DNA of 64,000 nt from Christensenella timonensis (GTDB lineage: Bacteria; Bacillota; Clostridia; Christensenellales; Christensenellaceae): NCBI RefSeq assembly GCF_900087015.1, contig NZ_FLKP01000002.1:1178001-1242000 (forward strand), given 5' to 3'. The notes under the pieces were generated by a model, which made no database searches, was not told where the DNA came from, and saw only the letters and a program-made list of their open reading frames with translations. Positions 1-64,000 of the stretch are shown here, one piece after another. The first letter of the stretch is position 1; each line of letters starts with the position of its first letter. A program made the position numbers and the translations under genes.

Positions 1-240
1 ACCTGTTTCCATATCATGGAAGGCGTGAGCATCCCCAAAGGAGTGGTGGTCACGAGCAGGGGTACCGTGGATTATACCCGCTATGTGGCATTCATGAATA
101 CGGCGACGTGTGAATATTTTTTCAAAACATACGACAACAATGGGATATTGATGGCCCGGCTGCCGCAGGACATGAAAAAAGGCTCGGCACCTGTTTGCCT
201 AGGTAAACTGAAACGTCCGCTTGTTTTCCAGCCAATGTAA
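1..240 (+). CDS. Choloylglycine hydrolase-family protein, C-terminal fragment
   Basis: The frame is open from base 1, so the gene begins outside the window and only about 79 C-terminal residues are visible. A PKGVVVTSRG stretch is followed by DYTRYVAFMNTA and then FKTYDNNGI. This order resembles the last strands of linear-amide C-N hydrolases (bile salt hydrolase and penicillin V acylase type), where a 'TYDN.+I' segment closes the fold. The catalytic N-terminal Cys is not in view. Family members cleave linear amide bonds such as those of conjugated bile salts or acyl-homoserine lactones; the substrate cannot be inferred from this piece. A strong terminator follows 14 bp after the stop, so this is the last gene of its transcript. 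The assignment rests on a short stretch. Confidence 0.65.
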   Translation, partial: TCFHIMEGVSIPKGVVVTSRGTVDYTRYVAFMNTATCEYFFKTYDNNGILMARLPQDMKKGSAPVCLGKLKRPLVFQPM

Positions 241-254
241 TACATAGGAATTCC

Positions 255-291
255 AAAAAGGCTGCATATTCAACGAATATGCAGCCTTTTT
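255..291 (+). terminator. Rho-independent terminator after the amidohydrolase gene
   Basis: A perfect 17-bp inverted repeat (255-271 and 275-291) surrounds the 3-nt loop AAC and ends in TTTTT. The A-run on the left arm lets it work on both strands. Confidence 0.92.
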
Positions 292-442
292 GCGCAAAAT
301 ATGCACGCTCATGTCACGCTTTTCGCGTGTCGATTCAGCCGTTCTGTTCGTTCCGGGACAGGAGAGGGGTATATTAGATGTATCATTACGCAAGTAGCGA
401 GTGTTCATATTAGCACGGAAATAGCGTGTTTATATAAAAATA

Positions 443-459
443 TATAATACTGGAAAGGA
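443..459 (+). promoter_or_regulatory. Candidate promoter -10 and ribosome site of the WxL cluster
   Basis: A perfect TATAAT lies at 443-448 in a very AT-rich stretch, and GGAAAGGAA at 452-460 precedes the ATG at 469. No convincing -35 hexamer sits 16-18 bp upstream, so the promoter is plausible but not certain. The rest of 292-440 shows no gene. Confidence 0.4.
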
Positions 460-468
460 ACAGAAAGA

Positions 469-1050
469 ATGCAGAAAAAAGGAAAGGTTCTTATATCGGC
501 AGTCCTCGCCGTAGTCATGGTTTTAGCGATGGGGGCGATCGCCTTTGCAGCCCCGGCGGACAGCGATATGTCGGAAGCAAAAATCGAATTTACGGCAGGT
601 AACCTGGAGTTGAATGCAGTACCTGCTTTAAACTTTGGCTCGCATACCATCGATAATACGACGGTGGATTTTGAAACGCCGGCAGGCCCCAGCACCATGC
701 AGGTCGCTGATGCACGGGGAAGCGGGTTGGGCTGGAAAGTGACGGCACAGCTGGGCACGTTCAGCGTAACAGGGGGGACAACGCCTATCGGAAGCGCGAC
801 GATAACCCTTACGAACGGAACACCCTCCGGAATAGGCACGAATGACACGGCTCCGGTAGCCAAAACACCGGTGACCCTTGCAACGGGCGGCGCGGCAGAC
901 ACGGTGGCGACAGCGGCGGCAGGCAGCGGACGAGGTACATGGAACGTTTCGTGGCCGGCAGACAACGCCTCGATCAATGTCCCCGTACAGCACCAGCAAA
1001 TCGGCACACATACGGCGACATTGTCGTGGACGCTGGAAGACGCTCCGTGA
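469..1050 (+). CDS. WxL domain surface protein, small
   Basis: This 193-residue secreted protein has a signal peptide (about residues 1-28, ending FAAPA) followed by a single WxL domain. Both signature tryptophans are present: GWKV at residues 88-91 and the terminal SWTLEDAP with W187. In Enterococcus, Listeria and Lactobacillus, WxL domains bind peptidoglycan non-covalently and display adhesins. It is the first gene of a three-gene set with the DUF916/DUF3324 protein and a second, larger WxL protein, the classical composition of cell-surface complexes. A stem-loop at 1071-1104 separates it from the next gene, which may raise its expression relative to the downstream genes. The N-terminal portion is too short for a separate adhesive domain, so it may be a structural subunit. 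Confidence 0.85.
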   Translation: MQKKGKVLISAVLAVVMVLAMGAIAFAAPADSDMSEAKIEFTAGNLELNAVPALNFGSHTIDNTTVDFETPAGPSTMQVADARGSGLGWKVTAQLGTFSVTGGTTPIGSATITLTNGTPSGIGTNDTAPVAKTPVTLATGGAADTVATAAAGSGRGTWNVSWPADNASINVPVQHQQIGTHTATLSWTLEDAP

Positions 1051-1070
1051 TGGTACTGGAATGATGGAAA

Positions 1071-1104
1071 AGCATATCCGGGGAATCGTTTCCCCGGATA
1101 TGCT
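1071..1104 (+). other. Intergenic stem-loop within the WxL operon
   Basis: AGCATATCCGGGG (1071-1083) pairs perfectly with 1092-1104 across an 8-nt loop. No U-tract follows, so an mRNA-processing or stability element is likelier than a terminator. Confidence 0.6.
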
Positions 1105-1128
1105 ACATGAAAAGGGATAGGAGATAAA

Positions 1129-2217
1129 TTGGGAAAGAAAAAACTCAAAATTTCAGTTTTACTGGTCGTGGCGGCTTTGCTGCTCGCTTTGATCCCGGCT
1201 ATGGCATTTGCCGCAGGCAAAAGCGAAACAGTCGGCTTTTCCGTGAGCGCAAACCTGCCGGACAACCAAAATGACAGCGGCGTTTCTTACTTTGACCTGC
1301 AAATGCGTCCGGAACAAAAGCAAAGCCTGGATATAACGGTATACAACGAAAACACGGAAGAAATCAAAGTAAAAGTAGGGGTAGTCAGCGCCTCCACAAA
1401 CGCAAACGGGATCATAGACTATAAGACGCCGGATATCAGGGACGAAACGCTGAAGACGCCGTTATCGGAAATCGCGGAAGTGAGGACGCCGGAGCTGGTT
1501 ATTCCCGGTGGAAAAACAGCTGCGGCAGTCGTAAGCATAGAAATGCCAAAAGAAGAATATGACGGCGTGATCCTTGGCGCGATCGTACTGACGCAGGTAA
1601 AAGAAGAAAGTCCGGAGGAAAGCGCGCAGGAAGCGCAGCAGGGCGTATATATCAACAATGAATACAGCTATGTAGTGGGCGTGAAGCTTACGGAAACAGA
1701 CGCAGGAATCTTCCCTGCATTTGAAGGGGTGCAGGCACGACCGGAGCTGCTCAACTACAGGGTCAATGTGATCCACTATATCAGGAACAGGGAAGCGGCG
1801 ATCGCGAAAAACGTACGGCTCGATATCGAGGTTTATTCGCAAAACGAACAAGCGGTCGTAAAAACGAGCCATGGGACGGTCGATATGGCGCCGAATTCGG
1901 TGATGCCGTACGCGCTCATGTGGGATGGGGAGATCGCCCCAGGTAAATATGTAAGCAATGTTTCGATGAAACTTGATGATAAAGAATGGAAATTTGAACT
2001 GCCGTTCGAGGTCAGCGCGCAGGCGGCGCAGGAGATTAACAAGGAATCTGTGGAGCAGGGACAAGACATACCGTGGTGGGCGATCCTGCTGGTCGTGATC
2101 CTCGTGGTGCTCATACTGGTCATCATGCTCCTGCTGGTTGCGATGAAGCGAAGGAAAAATACGGAAGAAAAAACAGAGATAGGGCAAAGGACGACGAGGG
2201 CCGGAAGGAGAAAATAA
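1129..2217 (+). CDS. DUF916/DUF3324 (WxL-interacting) membrane protein
   Basis: The 362-residue product has a signal peptide (to about residue 28, AFAAG), then a region with the DUF916 pattern (VSYFDLQMRPEQKQSLDITV, DGVILGAIVL) up to about residue 150. A DUF3324-like second half runs to about residue 295. One C-terminal membrane helix (about 313-338) is followed by a basic tail (KRRK). This is the standard architecture of WxL-protein-interacting partners, which tie WxL proteins to the membrane and bind peptidoglycan or host ligands. The start is TTG at 1129, chosen because AGGAG (1119-1123) lies 5 nt upstream and the signal peptide begins there. It lies between two WxL genes, as in known cell-surface-complex operons. 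Confidence 0.85.
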   Translation: MGKKKLKISVLLVVAALLLALIPAMAFAAGKSETVGFSVSANLPDNQNDSGVSYFDLQMRPEQKQSLDITVYNENTEEIKVKVGVVSASTNANGIIDYKTPDIRDETLKTPLSEIAEVRTPELVIPGGKTAAAVVSIEMPKEEYDGVILGAIVLTQVKEESPEESAQEAQQGVYINNEYSYVVGVKLTETDAGIFPAFEGVQARPELLNYRVNVIHYIRNREAAIAKNVRLDIEVYSQNEQAVVKTSHGTVDMAPNSVMPYALMWDGEIAPGKYVSNVSMKLDDKEWKFELPFEVSAQAAQEINKESVEQGQDIPWWAILLVVILVVLILVIMLLLVAMKRRKNTEEKTEIGQRTTRAGRRK

Positions 2218-2224
2218 AGATACG

Positions 2225-4543
2225 ATGAGAAAGGCGGCTGGGAAAAAGAGGTTCAAAATGAACCGTATCATATTGCTGATCCTGGCCGTCGCACTCATAG
2301 CAGCGGGAATTCCGGCCTATGCGCAGGAAACTACCCAGCTGCCTGCAGGACAGGATATGGCAGTGGCAGATGAGCCGGAAACGCTGCCAACTGAGGAGCC
2401 GCAGGAGGAAAGTGGGACGCAGCCCCCAAAAACGCTAATCGGGCAGGAGAAGGAAGAAGAATTGCCGGAAGCAGGGAATACACCGGAAGTATCCCCAGCG
2501 TTGCCATCGCCGCCACCTGTCCTGGAAACGGCAGAACCACAGCCGCAAGCGGAGGAAAATACAGAAGAACTGTCGATTATGCCGCTCACAATCGCGACGG
2601 ATGGGCTGGATGCAAACGAAGTGATGGTAGATAATTTTGCCGACCTGAAAACAGTGCTGGAAGATTACTCGGCCTACGCGGGCGTTGATACCATTTACCT
2701 GAATGGCGATATCACATACCTTGCGGGCGGTATCGCGGTCAATAAGAACAGGAACGCCCTTACGATCATAGGACACCCAAAGGGAGAAGGCGGCCAATAT
2801 ACGATTACCGATATCGCGGGCGGAGCTCCTGGAAACGCAATCCGCATCCTAAAGAACAATTTTAATCTTACGATCAGGGATATCAATATTAATGGGAAAA
2901 ATTATTATGGGCCATTCGTCGTATATGACGGATACACCGGGTGTACAATCAGCTATGAAAACGTGACGTACAACGGCCCGCAGATTACATATAACCGTCG
3001 GGGCATCGCGCGTTATATCAACTGTTCCATTACCATTGCCGGTACGGGCGGCGACCCGGCGCAGGAGGTAGCAGAGCTGGCGCAGCTTGAGATCGGCGGG
3101 AATACGACGTTTACCAATACGGCGGGTGCGACGTCGATGTTCTGGTTTGCCGGAAATTTCGGAAGCAACCAATACTTGAAAGTGCTTGACGGTGCGCAGG
3201 TGACAGTCAGCCATAATTCGACCGCGTCCCCTTACGGTTTTATCTATGTGGAGGGACTGGGCGCGGCGGTCAACCAAAGGCCGGAGATCACGATCGGCCA
3301 GAACGCGTCCCTGGCGGTGAGTACGAGGGTGGGCTTTACCCATATCGACCACCGCGTGGAGTCGATCGAAATCAAGCAGGGCGGAAAGCTGAGCATCATG
3401 CAAACGAGCGACCCGGGGAACTATCCCACGGTGCACTTAAACTCATCGCTTACCGTACAGGACGGCGGTACGCTCGAGGTACAGCGCGAAGCAAACACCC
3501 GTGCAAGCGGGCTGATCCGTTTTTATAATACCGGAGGAAGGGTAACGCTCAACAATCCGAAAAGGATACGGCTTTATAATCCCTACGGGCGCGTGGTCAC
3601 TGCGCGCACGGGAACGGCAACGATCAGCGGGACGGTTGGCGCGATCAATGCATGGACGACGGATAAGGGATATACGGACAGCGTGGACAATATGCCCGCG
3701 AATATCTGGAACAAAAACGATTCGTCGGCTATGAGCATGAGCGCAACGCTGGGAACGGCAGCGGTGACTGCCGCTTCCATTTCCAATCAGGCGGAGGGAG
3801 ATCCGTTCACAGCCGAGTTCAACAGCGCTACCTTTAATACCTATGCGATGCCCATGCTGGTCATGGGAAGTTATTTTCTCGATACGGATGAAGTATATCC
3901 AAACGATACGGCAATTTCGGGCACGGCGGACAGCGCTGCCGATATCAGGGCAGGCTATACGAACGGCGGAATACAACAGGCGTTGAGCGCCACGGCGGAC
4001 GGCAGTGGAAAATATAGCATGGCGATACCTGACTCGCCGATCGCGCCGGATACGGAGATAACGGCCATGAGCCATAGGAATTACCTGAAAGCACGTCACG
4101 TCACAAAGGTACTGGAACAGCCGAGCATCCTCCGCTTCCTCGCCGTACCGGATGATCTGGCTTTTGCTACAGCGAACATCTCGGCATTGCCGCAAACAGT
4201 TGGCAGGCAGGACGCGGGTTGGACGATAGCTGTGGAGGATACGCGGGGAACAGGCAGCCGCTTCCGGGTGGATGCGAGCATCGCACAGCCGCTCTTGGGG
4301 GTAGGAGGTACGACGACGTACACTCTGCCGGATGCCCTCGTGTATGTGGATGGGACGGGACAGCGGCACACGCTGGGGAACGTGCCTGTAACCGTATATG
4401 ATGGGACAACGGGGACTTCCGCCCGCACGGATATCAATTGGGCTGCCGACAAGGGTCTGCTCGTTTCACTGAGCGGTGGGGAAGGACAGCCGGGGATTCC
4501 CTACAGTACGACAGTGGAATGGTCATTGATTGACGCTCCCTGA
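2225..4543 (+). CDS. Large WxL domain surface protein
   Basis: This 772-residue secreted protein begins 7 bp after the preceding gene. Its signal peptide (about residues 1-34, ending PAYAQE) is followed by a Pro/Glu-rich linker (about 35-120). A long region of short beta-rich segments comes next (DGLDANEVMVDNF onward to about 560), consistent with a parallel beta-helix or pectate-lyase-like passenger. The C-terminus is a WxL domain with GWTIAV and the terminal VEWSLIDAP. It is probably the adhesive or polysaccharide-binding subunit displayed by the cluster. The Shine-Dalgarno AAGGAG lies rather far (about 16 nt) from ATG 2225; an internal ATG at 2258 would keep the signal peptide and is a possible alternative. 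Confidence 0.8.
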   Translation: MRKAAGKKRFKMNRIILLILAVALIAAGIPAYAQETTQLPAGQDMAVADEPETLPTEEPQEESGTQPPKTLIGQEKEEELPEAGNTPEVSPALPSPPPVLETAEPQPQAEENTEELSIMPLTIATDGLDANEVMVDNFADLKTVLEDYSAYAGVDTIYLNGDITYLAGGIAVNKNRNALTIIGHPKGEGGQYTITDIAGGAPGNAIRILKNNFNLTIRDININGKNYYGPFVVYDGYTGCTISYENVTYNGPQITYNRRGIARYINCSITIAGTGGDPAQEVAELAQLEIGGNTTFTNTAGATSMFWFAGNFGSNQYLKVLDGAQVTVSHNSTASPYGFIYVEGLGAAVNQRPEITIGQNASLAVSTRVGFTHIDHRVESIEIKQGGKLSIMQTSDPGNYPTVHLNSSLTVQDGGTLEVQREANTRASGLIRFYNTGGRVTLNNPKRIRLYNPYGRVVTARTGTATISGTVGAINAWTTDKGYTDSVDNMPANIWNKNDSSAMSMSATLGTAAVTAASISNQAEGDPFTAEFNSATFNTYAMPMLVMGSYFLDTDEVYPNDTAISGTADSAADIRAGYTNGGIQQALSATADGSGKYSMAIPDSPIAPDTEITAMSHRNYLKARHVTKVLEQPSILRFLAVPDDLAFATANISALPQTVGRQDAGWTIAVEDTRGTGSRFRVDASIAQPLLGVGGTTTYTLPDALVYVDGTGQRHTLGNVPVTVYDGTTGTSARTDINWAADKGLLVSLSGGEGQPGIPYSTTVEWSLIDAP

Positions 4544-4592
4544 ATACAAAAAACAGGGGATGGTTTATTAACTTTCCCCTTTGGGGATTCCG

Positions 4593-4601
4593 TGATATAA
4601 T
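4593..4601 (+). promoter_or_regulatory. Extended -10 promoter of the flippase gene
   Basis: TGATATAAT gives an extended -10 (TG, one base, TATAAT at 4596-4601). There is no good -35, which extended -10 promoters tolerate. It lies 52 bp before the ATG. Confidence 0.55.
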
Positions 4602-4653
4602 ATACCCCGTACGTATGCGGCGTATACCGCAATAAAGACAATAGGGGTATGCT

Positions 4654-6276
4654 ATGTCAAGCACGACAAAAAGCCTGATCAAAAGTACGTTGATATTAGG
4701 CGCTGCCGGCGTGATCGTCAAGATCGTAGGCGCGCTTTACAGGATCGTTCTCGCGGAGTTCATTTCTTTGGAAGGAATGAGCTATTACCAGCAGGCGTTT
4801 CCCGTTTATTCGGCCCTGCTCATCATTTCCACGGTGGGGCTGCCCATTGCGATTTCAAAACTTGTGTCCGAGCGTGTAACGACAGGGGACTACAGGGGGG
4901 CGTACGCCGTTTTCAAAACGTCGCGTATGTTCCTTATTTTGGTTGGCGTCATTACGTCTGTTGCCATGTTCTGTTTGGCAGGGCCGATCACGCAGCTGCA
5001 GGCATTGCCCGGCGGACAGTATTCGCTGATGGCGCTTGCGCCCGCTTTATTCTTCGTATCCGTGATGTGCGCATACCGCGGCTATTTCCAAGGGCTGCAA
5101 AACATGAAGCCTACGGCGCTCTCGCAAATCATTGAGCAGTTCGTGAAGGTAGCGGCGGGGCTGGCGCTTGCATATTTGCTGCTCAAGTGGACGGGACGCA
5201 TGGAATTCGGCGCTATGGGCGCGCTCCTCGGTATTACGATCTCCGAGGCGGTTGCGCTTTTGTATACGATGGGCGCATACGGCAAGCAAAAGAGGCAAAT
5301 GACCGAGGATATGATGCTGGCTTACAAAAGCAAGCTTTCGTGGCCGGAGATCAAGCCTTTGCTGGGCAAAGTGCTGGTGCTGGCACTTCCCGTTACAGTG
5401 GCGGGGCTCGTCATGCCGATCGTCGCCTTTGTGGATTCCGTTATCATCCCGCGCAGCCTGCTTGCCCTGGGATATGAAAGCACTGCGATACGCAGCATGT
5501 ACGGGACGCTGTCGGGCGGCGTACTGACGATTATCAATTTGGCGGCGATCGTTTCGCAGGCGCTGCAAATGAGCGTCGTGCCCGCGATCAGCGAAGCGCT
5601 CAAGCTGGGCGACGGCGACCGCGTCAAAGCAAACGTACTGCACGGGATCAAGTTTGCGTTTTTGGAAGGGATACCGGTGACGGTTGCGTTTTTTGTATTC
5701 GCATCACCGATCTTTTCGTTCTTATATCCGAGCTCCACACCTGCGCAGCACGAGCTTGCGACGGGCCTGCTTATGACTATGTGCTCGGTAGCAGTGTTCC
5801 TGCCGTTCATGCAGACCATGACGGGAGTGCTGCAGGGGATCGGCAAACAAAACCTGCCGCCTATCGCGCTTGCGGTAGGGGCGGGGGTCAAGATCGGGCT
5901 GAGCTTGTTTTTGATGAGTATTCCGCAGATCAACATTTACGGCGCCGTTATTGGGACTGTCATGTGTTATATTATTGCGGCGGTCATGAATTACCTGTTT
6001 GTGCGCAAGTATACGGGCGTACGCATCCGGTGGGGGGAGCACCTCTTAAAGCCTGTCGCTGCGACAGCCGTCATGGCGGCCGTTGCCTATTTGGTATATT
6101 CGCTGATCGCTCCATACTCAAATGCGGTCGGCGTGCTTGCATGCGTGGTGGCCGGTTTGGCCGTATACTTCGTTATGCTGGTGCTTGTCAAGGCGGTAAA
6201 CGAGAGGGAAATGCTGCAAATCCGCGGAGGGAAAAAGATTGTACAGGCGCTTAAAAAGCTGCATGTATGGAAATAA
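4654..6276 (+). CDS. SpoVB/MurJ-like oligosaccharide flippase (MVF/MOP superfamily)
   Basis: The 540-residue integral membrane protein has about 14 predicted helices. Its opening (KSLIKSTLILGAAGVIVKIVG, then LYRIVLAEF) is typical of the stage V sporulation protein B branch of the polysaccharide-biosynthesis/MurJ family. These proteins move undecaprenyl-linked precursors such as lipid II or capsule units across the membrane. The length matches the family (about 500-550). It has its own extended -10 promoter and a good AGGGG ribosome site 5 nt before the ATG, and it ends at a strong terminator, so it is probably monocistronic. Whether it is sporulation-specific, a vegetative MurJ or a surface-polysaccharide flippase cannot be decided from sequence alone. 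Confidence 0.8.
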   Translation: MSSTTKSLIKSTLILGAAGVIVKIVGALYRIVLAEFISLEGMSYYQQAFPVYSALLIISTVGLPIAISKLVSERVTTGDYRGAYAVFKTSRMFLILVGVITSVAMFCLAGPITQLQALPGGQYSLMALAPALFFVSVMCAYRGYFQGLQNMKPTALSQIIEQFVKVAAGLALAYLLLKWTGRMEFGAMGALLGITISEAVALLYTMGAYGKQKRQMTEDMMLAYKSKLSWPEIKPLLGKVLVLALPVTVAGLVMPIVAFVDSVIIPRSLLALGYESTAIRSMYGTLSGGVLTIINLAAIVSQALQMSVVPAISEALKLGDGDRVKANVLHGIKFAFLEGIPVTVAFFVFASPIFSFLYPSSTPAQHELATGLLMTMCSVAVFLPFMQTMTGVLQGIGKQNLPPIALAVGAGVKIGLSLFLMSIPQINIYGAVIGTVMCYIIAAVMNYLFVRKYTGVRIRWGEHLLKPVAATAVMAAVAYLVYSLIAPYSNAVGVLACVVAGLAVYFVMLVLVKAVNEREMLQIRGGKKIVQALKKLHVWK

Positions 6277-6288
6277 GGATATAACGAC

Positions 6289-6317
6289 AAAAGCCGCCCT
6301 TTAATGGCGGCTTTTTT
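6289..6317. terminator. Bidirectional rho-independent terminator
   Basis: AAAAGCCGCC (6289-6298) pairs with GGCGGCTTTT (6306-6315) and is followed by more Ts. It lies between the flippase and recombinase genes, whose 3' ends converge, and can serve both. Confidence 0.92.
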
Positions 6318-6326
6318 GATGCCTGT

Positions 6327-7175
6327 TTACAGGTCTACATCCTCGATTTTGGCACGTTTTTCCGCATTTGAAGTGCGGGTATAGATGCGCGTAGTCTCGA
6401 TGCTTGTATGTCCGAGAATGTCTGCTAAGGCGGTAATGTCGTTATGCTTGTCGATAAACTGTTGTGCAAACAGGTGCCTTAAATTATGGGTAAACAGTTT
6501 GGAACAGGGGATCCCCGCCGGCCCGCCGATATCTTTCAGTTTGCGGCAGATATATTCGCGGCTGATACTCTTGTTGGAGGAAGAACCCCGGAAAATCGTA
6601 CCATGCGTTATGCCGTGCTTCTTGCAATACCGCATCAGCAGGGTGCACAGGGAACTCTTCAAAAGAACGTTCCTGATCTTACCTTTGTTGACGACACGGG
6701 CAGTCCCCTCGTTGATCGCTTCGACAGTGATATATTTGAGTTCCCCCACGCGGATGCCTGATCCGGCGATGGTTCGGATGATGTAATACATTTTTTCATT
6801 TCTTTGTTTGGCAAAGACGAGGAGCCTGTTATATTCCGCGATCGAAAGGCCGTTTTCCACACTGCTTACGTGCTGCAATTTCAGTTTCCGCAGTTTCAGG
6901 TAATCCCAGTGGTTGTATTTAAAGAAACTGTTGAGCGCAGAAATCGCGGTATTGATCGTGCCGGGAACATAGCGTTCCTCCATGTTTTGCCTGAACAGGA
7001 CGATATGGGATTTATCGAACATCCCCACCTTCAGCTCATATTCCAGAAAGTGTGCGAGGTCTTTCACATATTTGGTGTAAAGACGGATGGTTGCCGGAGC
7101 CTTTTCCTGTTCAAAGAGATACTTGGAATATCTTCCCTGGCTCTGCTTTAAATATTCAATTGTGTTTTGCTTCAT
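6327..7175 (-). CDS. Tyrosine site-specific recombinase (XerC/D-like invertase candidate)
   Basis: The 282-residue product has the full tyrosine-recombinase catalytic set: R142 (GSGIRVGEL), a beta-hairpin Lys near 164-166, H230-x-x-R233 (THNLRH), H256 (ILGHTS) and nucleophile Y265 (RIYTR). An N-terminal SAM-like core-binding domain covers about residues 10-95. The length is that of simple Xer-type invertases without an arm-binding domain, unlike most phage integrases. The start at 7175 is set by a perfect AGGAGG (7181-7186) 5 nt upstream; the open frame continues upstream but without family similarity. No phage genes are near. It faces away from the giant surface genes and lies directly beside two palindromic sites in opposite orientation, so its likely job is inverting the DNA between them. 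Confidence 0.88.
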   Translation of the reverse strand: MKQNTIEYLKQSQGRYSKYLFEQEKAPATIRLYTKYVKDLAHFLEYELKVGMFDKSHIVLFRQNMEERYVPGTINTAISALNSFFKYNHWDYLKLRKLKLQHVSSVENGLSIAEYNRLLVFAKQRNEKMYYIIRTIAGSGIRVGELKYITVEAINEGTARVVNKGKIRNVLLKSSLCTLLMRYCKKHGITHGTIFRGSSSNKSISREYICRKLKDIGGPAGIPCSKLFTHNLRHLFAQQFIDKHNDITALADILGHTSIETTRIYTRTSNAEKRAKIEDVDL

Positions 7176-7194
7176 GCTTACCTCCTGTTGTAGT

Positions 7195-7209
7195 TGTGTG
7201 AAACACACA
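7195..7209. other. Short palindrome in the recombinase leader
   Basis: TGTGTG-AAA-CACACA is a perfect inverted repeat 9 bp upstream of the recombinase Shine-Dalgarno. It could be a leader hairpin or operator; function unknown. Confidence 0.4.
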
Positions 7210-7275
7210 TAATAATAGTGGACACAGAGTTTGTATAGATGCTGAAAGAAGTGTAAAAGATATATGAACTTCGCT

Positions 7276-7305
7276 ATTATACCATTGATTTCGATGTATA
7301 CATCG
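7276..7305 (-). promoter_or_regulatory. Candidate fixed recombinase promoter with palindromic operator
   Basis: On the minus strand, 7284-7276 reads TGGTATAAT, a perfect extended -10. Just upstream, where the -35 would be, is the 14-bp perfect palindrome CGATGTATACATCG (7292-7305), well placed as a regulator site. This region lies outside the proposed invertible segment, so the recombinase may be expressed in both orientations. Confidence 0.5.
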
Positions 7306-7337
7306 GTTACTATGAAAAGAAATAATGGATTAAAAAA

Positions 7338-7375
7338 ACAAACGTTCCGTATATATAAATACACGGAACGTTTGT
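7338..7375 (-). repeat. Recombination site A (left end of invertible segment)
   Basis: Perfect 13-bp arms ACAAACGTTCCGT (7338-7350) and its reverse complement (7363-7375) flank a 12-bp AT-rich centre. Read on the minus strand, the central 24 bp match site B (7694-7717 region) with one mismatch, so the two sites are in opposite orientation. The arm length and AT-rich spacer fit a tyrosine-recombinase site. Confidence 0.75.
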
Positions 7376-7710
7376 CGATACTTATCACAATTTTAGATAA
7401 ATTCACCATATCACTTAACATTCTTTTTGTCAACAAAATGTTACAAAATTCTTTCAATTCGCGTCGAATTCTCTTTGTAAAGCCAAAAAAACAATTTTCC
7501 TGAATGAAATTTTCCAAGCCAAAATATTCTGGATTGTTTGGTATTTTGAATAAATATGCAAAATAGATTCATAGAATATTGGTATGCTTTTGAAAGATGG
7601 CATAACAAAGCATTTCAATCTTTGAGAAGGAAAACAGCGGAAGCACCGTGGATTTTGCAATTTAGGGAAAGCGCGTCCGCAGCAAGTGGAGATTCCGTGT
7701 ATTTATATAC
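7351..7710. other. Candidate invertible promoter segment (phase switch)
   Basis: The segment between the centres of sites A and B is about 350 bp, AT-rich, and has no convincing gene; short frames inside look accidental. It carries one excellent promoter on the minus strand (7405-7433) and no comparable one on the plus strand. Because the sites are inverted relative to each other, recombination would turn the segment over. The promoter's -10 would then map to about 7651-7656 pointing right, about 95-105 bp before the TTG start at 7758. The adjacent recombinase supports this reading. As assembled, the surface genes appear to be in the OFF orientation. Confidence 0.7.
7405..7433 (-). promoter_or_regulatory. 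Strong promoter inside the invertible segment, reading left
   Basis: On the minus strand TTGACA (7433-7428, perfect -35) is followed by exactly 17 bp and TATGGT (7410-7405). TG one base before the -10 gives an extended -10. It is the best promoter near either gene and currently reads through site A toward the recombinase. Confidence 0.8.
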
Positions 7711-7717
7711 ACGGAAT
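7692..7717 (+). repeat. Recombination site B (right end of invertible segment)
   Basis: ATTCCGTGTAT (7692-7702) and its perfect reverse complement (7707-7717) flank TTAT. The 24-bp core equals that of site A on the opposite strand with one T/C difference. It lies 41-66 bp before the start codon of the downstream surface gene, so it would be part of its 5' leader. Confidence 0.75.
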
Positions 7718-7757
7718 GGAATACACACGATATATAAGGGCAGGGGAGGCGAACAAT

Positions 7758-9233
7758 TTGAACGGACGTAGCCGGGTGTCAGGCAGATTGCGGACAGCAA
7801 TAGCGGTGCTGTGCGCATTATTTGCGTTATCGTTCACGCCGTATACATTCGCTGTGGAAACACCCCCGCCTTTCGCGGCGGAAACAGAAAGTGCCGATTC
7901 TGTTGATGAAAAAACAATACCGGACAATAATGGTATAGATCATGAAAATTCCATCCCCCCCGCACAAGCAACAGGCGGCAATATACAAATTACAACGATA
8001 GACCAGTTGCAGCGAATCGGACAGGATGAAGCATATCCCCTTGACGGAAATTATGAATTATTGAATGATATCGATGCGCAAAACCTGCCTTTCCAGCCCA
8101 TTGGCTCGAAGGAGCAGCCATTTACGGGCGTTTTTAACGGAAATGGATTTAAATTATCCAATGTCGAAATAAAATCAAAAGATGGGGTTTCGGGAATATT
8201 CGGATATTTTTGTGGCACTCTTTTTAGTTTAGACCTTCAAAATGTAAAAGTCAAGGTTACAGATATAACCGGTACTTTATTTGGAACTGTGGCCGGCGAA
8301 GCGGATGTTAGTAACGTTTTTATTACAGGAGAAATGACCGTTCCGGAAAATACGGAAATTGGGATTGCCGGTGGTTTGGCGGGGGCGATCGAGAGCGCCA
8401 AACGTTTTGAGAAAGCGGCGGCCTTTGTATCGATTCCACAGCAGAATAAACTGACGGGTGCGCTCGTGGGAAAGAGCAGTGCGCCATCAGAAGCGTTCAA
8501 AGATTGTATCTGGTCGTCCGTGTATGGGCAGGATAACGCCTTGGGGCTGGACAGCACGGTGAACGGCTCGGAGGGAATCGGAAAGATCGAGACAGACCCG
8601 AGGTATCTTACATTGATGCTTGGGGATGCGGGGGCGCTGGTTACGGCGAATATAGACCAGGCAGGACAATATGGCCTGGCCTTCAAAAATTTCTTTTTGG
8701 AAGATGAAACTATACTGGAAAAATCCGGTATGAATGATGGAAGCGTGCAAGTGAAGCCCAAAGCGGATATTGGCGCGACGCAGGTAATTGCGGTCTATGA
8801 GAAAGCTTATCGGGACGGGACGAAGGATGAAATCCGTTTTGCAACGCCGGTGATCATCTCAAAAGATATCAACGAGCCGGTACAGCTTGAACCGGTGGAT
8901 CCTGTCTTTCCGACACAAATCGAGGAAGTGAAAAAGCTCGATTCGATCCTGCCGACGGAGATCGAGGATAAAACGGTTGAAATCACGACGTGGAAACAGT
9001 TTAAAAATATCGGCAATACGGCGTACGACGAGCGGTACACCATGGAGGCGGATTATGTTTTGGGGGCGGATATCTTCGCTGACGGTGGGGAATTCAGCCC
9101 CATCGGGACGGAGGAAGATCCGTTTACAGGTACGTTTGATGGAAAAACATACAAGATTGATGTCACGGCAAACCCAGGCATTGATTTTGATGCGGATTAC
9201 AACGGATTGTTTGGGGTAGTAAGGCAGAAATGA
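7758..9233 (+). CDS. GLUG-repeat surface protein, apparently truncated
   Basis: The 491-residue product begins with TTG at 7758, chosen because GGGGAGG (7743-7749) lies 8 nt upstream and a signal peptide follows directly (RLRTAIAVLCALFALSF, cleavage near TFAVE). Upstream in-frame starts overlap site B and lack a ribosome site. A GLUG-type unit follows (DEAYPLDGNYELLNDID ... FTGVFNGNGFKLSN ... GIFGYF), then a beta-sandwich-like region. A second GLUG unit (FTGTFDGKTYK) is cut off after YNGLFGVV. It therefore looks like a shortened relative of the giant protein that follows. Its stop overlaps the next start (ATGA), implying translational coupling. No LPXTG, SLH or WxL anchor is visible. It is the first gene after the candidate phase switch. 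Confidence 0.75.
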   Translation: MNGRSRVSGRLRTAIAVLCALFALSFTPYTFAVETPPPFAAETESADSVDEKTIPDNNGIDHENSIPPAQATGGNIQITTIDQLQRIGQDEAYPLDGNYELLNDIDAQNLPFQPIGSKEQPFTGVFNGNGFKLSNVEIKSKDGVSGIFGYFCGTLFSLDLQNVKVKVTDITGTLFGTVAGEADVSNVFITGEMTVPENTEIGIAGGLAGAIESAKRFEKAAAFVSIPQQNKLTGALVGKSSAPSEAFKDCIWSSVYGQDNALGLDSTVNGSEGIGKIETDPRYLTLMLGDAGALVTANIDQAGQYGLAFKNFFLEDETILEKSGMNDGSVQVKPKADIGATQVIAVYEKAYRDGTKDEIRFATPVIISKDINEPVQLEPVDPVFPTQIEEVKKLDSILPTEIEDKTVEITTWKQFKNIGNTAYDERYTMEADYVLGADIFADGGEFSPIGTEEDPFTGTFDGKTYKIDVTANPGIDFDADYNGLFGVVRQK

Positions 9234-12200
9234 TGAAAGACTTGAGAAGCGTTAAAGGTTCAAAAGTCACAGATAAGAAAAGAAACAGGCGGGAACGGGT
9301 CAGAAGTATGACGGCGTTCTTGTTGGCGTTCGCGCTGATTTTCAGTATCGTGCCGACGGCGATGGCGGCTGAACTGCCGACGCAAATATCGGAAACGCAA
9401 GAATTGGAACCTTTAGGAAGCGAGGATATCGCAAACGGCACGAACGCATGGGAAAACGGCGTGCCCAAACAGTTACCCAAGGCGCAGATCAACAATTTGA
9501 ATGTGGTATCCTCGGCGGACGTGAAAGCGGCAGCGGATGCGGACGGGCGTATCCAGATCGACAGTTACGAAAAATTTAAGCGCATCGGGCACGACCCTGC
9601 CTACCCGCTTGACGCCTCGTACATCCAGACGGCGGACTTCAAGATACCGGACAATACCACCCATACGCCTATCGGGGACGGCAATACGCCGTTTACAGGT
9701 ACTTATGACGGCGGCGGGCATACCATCACCGGCGGACAAAATTTAGAAATGAACGTTGTATATCATAACGATTATGGTTATGCGGTTGGTTTGTTTGGAT
9801 CGGTGCAAAAAAATGCAAGGCTATGCAATTTTACGGTTTCCAATGTTGAATTCGCCGTATCATATACACAACAGGATATATCAGGCAATGATGTTGGCTA
9901 TACAGGTATTGTCATGGGTGCGGATCGCGATGAACCTGTCATAGAAAATATCCATGTGCAAAATTGCGGCGTCAGCGTTACTTCGGATTCAGTACGACTT
10001 GCGACCGGAGGTTTTGCGGGTTATGCTGCCGGAACGATCAAAGACTGCACCGTCAATAATACTTTCGTATCACATACAGGAGGCGCTGGAGCCACGCAAT
10101 ATCTGGGCGGCATGTTTGGAATTGGTAATGGTGGAACTGCATGGACGGTGAATAATTGCCATGTGAACGGCGGGCATGTCGAAGCGTTGAATGCCGAAAG
10201 CGGAAGTATATTAGTATCAGGATTTAGCGGGTCAACGGGAGGAGTCTACTCGGATTGTTCCACATCAGCGGATCTATACGCAGATACATCAAGCGATGTT
10301 TCGTTAGGCGGTTTTTTTTCGGCGCTCGCAGGAAATTCGCACATTACAAATTGTATTTCTACGTCAAAGATTTCCTATAATACAGCAAAGCCGCCCGCCA
10401 GATTATATCTTGGGGGCTTTCTGGCATCCGCCAGTTCAAACACAGCAGGCATGCAGCTTGAAAATAATTTGGCGATCAATTCCATCGAATATACTTTCGC
10501 GGGGAGCGGGGCCGCGGACGGGGGCAATATAGGCGGTTTTGTCGGACGACTTTCGGTTGCTCCGTCAGCATCTACTTTCAAAGGAAATTATTATTTCAAT
10601 AACGGCGGCGGTAATCTTCAAAACCGTACCGGAAAACTGGGCTCCTACATTGATGGAAATGAATTTGTAGACGCGGGCATTCATAAACTCGACACTACTG
10701 CCGAAGTTAGCCCTTTCCCCACGGAATTGAAATTTACTTCCCTGAACGCTCCCGCAAATATTTATTCCATGGGAGATATATTTGGTTATACGGATGTTTC
10801 GTATTCCATCAAAGACGGTACGGACCCACAGAACGCTTTTTCGCTCACTAATACGGCGGGCGATACGTCGCAATTGACGCAAACAAAGGCCGTCGCGCCA
10901 AACGAGCTGCCGACAGTTGTGGTGACGTATAACCGTGTCGGCGCAGCGTCTATTATAAAGGAAATCCCTGTTACAGAAGCGGTAATCGCCGTGCCGGACT
11001 ATGAGACATTTGCCAAAATCGGGCAGGACGCGGCCTATCCGCTTTCGGGCAGTTATTTGCAGACGGCGGACTGGACGATTCCCGACGGCACGACACATAC
11101 GCCGGTTGGTAACGCGACCACGCCGTTTTTGGGTACTTATGATGGCGGAGGCCGCATAATTACAGGCAGCGCAGGGTTTAAAATTAACAAAGCTATTGCG
11201 GGCGACGGTTCATATGAAATTGGTATATTTGGACATACTGCAAAAGCAACAATTAAAAACCTTACAATTAAAGATATTCATGTTGAGCAAACAGAAACAG
11301 ATATTGAGTACTGTGGGATACTGGCCGGATTCGTGCAGGGAACCGTTGAATCTGTAACGATAGTTGATTCCAGTATCAAGGTCAACATTACAAATACTGC
11401 CATAGCCAAAAATATAATAGTAGGTGGTTTAATAGGCATGGGCGTTGAAGCCACCATGAATAATTGCGTGGTAAAAAATACCAACGTAGATGTCACACCA
11501 GTCATTGGAGGGGGCAATTATGCCTATACCGGTTTACTTGCGGGCGTAGTAGCGATCGGAAATATAAATAACTCTGTTGGAGATGGCGGAACTGTTAAAG
11601 TGGATAACGCTGCATATCCGGGGGGAACCGTTCAGGGAAGCGTAATCGGGCAGATTGACTCAAATGTAAAAATTGCAAATACACACTGTTATAATACGCA
11701 AATTATAAGAGACGGCAACGCAACAACAAATTTCATAGGAGGCTTTGTTGCTGTAGAGGTAGGCGATAGTACAACTTTTGCAATTAGGAACTGCTCGACA
11801 ACCGCAACGTCGACCGCAAATGGAACAGATGGAGTATGCGGTGGTTTTATTGGTCGGCACGATATTACTGCTGCAAATATGGAAAACGCGTTTGTGAATA
11901 ATACGTTTACCGCTTCCGTGGGATATACAAATAAGGTTGGATCATTTTCTGCTACCCAGGATGGGGCGATCACCGATAATATGATCAAGCTCGTATCTGA
12001 CCCAACCCTCGCTACTCTCACCATCCAAAACCTCACCACTTCGCCCACGTCAACGCAATGGCTGAATGCGGCGGGAACCATGGACGTTTCGGCGGAAGTG
12101 ACCAGCACGCTTTCAGATGCGAAATATGTATTTATTGCAAGCAGCGAGGATGCGGACAGCTCTTCGGCGCTTATGATGCTTTCCGCAAACGGCGACCGCT

Positions 12201-15200
12201 TCACGGGTACGATCCCCGCAAGCGCGATGGAAAACATCATCGGCAGCGGTACGCTCTACCTGTGCGCGCAGACGAAGAACACAAGCGGCGCCCAGACCGC
12301 GCGCGCATCCCAGCCCATTACGGTTCTGCGCGATCCTTATTCGCCGCGCTTAAGCGGTATCAACAAAGAAGATATGCAGGACGGCACGATAAACATTTCG
12401 CTTAGCGCAACGGACAGCCAAAGCGGCGTTGCGGGCGTATATGCGGCAGCCTCAGATACGGACTATACGGCGGGACAGGTCGCCCTTACCTATAACGACA
12501 CGACAAAAAAATGGAGCGCGGCGCTCCCGGGCGGCACGTGGTATTTGTACGCCAAGGATAACGCGGGGAACATCAGCGCAGCTCCTGAAAAGATCGAAGC
12601 GGCGGTATCCGACTGGATTCCGGTCTATGACTATGACGATTTTAAAAAGATCGGCGTGGAAAAAGGCTATCCGCTTTCAGGAAAATATATCCAGATGGCG
12701 GACTTTAAGATCCCCGACAGCACGGTTCATACGCCAATAGGCAATGCGGACGCGCCTTTCGCCGGAATTTACAACGGCAACAATAAGACCATCACCGGCG
12801 GCAGGAATATGACGTGGAACAGCGTAGTATCAAAAACAGGAAATCTGTTCCCGGCGGCATATGCGACAGGACTATTCGGAGTCATGGATGGAAAGGTAAG
12901 CAGCCTTTCGTTAGATGGGTTTACGATCATCAATAAAAGCGCGCCCGCAGGGCAAACCTATATCGCCAGTTCTCTGGCGGGCTGTGTCGGTGGCGCGGTT
13001 GAAAACGTTACCGCTCAAAATATCACGATTGAAATCAACTCGGCCGCAACGGAATCGGATCGCGGCGGTAGGGCAGGCGCTCTGGCCGGTATCGTTATGG
13101 GCAGTAGTGCGAGCCTGAAGAACTGTCTTGTTGAAAATATTTCCATTGATATTGTGACTCCCGCTGCGATGATCAGTGCCGGCGGTCTCTGCGCGATGCT
13201 GATAGATGGCGCTTATGCCATAGACTGCACGGCGGCAAGCGGAACAATTAACGCGGGAGCCTGCCAAACCACGGGCGTAGGCGGCTTGATCGGCCATGTA
13301 TTCAGCGCAAAGGTAGAAAATTGTTACTCATCTGTGGATAGCGTAAACGCGGGGCTGACGTCTCCTGCAAACCTTATGTCGGTTGGCGGCCTGATCGGTC
13401 TGCAGTCAGATACCTATGCTGCCTCGTCGACGATCAATCATTGTGTTTCCAGCGGAAATATCACTGCTGTTCCGGCTTATGCAACTACAGCGAATGCCTA
13501 TCGGATCGGCGGTTTTATAGGTACGATCGCTGTTGCGACAGGTACGCCACTGGCATCGAATAACGCTGCATATGGCAAAATGAATATCACTGGCAACAGC
13601 GGCGGAGTCGGAAGCTTTTTCGGCGTTACAAATTGTACGACAGTGTCCTTTGCGGGGAACGTATGCGTAAACAATGGTTTTGGGAAAAGCGGATCGAGCT
13701 ATCCGGTTGCGGGGCTTACCGATAGTCATATCCGTTTTGTGGCAACGCCTGAACCCTCTGTTACGGACCTTAACATGCAGGAGTTAAACAGGGATTATAA
13801 TATCTCCTCTGCGGCGGAAGCGTTCGGCTATACCGCAAAGTGGAGCGTTGACAACCCGAAGTTTGAGCTTAACGCCACGGCAGGCGACAGCGTCTCCGTG
13901 CGGCAAATGGAGCCGCTTTCTTCGCCGGACGAAGCAGCGAATATCATGATCACTTACCAAAAGGGAACGACTTCAAGCGCCGCAACGGTTTCGCTCAAAG
14001 GCGTGATCGGCGTGCCGGATTACGATACCTTTAAATTGATCGGAAAAGGAAATTATGGTCTTGAACGTGGTTACTACCAAACGCAGGACTTCACCATTCC
14101 AAATAATACGGTTCACACGCCGATCGGAAGCTACGCCGCGCCATTCACGGGAACCTATGACGGCGGAAATCATACGGTAAAGGCAGGAGTTATTAGTTAC
14201 AATCTGGCGAATATTGTGCAAAATGATTTGAAAGGTGCATCGCTGTTTGGGACGGTAAGCGGGGGATTGCAAAATATCAATGTTGAAGGATTACACTATA
14301 CCTCTACTGCCGTAGAAGGGCAATATGTTGCAACAATAGTGTCAAGTCTCAGAAATGGAGGAAGACTTCTCAATTCGCATGTAAGAAATTGTGTATTGAA
14401 TATCGACACCGTTTCCTATGGCGGACTTATAATGAGCGCAATCGTGGGACATGCTTTTGATAATGCATATATCGAAGGATGTTCAGCTAATAATGTCACG
14501 CTAGAATCAAAATCGAAAGTAACAGGAGACGTTATAGTTGGCGGAGTTGCGGGCGTCAATAGAAGTTCCACAATAAAGAATTCAACAGCAAATACAAATA
14601 TTGATATTTCAGAGGGTTCTATTACACAAGGTTCTACTATAGTTGGCGGTTTCGTGGGGGATGCCCATGACAATGGACAGACAATCGATTGGCTGATCCA
14701 AAATTGTTCGGCAGATGGAACGATAGCTGTAAATGGGCTTGTAGGCACAACAACTTGTGGGGTTTATTTAGGAGGTTTTGCAGGGCATACCCAGCAAAAT
14801 TTTATGCCAGCCAGTCCTAAAATAGTAAACTCTCGGACAAACACTACGATTTCAAGCGATCTAATTGATGGTTCAGCAGTATTGATAAAATGTGGCGGTT
14901 TTATAGGCGGCAATGATATGGTGACGACCAAATCTGCGGCTGCATACTCCGGCAATACTTATACTGCAAGCTGTAAATATCCTAACCGCGTGAGCGCGAA
15001 TTCCACCACGCCGGATACAGGCAGCAATTTTGACGATTCCATGATCAAACTGATCGACGCTCCCATCACCATCAGTAACCTTATGCTCGACCCGCCGGAG
15101 GGCGCGTGGGCAAACGCGTCGCAGGGCGTAGGCGTACAGGCGGACGTCAAAACCACCTCGGACGTCACGGGCACGGTGCAAGTGTTTGTAGCGGCGGACG

Positions 15201-18200
15201 CAAACGAAACAAATCCGGCGAACGGAACGGAAATTTCAAAATCAACGAATCTTTTCATGCCGAATACATATAAGCTCGCGGGCGGCGCAGACGGCCTTTT
15301 TGGTTCGGGCGCCATGTACCTCATCGCGCAGGACGCGGACGATCCTACGGCCCGCCGCGCGACATACGGGTTTAATATCCTGCGCGACCTGTATTCACCG
15401 CGCATGGAAAACCTGTCGGCAAACAAAAACAACGCGGGAGGTTTTGACGTGAGCCTGGACGTGACCGATTCCCAGTCTGGAATGGGCTATGTTTTCGCGT
15501 CAAAAGATGCAAGCAATCCGGCGGAAGCAGGCAGGGTACAGCTTGCAAAGGCTTCTGACAATACGAACGCATGGTCTGGAAGCGTCGCCGTTCCGGCAAC
15601 GGGGGAGAAATGGTATATCTATGCGGTGGACAAGGCGGGCAATATGAGCACCGCGCCGCTTGTGGTGGATGACAGCGTCGCCGGACGTATCGAGATATGG
15701 ACGTACGACGATTTCAAGAAGATCGGCGTTGACCCTGCCTATCCGCTTTCGGGCAATTATATCCAGATGGCGGACTTTGTGATCCCTGACGGAACGACCC
15801 ATACGCCCATCGGCGACAGCGCAACCCCCTTCACCGGAACCTACGACGGCGGCAGCCACACCATCACCGGCGGCAGAAACATGACATGGAATACGGTTGG
15901 TGAAAAAAAGGCGGTAGGTTTATTTGGATATACTTCTGGCGTAGTAAAAAATCTGGATATTAAGGAATTTGATTTAGCGGTAGGCAATATTGAGCTTGTT
16001 GGTATCGTCGCGGGGCGATCGTCTGGCAAGTTAAGGAACGTACATGTAAAAGACAGCAGCGTGACAATCAGCACGATGGAAAGCATCAATCTGATTGCGA
16101 GCGGCGCCCTTGCCGGGGACATTCAAAACGGGGTTGTGACAGGATGTACTGCCACAAATGTGAACGTTAGTGTGGACGCGTCAGGAACAACATATATCTG
16201 CGCGGGTGGATTGTTTGGCGGCACAAATAACTCCGAAGCCATCGAAAATTGCGCCGTGACAGGAGGGGCGGTTGACACAAATGGAACGCAGACAGTATAT
16301 ATTGGCGGTTTTGTTGGCTATGCGTCTGCAAGCAAGTATTCAAATTGTAATACATCGGCAGACGTAACAGACATCGGCGGACTTGCGACCCAGCTCCGCG
16401 CGGGTGGGTTTGTCGGATCGGTTCAAAATAGTGTTTCCACATTTAACACCTGTACCACAACAGGAAAAGTTACATCGAATGGAAATAATACGGTTTCCTA
16501 TTTTGGCGGTTTTGCCGGATGGACTTTGAATGCTGCTCTCCGCTTTGAAAATTGCTCGACAACGGGTGCGATGAGCTATGCGGGCAGTGATACAAAGTAC
16601 TGTGCGGGATTTGTCGGTGTGAACTGGATGAACGCAGCTGCGGTGAAAAATGCGTTTAAGGGTAATACATATGTAAGCGCACAGTATCCCCGCGTAGGCA
16701 GTGGTTCAACGACCAATGAAACCAATGCGCCGGATGATATCAACGATACGACGATTCATATTTTGACCGACGCAGCCCCCACCCCCTCGCCGGTGAATAT
16801 CAAGACCCTTAACACGCCCGTCACGGTAGATTCCGTCGGCGACGACTTCGGTTATTACGGCGTAAAATGGGAATTTGAATATCCGGACTCTGTGAGGGAA
16901 TATTTCACGCTTTCGGCGGCGGAAGGCCAGCAGGTTAAGGTGACGCAAACGAAGGCGTGCCCCGCCCCGGCGGAGGTAACGCTTAAGGCAACGTATTCCA
17001 AAGTTGGGTATAACGACATTGCAAAAACGGTCAAGGTACGCGGCGTGGTCGCCGTGCCGGATTACGATACCTTTAAAAAGATCGGGGCAGATACGCAAAA
17101 CGGCTATTCGCTTGACCGGAGCTATTACCAAACGCAGGATTTCGCCATCCCCGCGAACACGGTACATACGCCGATCGGGAACCATATTGCTTCTTTCAGT
17201 GGAATTTATGATGGCGGTAATCATACGGTTACAGGCGGCGAGGGAATGAGCGCGGTTCCAACAACAGGTAATTCAGCAAGCGTATATACGATGGGGTTGT
17301 TCGGACATTTTACAGGTACGCTGAAAAACTGGAATGTCAAAAATGTGAGTATCGCCAACACGTCGAAAGAAACAAATTGGGGCGGAGTTGTCATTGGCGA
17401 CCTGATAAACGGAACAACAGAAAACGTTAGAGTCAGCGATTCCAAAGTAGAAATATACACCAGCGCAAACAACGGCCAAGCAGGCGCGCTGGTGGGTATC
17501 TCGCATGACGTCAATTCCATCATTAGAAATTGTACGGCAAAGAATAACGATGTCAAAGTCAATTTCAATAACGCCAGTTACAGCGCATTTGCGGGTGGAT
17601 TGGTTGGTTGTAACCAATATGGCGCGCAAATCTATGATTCTTCCGTTATCGGAGGGAATGTATCGGTCAATGGCAGCGCTATCGCAATTGAATCGGTTGG
17701 AGGATTGGTTGGAGAAAGCAACAGTAAGTTTACCATCGATAATTGCCATGTTGATGGAACGATCGTTTCGCTTGCAGGGAAGCTTGCAGCCACCGCAAAC
17801 CTAGGGGGATTTATAGGCAGTATCGATAGCGATTCAGCAGGACAGACGGTTACGAATTGCAGCACAACAGCGCAGTCGAGCATAAATGGGACGGCTGGAC
17901 GCGGCGGTGGATTTATTGGATACCATGTTATGACAACAGCAAACGCACAGGCAGCGTTTGCGGATAATACATTCAGTACGTCTGTCGGATATGCAAATAA
18001 GGTGGGAGCCTCGTCAGCGACGGTTGACGCCAATATCAGCGACAGCATGATCCGTCTTATCGATGACAACAACATCACGATTTCAAATATCACGCTCGAT
18101 CCGGCAGCGGATATTATCTGGATAAACGGAAACCAGAAGGTCGGCGTGAAAGCCAATGTCGCAAAAAGCAACGGTGTAACGGGTGATATTAGCGTATTTA

Positions 18201-21200
18201 TCTCGTCCGATCCAAATGCGGTAAGCGGAACGAATATGCGCGTCACTCCGGACGACGGCGTTTACGAGCTTGCGCAGGCGGCGGGCCTTATGGAAAGCGG
18301 GACGCAGTACGTAATCGCGAAAAACGCGGACAACAGCATGCGTGCATCTGCGCCGTTTACAATCCTGCGCGACATATATTCTCCGCACATCAGTAACGTA
18401 CAGCAACAAACGACGCAGGACAGACAAAATGTCAGCGCGGCTGTGATCGATTCGCAGTCGGGCGTTGCAAAGGTGTACGCCAGCCAGAACGCGACAAACG
18501 CGAAGCCGGAGGATGCGGGCAGTACGGCATTTGACCGTGTCGCGGCGGGCGATATATGGTCGGGTGTGCTTTCCGAAGGCACATGGTATATCTACGCGAT
18601 CGACCGCGTAGGTAATTTCAGCGATGTGCCCATAAAAGTGGATGTTAAGGCAAGCGGCTGGATACCGATCTATTCGTATGCGGATTTCAAGAAGATCGGC
18701 GTGGACGCGCTCTATCCGCTTGACGGCAAATACATCCAGATGAACGATTTCAAAATACCCGACGGCACGGAGCATACGCCGGTAGGCAATAATAATGCAG
18801 GCGAATACTTCACGGGAATTTATAACGGCAACCATTGCACGATCACCGGCGGAAAGAACATGACGTGGAAAGTGGTCGGAAGCGCAAAGCTGACTGGCCT
18901 GTTCGGATATATCGGTTCCGGAACGGTGATGGATCTATCCATACGCAAGGTCGCAATTGAAAGTACGGATGTGCTTCAGGCAGGGATTTTAGCGGCAGCG
19001 ATGGGTTCCGCAAAAATAAGCGGCGTATCAGTATCTGATAGCGCCATCAAGTGCGATACAAATACGACGGAGCAAACTTTTTTTGGCGGTCTCACAGGAA
19101 GCGTGTCGGCAAGCAGCTTTGAAAAATGCACTGTTGACGATACAAATATCGAAACGGTGAATGCACAGGTCAATATTGTACGCGTGGGCGGTTTCATTGG
19201 CTACGGCAGTCAAAGTACATTTACGGATTGCGCCGTGAACGGCGGTACGTTTAACGCGGCTTCGTCAAAGATCGCAAATGGACATTCGATCCTCGGTGGC
19301 TTTACAGCCGGAGGCCATGACGTTGTCTTCCGAAACTGCTCTACTTCCGCAGACGTACACAACGGCGGTTCCTATAACGTATATACCGGCGGCTTTGGCG
19401 GACTCGTGAGCAAAAGCACGACGGGGGAACTGGTATTTGAGAATTGTACCGCGTCCGGCAATATCACGACGGAAGATGCGTCGGGTCTTCAGGAAGCGGC
19501 CGGTTTTGTATCGACACTTGCCACAACCGCTTCAAAAGCAGGCTTCGTTAAGCCATTGTTCCAGAATTGCGCTGCCTTGGGTAAATTTGTGAAAATTGGC
19601 TCGGCCGGATTATCGAGCGTAATATCGGGGAGCTTTAATGGGCGCAACAGTATCATCTTGGATTCGACAGAGACTGCCGATTATGCGGGCGTTTTTGTGA
19701 ACAACGTCTGTACCAACACGACTTATGGGAAGGTCGCGCTGACCAATGCGTACAACGCCACCAATAATGCCGATATTGATAGGGGCATCACACTGCTCGC
19801 AACTCCACAGCCGTCTGTCTCTATCCTCAACATACACGAAATGGATAAAGATTACACGGTGCAGGGCGCGGCGCAGGCCTTTGGTTATACCGCGCACTGG
19901 AGCATCGATAATCCGAAGTTCCAGCTTTCAAACGTAGTTGGCGACAACGTAAATGTGCGCCAGTTAGTCCCGCTTGCAAACGGCAACGAAAAAGCAACGC
20001 TTACGGTCACCTACAGCAAAGCGGGGCAGGCGGATATTACGGCGGCGGTGGATATTCTCGGTGTGATTGGCGTACCTGATTTTGCCGCATTTGAAAAAGT
20101 CGGCAAAGATACCGCGAACGGCTACAACCTCGACCGCGGCTATTTGCAAACTGCGGATATTACCATTCCAGATAATACGGTGTGGACGCCGATCGCGCCC
20201 ACGGAAGCAACAAAATTTTCGGGAATATATGATGGCGGGAATTATACGCTTTATGCCCGGAATATAAGCTTCCCGGCAACAGGAAACGTCTATCCAAGCG
20301 GCGATATTTCTGCGTCAGCGCTGTTTGGTTGCGTCTACGGAACGGTTCAAAACATTACGGTATCCGGCCTGAAATATATGGCTGCTAATTTATCGCGTAA
20401 TCAAGAGGTTGCGCCGTTGGTCGCATTTCTTGGTACCGATGCGAAATTGATTAATGCGCACAGTAAAGATTGTACGCTCGATATGGGAGCCTATACAGGA
20501 TATCTCGTTATGGGTGGACTAGTAGCCGAGATGTACGATTCTTATGCAGAAAACTGTTCAAGTGATAACGTCACACTGATTGGGGGAACAACCGGAACAG
20601 GGGGTAACGCTTTTATTGGCGGGTTCCTTGGTTCAATGGATACCTGCACAGTAAAAAGCTCAACGGCAAACGCCAATATCACCTTGAATGGATCAAACAG
20701 CGGCCAAGTGTTTTTGGGTGGCTTTGGCGGCGCGGGGAATTCTACAAATGGGCCATGGCTGTTTGAAAATTGCAACGCCTCCGGTTCGATCACTGCAAAT
20801 GAAACTTTTAATGGCGCAAACGTGCAAGGGATTGGCGGATTTATCGGTTCCGTGTGGATGCCTACGACGTGCGCGGCTTCCATAAAGGATTGTTCTACTG
20901 TAACTCATATAACGAGTACGGTTGTCGATGGAAGCGTTACAAATGTCAAATGTGGTGGTTTTATAGGAAATAACGGACTTGTTTCCCTGACAGATAATGT
21001 ATATAGCAATAACACGTATACTGCGGCATGTAAATATTCCAATAAAGTTGGAAAAACTTCATCGGTTCCCGACGCTTCCATCACCGACTCGATGATCCGC
21101 CTCTTGGGCGACGACATCGAAATCACCGACATCCAGCAATATCCGGGCTATTGGACAAACGCGGCGGACGGCAGGACGGTCACGGCGACGATCAAGGCAA

Positions 21201-24200
21201 ACGGCACAAGCGTTATCGACGAAACCAATGTATTTGTTTCGGACGACCCGCTGAGCATCACGAACGCAGTTCCAATGACGCGCATTGCAGGAACGGATAC
21301 CTTCACTACGGCAGACGGCGCGCTGAAACTGGGCGGCAAAATGTATGTGGTGGCGAAGGATTCCAATAGCGGCGGCGCGCCGACATATGTGGAATTTGAA
21401 TCGCGCGTGGACGCATATTCGCCCGCAGTGGAAAGCATCACGGTAACGGAAAATATCGGAGACGCGCAGGATGTGGCGGCCAAAGTGCGCGACAGCCAGA
21501 GCGGCGTATCCCGCGTGTTCGCGTCAAGGGAGCTTGGCGCGGCGGACGGCGTGGAGCTGGAATTGGACAGCACGGCGGAAGCGGACGGCAGTCTCGTTAC
21601 ATACAGCGTGAAAAAGCTGGCGGCGGGGGACTGGTATTTGTACGCGGCGGATAACGTAGGCAACTTAAGCGCGGAGCCTACGCCGTTTACGGTAAGGGAC
21701 ATCGAGGATATGTCCATTGGGGATATTTCGCAATATTGGGACGGCCTCGGCGCGGGCGAAAGCGTAACGCCGCTCATAGAGAATAACCGCGCAATGGTGT
21801 GGTTTGGCAGCTATAACCAGACGGGGGAGAAGGAATCGCCCGTGCTTTGGCGTACTCTGGAATCGGGCAGCAGCGAAACGATGCTCATGACGGAATATGT
21901 ACCTGCTGCGGTACGCTATGACGATCTCGATGCATCGCCGGTCAATTTATACTGGGCAAATTTTAATGGCATAAACAGTGGTACACGCGCATGGATGAAT
22001 AATTTGCAGGGGCGCACGGTAGATTACGCATCCAATGGATTTTTGAATAACGCGTTTTCAGAAACCGAAAAAGCGTTGACGCTGAATACGATCGTTAAGC
22101 CTCCCGACAAAGACGGCGAGGCGTGGGGTTATGGTATCCCAACAAGCGATAAACTGTTCCTTTTAAATTCGGCACAGGCAACAGATCCAAAATATTATAA
22201 AGACGCGGCGGCCAGAAAAGTACTGGCGACCACGGACACAAAGAATAAACTTATGGCAGATGGCTACACTTCGGAAGTTACTGCGGATGGATATATACAT
22301 TACTATATTCCGGAGCCGTTCTCCTCGGCGAAATATAATCAGGTAAGTATCATTAATCAAGCCGGTAATATCGTGGGAGCAACTGCTTCTTTGTCGGTTT
22401 GTATACATGGCGTGCGCCCCGCGACAAACCTCGACAGTTCCTCGATCATGCTTGTCGCGGCAGGAAACGACGGCAGCGCGCCGCGCACAAGCGGAACGCT
22501 GACCGAGACAACGGGCAGCGCACCGGACTCTTTTGATACGGTTTACGGCAGCGATTCGCAGACGTTCCGTGTGTTTGAGCGCGTAACGGACGGCAGCCTC
22601 ACGATGGGCAATATCAACGGGGATGTCCGCACGGCGCTGGCAGGCGATATGCTGGACGTTTCATACGAGGGAGCAACGCGCTCGAAAATTGGCGCGGATA
22701 TTTACGCGGGCGTACTGCTTGTCAATAAAGTGACGCACGAGAAATACCAGGCGCGGTTACAAAAAATCACGGATGAAAACGGTACGCTGCAAATCACGCT
22801 GCCGTCCGGCCTTGCAAGCGGCAGCTATGCGATGTTCCTATGGGCAGAGAACGAACAACAGCGCAAGGCGAGCCAGCCGGTGAAATTTACGGTGAATATC
22901 GGGCAGGCAAAAGAGGAAACCGCGCCGGTTTTGAGCAACGGTACGCAGGTTCCGGCGGCGGGAACGAAAGCGCCGACCAAGAATATCACGATTACGGCAA
23001 GCGACGCAAGCGGGATCAGCAATATTTTCGTGGCGACGAACCCCGGCGCGATGAGCGGTATTTCCATGACGGCAAACGGCGGCAATGTGTATGAAAGCCA
23101 AACACTGTACACGAACGATACATACTATGTCATCGCCTACGATGTATTCGGAAACCGCAGCGTGTCCGGCGCAATCCCGGTATCGGACATCGGGATGAGC
23201 GACGGGAACCCGCCGGTGATCACGAACGGGAAGCAGGAAACGGACGAACTCAAAGCGGAAAAGAATGTCACTGCGGACGTTATGCGCGGCAGCGCGGAGA
23301 TTACGCAGGTCTATGTGACGGAACGCGACAACTCCACGGGCATGGAAACAGGCGATGTAGAGATGCAAAAAACTGGAAGCGGGGATGCCTACCAGACGGT
23401 ATCCGCGCTGAAGAAGAACGGCGTCTATTACGTGGTGGCGTACGACGCAGAGGGCAACCGCGCGGAAGTGCGCGTGCTTGTGGATAAGATAGAATTGGTG
23501 TCAAAAGACGATATTAGTACGTACTATGACGGGATCGTGAACGGCATGGGTACGGCGGCACGCGCGATGGTATGGTTCGGCGGATGGCCGCAGTCCGCGC
23601 CTGCGGCTACGGCAAACGAGCCTATGCTTTGGCGCACGCTGGAAAGCGACGCGGGCAGTATCACGCTTCTTTCTGAATACGCGCCGTATACGTCGTATTT
23701 TGATAAGGATACGGGCAATTATAACCAGTTCTGGTACAACAACGCAAACAAGGTATCGAGCGATATCCGTGCGTGGATGAACGGCGGCGCGGGTATGGTA
23801 TCGGATGGCAATTACAGCAGGTATATCAAAAGCGATACGACGTATCCTTCGTTCTATATCAACGCGTTTGGGGCAGAAGAGAAGGGATTGATCCTGCCGA
23901 CAAAAATCACGACAGAGGCGGGGAATGCTGCTGCGTGGGGCGGCCTATATGGGAACAACGGACAGGCGTATTCGGTGTTTGACAAGGTATTCGCGCTTTC
24001 GGCAGGCGATACGAAAGATGTCAAATATTTTGCGGGCGATACGGATTTAAAAACGATTATTACACCCAATGCAAGCAACAACGGAGCCAATAATAGTTAT
24101 ACGTCGGTTTATGGAACAATGACTGGAAAAGCTGGATATCACTACAATAATTATGGGTACTGGTTTACGCGCTCGCCTTATGATGGGACGGCTCACCAGG

Positions 24201-27200
24201 TTCATGCCGAGGGATATACCAGCGCAAGCGGATATATAGCGGATCATAATGCAAATGTAACCAATAATGACGCGGCGGCGCGTCCCGCGATTAACCTCGA
24301 CTCGTCGGCGGTGGTCTTCACGGCGGCAAGCAATACGGGCGGCAGTCCGGCAGTGCTGGGCGAGGATACGGCGCTCGTCAAGGCGGCGGGAGACGCGCCC
24401 TCTTCGTTTGCTTTAGCATATGGGACGGACAGCCAGAGCTTCCGTGTGTTCCGGCGCGGCGGACAGGAAATGACGCTGACGGCAGGAACGGGCTATGGCG
24501 GCGTGGATACGGTGACCTTTGATTATACGGGCGCGACATATGGACGCGACAACTATATTTCGGCAATGCTGGTGAATACGGCGACGAAAGATAAATGGAC
24601 GGGGCGGATCGCAAAGGTTACGGCTGCTGATGGCAGCGTAACGGTCAAGCTGCCCGTCAACGTAGGGGCGGAAGGGTACCGCCTGTATATATGGAACGAG
24701 AGCGAAGCGGATAAAAACACAAGCGAACCGATGATGTACGCGCTTGACCAGATGGGGCCGGAGATCGTGAGTGTGACGAATTTATACCGTGGGGCGGTAA
24801 ACGAAGAATGGACAAACGGCGAAAAGACGGTAGAAGCGGTCGTTAGGCCGCGCAGCACGGCGGTGGACGATGCGAAAGTATATATCGCGGACAGCATCGA
24901 CGCGGAGCCAAGCGCGGCAACGAACGTTTTTCTGTCGAAAAAGGCGGGCGCAGAGAATACCTATGAGGCCACAAAGGACGACTGGGTAAACGGCGGGCAG
25001 AAATACCTGATCGCGTACGACACGGCAGGCATGCGCAGCGCGTTTAAGTTCACGCTGTATGTGGATAAGTATTCGCCGAATATCTCAAATGTCATGGTGG
25101 GTAACGAACCGTCAACTTATGTACAATATGTTACCGCGCAAGTAATTGATACGCAGTCGGGCGTAAACCCGTCGCGCGTGTTTGCGTCGCAGGAATATAA
25201 AAATGCTGTGGACGGCATTTTGTTCACGCAGACAGTAGGAAGTAACCAATATACGGCGATGATTCCGGCCGGAACATGGTATATCTATGCAGTAGATAAC
25301 ATAGGCAATATCACAGACGAGATGAGCGTCTACAAGATCGAGGTGACGGGCACGGAAGATCCATCTATCGGGGATATTTCGCAGTACTATGACGGGATTT
25401 CCAACGCTACGGGCGCGCTCGACGAAGCAAACCGCGCGATGGTGTGGTTCGGCAATTTTATGCAGGGCGCCGATGGCACGCGGCATCCACTGCTATGGAG
25501 GACATTGGAGAGCACCACCGGCAGTACCATACTGATGACGGAATACAACCTCATTTCCGGTAATGTGCATAACAATACAGCCTCTGGAAACGAATACATA
25601 CTGAGCAATGTCAGGGGATGGCTGAACAGCTATTTGGTGACCGACTTTGATTTTTCAGGGGCGGATCAGGGATTTTTGAATAACCTGAACGACGCAAATA
25701 AAAATTTGATTATGACAACTGCTCTCGCGCCGGAAAGCTCAGCAGCCACGACACTGTATGACAAAGTATTTGCCATCAGCAATACCGAGCTTTATCGATA
25801 TTACGACGGGGATATTACAAAAAGTAGAGCGATGGGAACGGATTGGGCAAAAACAACCAGTTATTCGGGCGGCAAACTTGAAGACGCGGACGGTTATTCC
25901 GCTTACTGGCTGCGCACGCCGTCAACGGAATCAAGCAGACTTAAAGTAGCTGGGGCGATCAACTTCTCAACGGAAATATCTGTGGAATCCTCAACGATCG
26001 GGCTTCGGCCTGCTGTTAATCTTGACCCAAATCAGGTCATATTAACGGCCTCTGGTACGTATGGCGATGCGCCTTTAACTGTGGGGAGTACGCTCACGAA
26101 AGTTACAGGCGCTGCTCCTGATAGCTTTAGTATAAATTATGGAGCTGATAGCCAGTCGTTCCGTGTCTTTGAGCGGGACGTCAATCTTACGCTTGGTACG
26201 ACGACAGCCAAACGCGTGATCGCAGAAGCGGGAAATACGGTGCGTATCGACTATTTCGGTGCGAGCGCGTCCGACCAGAATTACTTCAATATGCTGCTCG
26301 TGGACAAGACGAGCAAGGCAAAGTGGCAGGGGCGTATCGCGCCTATCACGGCTACAAATGGATATGCGGAATTTATTCTGCCGGCGGATCTGCCGGACGG
26401 GAGCTATGCGGCGTTCATCTGGAACGAGAATGAAGGAACGAAGAAAGCAAGCGAGCCTGTGAAATTCAGCGTAAACATCGGCAGCATACCGGAAGATACG
26501 CAGCCGCCTGTGATCGCAAACGAAGCGCAGCAGCCGGCGGACGCGGCGCAGGTCAAGAAAGTTGCGGCGGACATCACGGATAACATCGGCGTGACGAACG
26601 CTTTTGTTTCCATGGATCAAAACGCGCTTGCGGGAACGTCGATGACTCCCGTGGGATCGGGTAACCAATGGGAAAGCCAGAACATCTATTATGAAGGGAC
26701 ATATTACATTATCGCGTACGACGCGGCGGGCAACCGCGCGGTGTCGGGCCCGGTGGTGGTATCGGATATTGCCAACCCGAACATACCTGTTATAACAAAC
26801 GTGAAGCAGGTGGACAACGCAGTGGCAAACAGCCGCGCCGTGCAGGCGGACGTTGCGTGGAGCAGCGGGGCAACGGGACAGCGCGTGTTCGTTGCGTCCG
26901 ACCCGAACGCAACGACGGGGATCGAATTGGTGCTTTCGGCGGGCGATACCTATGTATCGGAAACGGGCGTGGCCAAAAACGGCACATGGTATATCATCGC
27001 GGTGGACAGCAACGGAAACCGCGCGAGCGCGCCGGTGTATGTGGATAAGGTGTCCACGGTACTGCCGACGGACGTGAGCACGTATTATGACGGGATCGTG
27101 AATGGCAGCGCTACAGATAAAAGAGCGATGGTATGGTTCGGGAATTACCCGCAGAGCAGCGCAAGTGCGAACGAGCCGATCCTTTGGCGTACAGTAGAGA

Positions 27201-30200
27201 GCACGACAGGTAACGTGCTGATGATGAGTGAGTATTTACTCGCAGGAGGAAATTGGAATAACGCAGGCAATAATAATCTGTATGCTTCGGAAAGTGGAAG
27301 CAGTCACGCGCGTGCGTGGCTGAACAGTACACAGGGATGGGATTATGATTTCTCCTCCGGCACGGGTATCAATGGTGGTTTCTTGAATACAGCCTTCACA
27401 AATCCGCAAAAAAACATGGTGGTGGAAACGGTTGTCGAGGGGGAATCCAGCACGGCCGGCACAGGGAAGACTGTGTTCGATAAGTTGTTTCCGATTTCGT
27501 ATCAGGAAGCAGTTTCGTCTGTGTATTTCCCGACTTCGGGATCTAGAGCAGCAATCGCAACGCCTGTTTCCAAGACACAGGATGGAAACTGGCATCCTGC
27601 GGGTGGGCTAACCGGTACATATTGGATGCTCAGAACGCCTGACAGCACGACCAACAGCAACATATATCGTGTTAATGACACAGGGCAAATTTCGACGACA
27701 GGACCTGTAAATACGACGTGGAGCATTCGCCCCGCACTCAACCTCGATCCGTCAAAAATCGTTTTGACGGCGGCAAATAATGCGGGCGGCGCCCCTGCGG
27801 CGACGACGAATATCACGACAACAGCGCTTGGAAGCGCGCCTGCGAACTTTGCTGCGACGTACGGAACGCAGGATAACGAAAGCTTCCGCGTGTTTGAGCG
27901 CGGCGGGAACGGCGTGCTGACTGCGCAGATCTCGCACCTTAAGGGACATACGGAAGGGACGATCCGCTATTCAAGCGCGAGCTATGAAGCTGGGCAGACA
28001 TACATCGCGGGGTTGCTGGTAAACAAAAATACAAAAGAAAAATATGCGGCGCGCCTTATCGCGACGGACGCAAGCGGATATGGCACATTTGATATCACAC
28101 TTCCCGCGGACGTGGCGGATCATCCTGAAAATTATGCGCTATACATATGGAACGAAAACGAACAGGCGAGGACGACGAGCGACATCGTGATATTTGACGG
28201 GACGACGGAAGGGCTGAAATCTGACCGCGAGCCGCCGGTCATAAAGAGCGTTTTCCAGATACCGGATAACGATACATGGGAACAATCGCGCAAAATCGGC
28301 GCAACGGCGCTGGATGCGGAAACGGGCGTGCTTAAGCTGTTCTATACGGATCGCGCGCAGGGCGCGGAGTCGGGCACGGATATGGAATGGAACGCGATTG
28401 AAAACTGTTGGGAAAGCAAGGAAGAGATCACAACGCCGGGAACCTACTATGTGTACGGGATCGACAAGGCGGGCAACGTGACGAAAACGGGAACGCCGGT
28501 AGAACTGAAAAAGATCGACGCGATCGCGCCGGAAATCCTGGGCTATACCCTTGACAGCGCGGGCACGTTGAGCGTGACTGTCAAAGACACCGGCGGGAGC
28601 GGGATCGCGAAAGTTACGTGGAGCAGGACGGAAAGCGGCGCGGGGACGCAGATGCGCGAAACAGCCGAAGGAAGCGGCGTATTTGAAGGAACGGTACCGA
28701 CGGACGGCGGGGCCTACTGGCTGAGCGCGACAGACGGCGCGGGGAATGTGACGAAGCTGCAGACGAGCGGCGTATACCTGATTTATACGGAAGAGGACCT
28801 GCGGGATATTATAAACCATCCGGACGGCATGCATATCCAGAAAAACGATATCACGCTGACAAGCGAGTGGATTCCTGTGGGCAGCGCGGACACACCGTTC
28901 ACAGGCAGCTATGACGGAGGCGGATACCTTATTTACGGACTGCGCGCGGCAGGAGAGGAAAACACGGGGCTGTTTGGCGTTGCTAAAGACGCGACGCTGA
29001 AAAATATAGGCGTTGAAAACATAGAAATAAAGGGCGGAAACAACGCGGGCGCGCTGGTTGGCTTGGCGAAAGGCAGCATGGTGATAGAAAACTGCGACAG
29101 CGGCGTGGGCAGCGTAACGGGCAGCAGCAATGCTGGCGGCCTTGCGGGCTCGGTTATTGCCGGCGACGGATGCGCCGCGCATATTACGGGCAGCTACAGC
29201 AAAACAGACGTTACGGGAGGTATGAACACGGGCGGCCTGATTGGCTTTGCGGCGGGCAGTACCTCCGGCGATACGACCACCATTCAAACAAGCTACAGCA
29301 AGGGGCGTGTGAGCAGCGAAGCGGGCAGTTTTGTGGGCGGCGTGATCGGGCAGCTTACGGATGCAAGCCTTGCGGACGCTTATGCCACGGGCGCGGTGGC
29401 GGCGAGCGGCACGGCAAATATTGGCGGCGTTGCCGGCGGACTGTCGGGCAAGGCGCAGGCCAGCGGCTGTTACTGGAACGCAAGCGGCAACGGCGCGGTG
29501 TACGGGATCGGCGCGGCGGACGGCGGCGGCAGTGACGAAACGGGCAAGACAGGGAAGCTGGCCCGGCCCGATATGCTGGGCAAGACGTTCGGCCTGCCGA
29601 CAGGGGATGCGGGTTATACGCTCGTGCGTACAGGATATCCGGATATCACGGCAAACCCGGATAAACACCCAACGGATGTATATTATATCCGCACGGAAGA
29701 AGATTTAAAGGATATGGCCAACCATCCATATGCGGTGCATATCCAGCTCAATAATATCGAGCTAACTGGAAACTGGACGCCGGTGGGCAGCGCAAGCGAA
29801 CCGTTCAGCGGCGTATTCGACGGCGGTGGTTATGCGCTGGATGGCCTTGTGGTGAGCGGTACGAACAACCTGGGCTTATTCGGGTACGTGAGCGGCGCAG
29901 ACATCAAAAACGTCCGGCTCGAAAATGTGACGGTAACGGGCAACCAGTATGTAGGCGCGCTCGCGGGGCGTTTAGACAGCAGTATCGGCGCAAGCAGCAT
30001 TACCAACTGCGCGGCGGTATCGGGCAGCATAACGGGCATGGTGTTTGTGGGCGGCCTCATTGGGTATACGTCGTCAAGCAATGCTTCGGTGATCGACGGT
30101 TGTTATAACCTGTGCGGCGTAAGCGCACAATCAGGGACGCAGGCGGCAAACGTGGGAGGTATCGCAGGGTATTTGTACGGCGGAGCTGCGGGTGCGCCGA

Positions 30201-31129
30201 CGACGGTCAAAAACAGTTACAACAAGGGAAATATTGCCACAACGAGCACGAACAGCAGCCAGAACACGGGCGGTATCGTGGGGAACGCGGGCGCAAATAC
30301 GCGGATTGAAGGCTGCTATAACATCGGCAGCATCCAAAACGCACGCACGAGCACCTATACGGGCGGCATCCTTGGGAATCGTAATAACGTGACGACGACG
30401 GTATTGATCAATAATTATTGGAGTATCGATGCGAGCGTGGTGACGCGCGGCACGGGGGGCGTGAGCGCGGCAGGCAGTGAAAAGGCAACGGAAGCAAAAA
30501 AATTGACATCGAGGCAGATGCGCGGCGGGGATCTGTTTGGATTGCCGGAGGACGCCTATGAAGGAAATGCGGCGGGCTATCCGGAGATCCGGGAGAACCG
30601 GGAAGGCCAGCAGGTCTATGAGGTAGCCAGCGAGGCAGACCTTGCGGCCATGGCGCAGCGGCCGTACGCCATGTATGTACAAACGGGCGATATTGCGGTA
30701 ACAAGTACGTTCTGGAATCCGGTGGGCAATGCGAACGCGCCCTTTACGGGCAGCTTTGACGGCCGGGGCTATGCGGTAAGCGACGTGAAGATGCCGACAG
30801 GAACGGGTACGAACCGCGGTTTGTTCGGTTATGTGAGCGGGGCGGATATCGCCAATGTGAACGTACGCAACGCGGTATTTGTGGGCGGCAGCAATATCGG
30901 CGGCATCGCAGGCTATGTGACGGGGGAAACAAACATCCTAAACAGCGACGTGACGGGGACGGTCACAGCGGCTACAGCGTCGGCCGGCGGGATCGCGGGC
31001 AACGTCGTGTCGGCATCGGCACATATCGAAGGCTGCTACAGCAAAGCGGCAGTGACGGCAGGCACGGGCGCCGGCGGGATCGCGGGCAGCGTGGGCGGCG
31101 CTGCGCCTCGGCCAGCGCACGGGCAGTGA
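9230..31129 (+). CDS. Giant mosaic GLUG/Ig-like/DUF6273-like secreted protein (before frameshift)
   Basis: This 7,299-residue frame has an N-terminal basic stretch and signal peptide (about residues 20-50, MTAFLLAFALIFSIV, cleavage near AMAAE). Four super-repeats of about 1,010 residues (about 113-4,150) each hold a type A GLUG block (YDDFKKIGVD ... GGRNMTWN), a beta domain, a type B GLUG block (VPDYDTFKKIG) and an Ig-like domain with DSQSGV. Four modules with the pattern AMVWFGNYPQS ... LWRTLES ... RPALNLD follow (about 4,160-6,330), resembling DUF6273. Three further GLUG blocks start near residues 6,517, 6,820 and 7,130. The frame ends abruptly inside the last block, which continues in another frame at 31126-32577. 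GLUG repeats occur in bacterial surface adhesins; an adhesive or matrix role is inferred. No LPXTG, SLH or WxL motif was found. Confidence 0.85.
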   Translation: MMKDLRSVKGSKVTDKKRNRRERVRSMTAFLLAFALIFSIVPTAMAAELPTQISETQELEPLGSEDIANGTNAWENGVPKQLPKAQINNLNVVSSADVKAAADADGRIQIDSYEKFKRIGHDPAYPLDASYIQTADFKIPDNTTHTPIGDGNTPFTGTYDGGGHTITGGQNLEMNVVYHNDYGYAVGLFGSVQKNARLCNFTVSNVEFAVSYTQQDISGNDVGYTGIVMGADRDEPVIENIHVQNCGVSVTSDSVRLATGGFAGYAAGTIKDCTVNNTFVSHTGGAGATQYLGGMFGIGNGGTAWTVNNCHVNGGHVEALNAESGSILVSGFSGSTGGVYSDCSTSADLYADTSSDVSLGGFFSALAGNSHITNCISTSKISYNTAKPPARLYLGGFLASASSNTAGMQLENNLAINSIEYTFAGSGAADGGNIGGFVGRLSVAPSASTFKGNYYFNNGGGNLQNRTGKLGSYIDGNEFVDAGIHKLDTTAEVSPFPTELKFTSLNAPANIYSMGDIFGYTDVSYSIKDGTDPQNAFSLTNTAGDTSQLTQTKAVAPNELPTVVVTYNRVGAASIIKEIPVTEAVIAVPDYETFAKIGQDAAYPLSGSYLQTADWTIPDGTTHTPVGNATTPFLGTYDGGGRIITGSAGFKINKAIAGDGSYEIGIFGHTAKATIKNLTIKDIHVEQTETDIEYCGILAGFVQGTVESVTIVDSSIKVNITNTAIAKNIIVGGLIGMGVEATMNNCVVKNTNVDVTPVIGGGNYAYTGLLAGVVAIGNINNSVGDGGTVKVDNAAYPGGTVQGSVIGQIDSNVKIANTHCYNTQIIRDGNATTNFIGGFVAVEVGDSTTFAIRNCSTTATSTANGTDGVCGGFIGRHDITAANMENAFVNNTFTASVGYTNKVGSFSATQDGAITDNMIKLVSDPTLATLTIQNLTTSPTSTQWLNAAGTMDVSAEVTSTLSDAKYVFIASSEDADSSSALMMLSANGDRFTGTIPASAMENIIGSGTLYLCAQTKNTSGAQTARASQPITVLRDPYSPRLSGINKEDMQDGTINISLSATDSQSGVAGVYAAASDTDYTAGQVALTYNDTTKKWSAALPGGTWYLYAKDNAGNISAAPEKIEAAVSDWIPVYDYDDFKKIGVEKGYPLSGKYIQMADFKIPDSTVHTPIGNADAPFAGIYNGNNKTITGGRNMTWNSVVSKTGNLFPAAYATGLFGVMDGKVSSLSLDGFTIINKSAPAGQTYIASSLAGCVGGAVENVTAQNITIEINSAATESDRGGRAGALAGIVMGSSASLKNCLVENISIDIVTPAAMISAGGLCAMLIDGAYAIDCTAASGTINAGACQTTGVGGLIGHVFSAKVENCYSSVDSVNAGLTSPANLMSVGGLIGLQSDTYAASSTINHCVSSGNITAVPAYATTANAYRIGGFIGTIAVATGTPLASNNAAYGKMNITGNSGGVGSFFGVTNCTTVSFAGNVCVNNGFGKSGSSYPVAGLTDSHIRFVATPEPSVTDLNMQELNRDYNISSAAEAFGYTAKWSVDNPKFELNATAGDSVSVRQMEPLSSPDEAANIMITYQKGTTSSAATVSLKGVIGVPDYDTFKLIGKGNYGLERGYYQTQDFTIPNNTVHTPIGSYAAPFTGTYDGGNHTVKAGVISYNLANIVQNDLKGASLFGTVSGGLQNINVEGLHYTSTAVEGQYVATIVSSLRNGGRLLNSHVRNCVLNIDTVSYGGLIMSAIVGHAFDNAYIEGCSANNVTLESKSKVTGDVIVGGVAGVNRSSTIKNSTANTNIDISEGSITQGSTIVGGFVGDAHDNGQTIDWLIQNCSADGTIAVNGLVGTTTCGVYLGGFAGHTQQNFMPASPKIVNSRTNTTISSDLIDGSAVLIKCGGFIGGNDMVTTKSAAAYSGNTYTASCKYPNRVSANSTTPDTGSNFDDSMIKLIDAPITISNLMLDPPEGAWANASQGVGVQADVKTTSDVTGTVQVFVAADANETNPANGTEISKSTNLFMPNTYKLAGGADGLFGSGAMYLIAQDADDPTARRATYGFNILRDLYSPRMENLSANKNNAGGFDVSLDVTDSQSGMGYVFASKDASNPAEAGRVQLAKASDNTNAWSGSVAVPATGEKWYIYAVDKAGNMSTAPLVVDDSVAGRIEIWTYDDFKKIGVDPAYPLSGNYIQMADFVIPDGTTHTPIGDSATPFTGTYDGGSHTITGGRNMTWNTVGEKKAVGLFGYTSGVVKNLDIKEFDLAVGNIELVGIVAGRSSGKLRNVHVKDSSVTISTMESINLIASGALAGDIQNGVVTGCTATNVNVSVDASGTTYICAGGLFGGTNNSEAIENCAVTGGAVDTNGTQTVYIGGFVGYASASKYSNCNTSADVTDIGGLATQLRAGGFVGSVQNSVSTFNTCTTTGKVTSNGNNTVSYFGGFAGWTLNAALRFENCSTTGAMSYAGSDTKYCAGFVGVNWMNAAAVKNAFKGNTYVSAQYPRVGSGSTTNETNAPDDINDTTIHILTDAAPTPSPVNIKTLNTPVTVDSVGDDFGYYGVKWEFEYPDSVREYFTLSAAEGQQVKVTQTKACPAPAEVTLKATYSKVGYNDIAKTVKVRGVVAVPDYDTFKKIGADTQNGYSLDRSYYQTQDFAIPANTVHTPIGNHIASFSGIYDGGNHTVTGGEGMSAVPTTGNSASVYTMGLFGHFTGTLKNWNVKNVSIANTSKETNWGGVVIGDLINGTTENVRVSDSKVEIYTSANNGQAGALVGISHDVNSIIRNCTAKNNDVKVNFNNASYSAFAGGLVGCNQYGAQIYDSSVIGGNVSVNGSAIAIESVGGLVGESNSKFTIDNCHVDGTIVSLAGKLAATANLGGFIGSIDSDSAGQTVTNCSTTAQSSINGTAGRGGGFIGYHVMTTANAQAAFADNTFSTSVGYANKVGASSATVDANISDSMIRLIDDNNITISNITLDPAADIIWINGNQKVGVKANVAKSNGVTGDISVFISSDPNAVSGTNMRVTPDDGVYELAQAAGLMESGTQYVIAKNADNSMRASAPFTILRDIYSPHISNVQQQTTQDRQNVSAAVIDSQSGVAKVYASQNATNAKPEDAGSTAFDRVAAGDIWSGVLSEGTWYIYAIDRVGNFSDVPIKVDVKASGWIPIYSYADFKKIGVDALYPLDGKYIQMNDFKIPDGTEHTPVGNNNAGEYFTGIYNGNHCTITGGKNMTWKVVGSAKLTGLFGYIGSGTVMDLSIRKVAIESTDVLQAGILAAAMGSAKISGVSVSDSAIKCDTNTTEQTFFGGLTGSVSASSFEKCTVDDTNIETVNAQVNIVRVGGFIGYGSQSTFTDCAVNGGTFNAASSKIANGHSILGGFTAGGHDVVFRNCSTSADVHNGGSYNVYTGGFGGLVSKSTTGELVFENCTASGNITTEDASGLQEAAGFVSTLATTASKAGFVKPLFQNCAALGKFVKIGSAGLSSVISGSFNGRNSIILDSTETADYAGVFVNNVCTNTTYGKVALTNAYNATNNADIDRGITLLATPQPSVSILNIHEMDKDYTVQGAAQAFGYTAHWSIDNPKFQLSNVVGDNVNVRQLVPLANGNEKATLTVTYSKAGQADITAAVDILGVIGVPDFAAFEKVGKDTANGYNLDRGYLQTADITIPDNTVWTPIAPTEATKFSGIYDGGNYTLYARNISFPATGNVYPSGDISASALFGCVYGTVQNITVSGLKYMAANLSRNQEVAPLVAFLGTDAKLINAHSKDCTLDMGAYTGYLVMGGLVAEMYDSYAENCSSDNVTLIGGTTGTGGNAFIGGFLGSMDTCTVKSSTANANITLNGSNSGQVFLGGFGGAGNSTNGPWLFENCNASGSITANETFNGANVQGIGGFIGSVWMPTTCAASIKDCSTVTHITSTVVDGSVTNVKCGGFIGNNGLVSLTDNVYSNNTYTAACKYSNKVGKTSSVPDASITDSMIRLLGDDIEITDIQQYPGYWTNAADGRTVTATIKANGTSVIDETNVFVSDDPLSITNAVPMTRIAGTDTFTTADGALKLGGKMYVVAKDSNSGGAPTYVEFESRVDAYSPAVESITVTENIGDAQDVAAKVRDSQSGVSRVFASRELGAADGVELELDSTAEADGSLVTYSVKKLAAGDWYLYAADNVGNLSAEPTPFTVRDIEDMSIGDISQYWDGLGAGESVTPLIENNRAMVWFGSYNQTGEKESPVLWRTLESGSSETMLMTEYVPAAVRYDDLDASPVNLYWANFNGINSGTRAWMNNLQGRTVDYASNGFLNNAFSETEKALTLNTIVKPPDKDGEAWGYGIPTSDKLFLLNSAQATDPKYYKDAAARKVLATTDTKNKLMADGYTSEVTADGYIHYYIPEPFSSAKYNQVSIINQAGNIVGATASLSVCIHGVRPATNLDSSSIMLVAAGNDGSAPRTSGTLTETTGSAPDSFDTVYGSDSQTFRVFERVTDGSLTMGNINGDVRTALAGDMLDVSYEGATRSKIGADIYAGVLLVNKVTHEKYQARLQKITDENGTLQITLPSGLASGSYAMFLWAENEQQRKASQPVKFTVNIGQAKEETAPVLSNGTQVPAAGTKAPTKNITITASDASGISNIFVATNPGAMSGISMTANGGNVYESQTLYTNDTYYVIAYDVFGNRSVSGAIPVSDIGMSDGNPPVITNGKQETDELKAEKNVTADVMRGSAEITQVYVTERDNSTGMETGDVEMQKTGSGDAYQTVSALKKNGVYYVVAYDAEGNRAEVRVLVDKIELVSKDDISTYYDGIVNGMGTAARAMVWFGGWPQSAPAATANEPMLWRTLESDAGSITLLSEYAPYTSYFDKDTGNYNQFWYNNANKVSSDIRAWMNGGAGMVSDGNYSRYIKSDTTYPSFYINAFGAEEKGLILPTKITTEAGNAAAWGGLYGNNGQAYSVFDKVFALSAGDTKDVKYFAGDTDLKTIITPNASNNGANNSYTSVYGTMTGKAGYHYNNYGYWFTRSPYDGTAHQVHAEGYTSASGYIADHNANVTNNDAAARPAINLDSSAVVFTAASNTGGSPAVLGEDTALVKAAGDAPSSFALAYGTDSQSFRVFRRGGQEMTLTAGTGYGGVDTVTFDYTGATYGRDNYISAMLVNTATKDKWTGRIAKVTAADGSVTVKLPVNVGAEGYRLYIWNESEADKNTSEPMMYALDQMGPEIVSVTNLYRGAVNEEWTNGEKTVEAVVRPRSTAVDDAKVYIADSIDAEPSAATNVFLSKKAGAENTYEATKDDWVNGGQKYLIAYDTAGMRSAFKFTLYVDKYSPNISNVMVGNEPSTYVQYVTAQVIDTQSGVNPSRVFASQEYKNAVDGILFTQTVGSNQYTAMIPAGTWYIYAVDNIGNITDEMSVYKIEVTGTEDPSIGDISQYYDGISNATGALDEANRAMVWFGNFMQGADGTRHPLLWRTLESTTGSTILMTEYNLISGNVHNNTASGNEYILSNVRGWLNSYLVTDFDFSGADQGFLNNLNDANKNLIMTTALAPESSAATTLYDKVFAISNTELYRYYDGDITKSRAMGTDWAKTTSYSGGKLEDADGYSAYWLRTPSTESSRLKVAGAINFSTEISVESSTIGLRPAVNLDPNQVILTASGTYGDAPLTVGSTLTKVTGAAPDSFSINYGADSQSFRVFERDVNLTLGTTTAKRVIAEAGNTVRIDYFGASASDQNYFNMLLVDKTSKAKWQGRIAPITATNGYAEFILPADLPDGSYAAFIWNENEGTKKASEPVKFSVNIGSIPEDTQPPVIANEAQQPADAAQVKKVAADITDNIGVTNAFVSMDQNALAGTSMTPVGSGNQWESQNIYYEGTYYIIAYDAAGNRAVSGPVVVSDIANPNIPVITNVKQVDNAVANSRAVQADVAWSSGATGQRVFVASDPNATTGIELVLSAGDTYVSETGVAKNGTWYIIAVDSNGNRASAPVYVDKVSTVLPTDVSTYYDGIVNGSATDKRAMVWFGNYPQSSASANEPILWRTVESTTGNVLMMSEYLLAGGNWNNAGNNNLYASESGSSHARAWLNSTQGWDYDFSSGTGINGGFLNTAFTNPQKNMVVETVVEGESSTAGTGKTVFDKLFPISYQEAVSSVYFPTSGSRAAIATPVSKTQDGNWHPAGGLTGTYWMLRTPDSTTNSNIYRVNDTGQISTTGPVNTTWSIRPALNLDPSKIVLTAANNAGGAPAATTNITTTALGSAPANFAATYGTQDNESFRVFERGGNGVLTAQISHLKGHTEGTIRYSSASYEAGQTYIAGLLVNKNTKEKYAARLIATDASGYGTFDITLPADVADHPENYALYIWNENEQARTTSDIVIFDGTTEGLKSDREPPVIKSVFQIPDNDTWEQSRKIGATALDAETGVLKLFYTDRAQGAESGTDMEWNAIENCWESKEEITTPGTYYVYGIDKAGNVTKTGTPVELKKIDAIAPEILGYTLDSAGTLSVTVKDTGGSGIAKVTWSRTESGAGTQMRETAEGSGVFEGTVPTDGGAYWLSATDGAGNVTKLQTSGVYLIYTEEDLRDIINHPDGMHIQKNDITLTSEWIPVGSADTPFTGSYDGGGYLIYGLRAAGEENTGLFGVAKDATLKNIGVENIEIKGGNNAGALVGLAKGSMVIENCDSGVGSVTGSSNAGGLAGSVIAGDGCAAHITGSYSKTDVTGGMNTGGLIGFAAGSTSGDTTTIQTSYSKGRVSSEAGSFVGGVIGQLTDASLADAYATGAVAASGTANIGGVAGGLSGKAQASGCYWNASGNGAVYGIGAADGGGSDETGKTGKLARPDMLGKTFGLPTGDAGYTLVRTGYPDITANPDKHPTDVYYIRTEEDLKDMANHPYAVHIQLNNIELTGNWTPVGSASEPFSGVFDGGGYALDGLVVSGTNNLGLFGYVSGADIKNVRLENVTVTGNQYVGALAGRLDSSIGASSITNCAAVSGSITGMVFVGGLIGYTSSSNASVIDGCYNLCGVSAQSGTQAANVGGIAGYLYGGAAGAPTTVKNSYNKGNIATTSTNSSQNTGGIVGNAGANTRIEGCYNIGSIQNARTSTYTGGILGNRNNVTTTVLINNYWSIDASVVTRGTGGVSAAGSEKATEAKKLTSRQMRGGDLFGLPEDAYEGNAAGYPEIRENREGQQVYEVASEADLAAMAQRPYAMYVQTGDIAVTSTFWNPVGNANAPFTGSFDGRGYAVSDVKMPTGTGTNRGLFGYVSGADIANVNVRNAVFVGGSNIGGIAGYVTGETNILNSDVTGTVTAATASAGGIAGNVVSASAHIEGCYSKAAVTAGTGAGGIAGSVGGAAPRPAHGQ
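9566..21710 (+). repeat. Four ~3.03-kb coding super-repeats
   Basis: Type A GLUG blocks have their first aromatic residue at 9566, 12632, 15704 and 18677. Type B blocks start at 11000, 14021, 17063 and 20081. The period is therefore 2.97-3.07 kb in four copies. The strict A/B alternation shows the duplicated unit was the pair, not the single block. Copies have clearly diverged but keep motifs such as HTPIG, TGTYDGG and GGFIG. Confidence 0.85.
21720..28230 (+). repeat. Four ~1.8-kb DUF6273-like modules
   Basis: Copies begin near 21724 (ISQYWDG), 23512 (ISTYYDG), 25374 (ISQYYDG) and 27073 (VSTYYDG). Each then has RAMVWFG, a LWRTLES/VES box, a variable middle, RPA.NLD and a short Ig-like tail ending in 'WNE.E'. 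The variable middle is the most divergent part of each copy. Confidence 0.75.
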
Positions 31130-31500
31130 TCGCGGGCAGTTACAACAAGGGCGTTGTGCAAACGACAAAAACGGGCGCGGCACAAAACCTGGGCGGTATC
31201 GTGGGCATAGCGGCAAACGGCTACGTGCAGGTGCACGATACCTATAATGCAGGTATGCTCAAAGCGGCCGCAGCAGGAAACTTTGTGGGCGGGATCGCCG
31301 GAAACGGCGGAAGCGCAACTTTCACGAATAACGGCTGGGACGGCGATGTGGGCGGCGCCTCATACGGCGTGGGCGCCGGAAATGCCGCCGGCACGGACAG
31401 CGGAGCGCAAAAGCTTGGAAAAGCGGATATGCTGGGGCAGCTTTTCGGCCTGGACGCCGGGATATACACGGCAATCACGGCGCCGGAGGCGGATTACCCG
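28780..31500 (+). repeat. Three ~0.9-kb C-terminal GLUG modules
   Basis: Units begin near 28780 (IYTEEDLRD), 29689 (IRTEEDLKD) and 30620 (VASEADLAA). Each has 'F.GSFDG.GY', 'GLFGYV' and several 'GGIAG' turns. The third unit crosses the frameshift. Confidence 0.8.
31099..31108 (+). other. Apparent single-base deletion (frameshift) in the giant gene
   Basis: The GLUG reading GGIAGSVGGAA is in the upstream frame until about 31104. From about 31105 the downstream frame reads ASASARAVIAGSYNKG, a perfect continuation of the module. Restoring one base here (giving GCC GCC instead of GCGCC) joins both into one frame of about 7,782 residues. No heptameric slippery sequence is visible, so a sequencing error or real mutation is likelier than programmed shifting. 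Confidence 0.8.
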
Positions 31501-32577
31501 CAGGTGACAAGGAACCCGGAGGAAATGCGGGAAGGCACGCCGCCAGTGATCGGCAGCGTGAGCGAATATCCCGCGCAGGCGGATACGGCGTGGGCGCAGG
31601 AACGTACACTGCGCGCGGAAGTGACGGACAGCTGGCCACTGCTCGGCCGCGTCTGGTGTTCGACGGACGAAGCAGGCAGGGAAAACACTTGCGAGATGCA
31701 GCTCAATGATGCGGCGGCCCATGTGTACGAGAGCGTACACGGGATGGCGGAAGGGACATATTACGTGCATGCGGAAAGTTTTGGCGGGCAGCGCGCAGAC
31801 AGCAGCGCAGTGGCGGTCGGCGGGATCGATACGGCGGCGCCGCTGGTCAGCAATGTGTTATTTACGGATACGGGTGCAAGCGGCACAAAGGTGACGTTTG
31901 AAGTAACGGATACGCAAAGCGGTGTAACGGCGGCGAACATTGTGTGGAAGACGGAAGCGGATGCCGGTTATGGACGCGGCGTAACGGACGAGGGAAATGG
32001 AAAGTATTCGTTTGAAACGGCGGACGATCCCAATACGGCGGTGCATATGATCCGCGCGACGGACAATGTGGGAAACACAAGCGAGAAGCGCGTGCTTGAC
32101 GAGGGAAATGTGCTGAATGTATCGGTACCGGTGAAGCTGATGTTTGCGGTGCTGCCGAATACGTTTGGCGGCGGATTCCTTGCGCCGGATTACACGGTGA
32201 AGAACAACAGTGCGTTTGTAAAGACGAAAGCGATCGTGACAGGTATGGAAGATACGGCACAATACAGCGGGGCGGAAAACGGGTTCAGCCTGGTAGCGCC
32301 GGGCAGCCGGTTGGCGGCAGACGAAATGGTGCTGTATGTAAAGGAAGCCTCTGCGGATGCGGGGGCGTTCACGGGCATGGAAAAGAGCGCGCTGGTACCA
32401 AACAGGCAGGGAACGTTCACACCCATTCTTTTGGGGGTGATGGATTCAAAGGCGCAAGGCAAGTTCACCTTTGCGGGCGATACGCCGAACTATAACATAT
32501 TCAGTATACCTTGGACGGATATACCGACGCTGCGCGCAGGATTTTCCATGACGCTGAAGTTTGAACAAAGCGGTTAG
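31126..32577 (+). CDS. C-terminal part of the giant surface protein (after frameshift)
   Basis: The frame continues the last GLUG module (GSYNKGVVQ, GGIVGIAANGY, GGIAGNGGSA), followed by an Ig-like domain with DTQSGV. The terminal beta domain (from about 32120) starts LNVSVPVKLMFAV and contains APDYTVKNNSAFVKTKAIV. This terminal domain resembles part of the secreted protein at 33175-33858 (VTVPLEIPLV ... APPAVRVYNNNE). The GTG at 31126 overlaps the upstream stop, but the fragment has no signal peptide or ribosome site, so it is not an independent gene. It is the true C-terminus if the frameshift is an error, or lost coding sequence if it is real. No membrane helix or sortase motif is present, so attachment must be non-covalent or through partners. 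Confidence 0.75.
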   Translation: MIAGSYNKGVVQTTKTGAAQNLGGIVGIAANGYVQVHDTYNAGMLKAAAAGNFVGGIAGNGGSATFTNNGWDGDVGGASYGVGAGNAAGTDSGAQKLGKADMLGQLFGLDAGIYTAITAPEADYPQVTRNPEEMREGTPPVIGSVSEYPAQADTAWAQERTLRAEVTDSWPLLGRVWCSTDEAGRENTCEMQLNDAAAHVYESVHGMAEGTYYVHAESFGGQRADSSAVAVGGIDTAAPLVSNVLFTDTGASGTKVTFEVTDTQSGVTAANIVWKTEADAGYGRGVTDEGNGKYSFETADDPNTAVHMIRATDNVGNTSEKRVLDEGNVLNVSVPVKLMFAVLPNTFGGGFLAPDYTVKNNSAFVKTKAIVTGMEDTAQYSGAENGFSLVAPGSRLAADEMVLYVKEASADAGAFTGMEKSALVPNRQGTFTPILLGVMDSKAQGKFTFAGDTPNYNIFSIPWTDIPTLRAGFSMTLKFEQSG

Positions 32578-32639
32578 CGCAGGCGCCATATGGCGGTCAC
32601 GGCACTGGTAAAGAAACGCGGAAAAAGAGAGAAGAGAGT

Positions 32640-33164
32640 ATGGCGGAAGGAAAGAAGAAAAAATACACGGCATTGGTGGTGGTTGTGGTCGTCGTGCTGG
32701 CGTGCGCGGTGGTTGCGGGCCTGCTTCTGACGGGCGTGATCGGCGGCTTGTCACCGGCGGAGTTTTTGACGGACGACCGCGCCAAAGACGGCGCAATGAG
32801 CGGCCTTTCACAGGAAGATATGTTGTCGCAGTTGCAGCAGAGCGTGGATGAAAGTACATTTTCCTTCAAGATCAATTCGCGGCCGGTATTCAAAAACGCA
32901 CAGGCAGAGGGCGCGCTGATGATCGAAAACCCGGCGACGAACGCCTATCCGATGAGCGTTACGATCGTACTGGACGATACGGGGGACGTGGTATACGAGA
33001 CCAAAGGGATCATGCCCAACCAGAGTATCGAAACGGACAAGCTGGATATTGAGCTTAAAAAAGGCGAGTATGCGGCGACAGCCACGATCTATGCGTACGA
33101 CCCGGATACCAAACAGCAGGTGGGACAGACGGCCGCAGGGCTGGTGATCACAATACAAGGCTAG
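32640..33164 (+). CDS. Single-pass membrane protein, paralog 1 of 4
   Basis: The 174-residue product has a basic N-terminus, one membrane helix (about residues 10-32) and an extracytoplasmic beta-rich domain. The domain has INSRPVFKNAQAEGALMIEN, 'VLDDTGDVVYE' and a final 'GLVITIQG'. The same pattern recurs at 33873, 35295 and 35826: 'INS.P.F...AEG.L.IEN.P.N.Y', 'DDTG..VYES', 'KG.Y..TATF.AYD' and 'AG.KI.I'. I do not recognise the family. It starts 62 bp after the giant gene with a GAAGAGAG ribosome site. A topology with the C-terminus outside would let it hold or guide the secreted proteins beside it. This copy is the most divergent of the four. Confidence 0.7.
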   Translation: MAEGKKKKYTALVVVVVVVLACAVVAGLLLTGVIGGLSPAEFLTDDRAKDGAMSGLSQEDMLSQLQQSVDESTFSFKINSRPVFKNAQAEGALMIENPATNAYPMSVTIVLDDTGDVVYETKGIMPNQSIETDKLDIELKKGEYAATATIYAYDPDTKQQVGQTAAGLVITIQG

Positions 33165-33174
33165 GGAAGAAGAT

Positions 33175-33858
33175 ATGAAACGACTGGTCAGTATCATACT
33201 GGTATGCATATTGGTAAGCGCAGGGGGCAAGGCAGCTTTTGCAACGCCTGCGTTCACGGAACCGCCGCAGGGGCAGGACATATCCTCATCACCGTCCGAT
33301 CCGGCCAGCCTTGCAGGGGAAGTGCCGGTCTATGGATATGTGGGCAGGGCTGCTGCCGGGGGGATCGACGTGGACGGCGACGGGACTATAGATATCGAGG
33401 TGAAAGCGGACGACATCCTGGATGTAACGGTACCGCTGGAAATACCGCTGGTCGCGGCGTCGTACCAGGGCGCTGCCAAGATGTTCGCACCTCCCGCTGT
33501 GCGCGTGTACAACAACAACGAAGACAGCTCCACGGCAGTCCGGGTAAGCATCATCGGCTTCGAGGCGCAAACGCCTACGGACGGGATCGTCCTGACAGAC
33601 GACAAAACGGCGGCAACAGAGGATACTGTGGCGCTCAAGGTATTAAAGCCGGACGGTGAACGCAATCCGTTTTCGTTCCCGGGCGGGGAAGGGTATGTGT
33701 GCAATGCAAGCAGCACAAATGCCCTGGTACTAGGAGAGGTCGAAGGCGGCGGGATGAGGTGTTTTACATACGGCTCGCCGCTCGTAGCGGGATTCATCAC
33801 AAAGCATATGGGCAAAAAACTGGCCTATGCGAATGTGTTCCGGTTTGACAAGGTATGA
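33175..33858 (+). CDS. Small secreted protein with beta domain shared with the giant protein
   Basis: The 227-residue product has a signal peptide (about 1-23, AAFATPA). A conspicuous acidic loop DVDGDGTIDIE (about 63-73) looks like a calcium-binding EF-hand/dockerin-type loop. A domain follows starting VTVPLEIPLVAAS and containing FAPPAVRVYNNNE, similar to the terminal domain of the giant protein. No membrane helix or anchor motif follows. It starts 10 bp after paralog 1, and its last codons overlap an in-frame start of paralog 2. It may be a minor subunit or cap assembled with the giant protein; function is inferred only from domain sharing and position. Confidence 0.7.
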   Translation: MKRLVSIILVCILVSAGGKAAFATPAFTEPPQGQDISSSPSDPASLAGEVPVYGYVGRAAAGGIDVDGDGTIDIEVKADDILDVTVPLEIPLVAASYQGAAKMFAPPAVRVYNNNEDSSTAVRVSIIGFEAQTPTDGIVLTDDKTAATEDTVALKVLKPDGERNPFSFPGGEGYVCNASSTNALVLGEVEGGGMRCFTYGSPLVAGFITKHMGKKLAYANVFRFDKV

Positions 33859-33872
33859 GGGGGAAGAAAACC

Positions 33873-34406
33873 ATGGGAGAAGGCAGCAGGGAAACAAAGC
33901 AAAAGAAAAGCAGGATCGTACCCATACTGATCATAGTAATCATAGTAATCGGGGCGGTGGCAGGATACCTGATCTACCAGAATGTAGCAAAAAGCGACAA
34001 GCGGTTTGATATCGACCAGGCGGCAAAGGACGGCTTTTTCGACGACAAAAGCCAGGAAGATATCGAAGCATTGCTAAGCCAGGTGGTCGAGGATGGGATG
34101 TTCAATATTTCCATCAACTCGAATCCCGTGTTTGAGGACGGGAACAGCGAAGGCAACCTGCGTATCGAAAACGTGCCCAACAATCCATATTACATGACGG
34201 TGAGGATCACGCGGGACGATACGGGGGAGACGGTCTACGAATCCGCAGGGATCAAGCAGGGACAGTATATCCAGAACGACAAGCTGGACGTAGCCCTTGG
34301 CAAGGGAACGTACCCATGCACGGCGACTTTCACGGCGGTGGATCCCAAAACGCTGGAGGCAGTGGGTACGGCGGGCGCGAAGATCAATGTATTCGTACTG
34401 AACTGA
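33873..34406 (+). CDS. Single-pass membrane protein, paralog 2 of 4
   Basis: The 177-residue product has a Lys-rich N-terminus, one helix (about residues 16-36, IVPILIIVIIVIGAVAGYLI) and the family's extracytoplasmic domain. The motifs are FNISINSNPVFEDG, NLRIENVPNNPYY, DDTGETVYES and a final GAKINVFV. ATG 33873 is preferred over 33855 because GGGGGAAG lies between them at ribosome-site distance. It lies between two small secreted proteins. Family unknown. Confidence 0.7.
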   Translation: MGEGSRETKQKKSRIVPILIIVIIVIGAVAGYLIYQNVAKSDKRFDIDQAAKDGFFDDKSQEDIEALLSQVVEDGMFNISINSNPVFEDGNSEGNLRIENVPNNPYYMTVRITRDDTGETVYESAGIKQGQYIQNDKLDVALGKGTYPCTATFTAVDPKTLEAVGTAGAKINVFVLN

Positions 34407-34413
34407 CGGAAAA

Positions 34414-34431
34414 AACAGTGGCTACACTGTT
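34414..34431 (+). other. Short stem-loop before the secreted protein at 34499
   Basis: AACAGTG-GCTA-CACTGTT is a perfect 7-bp stem with a 4-nt loop. No T-run follows. The 92-bp gap is otherwise AT-rich and could hold a secondary promoter, but no good -35/-10 pair is visible. Confidence 0.35.
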
Positions 34432-34498
34432 CATATATATCGCCTTAATTAAGGGCAACCTAAAAACATAAATTTCTCATGTGAAAGGAGAAAAAGAA

Positions 34499-35200
34499 AT
34501 GAAAAAGACAAAAATGATCGTAGCGCTGGCACTGGCAGCTGTGCTGGTTGTGTCAGTGGGCAGCATCGGGTTTGCGGCAGCCGGGGATTCCACGACCATC
34601 CCGAATTCCGGCATGGGCAGCGAGCCGGGGACGGCATCCTCGCTGGTAACGGTGGAGGTAGCGACGGTAGCGCCCGTTAACGTATCGGCAACGGTACCGA
34701 TCACCATTCCGGTGGTGGTCAAGGGTGGTACAGGCGCAACGGCGCCGCGTACATACGCACCGACGACGGGCGTCAATATCATCAACACGACGTCCGGCGG
34801 GGAAGACAGCTGGACGGATGCTGAAAAGGACCAGGCCTATGCGATCAAGGTAGACAAGATGGTCGCGCGCATCGCGCATCCTTCGACAACGGCATGGGGC
34901 CTCAAGGACTCCGTGACGGACGATACGGGCGATAAGAACAACCTGCAGCTGACGATGGGCGGCGCAACGTTCGGCACCCTCGCGGGTACAAGCTCCGGTA
35001 CGGCGTCGATCGAAGGAAGCACGCTGGAAGCAGGCCTGCAGAAGATCGAGCGCGATGGTATCGCTCCGATCAGCGTAACGGCACAGGCGGGCGGCAAGGA
35101 AACGGATTATCCCGCGGCAGTGGGTAAAGCGGACGCGTTCAAAATCGAGATCGTGATCTCGCAGTTCGATAATGCGGTCATTACGCCATCCGTTCCGTAA
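34499..35200 (+). CDS. Small secreted beta protein
   Basis: The 233-residue product has a clear signal peptide (about 1-26, ending GFAAA). A Thr/Val-rich beta domain follows, opening VSATVPITIPVVVKGG, comparable to the 'VTVPLEIPLV' and 'VSVPVKLMFAV' starts in 33175-33858 and the giant C-terminus. AAGGAG (34485-34490) sits 8 nt before ATG 34499. The only tryptophans (SWTDAE, AWGLKD) do not form WxL motifs. Its own stem-loop-flanked position and excellent ribosome site suggest higher output than its neighbours, as expected of a major subunit. This is inference. Confidence 0.65.
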   Translation: MKKTKMIVALALAAVLVVSVGSIGFAAAGDSTTIPNSGMGSEPGTASSLVTVEVATVAPVNVSATVPITIPVVVKGGTGATAPRTYAPTTGVNIINTTSGGEDSWTDAEKDQAYAIKVDKMVARIAHPSTTAWGLKDSVTDDTGDKNNLQLTMGGATFGTLAGTSSGTASIEGSTLEAGLQKIERDGIAPISVTAQAGGKETDYPAAVGKADAFKIEIVISQFDNAVITPSVP

Positions 35201-35209
35201 GCAGGACAG

Positions 35210-35235
35210 GCAAAACCGGTAAAAGCCGGTTTTGC
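35210..35235 (+). other. Stem-loop between secreted protein and paralog 3
   Basis: GCAAAACCGG (35210-35219) pairs perfectly with 35226-35235 over a 6-nt loop. No T-run follows, so it is a possible mRNA stabiliser or weak attenuator. Confidence 0.55.
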
Positions 35236-35294
35236 AGGGAAAACAACGCGTTTGTTTTTCGTGCATGACCGGCTTTGGTACAGGGGGGAAGAAA

Positions 35295-35813
35295 ATGGCA
35301 CAAAAGAAAAAGAAAAGAGGCTGGATCGCTGTCGTGGTCATCGTTGCCGCGATTTTGGCAGGAATAGCACTGTTGTATGTAAACGGCGTATTCGGCGGGG
35401 AAAAATCAAAAGCGCAGCGGGATCTTGACGCGATGATGGGGCAGCTTTCGTACAAAAGCGATGAAGATATCGACGAAACACTCCGGCAGATCGTTGCGGA
35501 CGGAATGTTCAACATCTCCATCAATTCGTCGCCCTATTTTGAGACCGGCGACGCAGAGGGTGTACTGGGCATCGAAAATATACCGGCCAACAAGTACCTG
35601 ATGCGCGTCATTATCACGCGGGACGATACAGGGGACGTGGTATACGAATCGGGTGTCATCGAGCCGGGATATTATATCGAAAAGACCAAACTGAAAACAC
35701 CGCTTGAAAAGGGCGTTTATCCGTCGACGGCAACGTTTTATGCGTACGACCGGGAAACGGAGCAGGAAGTAGGCTCCGCAGGCGCAAAGATCGTCATCAC
35801 AGTGGCGGGTTAA
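35295..35813 (+). CDS. Single-pass membrane protein, paralog 3 of 4
   Basis: The 172-residue product has a Lys-rich start, one helix (about 10-32) and the conserved domain (FNISINSSPYFETG, GVLGIENIP, DDTGDVVYES, GAKIVITVAG). The start at 35295 follows GGGGGGAAG; the open frame upstream lacks similarity. It is closest to paralog 4, which follows after 12 bp, consistent with a recent tandem duplication. Confidence 0.7.
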   Translation: MAQKKKKRGWIAVVVIVAAILAGIALLYVNGVFGGEKSKAQRDLDAMMGQLSYKSDEDIDETLRQIVADGMFNISINSSPYFETGDAEGVLGIENIPANKYLMRVIITRDDTGDVVYESGVIEPGYYIEKTKLKTPLEKGVYPSTATFYAYDRETEQEVGSAGAKIVITVAG

Positions 35814-35825
35814 GGGAAAAAGAGT

Positions 35826-36365
35826 ATGGAAAAACGGAACAAGAAAAAAGGGAACCGCGGCCTTCTGGTGGCGCTCATCGTGATCTTGGCCGCGATCCTC
35901 GTAACCCTGCTGTATGTGTTCGTATTGCAGCCGCAGGGCGAGCAGCAGGCAAAAGAGGACGCGATTGTGGCGGAAGAAAACGCGCAGATGGGGATATTGC
36001 CTGATATGAGCGACGAGGAGATCCGTGAGCGGCTGAATACGATCGTCGCAGACAGCATGCTCAATATCTCCATCAATTCCAACCCCGTATTTGCGACAGG
36101 CGGGGCAGAGGGGAACCTGCGCATTGAGAACATTCCGGGCAACCAGTATGGGTTCGTAGTGGAAATCAAGCTGGACGATACGGGGGAGACCATATATAAA
36201 TCAGGATTGATCGCACCGGGATACTTTGTGGAAAAGGCAACGCTCCTGCGGGAACTGAAAAAGGGAATCTATCCGGCCACGGCAGTATTCACAGCATACG
36301 AAACGGACGGCAAACGGGAAGTGGGCTCTGCCGGTGCGCGGATCAACATCACGGTTACGGGCTGA
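35826..36365 (+). CDS. Single-pass membrane protein, paralog 4 of 4
   Basis: The 179-residue product has one helix (about residues 12-33, LLVALIVILAAILVTLLYVF). A short acidic linker and the family domain follow (LNISINSNPVFATG, NLRIENIPGNQYG, DDTGETIYKS, GARINITVTG). It is tightly packed with its neighbours and has no cysteine for lipid attachment. Role unknown; a membrane-side anchor or chaperone for the surface proteins is a guess from context. Confidence 0.7.
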   Translation: MEKRNKKKGNRGLLVALIVILAAILVTLLYVFVLQPQGEQQAKEDAIVAEENAQMGILPDMSDEEIRERLNTIVADSMLNISINSNPVFATGGAEGNLRIENIPGNQYGFVVEIKLDDTGETIYKSGLIAPGYFVEKATLLRELKKGIYPATAVFTAYETDGKREVGSAGARINITVTG

Positions 36366-36384
36366 AGGCAGGAAAGAGGAAGAA

Positions 36385-38091
36385 ATGAAGAAAACAGCGG
36401 CGGCTATCATCATCGTCAGCATGCTTTTGACACTCCTTGGCGGGGTGTGTTTTGGCGCGCCGCCAGGCAGTATCCAACCGGGCGATACGTCGTATATCGA
36501 TCCGCTTACGGGGGAAGAAAGCGACAGCATGACAGTGACCATGGAGGTGGATACGGAATACCGGCTGCTGTTTACCGTACTGGATGCACAGACGCACCAG
36601 CCCATTGAGGGAGCGGTGGTCAATACCGTGCCGGAGAATGTGGATACGGTACTGATGGCGGTGACCGACGAAAAGGGACATGCGGGCATCAAGCTTCCAG
36701 ACCCGCCGGACGCGTCCGGAAAAGGGTACGTGTTCGTGGTGACAAAGGTGGGATATTACGACAGCGAAGAGGTCAGGGTCACCTACACAGGGCAGTTTTT
36801 ACAGGAAACCGTATACCTTTACCGCGGGGACAATCTCGTGTATGTGGACTTTGAGGTGACGAACGATGCAGGCGATCCGGTGGCGGGCGCGGCAGTTTCG
36901 GTACAGCCGAAGGATGCGGCAACGCGCGAAGCGGCGGCAGATACGCCGCCCGGCGCAGTGATGGCGGAAACGAACGCCAAAGGACAGGCAACGGTGCAGG
37001 TTCCGCTGGGAAATTATACCTACCTGCTGCAGCACGAAACACACCAGGATACAGCCGGGGAAATCTCGGTTGTAAAAAACAAACGCCATACGGTACCGGT
37101 AGTCATGCAGCGCAACAGGTACGACGTGAACGTGTATGTGGTGGATGCACTCGGCAATGCGGTCGCGGACGCGGTCGTGACGATAAAGGGACAGGCCGTG
37201 CGTACAGACGGTGCAGGGCATGCGCTCTTTACGGATCTTTATGCGGGAGGTTACGACTACAAAATCACCAAAACTGGCTATGGAGAGGGAAACGGTATTT
37301 TGCGCATTCCGGAAGATGGGGACAATGTAAGGCTGCTGCTCCCGGATCCTGCACCGCTGCCAACGCCAACACCTGTGCCGGCGGAAACCCCGGCGCCTGA
37401 AGGGACAGACACTGCCGCGCCTGCGGATACACAGATACCGGCAGCCACACCGTCTGCAAGTGCGGACAACGCCGGAACGTATATCCCCACGGAAGAGGTT
37501 CCGATGCAAAGCGCCGTTCCCATCGATTTGGCAGTCAAGGTGACGTATACAAACGGCGAGGCAGCGGCCAACCTGCCGCTGGAGCTGCACTCCAAGGTAC
37601 ATTACGGACGGACGAACAACGCGGGCTGGGAGGTATTCAAAAGTGTAGAGATCGGGCCGCATACCATTTATGTAAAGGATGACGACGGAAATATCCTGGC
37701 GAGCAGCGAATTTGAACTGACATATGATGAAACGACAGACCTGCAGATTGGCGAAGACGGCACGGTGCATATCGTTGCGCGTGTAGGGCTCAATACTGTG
37801 ATCGTGGAGGTGGAGGTCGACGAAGAAACTGGCAAAGCGACTGTGACGGCGGTGCGGGAAGGGACGGAGGACAACCTGCCCAAGGGCGTTGCGGGCGTAG
37901 ACGGCACGCAGCTCAATGTGAGCAAAAAAATCATGGGGATCGATGCAATGATGTGGGCCATGGTTCTGGCGATCATCGTTTTGGGAATCGTGATCCTCGT
38001 AATATTGATCCTGCGTAAAAAGAAAGAGGAGGAACAGCCGCCAAAAGAGGAACAGCAGGCGACGCCCGGTGCGGGAGAGGAAGACAGTTGA
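36385..38091 (+). CDS. Multi-domain membrane protein with carboxypeptidase-regulatory/CNA-B-like domains
   Basis: The 568-residue product has a signal peptide (about 1-24). Repeated small beta domains of the carboxypeptidase-regulatory or CNA-B-like type follow (LFTVLDAQTHQPIEGAVV; VYVDFEVTNDAGDPVAGAAV; VNVYVVDALGNAVADAVV), then a Pro/Thr/Ala linker (about 320-375) and a fourth domain (LAVKVTYTNGEAAANLPLEL). A C-terminal membrane helix (about 518-540) precedes a charged tail rich in Glu and Lys. ATG 36385 is chosen for GAGGAAG and the signal peptide. It is probably a membrane-tethered stalk spanning the wall. The 'PT.TPVPAETPAP' linker suggests wall spanning. No sortase motif. Confidence 0.7.
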   Translation: MKKTAAAIIIVSMLLTLLGGVCFGAPPGSIQPGDTSYIDPLTGEESDSMTVTMEVDTEYRLLFTVLDAQTHQPIEGAVVNTVPENVDTVLMAVTDEKGHAGIKLPDPPDASGKGYVFVVTKVGYYDSEEVRVTYTGQFLQETVYLYRGDNLVYVDFEVTNDAGDPVAGAAVSVQPKDAATREAAADTPPGAVMAETNAKGQATVQVPLGNYTYLLQHETHQDTAGEISVVKNKRHTVPVVMQRNRYDVNVYVVDALGNAVADAVVTIKGQAVRTDGAGHALFTDLYAGGYDYKITKTGYGEGNGILRIPEDGDNVRLLLPDPAPLPTPTPVPAETPAPEGTDTAAPADTQIPAATPSASADNAGTYIPTEEVPMQSAVPIDLAVKVTYTNGEAAANLPLELHSKVHYGRTNNAGWEVFKSVEIGPHTIYVKDDDGNILASSEFELTYDETTDLQIGEDGTVHIVARVGLNTVIVEVEVDEETGKATVTAVREGTEDNLPKGVAGVDGTQLNVSKKIMGIDAMMWAMVLAIIVLGIVILVILILRKKKEEEQPPKEEQQATPGAGEEDS

Positions 38092-38573
38092 ATACGATAA
38101 CGATCTTGCTTTTAGCAGTAATAGGGATGATCGCCGTGTGCACGGCCATGAAAGGCAAAGGGCGCCGGAAGGGCATGGCAGCAGCGGTCGTGCTGGGGAA
38201 CGCTGCCGGACAGCTTTTGTATTTTTATGTGATCTATTTCCGCAATATACAAACGATCCTCTTAAACGTAGGGCTGTCAAGCGTGTTGCTGATCCTGCTT
38301 TACGTATGTATCACGCTGGCGCAGCAATACGCGGACGCGGTACACAAGAAGACGGAAAAGCCGGCCTTGCCGCAGGAAACGGCACTGACTGTACTTGAAA
38401 AAGATAATGGAAAAAAACGGGAAATGGCGCTCCTGCGGGAAATGATAAAAGCCGGACATACGGATGAGGCCATCAAACGGATATTCGGAATGCTTAAGGC
38501 AGGCGGACTTACGCAGGAAGAACGCAGCAGGCTTAAACTGATACTGCTGGAGCTTGGGGAAAAGACGAAATGA
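38088..38573 (+). CDS. Triple-TM protein with C-terminal helical module
   Basis: The 161-residue product starts with TTG overlapping the previous stop (TTGA). Three membrane helices (about 3-20, 30-51, 56-79) precede a cytoplasmic tail ending in a helical module (TDEAIKRIFGMLKAGGLTQE, then ERSRLKLILLEL). The same architecture and sequence recur in the 405-residue protein at 42068-43285 (YYYISFFQNAKSVLL versus YFYVIYFRNIQTILL). The terminal module also resembles the tail of the next protein. Family unknown; a scaffold for the assembly machinery is a guess. Confidence 0.65.
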   Translation: MNTITILLLAVIGMIAVCTAMKGKGRRKGMAAAVVLGNAAGQLLYFYVIYFRNIQTILLNVGLSSVLLILLYVCITLAQQYADAVHKKTEKPALPQETALTVLEKDNGKKREMALLREMIKAGHTDEAIKRIFGMLKAGGLTQEERSRLKLILLELGEKTK

Positions 38574-39898
38574 GATACATGAAACGGATCATACAAAGTA
38601 TCATACCGTGCATGTTGGCGGCAGCCATATTCCTTGCGGGAGCCACGGCTGCGGCGCGGGCATATGCGGGCGACGGATTTTCCATTGAGGTCCCGGACGG
38701 CAGTAATGTGTATTATTATACCCCCTCCGATACCAATATGAAGGATGATATGCTCAAAAGCGCACAGAGCGAGCCGGATGTCGGACTGCTGACAGGCGTA
38801 TATATAAAGGATGCTGCTGACGGCCTGTTAAAACTGGCCTATTCTCTCAAAGTGGCTTCGCAGCCTCTGGAAGCGGGGGAGGAAGGTGCGGAAGCAAGGA
38901 CAGCGCATCTGGAAGAGCTCATGGCACAGATGAGCGACGGATATACGTTCGGCGATATTACGCAGGAAGAGCTTGCCGGTGAAGAGGCTGGCGCTGTTAC
39001 CGGCGACAGTACTGCAGAAGCGTATTCCGCCAGGATATATACGGTGGCAAAGGACGGGACGTTGTATACCGTGACCCTGATCTATAAGCAGGCGGGGGAC
39101 GACCAATATTTAAACGGCGCGCTTTCCCAGCTGCGGACGCTCGAGCTGGGGACGCAGGCGGGGGCTCCGGTCACTGCTGTACCCACGTCCGCCCCGCAGT
39201 CCACAATAACGCCTACGCCCTCTCCCGCGACAGCGTCAGTATCACCGGATAAAGCGACAGCCACGCCGTCCGCAGCGGGCGCGGTTCCCCTGACGCCCAT
39301 CGAGCGGGAGGATACACCGGGGGTGGTAGCATTCCTGCAGGAAAATGCGCTGTTGGTATGTATCGGGGCAGGGGCCGTCGCACTGGCGGTAGCGATCGCT
39401 ATTCTGGTCGTGCGGGTAAAACGACAGAAGAAGCGCAACGAAGCGCTCAAAGAAGCGCAGGGCATCGTACCGGATGCAGTGCCGCGCAGCAAGGCGATCC
39501 CCTGGGGGGAGATCCATATCGCCGCCAGAGAAATGGAGAAACCGGGAGAACAACAGGAAGAAGAGGAACCTGCGAAACAACCGGAGGACGGGTTATGGAC
39601 AATGCGCGTCGTGGAGGGCGCGCTGCGGCAGGCATATAGCCTGAAGGGCAAGAAGGATTACATTTATGCAGCCCGGCAGTTCAACGATGTGGTCAAGCAT
39701 ACGAACGAGATCGAGGTCAAAAAAGCGGCGGAGATGCAGGTGATCAAGTGCCTGATCAGTGCCAAGCAGGCAGAGGCCGCGCTCAAAAAAGCGCAGCAGG
39801 CTTTAAAAAAGGACTATGGATATACCGTGGACGAGCGTGTCAAGCTTAAGTCCATCATTCAAATATTACGAAAACAGACGGGAGGAAATGAAAAATGA
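38570..39898 (+). CDS. Secreted-domain/TM/TPR-like cytoplasmic-tail protein
   Basis: The 442-residue product overlaps its neighbours by ATGA at both ends. A signal peptide (about 1-32) leads to an extracytoplasmic domain (FSIEVPDGSNVYYYTPSD ... TLYTVTLIYK) of about 160 residues that looks like a PsbP/DcrB-type fold. A Thr/Pro/Ala linker, a membrane helix (about 263-285) and a cytoplasmic tail follow. The tail has paired helices (YIYAARQFNDVVKH; EAALKKAQQALKKDYGYTVD) resembling one and a half TPR units, similar to the terminal modules of the triple-TM proteins. It could transmit information or link cytoplasmic PRC-barrel proteins to the surface. Function not known. Confidence 0.65.
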   Translation: MRYMKRIIQSIIPCMLAAAIFLAGATAAARAYAGDGFSIEVPDGSNVYYYTPSDTNMKDDMLKSAQSEPDVGLLTGVYIKDAADGLLKLAYSLKVASQPLEAGEEGAEARTAHLEELMAQMSDGYTFGDITQEELAGEEAGAVTGDSTAEAYSARIYTVAKDGTLYTVTLIYKQAGDDQYLNGALSQLRTLELGTQAGAPVTAVPTSAPQSTITPTPSPATASVSPDKATATPSAAGAVPLTPIEREDTPGVVAFLQENALLVCIGAGAVALAVAIAILVVRVKRQKKRNEALKEAQGIVPDAVPRSKAIPWGEIHIAAREMEKPGEQQEEEEPAKQPEDGLWTMRVVEGALRQAYSLKGKKDYIYAARQFNDVVKHTNEIEVKKAAEMQVIKCLISAKQAEAALKKAQQALKKDYGYTVDERVKLKSIIQILRKQTGGNEK

Positions 39899-40581
39899 AA
39901 AAAGCATCAGAAGTATTGGGACTTAAGGTCATGGGCATCCGCGAGGGCATGGAAAGCGGCAGTGCGCAGGATTTCATGATCGATGCGGGCAGGCGTACTG
40001 TGGAATACCTGATTTTAAAGGATCAGGACGGCTACGGCTTCCGGGCGATCGCGACAGGGGATATCCTGGGGATCGGCGCGGATTATATCATGACGTCCAC
40101 TGTGGACAACGCGCGCAAAATGTACGAATCGAAAGATGTCTTAAAAGTGATCGAAACGGGCTTCTTTATCTTGGGATCGACAGCGCTCACCAGCGCGGGT
40201 GATGTCATCGGCCGCGTAGCGGATTTCAGCTTTGACGAAAAATCAGGCGCGCTCGATACGCTGATCTTAGACGGCGGACAGGAATTCGACGCACAAAAGA
40301 TCGCTTCGCTGGCAGGCACAATGGTATTTTTAGACCCAGCCGGGAATTCCATCCTTAAACAACCAGCACCGCAGATGCGTGAAGAAGCGCCGCAGGGCAC
40401 TGCGCCCAGCCTCCTGCAGAAGGAGTCCATGGCCTATTTGCTGGGCAAGACGGTCAGGGAAGATGTGGTGTCTGCGGACAATGCACTGCATATCGCGGCA
40501 GGCACCGTACTCACAGAAGAACTGCTGGGGCAGGCAGCGGATCACAGCGATGTGCTGCTGGCCTTGACAATGGATGTATAA
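39895..40581 (+). CDS. PRC-barrel domain protein (copy 1)
   Basis: The 228-residue soluble product carries PRC-barrel-type segments: KASEVLGLKVMGIREGMESG to about residue 85, and GDVIGRVADFSFDEKSGALD with the following strands to about 150. A C-terminal stretch (LGKTVREDVVSADNALHIA) looks like a further barrel half. PRC barrels mediate protein or RNA interactions near the cytoplasmic membrane (photosynthetic reaction-centre H subunit, RimM). It overlaps the preceding gene by ATGA and has a GGAGG site. A close paralog is at 44725-45417, also after a membrane-protein gene, suggesting a conserved cytoplasmic partner of these membrane proteins. Confidence 0.8.
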   Translation: MKKASEVLGLKVMGIREGMESGSAQDFMIDAGRRTVEYLILKDQDGYGFRAIATGDILGIGADYIMTSTVDNARKMYESKDVLKVIETGFFILGSTALTSAGDVIGRVADFSFDEKSGALDTLILDGGQEFDAQKIASLAGTMVFLDPAGNSILKQPAPQMREEAPQGTAPSLLQKESMAYLLGKTVREDVVSADNALHIAAGTVLTEELLGQAADHSDVLLALTMDV

Positions 40582-40600
40582 CAAAAAGGGAAAACCAGCC

Positions 40601-41482
40601 ATGAAAAGGCGTGTTGTAAAAAAAGCATATTTGCGGCATATGGCGGCCGCTGTTCTCTGTATGTGTATCTTGCTGCTGAGCAGCACCGCCGCACTGGCAC
40701 TGGAAATGCCCCTTTCGCTGCCGGATGGAATGGGGGCAGCAGGGAATGAAGCATCCCCGTCAAGCGAAACTGCGCTGCCGTATACCATGCCCGAAATCTT
40801 CAAAAAACAGCAGGGCCAGATACCGGAAGTGCGTATGGGCAGCGTACTGTGCGATACAAAGCTTTTCGCATTGCCGGAAGAGGGGGCGCAGGCCGTGGCG
40901 GAGGTTTCCATCGGCCAGGAACTCGCGGTATATGCCGTGCGCGTCAACGACAGCTTCAATGCCGTGATGACCGAAGATGGGCAGATGGCATATATCGCGG
41001 CGGATGAACTATCGCTCACTGCACCCACGCGCGACGACCGCCCGGAGATCCATTTGACGGACGGCGGCGGGAACGGTTATCCCGGTGAGCTTTATAACGA
41101 CCCCGTATATCTTCGCCTGATCGCCGAGGCCAAGCAATATATCGGCATGCCGTATGTGTGGGGCGGGTCTACGCCCGACACATCGTTCGACTGCTCGGGG
41201 TACGTTTGTTGGGTGCTTAACAATTCCGGTGTGTTTTCCATTGAACGTACCAACGCACAGGGGTTGTTCGACGCTTGCGATCCACTTGACAGCACGGATG
41301 CGCGTCCCGGCGACCTGATCTTTTTCCAGGGGACATACGACGCCAACTGGCCGGTCACACACGTGGCGATTTATGTGGGCAATGGCTATATGCTGCATTG
41401 CGGGAAACCCATAGGTTATTCGCGCATCGATACCCCTTACTGGCAGGAACACTTTTATGCTTTTGGAAGATTGCCCGTATAA
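40601..41482 (+). CDS. NlpC/P60 peptidoglycan endopeptidase with SH3-like domain
   Basis: The 293-residue secreted protein has a signal peptide (about 1-33, ending AALALE). An SH3b-like region (about 80-138) precedes an NlpC/P60 domain with catalytic Cys198 (FDCSGYV), His254 (VTHVAIYVG) and a third polar residue, probably His266 (MLHCGKP). Enzymes of this family cut D-gamma-glutamyl-diamino-acid or related stem-peptide bonds. ATG 40601 is preferred over 40574, which overlaps the PRC gene, because the signal peptide begins there. Its position at the end of the surface-protein run suggests it opens the wall locally for assembly of the giant protein; this is inferred from context. Confidence 0.9.
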   Translation: MKRRVVKKAYLRHMAAAVLCMCILLLSSTAALALEMPLSLPDGMGAAGNEASPSSETALPYTMPEIFKKQQGQIPEVRMGSVLCDTKLFALPEEGAQAVAEVSIGQELAVYAVRVNDSFNAVMTEDGQMAYIAADELSLTAPTRDDRPEIHLTDGGGNGYPGELYNDPVYLRLIAEAKQYIGMPYVWGGSTPDTSFDCSGYVCWVLNNSGVFSIERTNAQGLFDACDPLDSTDARPGDLIFFQGTYDANWPVTHVAIYVGNGYMLHCGKPIGYSRIDTPYWQEHFYAFGRLPV

Positions 41483-41516
41483 CAAGATTTTATGTTTTCA
41501 AAGGAGGAGCTTAGAT

Positions 41517-41798
41517 ATGAATAAGAAACAACTCATTGACACCGCTGCACGGCGTACCCAATTTTCGCGGCACGACACCGAGATCGTGGTCGAGGCAGTT
41601 CTGGATTCCATTACCAATGCCCTGAAAAACGGTGAGCGCGTACAGATCGTCGGCTTTGGCATGTTTGAGCCGCGGGTACGCGCCGCGCGGGCCGGTGTTG
41701 ACCCCCAGACCAAAAAGAAGATCGCCATTCCCCAATCCACAGTCCCTGCTTTCAGGGCCGGTAAATCTTTAAAAGATTCCGTCAATCACAGGGCTTAG
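41517..41798 (+). CDS. hup: HU-family histone-like DNA-binding protein
   Basis: The 93-residue product has the HU/IHF fold throughout: MNKKQLIDTAARRTQFSR, then ALKNGERVQIVGFGMFEPR, and the arm GVDPQTKKKIAIPQS with PAFRAGKSLKDSVN. The start at 41517 is fixed by AAGGAGG (41501-41507). The open frame upstream only overlaps the NlpC gene. It bends and compacts DNA. HU can also act as an accessory factor in site-specific inversion, which is notable given the candidate switch 34 kb upstream. A stem-loop follows. Confidence 0.93.
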   Translation: MNKKQLIDTAARRTQFSRHDTEIVVEAVLDSITNALKNGERVQIVGFGMFEPRVRAARAGVDPQTKKKIAIPQSTVPAFRAGKSLKDSVNHRA

Positions 41799-41808
41799 TG
41801 GGTTACTG

Positions 41809-41854
41809 GCGTATACGAACAAGGTTGTGGATAAAGCAGCCTTGTTTGTTACGC
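41809..41854 (+). terminator. Stem-loop terminator candidate after the HU gene
   Basis: AACAAGG (41818-41824) pairs with CCTTGTT (41840-41846), and outer GCGTA/TACGC arms extend the stem. The T-run is short, so termination strength is uncertain. Confidence 0.55.
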
Positions 41855-41907
41855 GGAAAGTCTTTTATAATAAGGATTTGCGTATGCGCTGTATGTCCTG
41901 GAAATTC

Positions 41908-41936
41908 TTGACAAAGAAGAGTGGAAATGATAAAGT
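41908..41936 (+). promoter_or_regulatory. Promoter of the VanW/PRC cassette
   Basis: A perfect TTGACA (41908-41913), exactly 17 bp, then TAAAGT (41931-41936) with an upstream TG. The first gene starts 132 bp downstream. The 41799-42067 gap holds this promoter and the stem-loop but no gene. Confidence 0.75.
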
Positions 41937-42067
41937 TTTAAAGGCAATATTTATTTTTACAGAGGGCTTTTCGGGCGTTTTTGTATCATAAAATAATACC
42001 TGACAAAAGAGATAAATTATAAAACGCGATAGGTATGGGAAAATAAGAAAAGAGTGGGAGATGCCGG

Positions 42068-43285
42068 TTGGACGTCAACATCGTCATTATGATTGCTCTG
42101 GCGGTTGTAGGAGTAATTTTGGCTTGTATAATCAACAAAGATAATCCGGGATACAGACTGGGCATGATCGTGGCGATCATCGTGGGTTGCGTCGCTGGAT
42201 TATTGTTGTATTACTATATTTCTTTTTTCCAAAACGCTAAGTCGGTCTTATTGGTGGCCGGGGGCGCAGTGATCGTACTGATCCTTGTATATATCATGAC
42301 CGTGGCGCTGCAGCATCATGCGAAAGCGAGGAAAAAGAAGCGGGAGGAACAGCGCATCGCAAAAGAGCGGCAAAGATTGGCGGCACTGGAAGAAAAACAG
42401 CGTGAAGAAGCATATGCACAGCTTCAGGCACAAATGAAAGAAGCCGAGGGAATGGCGTTGCAGCATGAACTGGCAGAGAAAGAAGACGAAGAATTTATGA
42501 CGGCATTTTTGGCAGAAGAAGATGAAATTGCCGGAATTGAGATCGAAAGGCAACAGGAGGAGCCGGAAAATCTGCCCTCTGATTTAGAAGACGGGGGATT
42601 ATTCGGCGAAGAACAAATAGCGCGGGAAGAAACCGTCTGGGAGGAAGAAGAGGCGGTTTACATGGAAGCAGGCAATGTCCCGGGATTCCTGCCGGGCGAC
42701 GGTTGGGGCGAGGATGAAGAATCGATAACGGATGAATCGCCTGTTGCAGAAAAGGCGGAGGAAGAAAGGCAACAGGAGGAATATGCGGAGGATGCCGGGG
42801 AAGACGAAGCGCTTGACGAAGGGACTGCCATGGAGCCGGATGAGCCGAAGCAGGATATGGAAGGCCCGGTGGAGGAACCAAATGTAACGGCAGAATCTCT
42901 GATCGAGGAAGCAGCGATTGGGGAAACGGAGAAGATGGCCGCGGATGAGGCTGTGGAAAATGTGGCGCTCACCGTGGAGGAAGCCGTCTTCGCCGAAGGG
43001 GATGCCTCTGTGGGAGCGGATGAAGAAGAAACAGATCAGGCGGCAAGGGATGATGTTGTACAGATCGCAAGCCGTGCTGCGGCAAAGCTGAAGGAAGAAC
43101 CGGAAACGCCGTTTGACCGGAAAAAGGAAGATATCGAAGAATTACGCGCACTGATCAAGGTAGGATTTTATGAGGAGGCGCTTAAGAAGGTATTTAAGAT
43201 ATTGAACGCCGGCTATTTGATGACGCCGCAGGAAAAACAGCAGATGAGGTTGGTATTGATGACGCTGAAAGAGAAGATGAAGTAG
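42068..43285 (+). CDS. Triple-TM protein with long acidic region and C-terminal helical module
   Basis: The 405-residue product starts with TTG 42068 (GGGAG 7 nt upstream). Three membrane helices (about 5-23, 31-54, 60-82) resemble those of 38088-38573. A Lys/Arg/Glu coiled-coil stretch (about 85-150) and about 180 very acidic, low-complexity residues follow (runs of Glu and Asp). It ends with YEEALKKVFKILNAGYLMTP, then EKQQMRLVLMTL. The terminal module matches the 161-residue paralog. The acidic spacer looks like an extended cytoplasmic linker. Family unknown. VanW and PRC-barrel genes follow, all before one terminator. Confidence 0.65.
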   Translation: MDVNIVIMIALAVVGVILACIINKDNPGYRLGMIVAIIVGCVAGLLLYYYISFFQNAKSVLLVAGGAVIVLILVYIMTVALQHHAKARKKKREEQRIAKERQRLAALEEKQREEAYAQLQAQMKEAEGMALQHELAEKEDEEFMTAFLAEEDEIAGIEIERQQEEPENLPSDLEDGGLFGEEQIAREETVWEEEEAVYMEAGNVPGFLPGDGWGEDEESITDESPVAEKAEEERQQEEYAEDAGEDEALDEGTAMEPDEPKQDMEGPVEEPNVTAESLIEEAAIGETEKMAADEAVENVALTVEEAVFAEGDASVGADEEETDQAARDDVVQIASRAAAKLKEEPETPFDRKKEDIEELRALIKVGFYEEALKKVFKILNAGYLMTPQEKQQMRLVLMTLKEKMK

Positions 43286-44674
43286 ATGAAGGCATCGGAG
43301 AAGCTCAAGCGTAAAAATGCGCGCAACGACAAAAAACAATATGTATTCAATATTTTGATCGTTGCGGTGTTTGCGTCGGCATTGCTTCTGATGGGCGCGT
43401 ACGGCGGCATGCATCAGGTAACGGATAATAAAGTGTTTGCGCAGGGGACGGTCGTGAACGGGTTTGAGCTTGCCGGGAAGACCTACGAGCAGGCAAAGGA
43501 AGAGGTACTGAAGCAGGAACGAGACGACCTCAAGCAGATCAGGGTCAAGGTGACCTATAACGGCAATATCCGTGAGTTCACTGCGGCAGACCTTGGTGTG
43601 AGCGGCAATGCGGAAGAAATACTAAAGCAGGCATATGAGTATTCCCGGAGCGGCAATGTATTTTCGGACTATGACCATACCTATGCGGGAGAACAGCTTG
43701 AAAGCAGTATTTTGATCGACAACGAGATTCTGGAAAAAAATGTAAAAAGCTTTCTGGACAAATATGATACGGAGCCGGTCGAGGCTACGGCAAAATTCGA
43801 CCAGTATACGCATAAATTTACTTACACAGAGAGTTCGGTCGGTTCCATGGCGGACGCAGACGCTGTGTGTGCACAGATCGAAGCAAACTTAAAGAGCGGA
43901 AAGGCCGAGGATATCAATGTAACGGGACAGCGCTTAAATCCGGATATGACGGAAGAAGAGCTTAAGCAAAACACGGTGCTGATCGGGCGGTGCGAAACGA
44001 TTGCGACAGAGAACCCGAACCGTGACGTCAACATCCAATTGATGTGCAAAGCCCTGAACGGGCTTGTCCTGCAGCCGGGGGAGACGCTCTCCGTTAACGG
44101 CCTGGTGGGCGAACGGACGGCTGAGAAGGGCTTTAAAGCCGCGCCTGCGATCATGGATGGGAAAAAGCTGACGGATGAACTCGGCGGCGGTATTTGCCAG
44201 GTGGCGGGAACCCTTTATAATGCAGCGCTTTTGGCGGATATGGAAATCGTGGAGCGCGTACACCATTCTTGGCCGTCGGCCTATCTGCCCGTGGGACTGG
44301 ACGCGACGCTCAACTGGGACGATAAGGATCTGAAATTAAAGAACACAAGCGAATATCCGATGTATTTGGGTGCGGACTTCTATAAACATTCCGTCGTCAT
44401 CGAAATATATGGGCAGCCGAGCGAATATGATATTGAGATCGAAAACAATATCTTGAAGGAAATCGATGTGCCGAAGCCAGAGATCATCTATACTGATGAA
44501 ATACCGGCAGGGGAGCGGAAGACGACCATCACAGGCAGGAAGGGATATGAGGTGGACGTTTACCGCAATTACCTGAAGGACGGTGAAATCGTCAAGAGCG
44601 AAAAGATATCGCACGATTATTTCCATGAAATCAAGGGAGCCATTCTGGAAGGTACCAATAAAGCGGATAAATAA
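43286..44674 (+). CDS. VanW family protein with peptidoglycan-binding-type domain
   Basis: The 462-residue protein has a basic N-terminus and one membrane helix (about 20-40), then a YoaR/PG_binding_4-like domain (FELAGKTYEQAKEEV to about 200). A VanW domain follows (ERTAEKGFKAAPAIMDGK, GGGICQVAGTLYNAALLA, HHSWPSAYLPVGLDATLNW), then a short G5-like tail. VanW proteins occur with vancomycin-resistance clusters and widely in Clostridia; their biochemical role is not established, but membrane-bound wall binding is consistent. It abuts the previous stop (TAG then ATG). The conserved GGGICQ.(S/A)GTLYN box is intact. Confidence 0.88.
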   Translation: MKASEKLKRKNARNDKKQYVFNILIVAVFASALLLMGAYGGMHQVTDNKVFAQGTVVNGFELAGKTYEQAKEEVLKQERDDLKQIRVKVTYNGNIREFTAADLGVSGNAEEILKQAYEYSRSGNVFSDYDHTYAGEQLESSILIDNEILEKNVKSFLDKYDTEPVEATAKFDQYTHKFTYTESSVGSMADADAVCAQIEANLKSGKAEDINVTGQRLNPDMTEEELKQNTVLIGRCETIATENPNRDVNIQLMCKALNGLVLQPGETLSVNGLVGERTAEKGFKAAPAIMDGKKLTDELGGGICQVAGTLYNAALLADMEIVERVHHSWPSAYLPVGLDATLNWDDKDLKLKNTSEYPMYLGADFYKHSVVIEIYGQPSEYDIEIENNILKEIDVPKPEIIYTDEIPAGERKTTITGRKGYEVDVYRNYLKDGEIVKSEKISHDYFHEIKGAILEGTNKADK

Positions 44675-44724
44675 AGAAGCAAATTATTTATAGGTAGAAA
44701 AGACTGCGGATAGGAGAATAAAAA

Positions 44725-45417
44725 ATGAAAAAATCGTCAGAAACATTAGGACTCAAAGTAATGGGAATCAGGGAAGGCCTCGAAAATGGGATCGCACAGG
44801 ATTTTATGATCGATGCGGCAAAAAGGACGGTGGAATACCTGATCCTGAAGGACAACAACGGATATGGGTTCCGGGCAATCGCAACGGGCGATATCCTTGG
44901 AATCGGCGCGGATTACATCATGACCTCGACGATCGAGAATGCAAAGAAGATATATGAATCCAAAGAGATACTCGAAGTGATCGAAAAGGGATTTTTCATC
45001 CTTGGCGCAACGGTACTCTCCAGCACGGGCGATGTGATCGGGGGGATCGTCGATTTCAGCTTTGACGAAAAGACGGGTGCGCTCGATACGCTTTATCTGG
45101 ATAATGGAGAAGAATACAGCGGGAATAAGATCACCACCCTGGCAGGGAAAATGGTCTTTGTGGATAAATCGGGCAACGAAGCGTTGCGCCAGACGGTGGA
45201 AGCGGTAACGGCGGCGCCGGCCGTGGAGGAGGCCCCGAAGCCGAGCGCGCTTGAGGAGGAATCCAAAGCATATTTGCTGGGAAAAGTTGTGAAAAACGAT
45301 GTGGAGAGCAGCGATGGGGCGTTCCGTTTGAGCGCGGGGACAGTGCTCACGGAAGAAATTTTGGAACAGGTGGCGAAGTACAATGATGTGCTGCTGACGC
45401 TGACGATGGATGTCTAA
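44725..45417 (+). CDS. PRC-barrel domain protein (copy 2)
   Basis: The 230-residue soluble protein is clearly paralogous to 39895-40581. Shared blocks include ETLGLKVMGIREGLENG, AQDFMIDAAKRTVEYLILKD, GDILGIGADYIMTST and EEILEQVAKYNDVLLTLTMDV. The middle linker differs (Ala/Pro/Glu-rich). It is the last gene before a strong terminator. Conservation at the N-terminus and the shared 'LTMDV' C-terminus suggest both copies bind the same kind of partner, perhaps the triple-TM proteins encoded with each. Confidence 0.8.
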   Translation: MKKSSETLGLKVMGIREGLENGIAQDFMIDAAKRTVEYLILKDNNGYGFRAIATGDILGIGADYIMTSTIENAKKIYESKEILEVIEKGFFILGATVLSSTGDVIGGIVDFSFDEKTGALDTLYLDNGEEYSGNKITTLAGKMVFVDKSGNEALRQTVEAVTAAPAVEEAPKPSALEEESKAYLLGKVVKNDVESSDGAFRLSAGTVLTEEILEQVAKYNDVLLTLTMDV

Positions 45418-45430
45418 AGAAAACAACTGT

Positions 45431-45461
45431 AAAGACTGCGGTGATTCCGCAGTCTTTTTTT
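45431..45461 (+). terminator. Strong rho-independent terminator
   Basis: AAAGACTGCGG (45431-45441) pairs with CCGCAGTCTTT (45447-45457) over a 5-nt loop and runs into seven or more Ts. It closes the VanW/PRC cassette. Confidence 0.95.
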
Positions 45462-45486
45462 GCAGGAAATCGTGTCCAAAATAGGT

Positions 45487-45514
45487 TTGCAAACAAACGG
45501 ATTCAGTATATAAT
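45487..45514 (+). promoter_or_regulatory. Promoter of the cysteine synthase-deformylase pair
   Basis: TTGCAA (45487-45492), 16 bp, then a perfect TATAAT (45509-45514), 40 bp before the chosen start. No T-box or SAM-type leader fits in so short a region. Confidence 0.7.
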
Positions 45515-45553
45515 AAGTGGGTATCACAGCAGGAAAGACAGATGGGAGACACT

Positions 45554-46480
45554 ATGGTTTATGATAATGTTCTGGAGGCGATCGGCCATACGCCGATGAT
45601 ACGCCTCAGACGCATGGCAAAAGACGGTGCGCAGGTACTGGTCAAATATGAAGGATTGAATATTGGCGGTTCCATCAAAACACGAACCGCTTTTAATATG
45701 ATCGATGAGGCGGAAAAAAGCGGGAAGATCGGGCCGGGAACGGTCATCGTCGAACCGACCAGCGGGAACCAGGGGATCGGCCTGGCGCTGGTGGGGGCGG
45801 TGAAAGGCTACCGGACGGTGATCATCATGCCGGATTCCGTAAGCGAAGAACGCCGCAAGCTCGTACGGCATTATGGTGCGGAAGTGATCATGGTACACGA
45901 CGACGGCAACATCGGCGACTGCATCGATGAATGCCTGAATATAGCGCTCAAAATGGCTAAGGAAGACCCAAACGTCTATGTGCCTCAGCAGTTTACAAAT
46001 CCTGCGAACCCGATGGTGCACCGCCACCATACGGCGCTCGAAATCTTGGAGCAGGTATCGGGCCCGATTCACGGTTTTTGCAGCGGGGTCGGTACGGGCG
46101 GTACGATCAGCGGGATCGGTGAAGTGCTGAAAGCGCAGAATCCGCAGATGGAAATATGGGCGGTGGAACCGGAGAACGCGGCGATCCTCTCGGGCGGCAG
46201 TATTGGTACGCACCTGCAGATGGGGATCGGCGACGGATTGATCCCGGAAAACCTGAATACGGAAATTTACGACGATGTGTGCATCGTGACGGATGATGAA
46301 GCGATTCGGACGGCGCAGGAACTGGCGCGTCTCGAAGGACTGATGTGCGGTATCTCCAGTGGGACGAACGTGGCTGCGGCGCTCAAGCTGGCAAAAAAAC
46401 TGGGAAGAGGCAGGACGGTGGTGACGGTATTGCCGGATACAGCGGAACGGTATTTCAGCACGCCGCTGTTTGAAGAATAG
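45554..46480 (+). CDS. cysK: Cysteine synthase (O-acetylserine sulfhydrylase) family, PLP-dependent
   Basis: The 308-residue protein has the fold-type II pattern from the start (MVYDNVLEAIGHTPMIRL). The PLP lysine is K42 in GGSIKTR, the phosphate loop is GVGTGGTISG and the substrate loop is EPTSGNQG. The end is LPDTAERYFSTPLF. It makes cysteine from O-acetylserine and sulfide. Departures from the usual pattern are NIGGSIKTR (commonly NP.GS.KDR) and TSGNQ (commonly TSGNT), so a related beta-synthase specificity is possible. The start at 45554 matches family N-termini; ATG 45542 is an alternative four codons upstream. The deformylase gene follows after 10 bp, so they are co-transcribed. Confidence 0.88.
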   Translation: MVYDNVLEAIGHTPMIRLRRMAKDGAQVLVKYEGLNIGGSIKTRTAFNMIDEAEKSGKIGPGTVIVEPTSGNQGIGLALVGAVKGYRTVIIMPDSVSEERRKLVRHYGAEVIMVHDDGNIGDCIDECLNIALKMAKEDPNVYVPQQFTNPANPMVHRHHTALEILEQVSGPIHGFCSGVGTGGTISGIGEVLKAQNPQMEIWAVEPENAAILSGGSIGTHLQMGIGDGLIPENLNTEIYDDVCIVTDDEAIRTAQELARLEGLMCGISSGTNVAAALKLAKKLGRGRTVVTVLPDTAERYFSTPLFEE

Positions 46481-46490
46481 GAGAAACGGT

Positions 46491-46940
46491 TTGGCACAAA
46501 GAAAGCTCCGGATATTTGGAGACGATATCCTGCGGAAGAAAAGCAGGGAAGTAACGGAAGTAAACGACAGGATCAGGATGATCTTGGACGATATGGCGGA
46601 AACGATGTACGCACAGGGCAATGGGGCAGGGCTTGCGGCGTGCCAGGTAGGGATATTGAAGCGGCTGGTTGTCATTGATATGGGCGATGGACTGATAAAG
46701 CTGGTGAATCCGGTGATGGAAGAACAGAGCGGCCTGCAGGAATGTGAGGAAGGATGCCTGAGTATCCCCGACCGGTTTGGAAAAACGCTGCGTCCGCAGT
46801 CCGTCACGGTCACGGCGCTCGATGAAAACGGAAAAGAAACCAGGATACGGGGCGAGGGCGATCTGGCAAAATGCTTGTGCCATGAGCTTGACCATCTGGA
46901 CGGCATTTTATTTGTGGATCATATGATCGAGGAGATATGA
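46491..46940 (+). CDS. def: Peptide deformylase
   Basis: The 149-residue enzyme removes the N-formyl group from new proteins. All three motifs are present: GAGLAACQVG (residues 45-54; Cys51 replaces the usual Pro), EGCLSIPD (metal ligand Cys89) and HELDHLDG (His131, Glu132, His135). The start is TTG 46491, because AGGAG (46479-46483) precedes it and the sequence from there (MAQRKLRIFGDDIL) matches deformylase N-termini. Short for the family, but complete. Confidence 0.92.
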   Translation: MAQRKLRIFGDDILRKKSREVTEVNDRIRMILDDMAETMYAQGNGAGLAACQVGILKRLVVIDMGDGLIKLVNPVMEEQSGLQECEEGCLSIPDRFGKTLRPQSVTVTALDENGKETRIRGEGDLAKCLCHELDHLDGILFVDHMIEEI

Positions 46941-46954
46941 GGGTATATTTCCAG

Positions 46955-46999
46955 TTTTAAGGAATTCTTAAAACGTTTTGCCTGTTTTTCTGGTATAAT
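46955..46999 (+). promoter_or_regulatory. Palindrome and extended -10 promoter before the glycosyltransferase
   Basis: TTTTAAG-GAATT-CTTAAAA is a perfect inverted repeat (46955-46973), followed by a T-rich run. It may end the def transcript or bind a regulator. TGGTATAAT (46991-46999) is a perfect extended -10, 30 bp before the ATG. Confidence 0.55.
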
Positions 47000-47028
47000 A
47001 TGGTCATGGGGAGTAATGATGGGGGAAA

Positions 47029-48312
47029 ATGGGTATGAATGTTTGGTTTGTTGTCTGCCAATGGGTCGTGATTATTTTATCGGTGTATTCGGCGCCATTG
47101 ATGATTTGGCTGTTAACCACCGCGTGTGCGGGACTCTTGCCATCTAAGGAATTGAAACCGGAAGAAGAAAAGCGCCACCGTTTCGCGGTGCTTGTTTGCG
47201 CACGCAACGAAGAACGCGTAATCGGGAACCTGATCGCCAGCCTGAAGGCACAGGATTACGACGGGGATGCTTACCATATTTTTGTGGTTGCGGACAACTG
47301 CACGGACAAGACGGCGGACGTGTCGAGGGGCTATGGCGCGACCGTTTATGAACGCTTTGACGCGGAAAAAAGAGGCAAGGGCTTTGCATTGCACTACGGG
47401 ATCAACCGCCTGATTGCGGAGCATAAAGACGATTTTGACGCGTTGTGCGTTTTCGATGCGGACAATCTGGCGGCTAAGGACTTTTTGACGGAAATGAACC
47501 GCGCACTGTGTTCGGGCGCGGATGTCGCGCTCGGCTATCGCGATACAAAGAATATCCATGATTCTTGGATCAGTGAAGTATATTCGGTATACTGGCTGAT
47601 GCTGCAGCGCTTTTATCACGGTGCGCGGCATAAGCTGGGGCTTTCGAGCATGGTCGGCGGTACGGGCTTTGCCTTTAAGCTGGAAGTGTTGGGAAAAGAG
47701 GGCTGGACGACTTATTCCCTGACAGAAGACGTCGAGTTTTCCATCCAGCAAATTTGTGCGGGCAGGAAAATCCTGCCGGCTAAAAAAGCGGTCTTTTACG
47801 ACGAACAGCCGACAACGGTTGGCGTGTCCGTAAAGCAGCGGTTCCGCTGGATGATCGGCGGGATGCAGTGTATCCCCCTTTATTTTTCGAGAATCATCAA
47901 AAAGGTGTTCAGCGGCGACTGGAAGGCGCTGGATCTTCTATGGTATGTGTTCTTTATCCCGGCGACGGGGCTGGCGCTTCCGCTCAATGCGGCGGTCATA
48001 GGCATGCTGTTTTTAAACCCTGCGCTGCAGGCTTTCAGCGTTCCCATATTGCTTGGGATGCTGGCTGGCAACTGGATAGCCGCCATGGTCACGGCGATCC
48101 TGACGCTCGCGCTGGAAAAGCGCAAGTTACGTCCGATGCTGCGCGCGGTGGTATTGTACCCGGTCTTTATGCTTTCGATGATGGTGATCGCGCTGGCGGC
48201 GATTTTCAATCCGCGTACGGAATGGGTACCCATCGAACACAGCAGCCAGCGTAAGATTGAAGATATCGAAAAGGCGACGGCAGTCCTGGAAGAACCGGGC
48301 GAGCGGTTATAG
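47029..48312 (+). CDS. Processive-type family 2 glycosyltransferase, membrane-bound
   Basis: The 427-residue product has a helix near the N-terminus (about 5-35), a GT2 catalytic domain and three to four C-terminal helices. Motifs are VLVCARNEE (about 55-63), DNCTDKTA (89-96), FDADN with the metal-binding DAD at 143-145, VGGTGFAFK, TEDVEFS and QRFRWMIG (Q..RW). The TED and Q..RW boxes mark processive synthases such as hyaluronan, chitin, PNAG or cellulose-like enzymes. The product polysaccharide cannot be told from sequence. No partner export genes are adjacent. ATG 47035 is an equally possible start. A terminator-like hairpin follows. Confidence 0.85.
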   Translation: MGMNVWFVVCQWVVIILSVYSAPLMIWLLTTACAGLLPSKELKPEEEKRHRFAVLVCARNEERVIGNLIASLKAQDYDGDAYHIFVVADNCTDKTADVSRGYGATVYERFDAEKRGKGFALHYGINRLIAEHKDDFDALCVFDADNLAAKDFLTEMNRALCSGADVALGYRDTKNIHDSWISEVYSVYWLMLQRFYHGARHKLGLSSMVGGTGFAFKLEVLGKEGWTTYSLTEDVEFSIQQICAGRKILPAKKAVFYDEQPTTVGVSVKQRFRWMIGGMQCIPLYFSRIIKKVFSGDWKALDLLWYVFFIPATGLALPLNAAVIGMLFLNPALQAFSVPILLGMLAGNWIAAMVTAILTLALEKRKLRPMLRAVVLYPVFMLSMMVIALAAIFNPRTEWVPIEHSSQRKIEDIEKATAVLEEPGERL

Positions 48313-48328
48313 GATGGGGCAGGTAAAG

Positions 48329-48374
48329 CAGAAGCGGCCGGGAGATAATTGTTTCAAGCGGCAGCTTCTGTTTT
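48329..48374 (+). terminator. Terminator after the glycosyltransferase gene
   Basis: CAGAAGC (48329-48335) pairs with GCTTCTG (48364-48370), followed by TTTTAATTT. The long loop contains additional GC-rich pairing, so strength is moderate. Confidence 0.6.
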
Positions 48375-48412
48375 AATTTAATGGTAAAGAAGCGTATCAC
48401 GGGAGTAAAATC

Positions 48413-49666
48413 ATGGCGGCATTTGAAGAAATATATCAACGGCTTTTAAAGGCCGATATGCAGGGGAAAAGCGCGCAGGAAATCGAGAAGATAAAAAAGG
48501 AACGCGAAGGGCTTGCGGAGCTTGACTGCCTGCTGCATCCTGAAAAACAGCCGGTTATCTGGAAGTTTGGCAATTGCGAATGTTCGCCGGAGGAACAGCA
48601 GGGCTGTGCGGACGAGTGCGCGTTTGACGCCATCTGCGCAGGGATGGAAGGCGGCATCCGAATAGACCCGCGCGTATGTGTGGGGTGCTGTGCGTGCGTT
48701 GACCATTGCAAGGACAAACGGCTTACGGCAAGTAAGGATATCATGGCGGTATTAAAGGCCCTGCGGGAAACAAAGGGCTTGGTATATGCGCTCATTGCTC
48801 CGGCGTTTTTGGGGCAGTTTGAAGCGGAGGTCACCCCGGGGAAACTGCGGGGCGCATTTAAGAAAATGGGTTTTGACGGGATGATAGAAGTTGCCCTGTT
48901 TGCAGACATCCTGACGCTCAAGGAGGCGCTGGAATTTGACCACAACATCGCATCGGAATCGGACTACCAGCTGACAAGCTGCTGCTGCCCGATGTGGATC
49001 GCCATGATCCGCAAGATATACCATGAATTGATGCCGCATGTGCCGGGCAGCGTGTCGCCTATGGTGGCATGCGGCCGCACGATCAAGGTACTGCACCCTG
49101 ACGCAGTGACTGTATTTATCGGCCCGTGCATCGCCAAAAAGGCGGAAGCGCGTGAGGCGGATATTGCGGGCGCGGTGGATTATGTGCTGACGTTTGAGGA
49201 AGTACGCGACATCTTTGCAGCGCTGGAGATCGATCCGCGTGACATGGAAGAAAGCTATAAGGATCACTCTTCACGCGCGGGCAGGATCTATGCGCGCAGC
49301 GGAGGGGTGAGCGAAGCGGTAAAAGAGGCTGTGGAGCGTTTAAGCCCCACGAGGGAGATCGTAGTGCGGACGCAGCACGCGGACGGCGTACCGGCCTGCA
49401 AGGCTATGATAAACGGTATCCTGGCGGGGGAAACCGGGGCGAATTTTTACGAAGGCATGGGCTGCGTAGGCGGCTGCGTGGGTGGGCCGAAAGCCATCCT
49501 TGACCGCGAGGAAGGGAAGGAAAACGTCGACGATTATGGGAACGGAGCGACCTACGCTACGCCCATTGACAATCCCTATGTGGTGGAACTGTTAAAGCGG
49601 CTGGGATTTGAAACGGTGGAAGACCTGTTGTGCGAAAGCGATATCTTTACGCGCCGCTTCCAATGA
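48413..49666 (+). CDS. [FeFe]-hydrogenase-family protein with two-cluster ferredoxin domain
   Basis: The 417-residue protein has an N-terminal Cys-rich region (CECSPEEQQGCADEC, and VCVGCCACVDHC at about 87-98) expected to hold [4Fe-4S] clusters. The hydrogenase large-subunit fold follows. Its three H-cluster boxes are LTSCCCPMW, FIGPCIAKK and GMGCVGGCVGGPK. The extra Cys in TSCCCP, compared with TSCCP of bidirectional enzymes, points to a less characterised branch of the family. It could evolve or oxidise H2 with ferredoxin, or act in sensing; no subunit, maturase or PAS domain is encoded nearby. The C-terminal small-subunit motif is absent. Confidence 0.85.
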   Translation: MAAFEEIYQRLLKADMQGKSAQEIEKIKKEREGLAELDCLLHPEKQPVIWKFGNCECSPEEQQGCADECAFDAICAGMEGGIRIDPRVCVGCCACVDHCKDKRLTASKDIMAVLKALRETKGLVYALIAPAFLGQFEAEVTPGKLRGAFKKMGFDGMIEVALFADILTLKEALEFDHNIASESDYQLTSCCCPMWIAMIRKIYHELMPHVPGSVSPMVACGRTIKVLHPDAVTVFIGPCIAKKAEAREADIAGAVDYVLTFEEVRDIFAALEIDPRDMEESYKDHSSRAGRIYARSGGVSEAVKEAVERLSPTREIVVRTQHADGVPACKAMINGILAGETGANFYEGMGCVGGCVGGPKAILDREEGKENVDDYGNGATYATPIDNPYVVELLKRLGFETVEDLLCESDIFTRRFQ

Positions 49667-49685
49667 AAAAAGTGTAGCGCAGTAA

Positions 49686-49714
49686 TTGAAGAAAATTCCG
49701 GGATATGGTATAGT
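49686..49714 (+). promoter_or_regulatory. Promoter of the acyl-ligase/ACP pair
   Basis: TTGAAG (49686-49691), exactly 17 bp, then TATAGT (49709-49714) with TGG before it (extended -10). The ATG is 35 bp downstream with GGAGGAG. Confidence 0.75.
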
Positions 49715-49749
49715 AAGACCGTTGATTATCGTATGGAGGAGTAGGGCCA

Positions 49750-51393
49750 ATGAAAAATTACCCCGACTACGAGGTGCCGGTGCTTAACAGTTTAAAGGAA
49801 CTGGTTGACTATGCAGCGCATGAATATCATGACGCTGCTGCTTTTATGTTTCGTGATGGAACCGGCGTCGCGTCGAAAAGCTACAGGGAATTCAGGGAAG
49901 ATATCCAGGCGCTGGGAACGGCGCTGCTTTTACGGGGCTTTCATGGCGCGCATATTGCTGTGCTGGGAGAGAACAGTTATGCGTGGCTGGTGACCTACTT
50001 TGCCGTTGTGAACGGCGGGAATGTGATCGTGCCGGTCGACAAGGATTTGAGCGAAGCGGAAATGGCGGAGGTGCTCAAGCGCAGCCATTGCAGCGTCCTC
50101 ATCCATTCCCGCAAATACCGCGAGACTGCCTTAGGCATCGGTGCGGGACTCAAGCTTTGCGTGGATATGGACAGCGCGGACGGCAATGGGTTTGACGCAT
50201 TGCTGTGCGAGGGCAGGCAGGCGGTCGGCAATGGCGAAAGAGGGTTTTCGGACTATGAGGTCGATATCCACAGGCTGGCGGCCATCGTTTACACATCGGG
50301 AACCACGGGAAAGAGTAAGGGCGTGATGCTTTCGCACGCTAATTTGATGGCGGATGCGGTTGCGGCGCGCAGGAAAATCAACCTGACGGGGCCGTCGCTT
50401 TTGATGCTGCCCTTGCACCATACGTTTGGCTTTACGGCCAACGTACTGTGCGGCATATTCGCGGGCTATACCATTTTTATCAATGACAATTTGAAATATG
50501 TAATCAAGGATATGCAGGAATTCAAGCCTGTAAACCTGTTTGTTGTCCCGATGATCCTGGAATCCATGTACCACAAGGTTTGGTCGACGGCCAAAAAATC
50601 CGGCAAGGATAAAAAACTTTTAACAGGGCTCAGGGTAAGCAATGCGCTGATGAAGCTGCGTATCGACCTGCGGAGGAAGCTTTTTGCAGAGGTACTGGCT
50701 GCGCTTGGCGGCAAGCTTGAATTTTGCATTTGCGGCGGCGCTTTTTTGGATGAAAAAATCGCGGAGGGGTTCCGTGAACTGGGCGTACACATCATGAACG
50801 GTTATGGTGTGACGGAATGTGCGCCGATCGTGGCGGAAAACCGGAATGGCTATTATAACGATAAGAGCGTGGGCGTTTTGTTGCCCTGCAACGAAGTAAG
50901 GATCGATCGGCCGGACGAAACGGGCGAAGGCGAAATATTGGTGCGCGGCGCCAATGTTATGTTGGGATATTTTGAGGATGATATCGAGACCAAAAAGGTA
51001 TTCGACAACGGCTGGTATAAGACGGGCGACCTGGGACGGCTGGATGCGGACGGCTTTTTGTATGTGACGGGACGCATCAAAAACCTGATCATCCTTTCAA
51101 ACGGCAAGAATATTTCCCCGGAAGAAATAGAAGGGGTTTTTCGCGCTATTCCCTATGTAGAAGAGATCGTCGCCTATGGTGAAAACGACCGTATTTTAGC
51201 GGAGGTCTTTTTGAATCGCGATTACTTTGTACAAAATGGCATCACGGATATCCGTGGAACGCTTGACCGGGACGTGGACGAACTCAACAAGACGCTGCCG
51301 CCGTATAAGCAATTAAGCGGCGTCAAGATACGGGAAACGGATTTCGAGAGGACTACGACCCAAAAAATCAAAAGGGAACATATAGGAGCGTAA
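49750..51393 (+). CDS. AMP-dependent synthetase/acyl-(ACP or CoA) ligase
   Basis: The 547-residue adenylate-forming enzyme shows the family motifs in order: YTSGTTGKSKGVMLSH (about 181-196), MNGYGVTECAPIV, YKTGDLGRLD and GRIKNLIILSNGKNISPEE. A C-terminal lysine lies in TQKIKREHIG. It activates a carboxylic acid with ATP and transfers the acyl group to a thiol. Because a carrier-protein gene follows after 5 bp, the acceptor is probably that protein rather than CoA. The closest general type is the long-chain fatty-acid ligase. The substrate is unknown; no polyketide or peptide synthetase modules are present. Confidence 0.88.
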   Translation: MKNYPDYEVPVLNSLKELVDYAAHEYHDAAAFMFRDGTGVASKSYREFREDIQALGTALLLRGFHGAHIAVLGENSYAWLVTYFAVVNGGNVIVPVDKDLSEAEMAEVLKRSHCSVLIHSRKYRETALGIGAGLKLCVDMDSADGNGFDALLCEGRQAVGNGERGFSDYEVDIHRLAAIVYTSGTTGKSKGVMLSHANLMADAVAARRKINLTGPSLLMLPLHHTFGFTANVLCGIFAGYTIFINDNLKYVIKDMQEFKPVNLFVVPMILESMYHKVWSTAKKSGKDKKLLTGLRVSNALMKLRIDLRRKLFAEVLAALGGKLEFCICGGAFLDEKIAEGFRELGVHIMNGYGVTECAPIVAENRNGYYNDKSVGVLLPCNEVRIDRPDETGEGEILVRGANVMLGYFEDDIETKKVFDNGWYKTGDLGRLDADGFLYVTGRIKNLIILSNGKNISPEEIEGVFRAIPYVEEIVAYGENDRILAEVFLNRDYFVQNGITDIRGTLDRDVDELNKTLPPYKQLSGVKIRETDFERTTTQKIKREHIGA

Positions 51394-51398
51394 AAGCA

Positions 51399-51626
51399 AT
51401 GCTGGAACAGCGTGTGATTGAAATCATCAGCGATCATCAACTGATCGACAAAAGTACATTGAGCCGCGATACGCATTTGCTGCGGGATTTAAACATCAAT
51501 TCTTTTGATTTTATCGACCTGATTTGTGCGTTTGAGGAAGAATTCAAAATCGAGATCGACGAGGAGCGGGTAAAGCAGCTTCTGACCGTAGGGGAAATCG
51601 TCGATTACCTGGAAAACCTGAAATAA
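51399..51626 (+). CDS. Acyl carrier protein
   Basis: The 75-residue protein has the four-helix carrier fold with the phosphopantetheine serine S35 in LNINSFDFIDLI (in place of the common DSL). Acidic residues in helix II follow (FEEEFKIEIDEE). It starts 5 bp after the ligase gene, so the pair is a dedicated acyl-loading system like Dlt- or fatty-acyl-ligase/ACP pairs. It is probably not the housekeeping AcpP, because it is not with fab genes and lacks the DSL motif. Confidence 0.88.
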   Translation: MLEQRVIEIISDHQLIDKSTLSRDTHLLRDLNINSFDFIDLICAFEEEFKIEIDEERVKQLLTVGEIVDYLENLK

Positions 51627-51689
51627 TTGTTCCAACCTGTCCGAATGTGTTTATAGTATTGTTTGAGGTTTCAAAAAGGGGGAACGATT

Positions 51690-53174
51690 ATGGCGGAACA
51701 TGCACAGACGCCGCTCGCATACCTGATGGATATGCTATACATTCAGGGAACGAAGCTGGCGGGTGCGGTACATGTCGACCGGACAGTAATCAGCCGCTGG
51801 AAGAACGGACGTACCAAGCTACACGCGAAATCAGCTTATTTTCAGGACGTTGTCAATGCGCTTCTGGATTTTAACGAAAAGCAGGGTTTAAGGAAGCTGG
51901 AACGCTTTTTTAAATCGACAAATAATACGGAGATCAAAAGCAGGGACGAGCTTTATGCGTTTGTGGCTTCGTGGCTGCTCTCCGAGGAATTCGAGCAGAC
52001 ATTCAGGGAAAAGGAAAAAGACAACAGCCTGTATTCGGCTGCATATAAAATCTATAAGGGGCCGTCGGGGAAGCGCGCAGCGATCCTCGATTTTCTTGAC
52101 GTATTGCTGACCTTGCCGGAGGGGGAGGAAGTGCGCGGATTTGATGTGCAGTCGCGAATTTTTTATTCCCTGGTCAGCGACCTTGCGACGTCACAGAAAA
52201 AATTTCTCCAGGCGGAAAAGAAAAAGCACCAGCTTACCATGATGTTTTATATGAACCGGCCCGCGGAGCAGATCCATAATATGTTCCAATATTGGCTGCC
52301 GATTTTTTTGTCGACCAATGCGCATGCTTATTATACCTATGATACGGAAAGCCCATTTTATGACTATGTTTACAGCATCAAGGGCAAACTTGTGTTGGTG
52401 GGCTCCAATTTTGACAAGAATCCTGCCAATATGTATACAGCCATATACGACGATCCTATGACCGTGCACCAGTTCGACATGTTTTTGGAAAACCAGCTCA
52501 CAAGATTTAAGCCCCTGACAAAGCATCTGGAGAGCCGCGACATGTGCTCGGATTTCAATGCAAATCCTATGAAAAGGTATTTTACGACCAACATGGATCA
52601 GTATGTAATCACGGAGTCAACCCCGTTTATTACCTTCAGCAAGGCAACTTTGGAAGACGTGATGCTGGCCATCGATCTTTCCGCCAGTGAAGAAAAGAAG
52701 ATCACGCAGTTTTACCGGAACTGTATAGTCAATACCAAGAAGTTCCTGGGTGGAGACAATTTGATGCATATCATTTTCAGCGCGGACTATATCCACGACC
52801 TGCGGGAAGAGGTCATTACCGATTCGCCGACCTTTACCTACCTGCTGGGCCGGCCGATCAGGATGCCCAGTAGGTTTATCCTGCGGGAAATCGAGTATTT
52901 CCTGGAAACGGTGGAACACGATCCTAAGGTGAAGATTGCGCTGCGGCCGATGGGCTCGCAGCCGTTCATCCCGAACCTGAACATGTGGGTGAAGGAAAAT
53001 ACTATAGCATATTTTCATCCCTCAAATGATTATTCGGTGCGGGTTTTAACGGATGAGTTTGCTTCGGTCAATTCGTTTTATTCGATGATAGAGCAATTTT
53101 GGCTGCAGCTGCCTTACGAATGTACGGAAAAGGATTGGGTCTATGAGCAAATGGACAAACTGATCAATCGATAG
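51690..53174 (+). CDS. HTH (XRE-like) protein with large unknown domain
   Basis: The 494-residue product begins at ATG 51690 (AAAAGGGGG upstream). The N-terminus holds a helix-turn-helix (about residues 8-45; TKLAGAVHVDRTVISRWKNG), with the second helix typical of Cro/C1-type DNA binding. The remaining about 440 residues match no family I can name. Motifs include YSAAYKIYKGPSGKRAAILDF and SRFILREIEYFLE. A large ligand-sensing or interaction domain after a DNA-binding head suggests a one-component regulator. It lies just downstream of the ligase/ACP pair on the same strand and may regulate it, but has no convincing promoter of its own. Confidence 0.6.
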   Translation: MAEHAQTPLAYLMDMLYIQGTKLAGAVHVDRTVISRWKNGRTKLHAKSAYFQDVVNALLDFNEKQGLRKLERFFKSTNNTEIKSRDELYAFVASWLLSEEFEQTFREKEKDNSLYSAAYKIYKGPSGKRAAILDFLDVLLTLPEGEEVRGFDVQSRIFYSLVSDLATSQKKFLQAEKKKHQLTMMFYMNRPAEQIHNMFQYWLPIFLSTNAHAYYTYDTESPFYDYVYSIKGKLVLVGSNFDKNPANMYTAIYDDPMTVHQFDMFLENQLTRFKPLTKHLESRDMCSDFNANPMKRYFTTNMDQYVITESTPFITFSKATLEDVMLAIDLSASEEKKITQFYRNCIVNTKKFLGGDNLMHIIFSADYIHDLREEVITDSPTFTYLLGRPIRMPSRFILREIEYFLETVEHDPKVKIALRPMGSQPFIPNLNMWVKENTIAYFHPSNDYSVRVLTDEFASVNSFYSMIEQFWLQLPYECTEKDWVYEQMDKLINR

Positions 53175-53222
53175 GTGTAAAGTTGAAAAACAAACATGTA
53201 ATCGTCTTGCTCTAATAAAATA

Positions 53223-54554
53223 TTATTTTATAATCGGCAGTAAATATTCGACAGACGTTCCAATATTACATGCGCTGGAGATACGGATCCCAAAGCTGCT
53301 CCCTAAAAGAAGCTTGATCCGTGAATTAACATTTTTAAGTCCAATAGAAGATTTGCGCGCAATATCTGTTGAAAAGATTGGAGAGTCATCGTTTCTGGAG
53401 AGTGCATCATTGATTTTGTTAAGCCGATCGATCGGGATACCCAAGCCATTATCAGTGACGGTAATGGCAAGGAACGTAGCAGTGCGGTATGCAGAGATTT
53501 TTATTTCGGGCTTCGCACCTTTGCAGATGGGCTCGATGCCATGACTTATCGCATTTTCTACAATTGGCTGTATGATTAATTTTGGGATTTTGCAGGATAT
53601 GACGTCTTGATCGATATCGCTCACGTATTCAAACTTATTCTCAAAACGTATTTTTTGGATGGCGATATAATTTTCAATCGATGCCAATTCATCTGAAAGC
53701 GTAACATATTCAGCCGGCGATATGCTATAACGGAACAATTTGGAAAGAGAATATGCCATTTGAGCTACTTCCTGATTGGAACTTTCTAATGCCTGGGCAC
53801 GTATGGAATCCAAGGTGTTATACAGAAAATGAGGATTGATCTGGCTTTGTAATGCCAAGATTTCAGCTTGTTTTTTCAATAACTGTGCATTCGCTTCCCG
53901 CAGAAGCAGTTCTTTCATCTTATCCATCAGTATTTGGAGGTTGCTAAAAATTTTTTTAAAAATACGATTATTTTTGTAGGAACTGAAATCAAAATCGAAT
54001 TCTTCTTCGACGGCGCTGGTTAACACTTTTTCAAATTTTAGAATGGGCAGGTACAATCTATACCGAATTATTATAAATATGACGATGCAAATGAAAATAT
54101 ATATCATCAAATAAATAATGGTATCAATAAAACAGAATGGAGAGGAGGAACGGACTGAATATCGGACAAGGACATTTCCTATGGGATGCTCTGTGGTTAT
54201 CACAGTACAATTTTGAAAGGCAATCTCGTTGCCGGTCGGGAGCGTCGATAAAGCGGCATGATTATTGTAGTATTCAACGGAAGCATCGCTGGACAGGATG
54301 GCAAGCTCGCCGTTGAAAGCGTCCAAAATTATTTTTTCGTCGACATCCAATGAACCATCCGCAAGGAAATGTTGGATAACCAAATCCATATAATTCATGC
54401 GCTGTGCGACCATGTCGTCTTCGACCATAGACCAATATTGTGAGGCAGGCCAGAAAAAGCCTGCAGGAAGGATAACCAATATACAAAAGTAAATGATAAG
54501 TACCATTTTTAAGGTTTTAGTTATATAAAACTGTTTTGCACTGTTTTTCATCAT
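53223..54554 (-). CDS. YesM/LytS-type sensor histidine kinase
   Basis: The 443-residue membrane kinase has two helices (about 15-38 and 143-165) flanking a 105-residue extracytoplasmic sensor domain. A HAMP-like linker and the HisKA-like box NPHFLYNTLDS follow, with the phospho-accepting His at about 242. The ATPase domain has IVENAISHG (N box), TDNGLGIP (G1) and GLKNVNSRI (G2). Such kinases pair with AraC-type regulators and commonly sense sugars or peptides. The response-regulator gene lies upstream on the same strand, 14 bp away. The start is one of two adjacent ATGs (54554 or 54551) behind AGGTGA. Confidence 0.9.
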   Translation of the reverse strand: MMKNSAKQFYITKTLKMVLIIYFCILVILPAGFFWPASQYWSMVEDDMVAQRMNYMDLVIQHFLADGSLDVDEKIILDAFNGELAILSSDASVEYYNNHAALSTLPTGNEIAFQNCTVITTEHPIGNVLVRYSVRSSSPFCFIDTIIYLMIYIFICIVIFIIIRYRLYLPILKFEKVLTSAVEEEFDFDFSSYKNNRIFKKIFSNLQILMDKMKELLLREANAQLLKKQAEILALQSQINPHFLYNTLDSIRAQALESSNQEVAQMAYSLSKLFRYSISPAEYVTLSDELASIENYIAIQKIRFENKFEYVSDIDQDVISCKIPKLIIQPIVENAISHGIEPICKGAKPEIKISAYRTATFLAITVTDNGLGIPIDRLNKINDALSRNDDSPIFSTDIARKSSIGLKNVNSRIKLLLGSSFGIRISSACNIGTSVEYLLPIIK

Positions 54555-54567
54555 ATCACCTATGGCA

Positions 54568-56172
54568 TCAGGCAAACATTTTCCGAAACGCGGCAGGAGT
54601 CATACCGACATATGATTTGAAAAGCTTGCTGAAATGTTTGGAATCGTTGTATCCAACAAGGGAAGCAACATCATTGACGCGATAGCGGATATCCAGCAAA
54701 TATATTTTTGCCATCTCCATACGTTTTTGTATGAGATATTTACTGAAATTTATGCCTGTTTCTTGCTTAAAAATTTCACTGACATAGTTGGGATGCAGGA
54801 ATACCTGCTTTGCGATATCCTCCAGATGGATATTTTCATTATAATGCTCGTCTATATACTGTTTGATTATCGCAATCAAGGTGCTGGTCGTATCGTTTAA
54901 TGGATTAGAAATCATATGTATTTTATTGATGCACTCACAGACACAAGCATCCAGCTCTAAAATAGTAGCACATTCCTCAATACTGTTATATATATCATTG
55001 CGGGAATATTCTGAAAAAAACTTTTGAGATACAAAGGACGTCATAGAATCCAATAAGAAATCTACTATTTTACGTGTCAATTCAAAGATGTCGGTACTGC
55101 TGAACGACATCGCAGCAATTTTTTCATAATAAATTTTGTCTACAGTAGCCTGTATTGTTTCATGGTTCTCGGCTGTAATACAAGACGAAAGCAACTTTTT
55201 GATATCATTGACAAAGAGTTTTTCGATCATGTTTTTTTGTAGTTTGTTTTCTGAAATTTCAATAACGGAATTTTCGCCGACTATAATTCGCGAACGCAAA
55301 GCAGCATTGGAATGTTCAAATGATCTACGGATGTCCTTAATATCATCGACAGGCTTTCCTATTCCTATGGTTATGTCATATTGGGACGTATACATTGAAG
55401 AATGGATGATATCAGAAAATGATGATTTTGTCTGTTGAATGATTTCTGTCGCTTTGGATCGAGAATAATTAATAAGCAAATAGCAAATATTGCCGATGGA
55501 AAAGGTGAAAATCTCTGCACTGATATCAGTGAGGTTCTTTTCTAATACAGAGCATATGGAACGGTTGACGACATGGTTTTTTTCACGGTCTGCCGAAACC
55601 TTGCCTTGGCGCAGAGAAGCGCTGACAGAAAAGATTATGAATAGTTCGTCTGTAAAATGGCGCATAAAAACATTATTGATATAATCGATATCATGAACAT
55701 TTACAGCAGAAATGCTCATTAGATTTTGCAGGTATAGCTCAAAGCTTTTCGACGAACTTTCCAGCAGGGCTCTTTGCAAAGAAGTATTGTCAGAAGTATG
55801 GAAGGAAAATATTTGTTTTTTTGCAGAAAGCACAGCCCTCTCGAGTTCATCACTGTCGACAGGCTTTAACAAGTATTGGAGAACCCCAAATTCTATAGCG
55901 GTTTTTGCATAGACAAAATCATCATAGCCACTGATGATAATAAACTTCGTATTCAGGTGTAAAGTTTTTTGCAATACATCCAAACCATCCATACCAGGCA
56001 TTTTGATGTCTGTTATGACTAAGTCGGGGGTATCCTCGATAATAAGGTTGTAAAGAGTGATACCATCTTGGGCACAGCCCACTATTTTAAACCCCAGTCT
56101 TGTCCAATCAATCATGTTTTCCAACATTTTGCAAATGCCGGATTCATCATCTGCGATTACAACTCGAATCAT
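54568..56172 (-). CDS. YesN-type response regulator with AraC DNA-binding domain
   Basis: The 534-residue protein has a receiver domain (residues 1-120; acidic pair DD near 8-9, phospho-acceptor D55 in VITDIKMPG, Lys in LLKPVDS). A variable middle domain (about 130-420) precedes a C-terminal AraC/XylS double helix-turn-helix (ENIHLEDIAKQVFLHPNYVS; VNDVASLVGYNDSKHFSKLF). AraC domains bind pairs of about 10-bp half-sites spaced 20-21 bp apart. Exactly such a pair lies at 57812-57841 before the divergent transporter operon, the likely target. Confidence 0.92.
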   Translation of the reverse strand: MIRVVIADDESGICKMLENMIDWTRLGFKIVGCAQDGITLYNLIIEDTPDLVITDIKMPGMDGLDVLQKTLHLNTKFIIISGYDDFVYAKTAIEFGVLQYLLKPVDSDELERAVLSAKKQIFSFHTSDNTSLQRALLESSSKSFELYLQNLMSISAVNVHDIDYINNVFMRHFTDELFIIFSVSASLRQGKVSADREKNHVVNRSICSVLEKNLTDISAEIFTFSIGNICYLLINYSRSKATEIIQQTKSSFSDIIHSSMYTSQYDITIGIGKPVDDIKDIRRSFEHSNAALRSRIIVGENSVIEISENKLQKNMIEKLFVNDIKKLLSSCITAENHETIQATVDKIYYEKIAAMSFSSTDIFELTRKIVDFLLDSMTSFVSQKFFSEYSRNDIYNSIEECATILELDACVCECINKIHMISNPLNDTTSTLIAIIKQYIDEHYNENIHLEDIAKQVFLHPNYVSEIFKQETGINFSKYLIQKRMEMAKIYLLDIRYRVNDVASLVGYNDSKHFSKLFKSYVGMTPAAFRKMFA

Positions 56173-56206
56173 TTGGTTCCCCTCTTTATCTAAATAATTT
56201 CGTCCT

Positions 56207-57634
56207 TTAACAGTTTTGCAACGGAATATAGGTGGCTTTGCCGTGGTCTAAATAAAGGCAACGGTTACATATGGAAGAAATATCTTTCAACGAAGATGAG
56301 GCAAAAACAATGGAAAGGCCCCTTTTGGTGAGGCTTTCCAAAATAGAAAAGAAATCCATATTGTTAGCCACATCGTAATGATTGGTAGGATTATCCAATA
56401 GTAATATATCCGGCGCAGTAGATAAGCATTTTGAAAATTGTATTTTTTGTAGTTCGCCGGTGTTGAGCTGCTGAATGGATAGGTTGGTGTTCACAGAGGA
56501 ACCAGCGACTTTCAATAATGTCTTAGCAAAAACAGCCTTTTTTTTGCGGTTCAGAAAACCCATTTTTTTGATTTTTTTCATGGATGGTAAAGAAATATTA
56601 TCTTCTACTGACATATCTGGAATCAAACTTGGGTAACTTGAGAGATCGGAAAGATACGAAAAACCATTTTTTATGGCATGGTAGGTCGAGCGATTTAAGA
56701 TTATGTGACCATCTTTTATGATCGTCCCGGAACAATTCTTGGAATATCCGAAAATCATATCTAAAACTTCGGTTTTATATAATCCCACAGGATCATAGAT
56801 GCCAAATATTTCTCCTCTTTTTACGGAGAAACTAATATCCGAAACAAAATGCCCGGACAGATTCTGGACGATAAGGCGATTGTTTTCTGAGGAGGATAAA
56901 GTATTATTTGGATTGAATGTGGCGGGGTTGGCAATGGAATGGATCAATGCTCCAATATTATTTTGCGAAGCGGAAAATTCCCCTAGCGAGGTACCGTTGT
57001 GCATGACTAATATACGATCGGATAACTCCAATGCTTCTTTTATATTATGGGTGATATACATGACGGAAATATTCCTACTTTTCAGTTTTTGTATGATCAT
57101 TTTGATATAAGCAAAATCCAGGTGAGTACAGATAAAGGAGGGTTCATCAACAATAAAAAGTTCTACGCCGCTTGCAAATACGCCGGCCAACTGGACCATG
57201 GCTTTTTCTTTGGCATTTAATTGGGATACCTTTTTATTGGGGCTGATATGGCAATCGATATAATCCAAGATCAATTGTGCTTTACTGTTGAGTTTTTTTA
57301 CGTTGACGAAGTGAAACCCAAGAGCACCAAGGAAGATATTTTCGGCAATGCTTAATTCATCTACGAGCATATTCGTGTCGTTGGCGACAAAAACCGATTT
57401 GTGTAAAAAATCATGGTTAAGGCTATTTAAAAGCATTTCATTAAAATATATTCGGCCGGAAGATGCGCTATCACACCCAGAGATAATATTTACTATAAGA
57501 GTTTTCCCCGCACCGTTTACACCGACAACAGCGAGGACTTCTCCCTGAAAAACTTTAAAGCTAATGTTATGGAGTAAAATATCTCCATTGACATTTTTGG
57601 TAATGGAATCGACTCTTATTCTCTCTTTTTTCAT
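56207..57634 (-). CDS. Degenerate duplicated ABC ATPase (RbsA-like), regulator-linked
   Basis: The 475-residue protein has two ABC domains like sugar-transport ATPases. The first keeps GVNGAGKT (Walker A, 38-45) and LFIVDEP (Walker B) but has QLNAKEK where LSGGQ is expected. The second has GIYDPVGLYKT in place of a true Walker A, QLNTGELQK as signature and LLLDNPT with Asn for the catalytic Glu. It is probably weak or inactive as an ATPase in the second half. No permease lies next to it. It shares a strand and probably a transcript with the response regulator (34-bp gap) and kinase. Its own promoter is TTGCCA-17-TATAAT at 57728-57700. A competent transporter ATPase is encoded at 60399, so this copy may modulate or sense transport. 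Confidence 0.8.
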   Translation of the reverse strand: MKKERIRVDSITKNVNGDILLHNISFKVFQGEVLAVVGVNGAGKTLIVNIISGCDSASSGRIYFNEMLLNSLNHDFLHKSVFVANDTNMLVDELSIAENIFLGALGFHFVNVKKLNSKAQLILDYIDCHISPNKKVSQLNAKEKAMVQLAGVFASGVELFIVDEPSFICTHLDFAYIKMIIQKLKSRNISVMYITHNIKEALELSDRILVMHNGTSLGEFSASQNNIGALIHSIANPATFNPNNTLSSSENNRLIVQNLSGHFVSDISFSVKRGEIFGIYDPVGLYKTEVLDMIFGYSKNCSGTIIKDGHIILNRSTYHAIKNGFSYLSDLSSYPSLIPDMSVEDNISLPSMKKIKKMGFLNRKKKAVFAKTLLKVAGSSVNTNLSIQQLNTGELQKIQFSKCLSTAPDILLLDNPTNHYDVANNMDFFSILESLTKRGLSIVFASSSLKDISSICNRCLYLDHGKATYIPLQNC

Positions 57635-57699
57635 GACACCTATCGATAATGAAATATAGAATCGTTTACACGATAAACCACGAATTATGGCTTAATTCA

Positions 57700-57728
57700 A
57701 TTATAGTAAACAATTGTGCTTATGGCAA
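57700..57728 (-). promoter_or_regulatory. Promoter of the leftward ABC/two-component operon
   Basis: On the minus strand TTGCCA (57728-57723), exactly 17 bp, then a perfect TATAAT (57705-57700). Confidence 0.8.
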
Positions 57729-57811
57729 ACAAATGTATACAAAAAGAAGTAGACGAAATCAAGAAGAGGGAGGGGGAATTTCAGATATATAATTTAACAT
57801 GGATAATATCG

Positions 57812-57841
57812 TTGAAAATCACACCCTAAATTTGAAAATCA
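57812..57841 (+). promoter_or_regulatory. Direct-repeat operator for the AraC-type regulator
   Basis: TTGAAAATCA occurs at 57812-57821 and again at 57832-57841, a 20-bp period, ending 5 bp before the -35 of the rightward promoter. This is the geometry of AraC-family activator sites overlapping or abutting -35. Confidence 0.6.
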
Positions 57842-57846
57842 TCTCA

Positions 57847-57875
57847 TTGTGGAATGACTTTTGTGGCAATAGAAT
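57847..57875 (+). promoter_or_regulatory. Promoter of the sugar ABC transporter operon
   Basis: TTGTGG (57847-57852), 17 bp, TAGAAT (57870-57875). The poor -35 next to the direct repeats is typical of an activator-dependent promoter. Confidence 0.55.
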
Positions 57876-57959
57876 GGTACTAACGAGATTCCATATCGTA
57901 AATTCTTTTTTTTACCGAAATGAAACACCCAATAATCAATTGAACAAGGAGGAAGGAAC

Positions 57960-59072
57960 ATGAAAAGATCTAAGGTAATTGCAATGGTGGTTGTAGTCGT
58001 AATGCTGGTATCGCTTCTGGCGGGCTGTGGTACGCCTACGGCAGAGGAAAAGACGGATGCTGGAGCAGAAACGGCTGCAGCGACGCAGGAGGTACAGGAG
58101 GGAGCACAAGCAACGGGAACGCCGACAGAAAGTGAAGCGGCAGAAGCCTCAGGTTCATCGGATAAGATCCTGGCTGAAGTGATCGACACTGATATGAGCG
58201 TACTGAAAGGTAAAAAGATAGGCTGCGCACAGAGGATCACAACGATTGCATGGCAGATTGCGCAAATGGACAGCCTGACATCCGCTGCAGAAAAATATGG
58301 TGTAGAGTTCATATATACAGACGCCGATAACGACCAGTCAAAACAGATATCCGATGTGGAGGATCTATGTGCCCAAGGCATAGATGCCTTGCTTTACCCT
58401 GCTGTGGAATATGAAGCCGGCGCGGCAGCTCTTGAAATTGCGGCGAAATATGATGTGCCGGTGTTTTTAATGGGGCAAAATTGCGAAAAAACTGACGATC
58501 AATATGTAGCGGCAGCCCTGACGGATTTTGAGCTTGACGGGGGACTTTGCGGACAATGGATCGTAGAGAATATGGATAGCGCTAAAATTGTAGAAATACA
58601 GGGACAACTGGGAACAGATACTGAAATAGGAAGAGAAAAAGGATTTGGAGAAGCCATTGCGGCCGGAGGGGAAAATTATGAAATCATTGTACAGCAATCC
58701 GGGAATTTCATGATGGATGATGCACAACAGGCAATGGACAATATTATCCAATCCTACAGTGGAAAGTTTGACACTGTGTTTTGTCATAATGATGAGATGG
58801 CTCTAGGCGTTTTGGCGGCCCTGAAAGCAGCGGGACTGGAAGGTAAGATCACGGTAGTGGCAATAGACGGACAGAAAGCGGCAGTACAAGAAATTATCAA
58901 TGGTAATATAACAGCGATAGCCACTTGCGAAACCCGTATAGGCGATCTGATGTTTTCTATGGTGGCAGCTTATATGAACGGTGAGGATCAGCCTAAAGTG
59001 ACGAGTATCCCATCTGAAATAATCGATAAGAATAATGCGGAAGAAGCGATGACAAACGGAATGGCGTTCTGA
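57960..59072 (+). CDS. Sugar ABC transporter substrate-binding lipoprotein (RbsB-like)
   Basis: The 370-residue lipoprotein has a signal sequence with lipobox LLAGC (lipid Cys at 23). A flexible Ala/Glu/Thr linker (about 24-72) leads to a periplasmic-binding-protein type I fold. Typical segments are KKIGCAQRIT, TDADNDQSKQISDVEDL, GIDALLYPA, NDEMALGVLAALKAAG and VVAIDGQKAAVQEI. This pattern belongs to ribose/galactose/xylose or similar sugar-binding proteins. It is the first gene of the transporter operon. Its ligand is unknown. The ATPase and two permeases follow, but an IS element now separates this gene from them. Confidence 0.92.
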   Translation: MKRSKVIAMVVVVVMLVSLLAGCGTPTAEEKTDAGAETAAATQEVQEGAQATGTPTESEAAEASGSSDKILAEVIDTDMSVLKGKKIGCAQRITTIAWQIAQMDSLTSAAEKYGVEFIYTDADNDQSKQISDVEDLCAQGIDALLYPAVEYEAGAAALEIAAKYDVPVFLMGQNCEKTDDQYVAAALTDFELDGGLCGQWIVENMDSAKIVEIQGQLGTDTEIGREKGFGEAIAAGGENYEIIVQQSGNFMMDDAQQAMDNIIQSYSGKFDTVFCHNDEMALGVLAALKAAGLEGKITVVAIDGQKAAVQEIINGNITAIATCETRIGDLMFSMVAAYMNGEDQPKVTSIPSEIIDKNNAEEAMTNGMAF

Positions 59073-59125
59073 GAATGATATGGTGAAGTATAGTCAATAG
59101 AGTGGACAGAAAAAAGTGAAGATAA

Positions 59126-60019
59126 TTAGGGGAAACGAGCATCAGCTTCATCGGGAGTCAAATAACCAAGAGAAGAATGGGGACGTTTGGCATTGTAGAA
59201 GGCTTCAATATAGGAAAAAATAGCCAACTTTAAATCGTGAAAAGAAGAGTAGCTTCTACGGTTAGCTTCTTCCTTTTTCAGATATTTGAAAAAAGATTCA
59301 CATACAGCATTGTCAAACGGATATCCTTTCTTGGAAAAAGACTGAACAATATTAAGGGAGTCCAAAAGACTACGGAAAGCAAAAGCGGTATATTGAGTTC
59401 CACGGTCAGAGTGAAACATCAGACCCTTGGGAGCGCTGCGGGCGGCATAAGCTTTACGGAAAGCAGTGATCGTAAGGTCCACATCCTGTTTGGAAGACAG
59501 GTGCCAAGCAATGACCTTGCGGGAAAAAAGGTCAATGACAACGCAAAGATAATACCATTTTCCGCCAGCCCGCAGATAAGTAATATCACTCACCCAAACA
59601 AGATTAGGGGCATTTTGAGTAAAGCTTTGGCGGAGACGGTCGGGACAAAGGCTGTCATCGGAACGACAGAAATAATGTCTGGGGTGAGCAGTAGACATTT
59701 TTGGTAAATGCATAGAGCGCATCAGGCGGTACACTCGTCCAACGCTGATGCGGACGCCATAGTCACGCTGGAGGACATGGTGGATTTTATAGGCGCCAAG
59801 GCGTTTGTCATAATCAGCATAAATAGTAAGGATAAGGCGTCGAAGATCCTGATTAAGAGAAACACGGGGAGCGGGAGGAGAATAAAAATGCTTGTAGTAA
59901 GTGCTTCTATTGACATTCAGGACACGGCAAAGCGTTTGAATACGGTGCTGAAAACGGAGCCTGTGGACAGCGTCTAATCGTTGTTTGAGTGAGGCGTGAA
60001 TATGGCAATCGCTTTTTTT
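59126..60019 (-). CDS. IS3 transposase OrfB (catalytic part, no own start)
   Basis: The frame is open from the slippery A7 run (minus strand of 60013-60019) to the stop at 59126. It begins KKSDCHIHASLKQRLDAVH and contains the DDE integrase core: first Asp in WVSDITYLR, second in FHSDRGTQY and Glu in NAVCESFF. There is no ribosome site, so OrfB is probably made only as an OrfAB fusion of about 378 residues after a -1 shift. No inactivating stop is visible, so the element may be active. Confidence 0.88.
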   Translation of the reverse strand, partial: KKSDCHIHASLKQRLDAVHRLRFQHRIQTLCRVLNVNRSTYYKHFYSPPAPRVSLNQDLRRLILTIYADYDKRLGAYKIHHVLQRDYGVRISVGRVYRLMRSMHLPKMSTAHPRHYFCRSDDSLCPDRLRQSFTQNAPNLVWVSDITYLRAGGKWYYLCVVIDLFSRKVIAWHLSSKQDVDLTITAFRKAYAARSAPKGLMFHSDRGTQYTAFAFRSLLDSLNIVQSFSKKGYPFDNAVCESFFKYLKKEEANRRSYSSFHDLKLAIFSYIEAFYNAKRPHSSLGYLTPDEADARFP

Positions 60020-60261
60020 AGGATAAGGTTTTCTTCTTCGAGCTGTGCATTCCGTTTTTGGAGTTCCTTAACCTGTTTGGCAGTAAGGACTTCACCGTCG
60101 TCGACCTGAACGGTAGAATACTGCTTGATCCACTTGCCAAGGGCGGATTGAGAAACGCCGTACTCTTTACAGAGTTGGGTCTGTGTTTTGCCATTTTGGA
60201 AAAGAGATACGAGAGACTTTTTAAAATCATCATCGTATTTTTTGAAGTTATTTGCAGCCAT
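59974..60261 (-). CDS. IS3 transposase OrfA (HTH)
   Basis: The 95-residue product has an N-terminal helix-turn-helix (KTQTQLCKEYGVSQSALGKW) and a leucine-zipper-like coiled coil (VKELQKRNAQLEEENLILKK), as in IS3-family OrfA. The run CTAAAAAAAGCG near its end (60021-60010) supports a programmed -1 shift into OrfB. ATG at 60261 is preceded by AGGAGG. Confidence 0.9.
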   Translation of the reverse strand: MAANNFKKYDDDFKKSLVSLFQNGKTQTQLCKEYGVSQSALGKWIKQYSTVQVDDGEVLTAKQVKELQKRNAQLEEENLILKKAIAIFTPHSNND

Positions 60262-60347
60262 GAAAGAACCTCCTTTTTGTGTCTCTTTTATTGTAATAGA
60301 CTGTTTACTTTTATGTCTACTTTTTTAGTATAGATCCAATGGGAAAC

Positions 60348-60379
60348 GGGTAAAAGGGAAGCTTGCTTCCCTTTTACCC
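60348..60379 (+). other. Long perfect hairpin before the ATPase gene
   Basis: GGGTAAAAGGGAAGC (60348-60362) and its exact complement (60365-60379) form a 13-15-bp stem with a tiny loop. No T-run follows. Such hairpins often sit between binding-protein and membrane-component genes and lower expression of the latter or protect the former. Confidence 0.7.
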
Positions 60380-60398
60380 CAAACGGAGGGAACAAGCA

Positions 60399-61916
60399 AT
60401 GCATGAAGAAAAACCTATCTTGCTGGATATGCGGGGGATCTGCAAATCTTTTATTGGTGTCAATGCATTAAAAGGAGTCGATCTTGTAGTACGGGAAGGC
60501 GAAATACATGCGCTGGAAGGCGAAAACGGAGCAGGAAAGTCTGTCTTGATAAAAATTTTGACAGGCGTATACACCAAGGACGCCGGAACAATCATTTATC
60601 AAGGTGAAGAAGTTGATTTTACTGTTCCCGCGCAGGCGCAGAATGTGGGAATCCATACGATTTACCAAGAATTGAATACGATCCCCTATTTGAGTATTGC
60701 AGAGAATATGTTTTTAGGAAATGAGATAAGAAACAAAAATGGACTGATCGATTGGGAAGCAACTTATTCAAAATCGGAGGAAATATTAAAAAGTTTTAAC
60801 CTGAATATAGATGTAAAACAGCCGATCAATATGTTATCGGCAGCAATGCAACAGATGGTTTCCATTGCGGCTGCGGTGTCGAAAGATGCAAAACTGGTCA
60901 TTATGGATGAGGCGACTTCTTCATTAGATGAAAAAGAAGTTGCACTGCTTATGAATATCGTTGAACAACTCAAAAAGAAAAATGTTGCCGTGATCTTCAT
61001 TACACACCGCCTGAATGAAGTATATGAAATATGCGAGAAAGTTACGATTATAAAGGATGGGGAATTCATGGGACGGTATGATGTAGCTCAGCTGGACAAA
61101 CTGAGTTTGATTTCTAAAATGATCGGACGGGATGCATCTACCATCATGGATTACAGGAAAGAATATGATTATGATGTCGAAAATAATGAAGCAATATGCG
61201 AATTTAGAAAAGTGGAAGATGGAAAGCGCCTAAACGGAGTGAGCTTTGCCCTTAAAAAAGGGGAAGTGTTGGGGCTAGCGGGGCTTCTGGGATCGGGAAG
61301 AACTGAAATCGCCAATACCTTGTTTGGAAATCACAGGATTACACACGGTGATATCAGGCTAAAAGGGAAACATGTAAAGATTAAGCATGTCAAAGATGCT
61401 TTGAAAAATAAAATGGTCTTGTGCCCGGAGGAGCGAAAGCGGGACGCAGTTTTTCCGGATATGTCTATCAAGGATAATATTACGATGACGATCCTGAAAG
61501 AAATCAGCCGGTTCGGATTCATAGATTTAAAGAGGCAAGAAAAAATTGCGCAAAAGTATATAGAACGATTAAAAGTTAAAACGCCAAATACCAAGCAAAG
61601 GATAAAATTTTTGAGCGGCGGGAACCAACAAAAGTGTATTATCGCAAGGGGACTTGTATCTGATCCTGAAATCGTGATCCTTGACGAACCGACACGGGGA
61701 ATCGACGTAGGCGCAAAGATGGAGATAGAATTATTAGTCAGCGATATCGCAAAAAAGGGAATCAGCGTAATCATGATATCGTCAATCCTGGAGGAACTGG
61801 CCCGCGATTGCGACCGTGTGGTTATCATACGTGAAGGAAAAGAAGTAGGGGAATTGTTGCGCGAAGATATTACGGAAGAAAAGATCATCCATAGGATATC
61901 CGAAGCATATTCGTAA
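60399..61916 (+). CDS. Sugar ABC transporter ATP-binding protein (RbsA-like)
   Basis: The 505-residue protein has two ABC domains. Domain 1 has GENGAGKS (Walker A, about 38-45), a weakened signature LSAAMQQM and LVIMDEATSSLDE. Domain 2 has GLLGSGRTE in the A-loop position, LSGGNQQK and IVILDEPTRGID. This asymmetry, with a degenerate second Walker A, is usual in the ribose-type ATPases. ATG 60399 follows GGAGGG by 8 nt. It energises the two permeases encoded next. It differs from the strongly degenerate copy at 56207. Confidence 0.93.
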   Translation: MHEEKPILLDMRGICKSFIGVNALKGVDLVVREGEIHALEGENGAGKSVLIKILTGVYTKDAGTIIYQGEEVDFTVPAQAQNVGIHTIYQELNTIPYLSIAENMFLGNEIRNKNGLIDWEATYSKSEEILKSFNLNIDVKQPINMLSAAMQQMVSIAAAVSKDAKLVIMDEATSSLDEKEVALLMNIVEQLKKKNVAVIFITHRLNEVYEICEKVTIIKDGEFMGRYDVAQLDKLSLISKMIGRDASTIMDYRKEYDYDVENNEAICEFRKVEDGKRLNGVSFALKKGEVLGLAGLLGSGRTEIANTLFGNHRITHGDIRLKGKHVKIKHVKDALKNKMVLCPEERKRDAVFPDMSIKDNITMTILKEISRFGFIDLKRQEKIAQKYIERLKVKTPNTKQRIKFLSGGNQQKCIIARGLVSDPEIVILDEPTRGIDVGAKMEIELLVSDIAKKGISVIMISSILEELARDCDRVVIIREGKEVGELLREDITEEKIIHRISEAYS

Positions 61917-61934
61917 TAAAGTGAGGTGGAATAG

Positions 61935-62966
61935 ATGAATCAATTCGATACAGAACTTCAGAAAATACAAGAACGCAGCAACAAGGCCCTAAAACGCAGG
62001 GAATTTGTTACCAAATATGGTGCGCTGCTCGTCTTTGGGGTGTTGATGCTAGTGAATGTCTGCATAACGCCTAATTTTGTAGAGATGTCGACAATTTGGA
62101 ATATTATCATACAATCTACGCCGGCATTGTTTGTTGCAATGGGCATGACGTTTGTGATAGCAATCGGAGGGATCGATATCAGCGTTGGATCCACAATGGC
62201 TTTATGTGCTACTACCACTACGCTGATGATGTTGCATGGCTATCCTGTTTTGGGAAGCGTACTGGTAGGAATACTAATAGGGCTGGTCGTGGGACTGGTT
62301 ATAGGGGTTTTGACCATACAGCTGAAAATACAGCCGATGGTATTGACATTAGCTATGATGATTATATTAAGAAGTATTTCGCGTATTATCTGCGATGTGA
62401 GAAGTGTGCAGGTGACAGATGAGGGGTTTATATCCTTATCATTGACTAAGTTTGGCGAAGTTCCGATTCAGCTGGTCTATGTAATTTTGATTGTAATTAT
62501 TTTCTATGTTGTAGCTGAGTTTACTGTATTCGGAAAATCAATAGAAGCAATCGGTAACAATGCAATCGCGGCAAAACTTTCGGGAATCCGTTCCAATATG
62601 ATGTCGATTCTGGCATATGTGATATTGGGGCTTCTTTCCGTCGCTGCGGCAATGCTTTCGGTTTCCAGGTCTATGAATTGCAATCCAAGTACATTTGGAT
62701 CAGGGATGGAGCTGGATGCAATTGCGGCCGTAGTAATCGGTGGTACGTCTATGTCCGGAGGAAAGCCCAGAATTTTAGGAAGCATGATAGGGTGCTTTAT
62801 TATGACGTTGATTACTATGACGGTAAACATGAATGGGATCGATACCTCGTATTCAATGTTACTGAAGGCATTGATCATTATAATTGCAGTTTATATGCAG
62901 TCAGATAAAAGCATGAAGAAAAAGAAAATAAAGGCTCACAAGGCTATGGCAAGAGGGGGTCAATAA
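61935..62966 (+). CDS. Sugar ABC transporter permease (RbsC-like) 1
   Basis: The 343-residue integral membrane protein has about 8-10 helices. Family boxes are IGGIDISVGSTMALCAT, GLVVGLVIGVLTIQLKIQPM, NAIAAKLSGIRSN and AAVVIGGTSMSGG. It belongs to the BPD_transp_2 permeases for ribose, xylose or galactose. GAGGTGG precedes the ATG. It overlaps the next permease gene by one base. Confidence 0.93.
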   Translation: MNQFDTELQKIQERSNKALKRREFVTKYGALLVFGVLMLVNVCITPNFVEMSTIWNIIIQSTPALFVAMGMTFVIAIGGIDISVGSTMALCATTTTLMMLHGYPVLGSVLVGILIGLVVGLVIGVLTIQLKIQPMVLTLAMMIILRSISRIICDVRSVQVTDEGFISLSLTKFGEVPIQLVYVILIVIIFYVVAEFTVFGKSIEAIGNNAIAAKLSGIRSNMMSILAYVILGLLSVAAAMLSVSRSMNCNPSTFGSGMELDAIAAVVIGGTSMSGGKPRILGSMIGCFIMTLITMTVNMNGIDTSYSMLLKALIIIIAVYMQSDKSMKKKKIKAHKAMARGGQ

Positions 62967-63928
62967 TGGAAACGAATCGTATCAAGGGCTACATAAAAGA
63001 ATATTCGACGCTGATAGCGTTGATTGTAATAATCATAGTCGCTTCTTTTGCTTTTGAGAACTTCTGTTCCTTAAATAATTTCAGTAATTTGTTTAAGCAG
63101 GCAAGCATGATTGGGGTCATGGCAATAGGCGGTTCCTTTGTTATTTTGACAGGCGGAATCGATTTATCCGTGGGATCGCAATGTGGCTTTGCATCGGTGA
63201 TAGCCGGTTACATTGGGGCTGCAACAGGCAATGCGGCATTGATGGTTATAGGAGCCATAATTACGTGCGCGGCATGGGGTGCATTAAATGGATTTTGTAT
63301 CACTAAACTTCGCGTTCAACCTTTTATTGTTACACTGGCAATGATGTCGGGTATTAGCGGCGTGGGACTTCTTATTACAGAAGGCGGAAATTCCGTTAGT
63401 ATTGTGCTCGAAAGCTTCCGGGCAATCGGGATCGAGTCGGTAGTCTTTATCCCGATTCCTGCGATCATAATGATTTGTGCGTTTATACTGGCCGCATTGG
63501 CAGCTAAATATACTGTGTTCGGCAGAAACTGCTATGCAATTGGCGGCAATGAAGATGCGGCGGTCATGAAAGGTATTCCCGTCGATAAGACAAAGTTTTT
63601 TACTTATGTACTTAGCGGTGCGTGTGCGGGACTTGCAGGGGTGATTCTGGCGGCAAGGACTTATTCCGGAAATATTTTGCTGGGAGAAGGATACGAAATG
63701 GACGTTATTGCCTCTGTTGTATTGGGCGGCACATTGCTGAGCGGAGGCAGGGGGAAAGTCCTCAACTCCATGTGGGGAGCGCTCATCATCACAATTATAG
63801 GAAATATCATTAATCTGAATAAGGATATTCCCTATCAATGGGAAGGATGCGTTACGGGAGGAGTGCTGCTCATTATTCTTATTATCCAATCAAGGATGAC
63901 AAAATCGGAAAAACAGCTGTGCTGCTAG
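62966..63928 (+). CDS. Sugar ABC transporter permease (RbsC-like) 2
   Basis: The 320-residue permease of the same family has ILTGGIDLSVGSQCGFAS, NEDAAVMKGIPVDKTKFF and SVVLGGTLLSGGRGKV. With permease 1 it would form the heterodimeric channel. The start overlaps the preceding stop (TAATG). Confidence 0.93.
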   Translation: METNRIKGYIKEYSTLIALIVIIIVASFAFENFCSLNNFSNLFKQASMIGVMAIGGSFVILTGGIDLSVGSQCGFASVIAGYIGAATGNAALMVIGAIITCAAWGALNGFCITKLRVQPFIVTLAMMSGISGVGLLITEGGNSVSIVLESFRAIGIESVVFIPIPAIIMICAFILAALAAKYTVFGRNCYAIGGNEDAAVMKGIPVDKTKFFTYVLSGACAGLAGVILAARTYSGNILLGEGYEMDVIASVVLGGTLLSGGRGKVLNSMWGALIITIIGNIINLNKDIPYQWEGCVTGGVLLIILIIQSRMTKSEKQLCC

Positions 63929-63962
63929 AATAAAATATTTTATCGGATTAGGAGAAAATACC

Positions 63963-64000
63963 ATGTCGAAGTTTTATCAAGAATTATATGAGGCCATCCT
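63963..64000 (+). CDS. Start of the next operon gene (truncated by window end)
   Basis: ATG at 63963 follows TTAGGAG by about 8 nt; the visible residues are MSKFYQELYEAI. The product cannot be identified from 12 residues. Its place in the operon suggests a catabolic enzyme or kinase for the imported sugar. Confidence 0.5.
   Translation, partial: MSKFYQELYEAI

What the first reader, a model, noticed from the sequence alone, without database searches (positions are those of the whole stretch)
7338..7717. Invertible promoter next to a tyrosine recombinase: candidate phase switch for a giant surface protein
Two palindromic sites (7338-7375 and 7692-7717) share a 24-bp core with one mismatch and are in opposite orientation. 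Between them lies one excellent promoter (TTGACA-17-TATGGT with extended -10). A complete tyrosine recombinase gene ends the system on the left and a surface-protein gene starts 41 bp to the right. Recombination at the two sites would turn the promoter around and place it about 100 bp before the surface gene.
Basis: partly seen in the sequence, partly recalled or inferred. Interest (0 to 1): 0.93.

Follow-up and report, generated by a model that had tools for sequence, protein, structure and literature searches.

The report
Flippable promoter for surface-protein genes
A gut bacterium appears to carry a small DNA segment that its own recombinase can flip, turning the promoter of a very large surface-protein operon on or off; this kind of switch is known, but this one has its own site sequence, an unusual layout and a recombination site that doubles as a stop signal for transcription.

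Summary
Two 24-bp sites (7345-7368, 7693-7716) are 23/24 complementary and unique in the genome. Between them lies one good promoter pointing left, away from the surface gene. An intact tyrosine recombinase gene sits on the left; a surface operon (491 and 7,299 aa, GLUG-type) starts 41 bp to the right.

Best reading: an invertible-promoter phase switch, here in the OFF orientation. Comparative support is strong. Related recombinases of Clostridia (33-45% identity) have such an inverted pair beside them in 71 of 87 loci (control 2 of 75). In 54 of 54 pairs found by arm sequence alone the 4-bp centres are exact reverse complements, 41 of them distinct. One pair of relatives shows the segment flipped between collinear flanks.

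Added here: the left site is also an intrinsic terminator for the OFF promoter, and modelled inversion weakens its stem. In 28 of 60 relatives the corresponding site is flanked by a run of A that would suit such a terminator.

Against: three congeners carry 53-54% recombinases without adjacent sites; the site motif is absent from 395 other genomes of the order; without reads, inversion here is inferred. New variant of a known kind.

The parts
6327..7175 (-). tyrosine recombinase gene, 282 aa, with all six catalytic positions (R142, K166, H230, R233, H256, Y265)
   Evidence: PF00589 1.8e-20; these columns invariant in 11 aligned members; the catalytic role of the residues is recalled knowledge of the family
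7176..7331 (-). leader of the recombinase gene, outside the invertible segment; contains promoter-like TATACA-17-TATTAT (7237-7209)
   Evidence: (leader partly conserved in three congeners)
7345..7368 (+). left recombination site (core TTCCGTATATATAAATACACGGAA), inside palindrome 7338-7375
7332..7376 (-). predicted intrinsic terminator built on the left site: 18-pair stem, 4-nt loop, then a run of T; acts on leftward transcripts
   Evidence: (-25.6 kcal/mol in the present orientation, -12.6 after modelled inversion)
7369..7692 (.). predicted invertible segment, 324 bp between the site cores
7405..7433 (-). promoter TTGACA-17-TATGGT with TG before the -10, pointing left, away from the surface gene (OFF orientation)
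7693..7716 (+). right recombination site (core TTCCGTGTATTTATATACACGGAA), palindrome 7692-7717, no T run after it
7758..9233 (+). first gene of the switched operon: 491-aa GLUG-like exported protein, TTG start
   Evidence: homologues at 45-48% at three places in two congeners; no Pfam match on its own, (GLUG-like by eye)
9230..31129 (+). second gene: 7,299-aa giant repetitive surface protein (GLUG, DUF6273, Peptidase_M26_N-like stretches)
31126..32577 (+). 483-aa frame that continues GLUG-like sequence in another frame directly after the giant gene

Best explanation
This is an invertible-promoter phase switch. The adjacent tyrosine recombinase binds the two palindromic 24-bp sites and exchanges strands in the asymmetric centre, flipping the 324-bp segment. 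In the orientation of the assembly (OFF) the single good promoter fires leftward, and its transcript ends after about 60-70 nt at an intrinsic terminator made from the left recombination site plus a run of T outside the segment. After inversion (ON) the promoter faces right and transcribes the 491-aa gene and the giant 7,299-aa surface gene from a 94-nt leader that contains a hairpin without a T run. The same flip removes the inner half of the terminator's outer stem. Shown: sites, promoter match, terminator match, intact recombinase, the family association, one natural inversion in the family. Inferred: that this recombinase acts on these sites, that inversion happens in this species, and the ON/OFF assignment.
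For: Site pair far beyond chance and unique. Intact recombinase. In 94 recombinase loci (the window's included) chosen by protein similarity alone, an inverted pair lies within 1,200 b downstream in 71 of 87 with enough sequence; control stretches 2 of 75 (there L053's hit is a run of N, but, whose seeds skip N, again finds 71, and one search finds no N in L053's arms). Sites found by arm sequence only, without looking at the centre: 54 of 54 pairs have exactly reverse-complementary 4-bp centres, 41 distinct, against 1.6% between loci. The window follows this rule (ATAA/TTAT). L115 and L123: segments 83% alike over 107 bp in inverted orientation while the recombinase end and the downstream TetR-type gene align in the same orientation. 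Terminator on the left site: 18 pairs then T, stem energy halved by modelled inversion. In relatives an A run outside the left site in 28 of 60 against a T run there in 0 of 60. Among clear strong promoters in relatives 38 point to the recombinase and 14 to the target. PMC11892184 (sections 6 and 8 read, other passages by term search) reports, from reads, changing orientation in an inverton group, 32 of 33 from Clostridia, linked to a tyrosine recombinase group.
Against: No reads, no second isolate, no opposite orientation seen at this locus. Three congeners with 53-54% recombinases have no inverted pair scoring 15 or more within 1,200 b; a wider look found one 17-bp pair 3.8 kb apart around one of them, which proved to be the tails of two unrelated terminators (by eye). 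In all, 16 of 87 family loci lack a pair (this includes the window, whose pair is on the other side). The window's site motif is not found in 395 other genomes of the order, so the pairing with this recombinase rests on adjacency. The recombinase does not nest inside the site-bearing clade: it branches between the site-less Christensenella trio and the rest (weak support 83/31 at that fork). Here the site pair lies 5' of the gene, in the relatives 3'. A runs are also frequent just inside the left site (20 of 60), so part of the A signal may be plain A-richness. The A run does not go preferentially with left-pointing promoters (18 of 38 against 9 of 14, p 0.36).
Confidence: 0.85

Rival explanations
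1. Two operator palindromes for a repressor (perhaps the recombinase itself used as a DNA-binding protein), with no DNA inversion; the promoter between them serves a short leftward transcript.
For: Both sites are palindromes, and palindromes alone would match each other in both directions (21/24 direct, 23/24 inverted). Three congeners keep the recombinase without site pairs beside it.
Against: Operators need no matching centres, yet the centre here is exactly reverse-complementary, as in 54 of 54 family pairs. A natural inversion is seen in the family. The catalytic residues are intact.
Confidence: 0.06
2. A switch locked OFF in this strain: it was functional in ancestors, but the recombinase or the mismatched left site no longer works.
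For: One mismatch between the cores; only one orientation is known; the genus also carries a paralogue that has lost catalytic residues.
Against: This recombinase keeps all six catalytic positions, the mismatch lies in an arm and not in the centre, and several family pairs also have one or two mismatches between their arms.
Confidence: 0.06
3. Two ordinary hairpins (a terminator at the left, a leader hairpin at the right) that are alike by local duplication.
For: The left one is a good terminator match and the right one a stable leader hairpin.
Against: It does not explain the inverted, centre-matching arrangement, the flanking recombinase or the family pattern.
Confidence: 0.03

Closest known systems
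Invertons of Clostridia linked to a tyrosine recombinase group (inverton group 139 / invertase group 35, PMC11892184; abstract, sections 6 and 8 and term passages read)
   Same: Nearby tyrosine recombinase, repeats of 14-26 bp around a segment of roughly 200-230 bp in the two examples whose coordinates I saw, class Clostridia, orientation changing in reads. My family with ACATAAT-N4-ATTATGT sites probably is this group, but I did not see its motif (it is in a supplement).
   Different: The window has another site sequence (TTCCGTGTAT-N4-ATACACGGAA), the segment on the 5' side of the recombinase, and a recombinase outside the site-bearing clade.
Clostridioides difficile cwpV switch, RecV (PMC2784873; abstract and passages read)
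   Same: Imperfect 21-bp inverted repeats upstream of a large cell-wall protein; an intrinsic terminator at the edge of the segment proposed to form in the OFF orientation only.
   Different: There the promoter lies outside the segment; here it lies inside, and the terminator stops the promoter's transcript in the wrong direction. That RecV is not encoded beside cwpV is recalled; RecV was not compared here.
C. difficile cmr switch (PMC8844915; abstract and passages read)
   Same: Promoter inside the invertible segment, active in the ON orientation only.
   Different: Further promoters and a riboswitch; different target; recombinase RecV acts on several sites.
E. coli fimS with FimB/FimE, and Bacteroides promoters with Mpi (mostly recalled; fimS also described in a listing and in a passage of PMC2784873)
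   Same: Invertible promoter of about 300 bp, tyrosine recombinase, surface structure as target.
   Different: Other hosts, other sites; recombinases only distantly related (NCBIfam tyrosine-type DNA invertase match of P0001 1.2e-4, 21.7 bits against a cut-off of 222). Mpi was not compared.

Membership tests
Tyrosine recombinase / phage integrase family (Pfam PF00589) | Catalytic-domain profile match and R-K-H-x-x-R-H-Y residues | tested here: met
   PF00589 E 1.8e-20 above its cut-off; the six residues invariant in alignment A2; solved relatives XerC-like, XerA, XerD, XerH
Housekeeping XerC/XerD/XerA equivalogs | NCBIfam curated cut-off score | tested here: not met
   132.9 bits against 220 for XerA, 93.2 against 335.15 for XerC, 92.8 against 329.6 for XerD
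Invertible-promoter phase switch (inverton) | Inverted repeats flanking a segment with a promoter directed to a neighbouring gene in one orientation | tested here: met
   (promoter by consensus only)
Invertible-promoter phase switch (inverton) | Both orientations found in DNA of the species | not testable with these tools
   no reads or second isolate of the species found; motif only in the own genome among 396
Invertible-promoter phase switch (inverton) | Recombinase that acts on the repeats | tested here: inconclusive
   adjacent and intact; family association 71 of 87; action itself not testable here
Clostridia recombinase-adjacent inverton family with ACATAAT-N4-ATTATGT sites | Palindromic sites in inverted pairs with reverse-complementary centres | tested here: met
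   window 10-4-10, centre ATAA/TTAT; family 54 of 54
Clostridia recombinase-adjacent inverton family with ACATAAT-N4-ATTATGT sites | ACATAAT-type arms | tested here: not met
   window arms TTCCGTGTAT; 33 of 87 loci also lack such a pair
Clostridia recombinase-adjacent inverton family with ACATAAT-N4-ATTATGT sites | Segment directly 3' of the recombinase gene | tested here: not met
   window segment lies 5' of the gene
cwpV-type terminator switch | Intrinsic terminator that forms only in the OFF orientation | tested here: met
   prediction only: -25.6 against -12.6 kcal/mol
cwpV-type terminator switch | Promoter outside the inverted segment | tested here: not met
   promoter inside, 7405-7433

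The most novel reading that the evidence does not exclude
The recombination site itself is a directional transcription terminator: in the OFF state the invertible promoter fires into its own crossover site, and only that orientation assembles the long stem next to the fixed T run, so the flip swaps the promoter and weakens the terminator in one step. The A run outside the recombinase-proximal site in 28 of 60 relatives suggests a widespread double lock in Clostridia. Here the blocked transcript would otherwise be sense RNA for the recombinase, so leak through the terminator could tie recombinase dose to the OFF state and bias switching.
Probability: 0.4. Interest if true: 0.7.

Novelty: new variant of a known kind. 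Interest (0 to 1): 0.55.

Why it matters
Christensenellaceae are heritable gut bacteria whose abundance goes down with body mass index (PMC6819567, title and start of abstract seen in the listing). Searches for the genus together with phase variation or invertible promoters (10 of 48 papers listed) showed, by title and abstract start, no paper on such a switch in it. A flip that turns a giant surface protein on or off would make clonal cells differ in what they show to host, neighbours and phages. The family result gives a simple genomic rule (recombinase, palindromic site pair, reverse-complementary centres, A run at the near site) with which such switches can be proposed from single assemblies without reads.

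Tried and rejected
Site motif elsewhere: none in 395 other order genomes, none in viral contigs; looser hits in four congeners are scattered places, not pairs. Switch beside the surface-gene homologues of congeners (L149, L151, L153): no inverted pair scoring 15 or more. A capsule-locus recombinase in the same genome (L033) was compared in three species for opposite orientation: segments identical. A 17-bp inverted pair around a congener's recombinase (L037) was two terminator tails. The idea that the A run goes with left-pointing promoters: not supported (p 0.36). Rfam: nothing at 6000-9500; tRNA: none in the window. Structure prediction was not used, since sequence identified the protein.

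Rows dropped: one search used 60 of 71 pairs (11 arms not palindromic enough). One search left out 33 of 87 loci without an ACATAAT-type pair and took the best-matching pair in 9 loci with several. One search dropped L053 and loci without a clear strong promoter (52 counted; an earlier count without that cut was 46 to the recombinase, 19 to the target, 6 ties). Targets: 67 of 71 loci had a gene to look at; the count of exported-looking ones (33 of 67) was made by hand from the table with a crude hydropathy rule; background 48 of 177, p 0.0014. For some searches each target was cut to at most 500 codons.

Full report
WHERE. The window is G000:C2:1178001-1242000 of a genome of 2,650,850 bases in two contigs. 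Table 1 of PMC8289216 (passages read) gives exactly this size and contig number for 'Christensenella timonensis' Marseille-P2437, and 2,560,186 bases in one contig for C. massiliensis, which fits the contig of G001. The names are inferred from these numbers.

OBSERVATION. The two sites, their orientation and their uniqueness are confirmed. Random sequences like the 582-base intergenic stretch never exceeded 19 of 24 paired bases in 200 trials; the site pair has 23. The promoter has a perfect -35, 17-base spacing, 4 of 6 in the -10 and a TG extension, and is one of three sites of that quality in 64 kb. It points left. The rightward strand of the segment has no comparable promoter in the scans. 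The gene starting at 7758 encodes a 491-aa exported GLUG-like protein; it overlaps by 4 bp a gene for 7,299 aa with GLUG, DUF6273 and M26-like stretches. Homologues of the 491-aa protein (45-48%) lie at three places in two congeners. In two of these they are separate genes just before a second long gene (L151, L153), in one part of a very long frame (L149).

The left palindrome is a good match to an intrinsic terminator for leftward transcripts: 18 pairs, 4-base loop, then T. Folding gives -25.6 kcal/mol for this element. If the segment is turned around at the centre of the sites, the hairpin at the same place falls to -12.6, because the inner half of the outer stem moves to the other end; the ON leader has a hairpin without a T run and is 94 nt long from the predicted start. 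So the OFF promoter would make a transcript of about 60-70 nt. These are predictions from consensus and folding.

FAMILY TEST. Within 1,200 b downstream of the recombinase, 71 of 87 loci with at least 400 b there have an inverted pair scoring 15 or more;'s set of 71, 63 are from the 80 named loci and 8 from the others, with identities of 33-45%. Upstream it is 5 of 92, one of them the window. Random stretches of the same contigs gave 2 of 75. Most sites look like ACCACATAAT-N4-ATTATGTGGT, by eye. To avoid favouring matching centres I then searched for the arms alone: 54 loci gave a pair 150-420 b apart, and in 54 of 54 the four central bases are exact reverse complements, with 41 different centres; between loci this happens in 1.6%. 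That is what strand exchange with spacer homology demands, and operators or hairpins do not. Thirty-three of 87 loci had no such pair.

NATURAL INVERSION. Among 71 segments, six pairs are alike enough to align (E up to 1e-6); four align in the same and two in the opposite orientation. For L115 and L123 the recombinase end and the following TetR-type gene align in the same orientation while the segment is reversed. The flanks of the other pair (L056, L067; 68 bp) were not checked. PMC11892184 reports, from reads, invertons of Clostridia (group 139, 33 members, 32 from Clostridia) linked to one tyrosine recombinase group, with orientation changing over time in examples (sections 6 and 8 and passages). 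I take it that this is the same family, but its motif is in a supplement that I did not see.

TERMINATOR IN THE FAMILY. Among 60 palindromic pairs, an A run lies just outside the recombinase-proximal site in 28 and a T run there in 0; the signals that would make terminators at the other three flanks number 7, 8 and 12. A runs just inside the near site number 20, so the flank is A-rich in general. Clear strong promoters point to the recombinase in 38 and to the target in 14 of 52 loci. So a possible leftward terminator at the near site is common, though it is not tied to the present promoter direction (p 0.36), as one would expect if the direction flips.

TARGETS. Of 67 downstream genes, 33 have an exported-looking start (hand count) against 48 of 177 other genes in the same loci (p 0.0014). 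Pfam finds TetR regulators in 6, GGDEF in 3, SLH in 2, pectate-lyase-like adhesive domains in 2 and many others once (first 25 of 80 families shown). Surface proteins are thus a common but not the only cargo.

HOW THE WINDOW DIFFERS. Its arms are unlike the family's, and the motif is absent from 395 other genomes of the order. Its segment is 5' of the recombinase, so the OFF promoter points in the sense direction of the recombinase and the terminator stands between them. In a tree of 97 rows, rooted at the midpoint, the recombinase branches between three Christensenella recombinases without sites and the other 90 rows, most of them site-bearing (98/93 for the 90, 83/31 for the fork with the window). 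The three congeners' genes are 53-54% identical, have no inverted pair of score 15 or more within 1,200 b and are followed by a TetR-type gene (by eye). They may act elsewhere or do something else; this is the main evidence against a simple story.

VERDICT. An invertible-promoter switch for a giant surface-protein operon, most likely real (0.85), seen in the OFF orientation, a new variant of a known kind. Inversion in this species is not shown.

Noticed in passing
window 31085-31140 and 31126-32577: The 7,299-aa frame ends inside a GLUG-like stretch and the repeat continues in another frame from an overlapping GTG without an obvious ribosome-binding site (by eye): a frame break, by sequencing error, mutation or programmed shift. 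Described only.
   Followed up: partly
L033 (G000:C1:109000-121000), L038, L039: A second family recombinase with an imperfect inverted pair (GAATAATGATTCTG..) before a UDP-glucose/GDP-mannose dehydrogenase gene; about 11.6-11.9 kb is 99.9% identical in three genomes of the genus, so recently shared.
   Followed up: partly
L034, L041, L042, L043, L044: A recombinase paralogue in five of the six genomes of the genus. In the three copies aligned (L034, L042, L044) four of six catalytic positions are changed (R142, H230, H256, Y265), which suggests a DNA-binding protein without catalysis. L041 groups with L034 in the tree; L043 was only matched.
   Followed up: partly
L149 5126-6322, L153 1995-3080: In a congener, homologues of the surface genes are preceded by another integrase-like gene (by eye; resemblance of its N-terminus to Tn916-type integrases is recalled), without strong inverted pairs nearby.
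   Followed up: partly
L151 4581-6429: In another congener the surface genes are preceded by a ParB-like and a PAPS-reductase-like gene (by eye), a pair resembling IbrB/IbrA (recalled).
   Followed up: no
window 469-4543: WxL-domain protein, WxL-interacting protein and a pectate-lyase-like adhesive protein lie upstream: a second surface cluster next to the switch.
   Followed up: no
L049, L099: Two family switches stand before helicase/ResIII-type genes (by eye; one search counts two ResIII members), which would fit phase-variable defence genes.
   Followed up: no
L115 2200-2800, L123 5800-6300: Each of these loci has an extra copy of the site (ACATAACGAGAGTTATGT or its complement), so more than one inversion or deletion could occur.
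   Followed up: no
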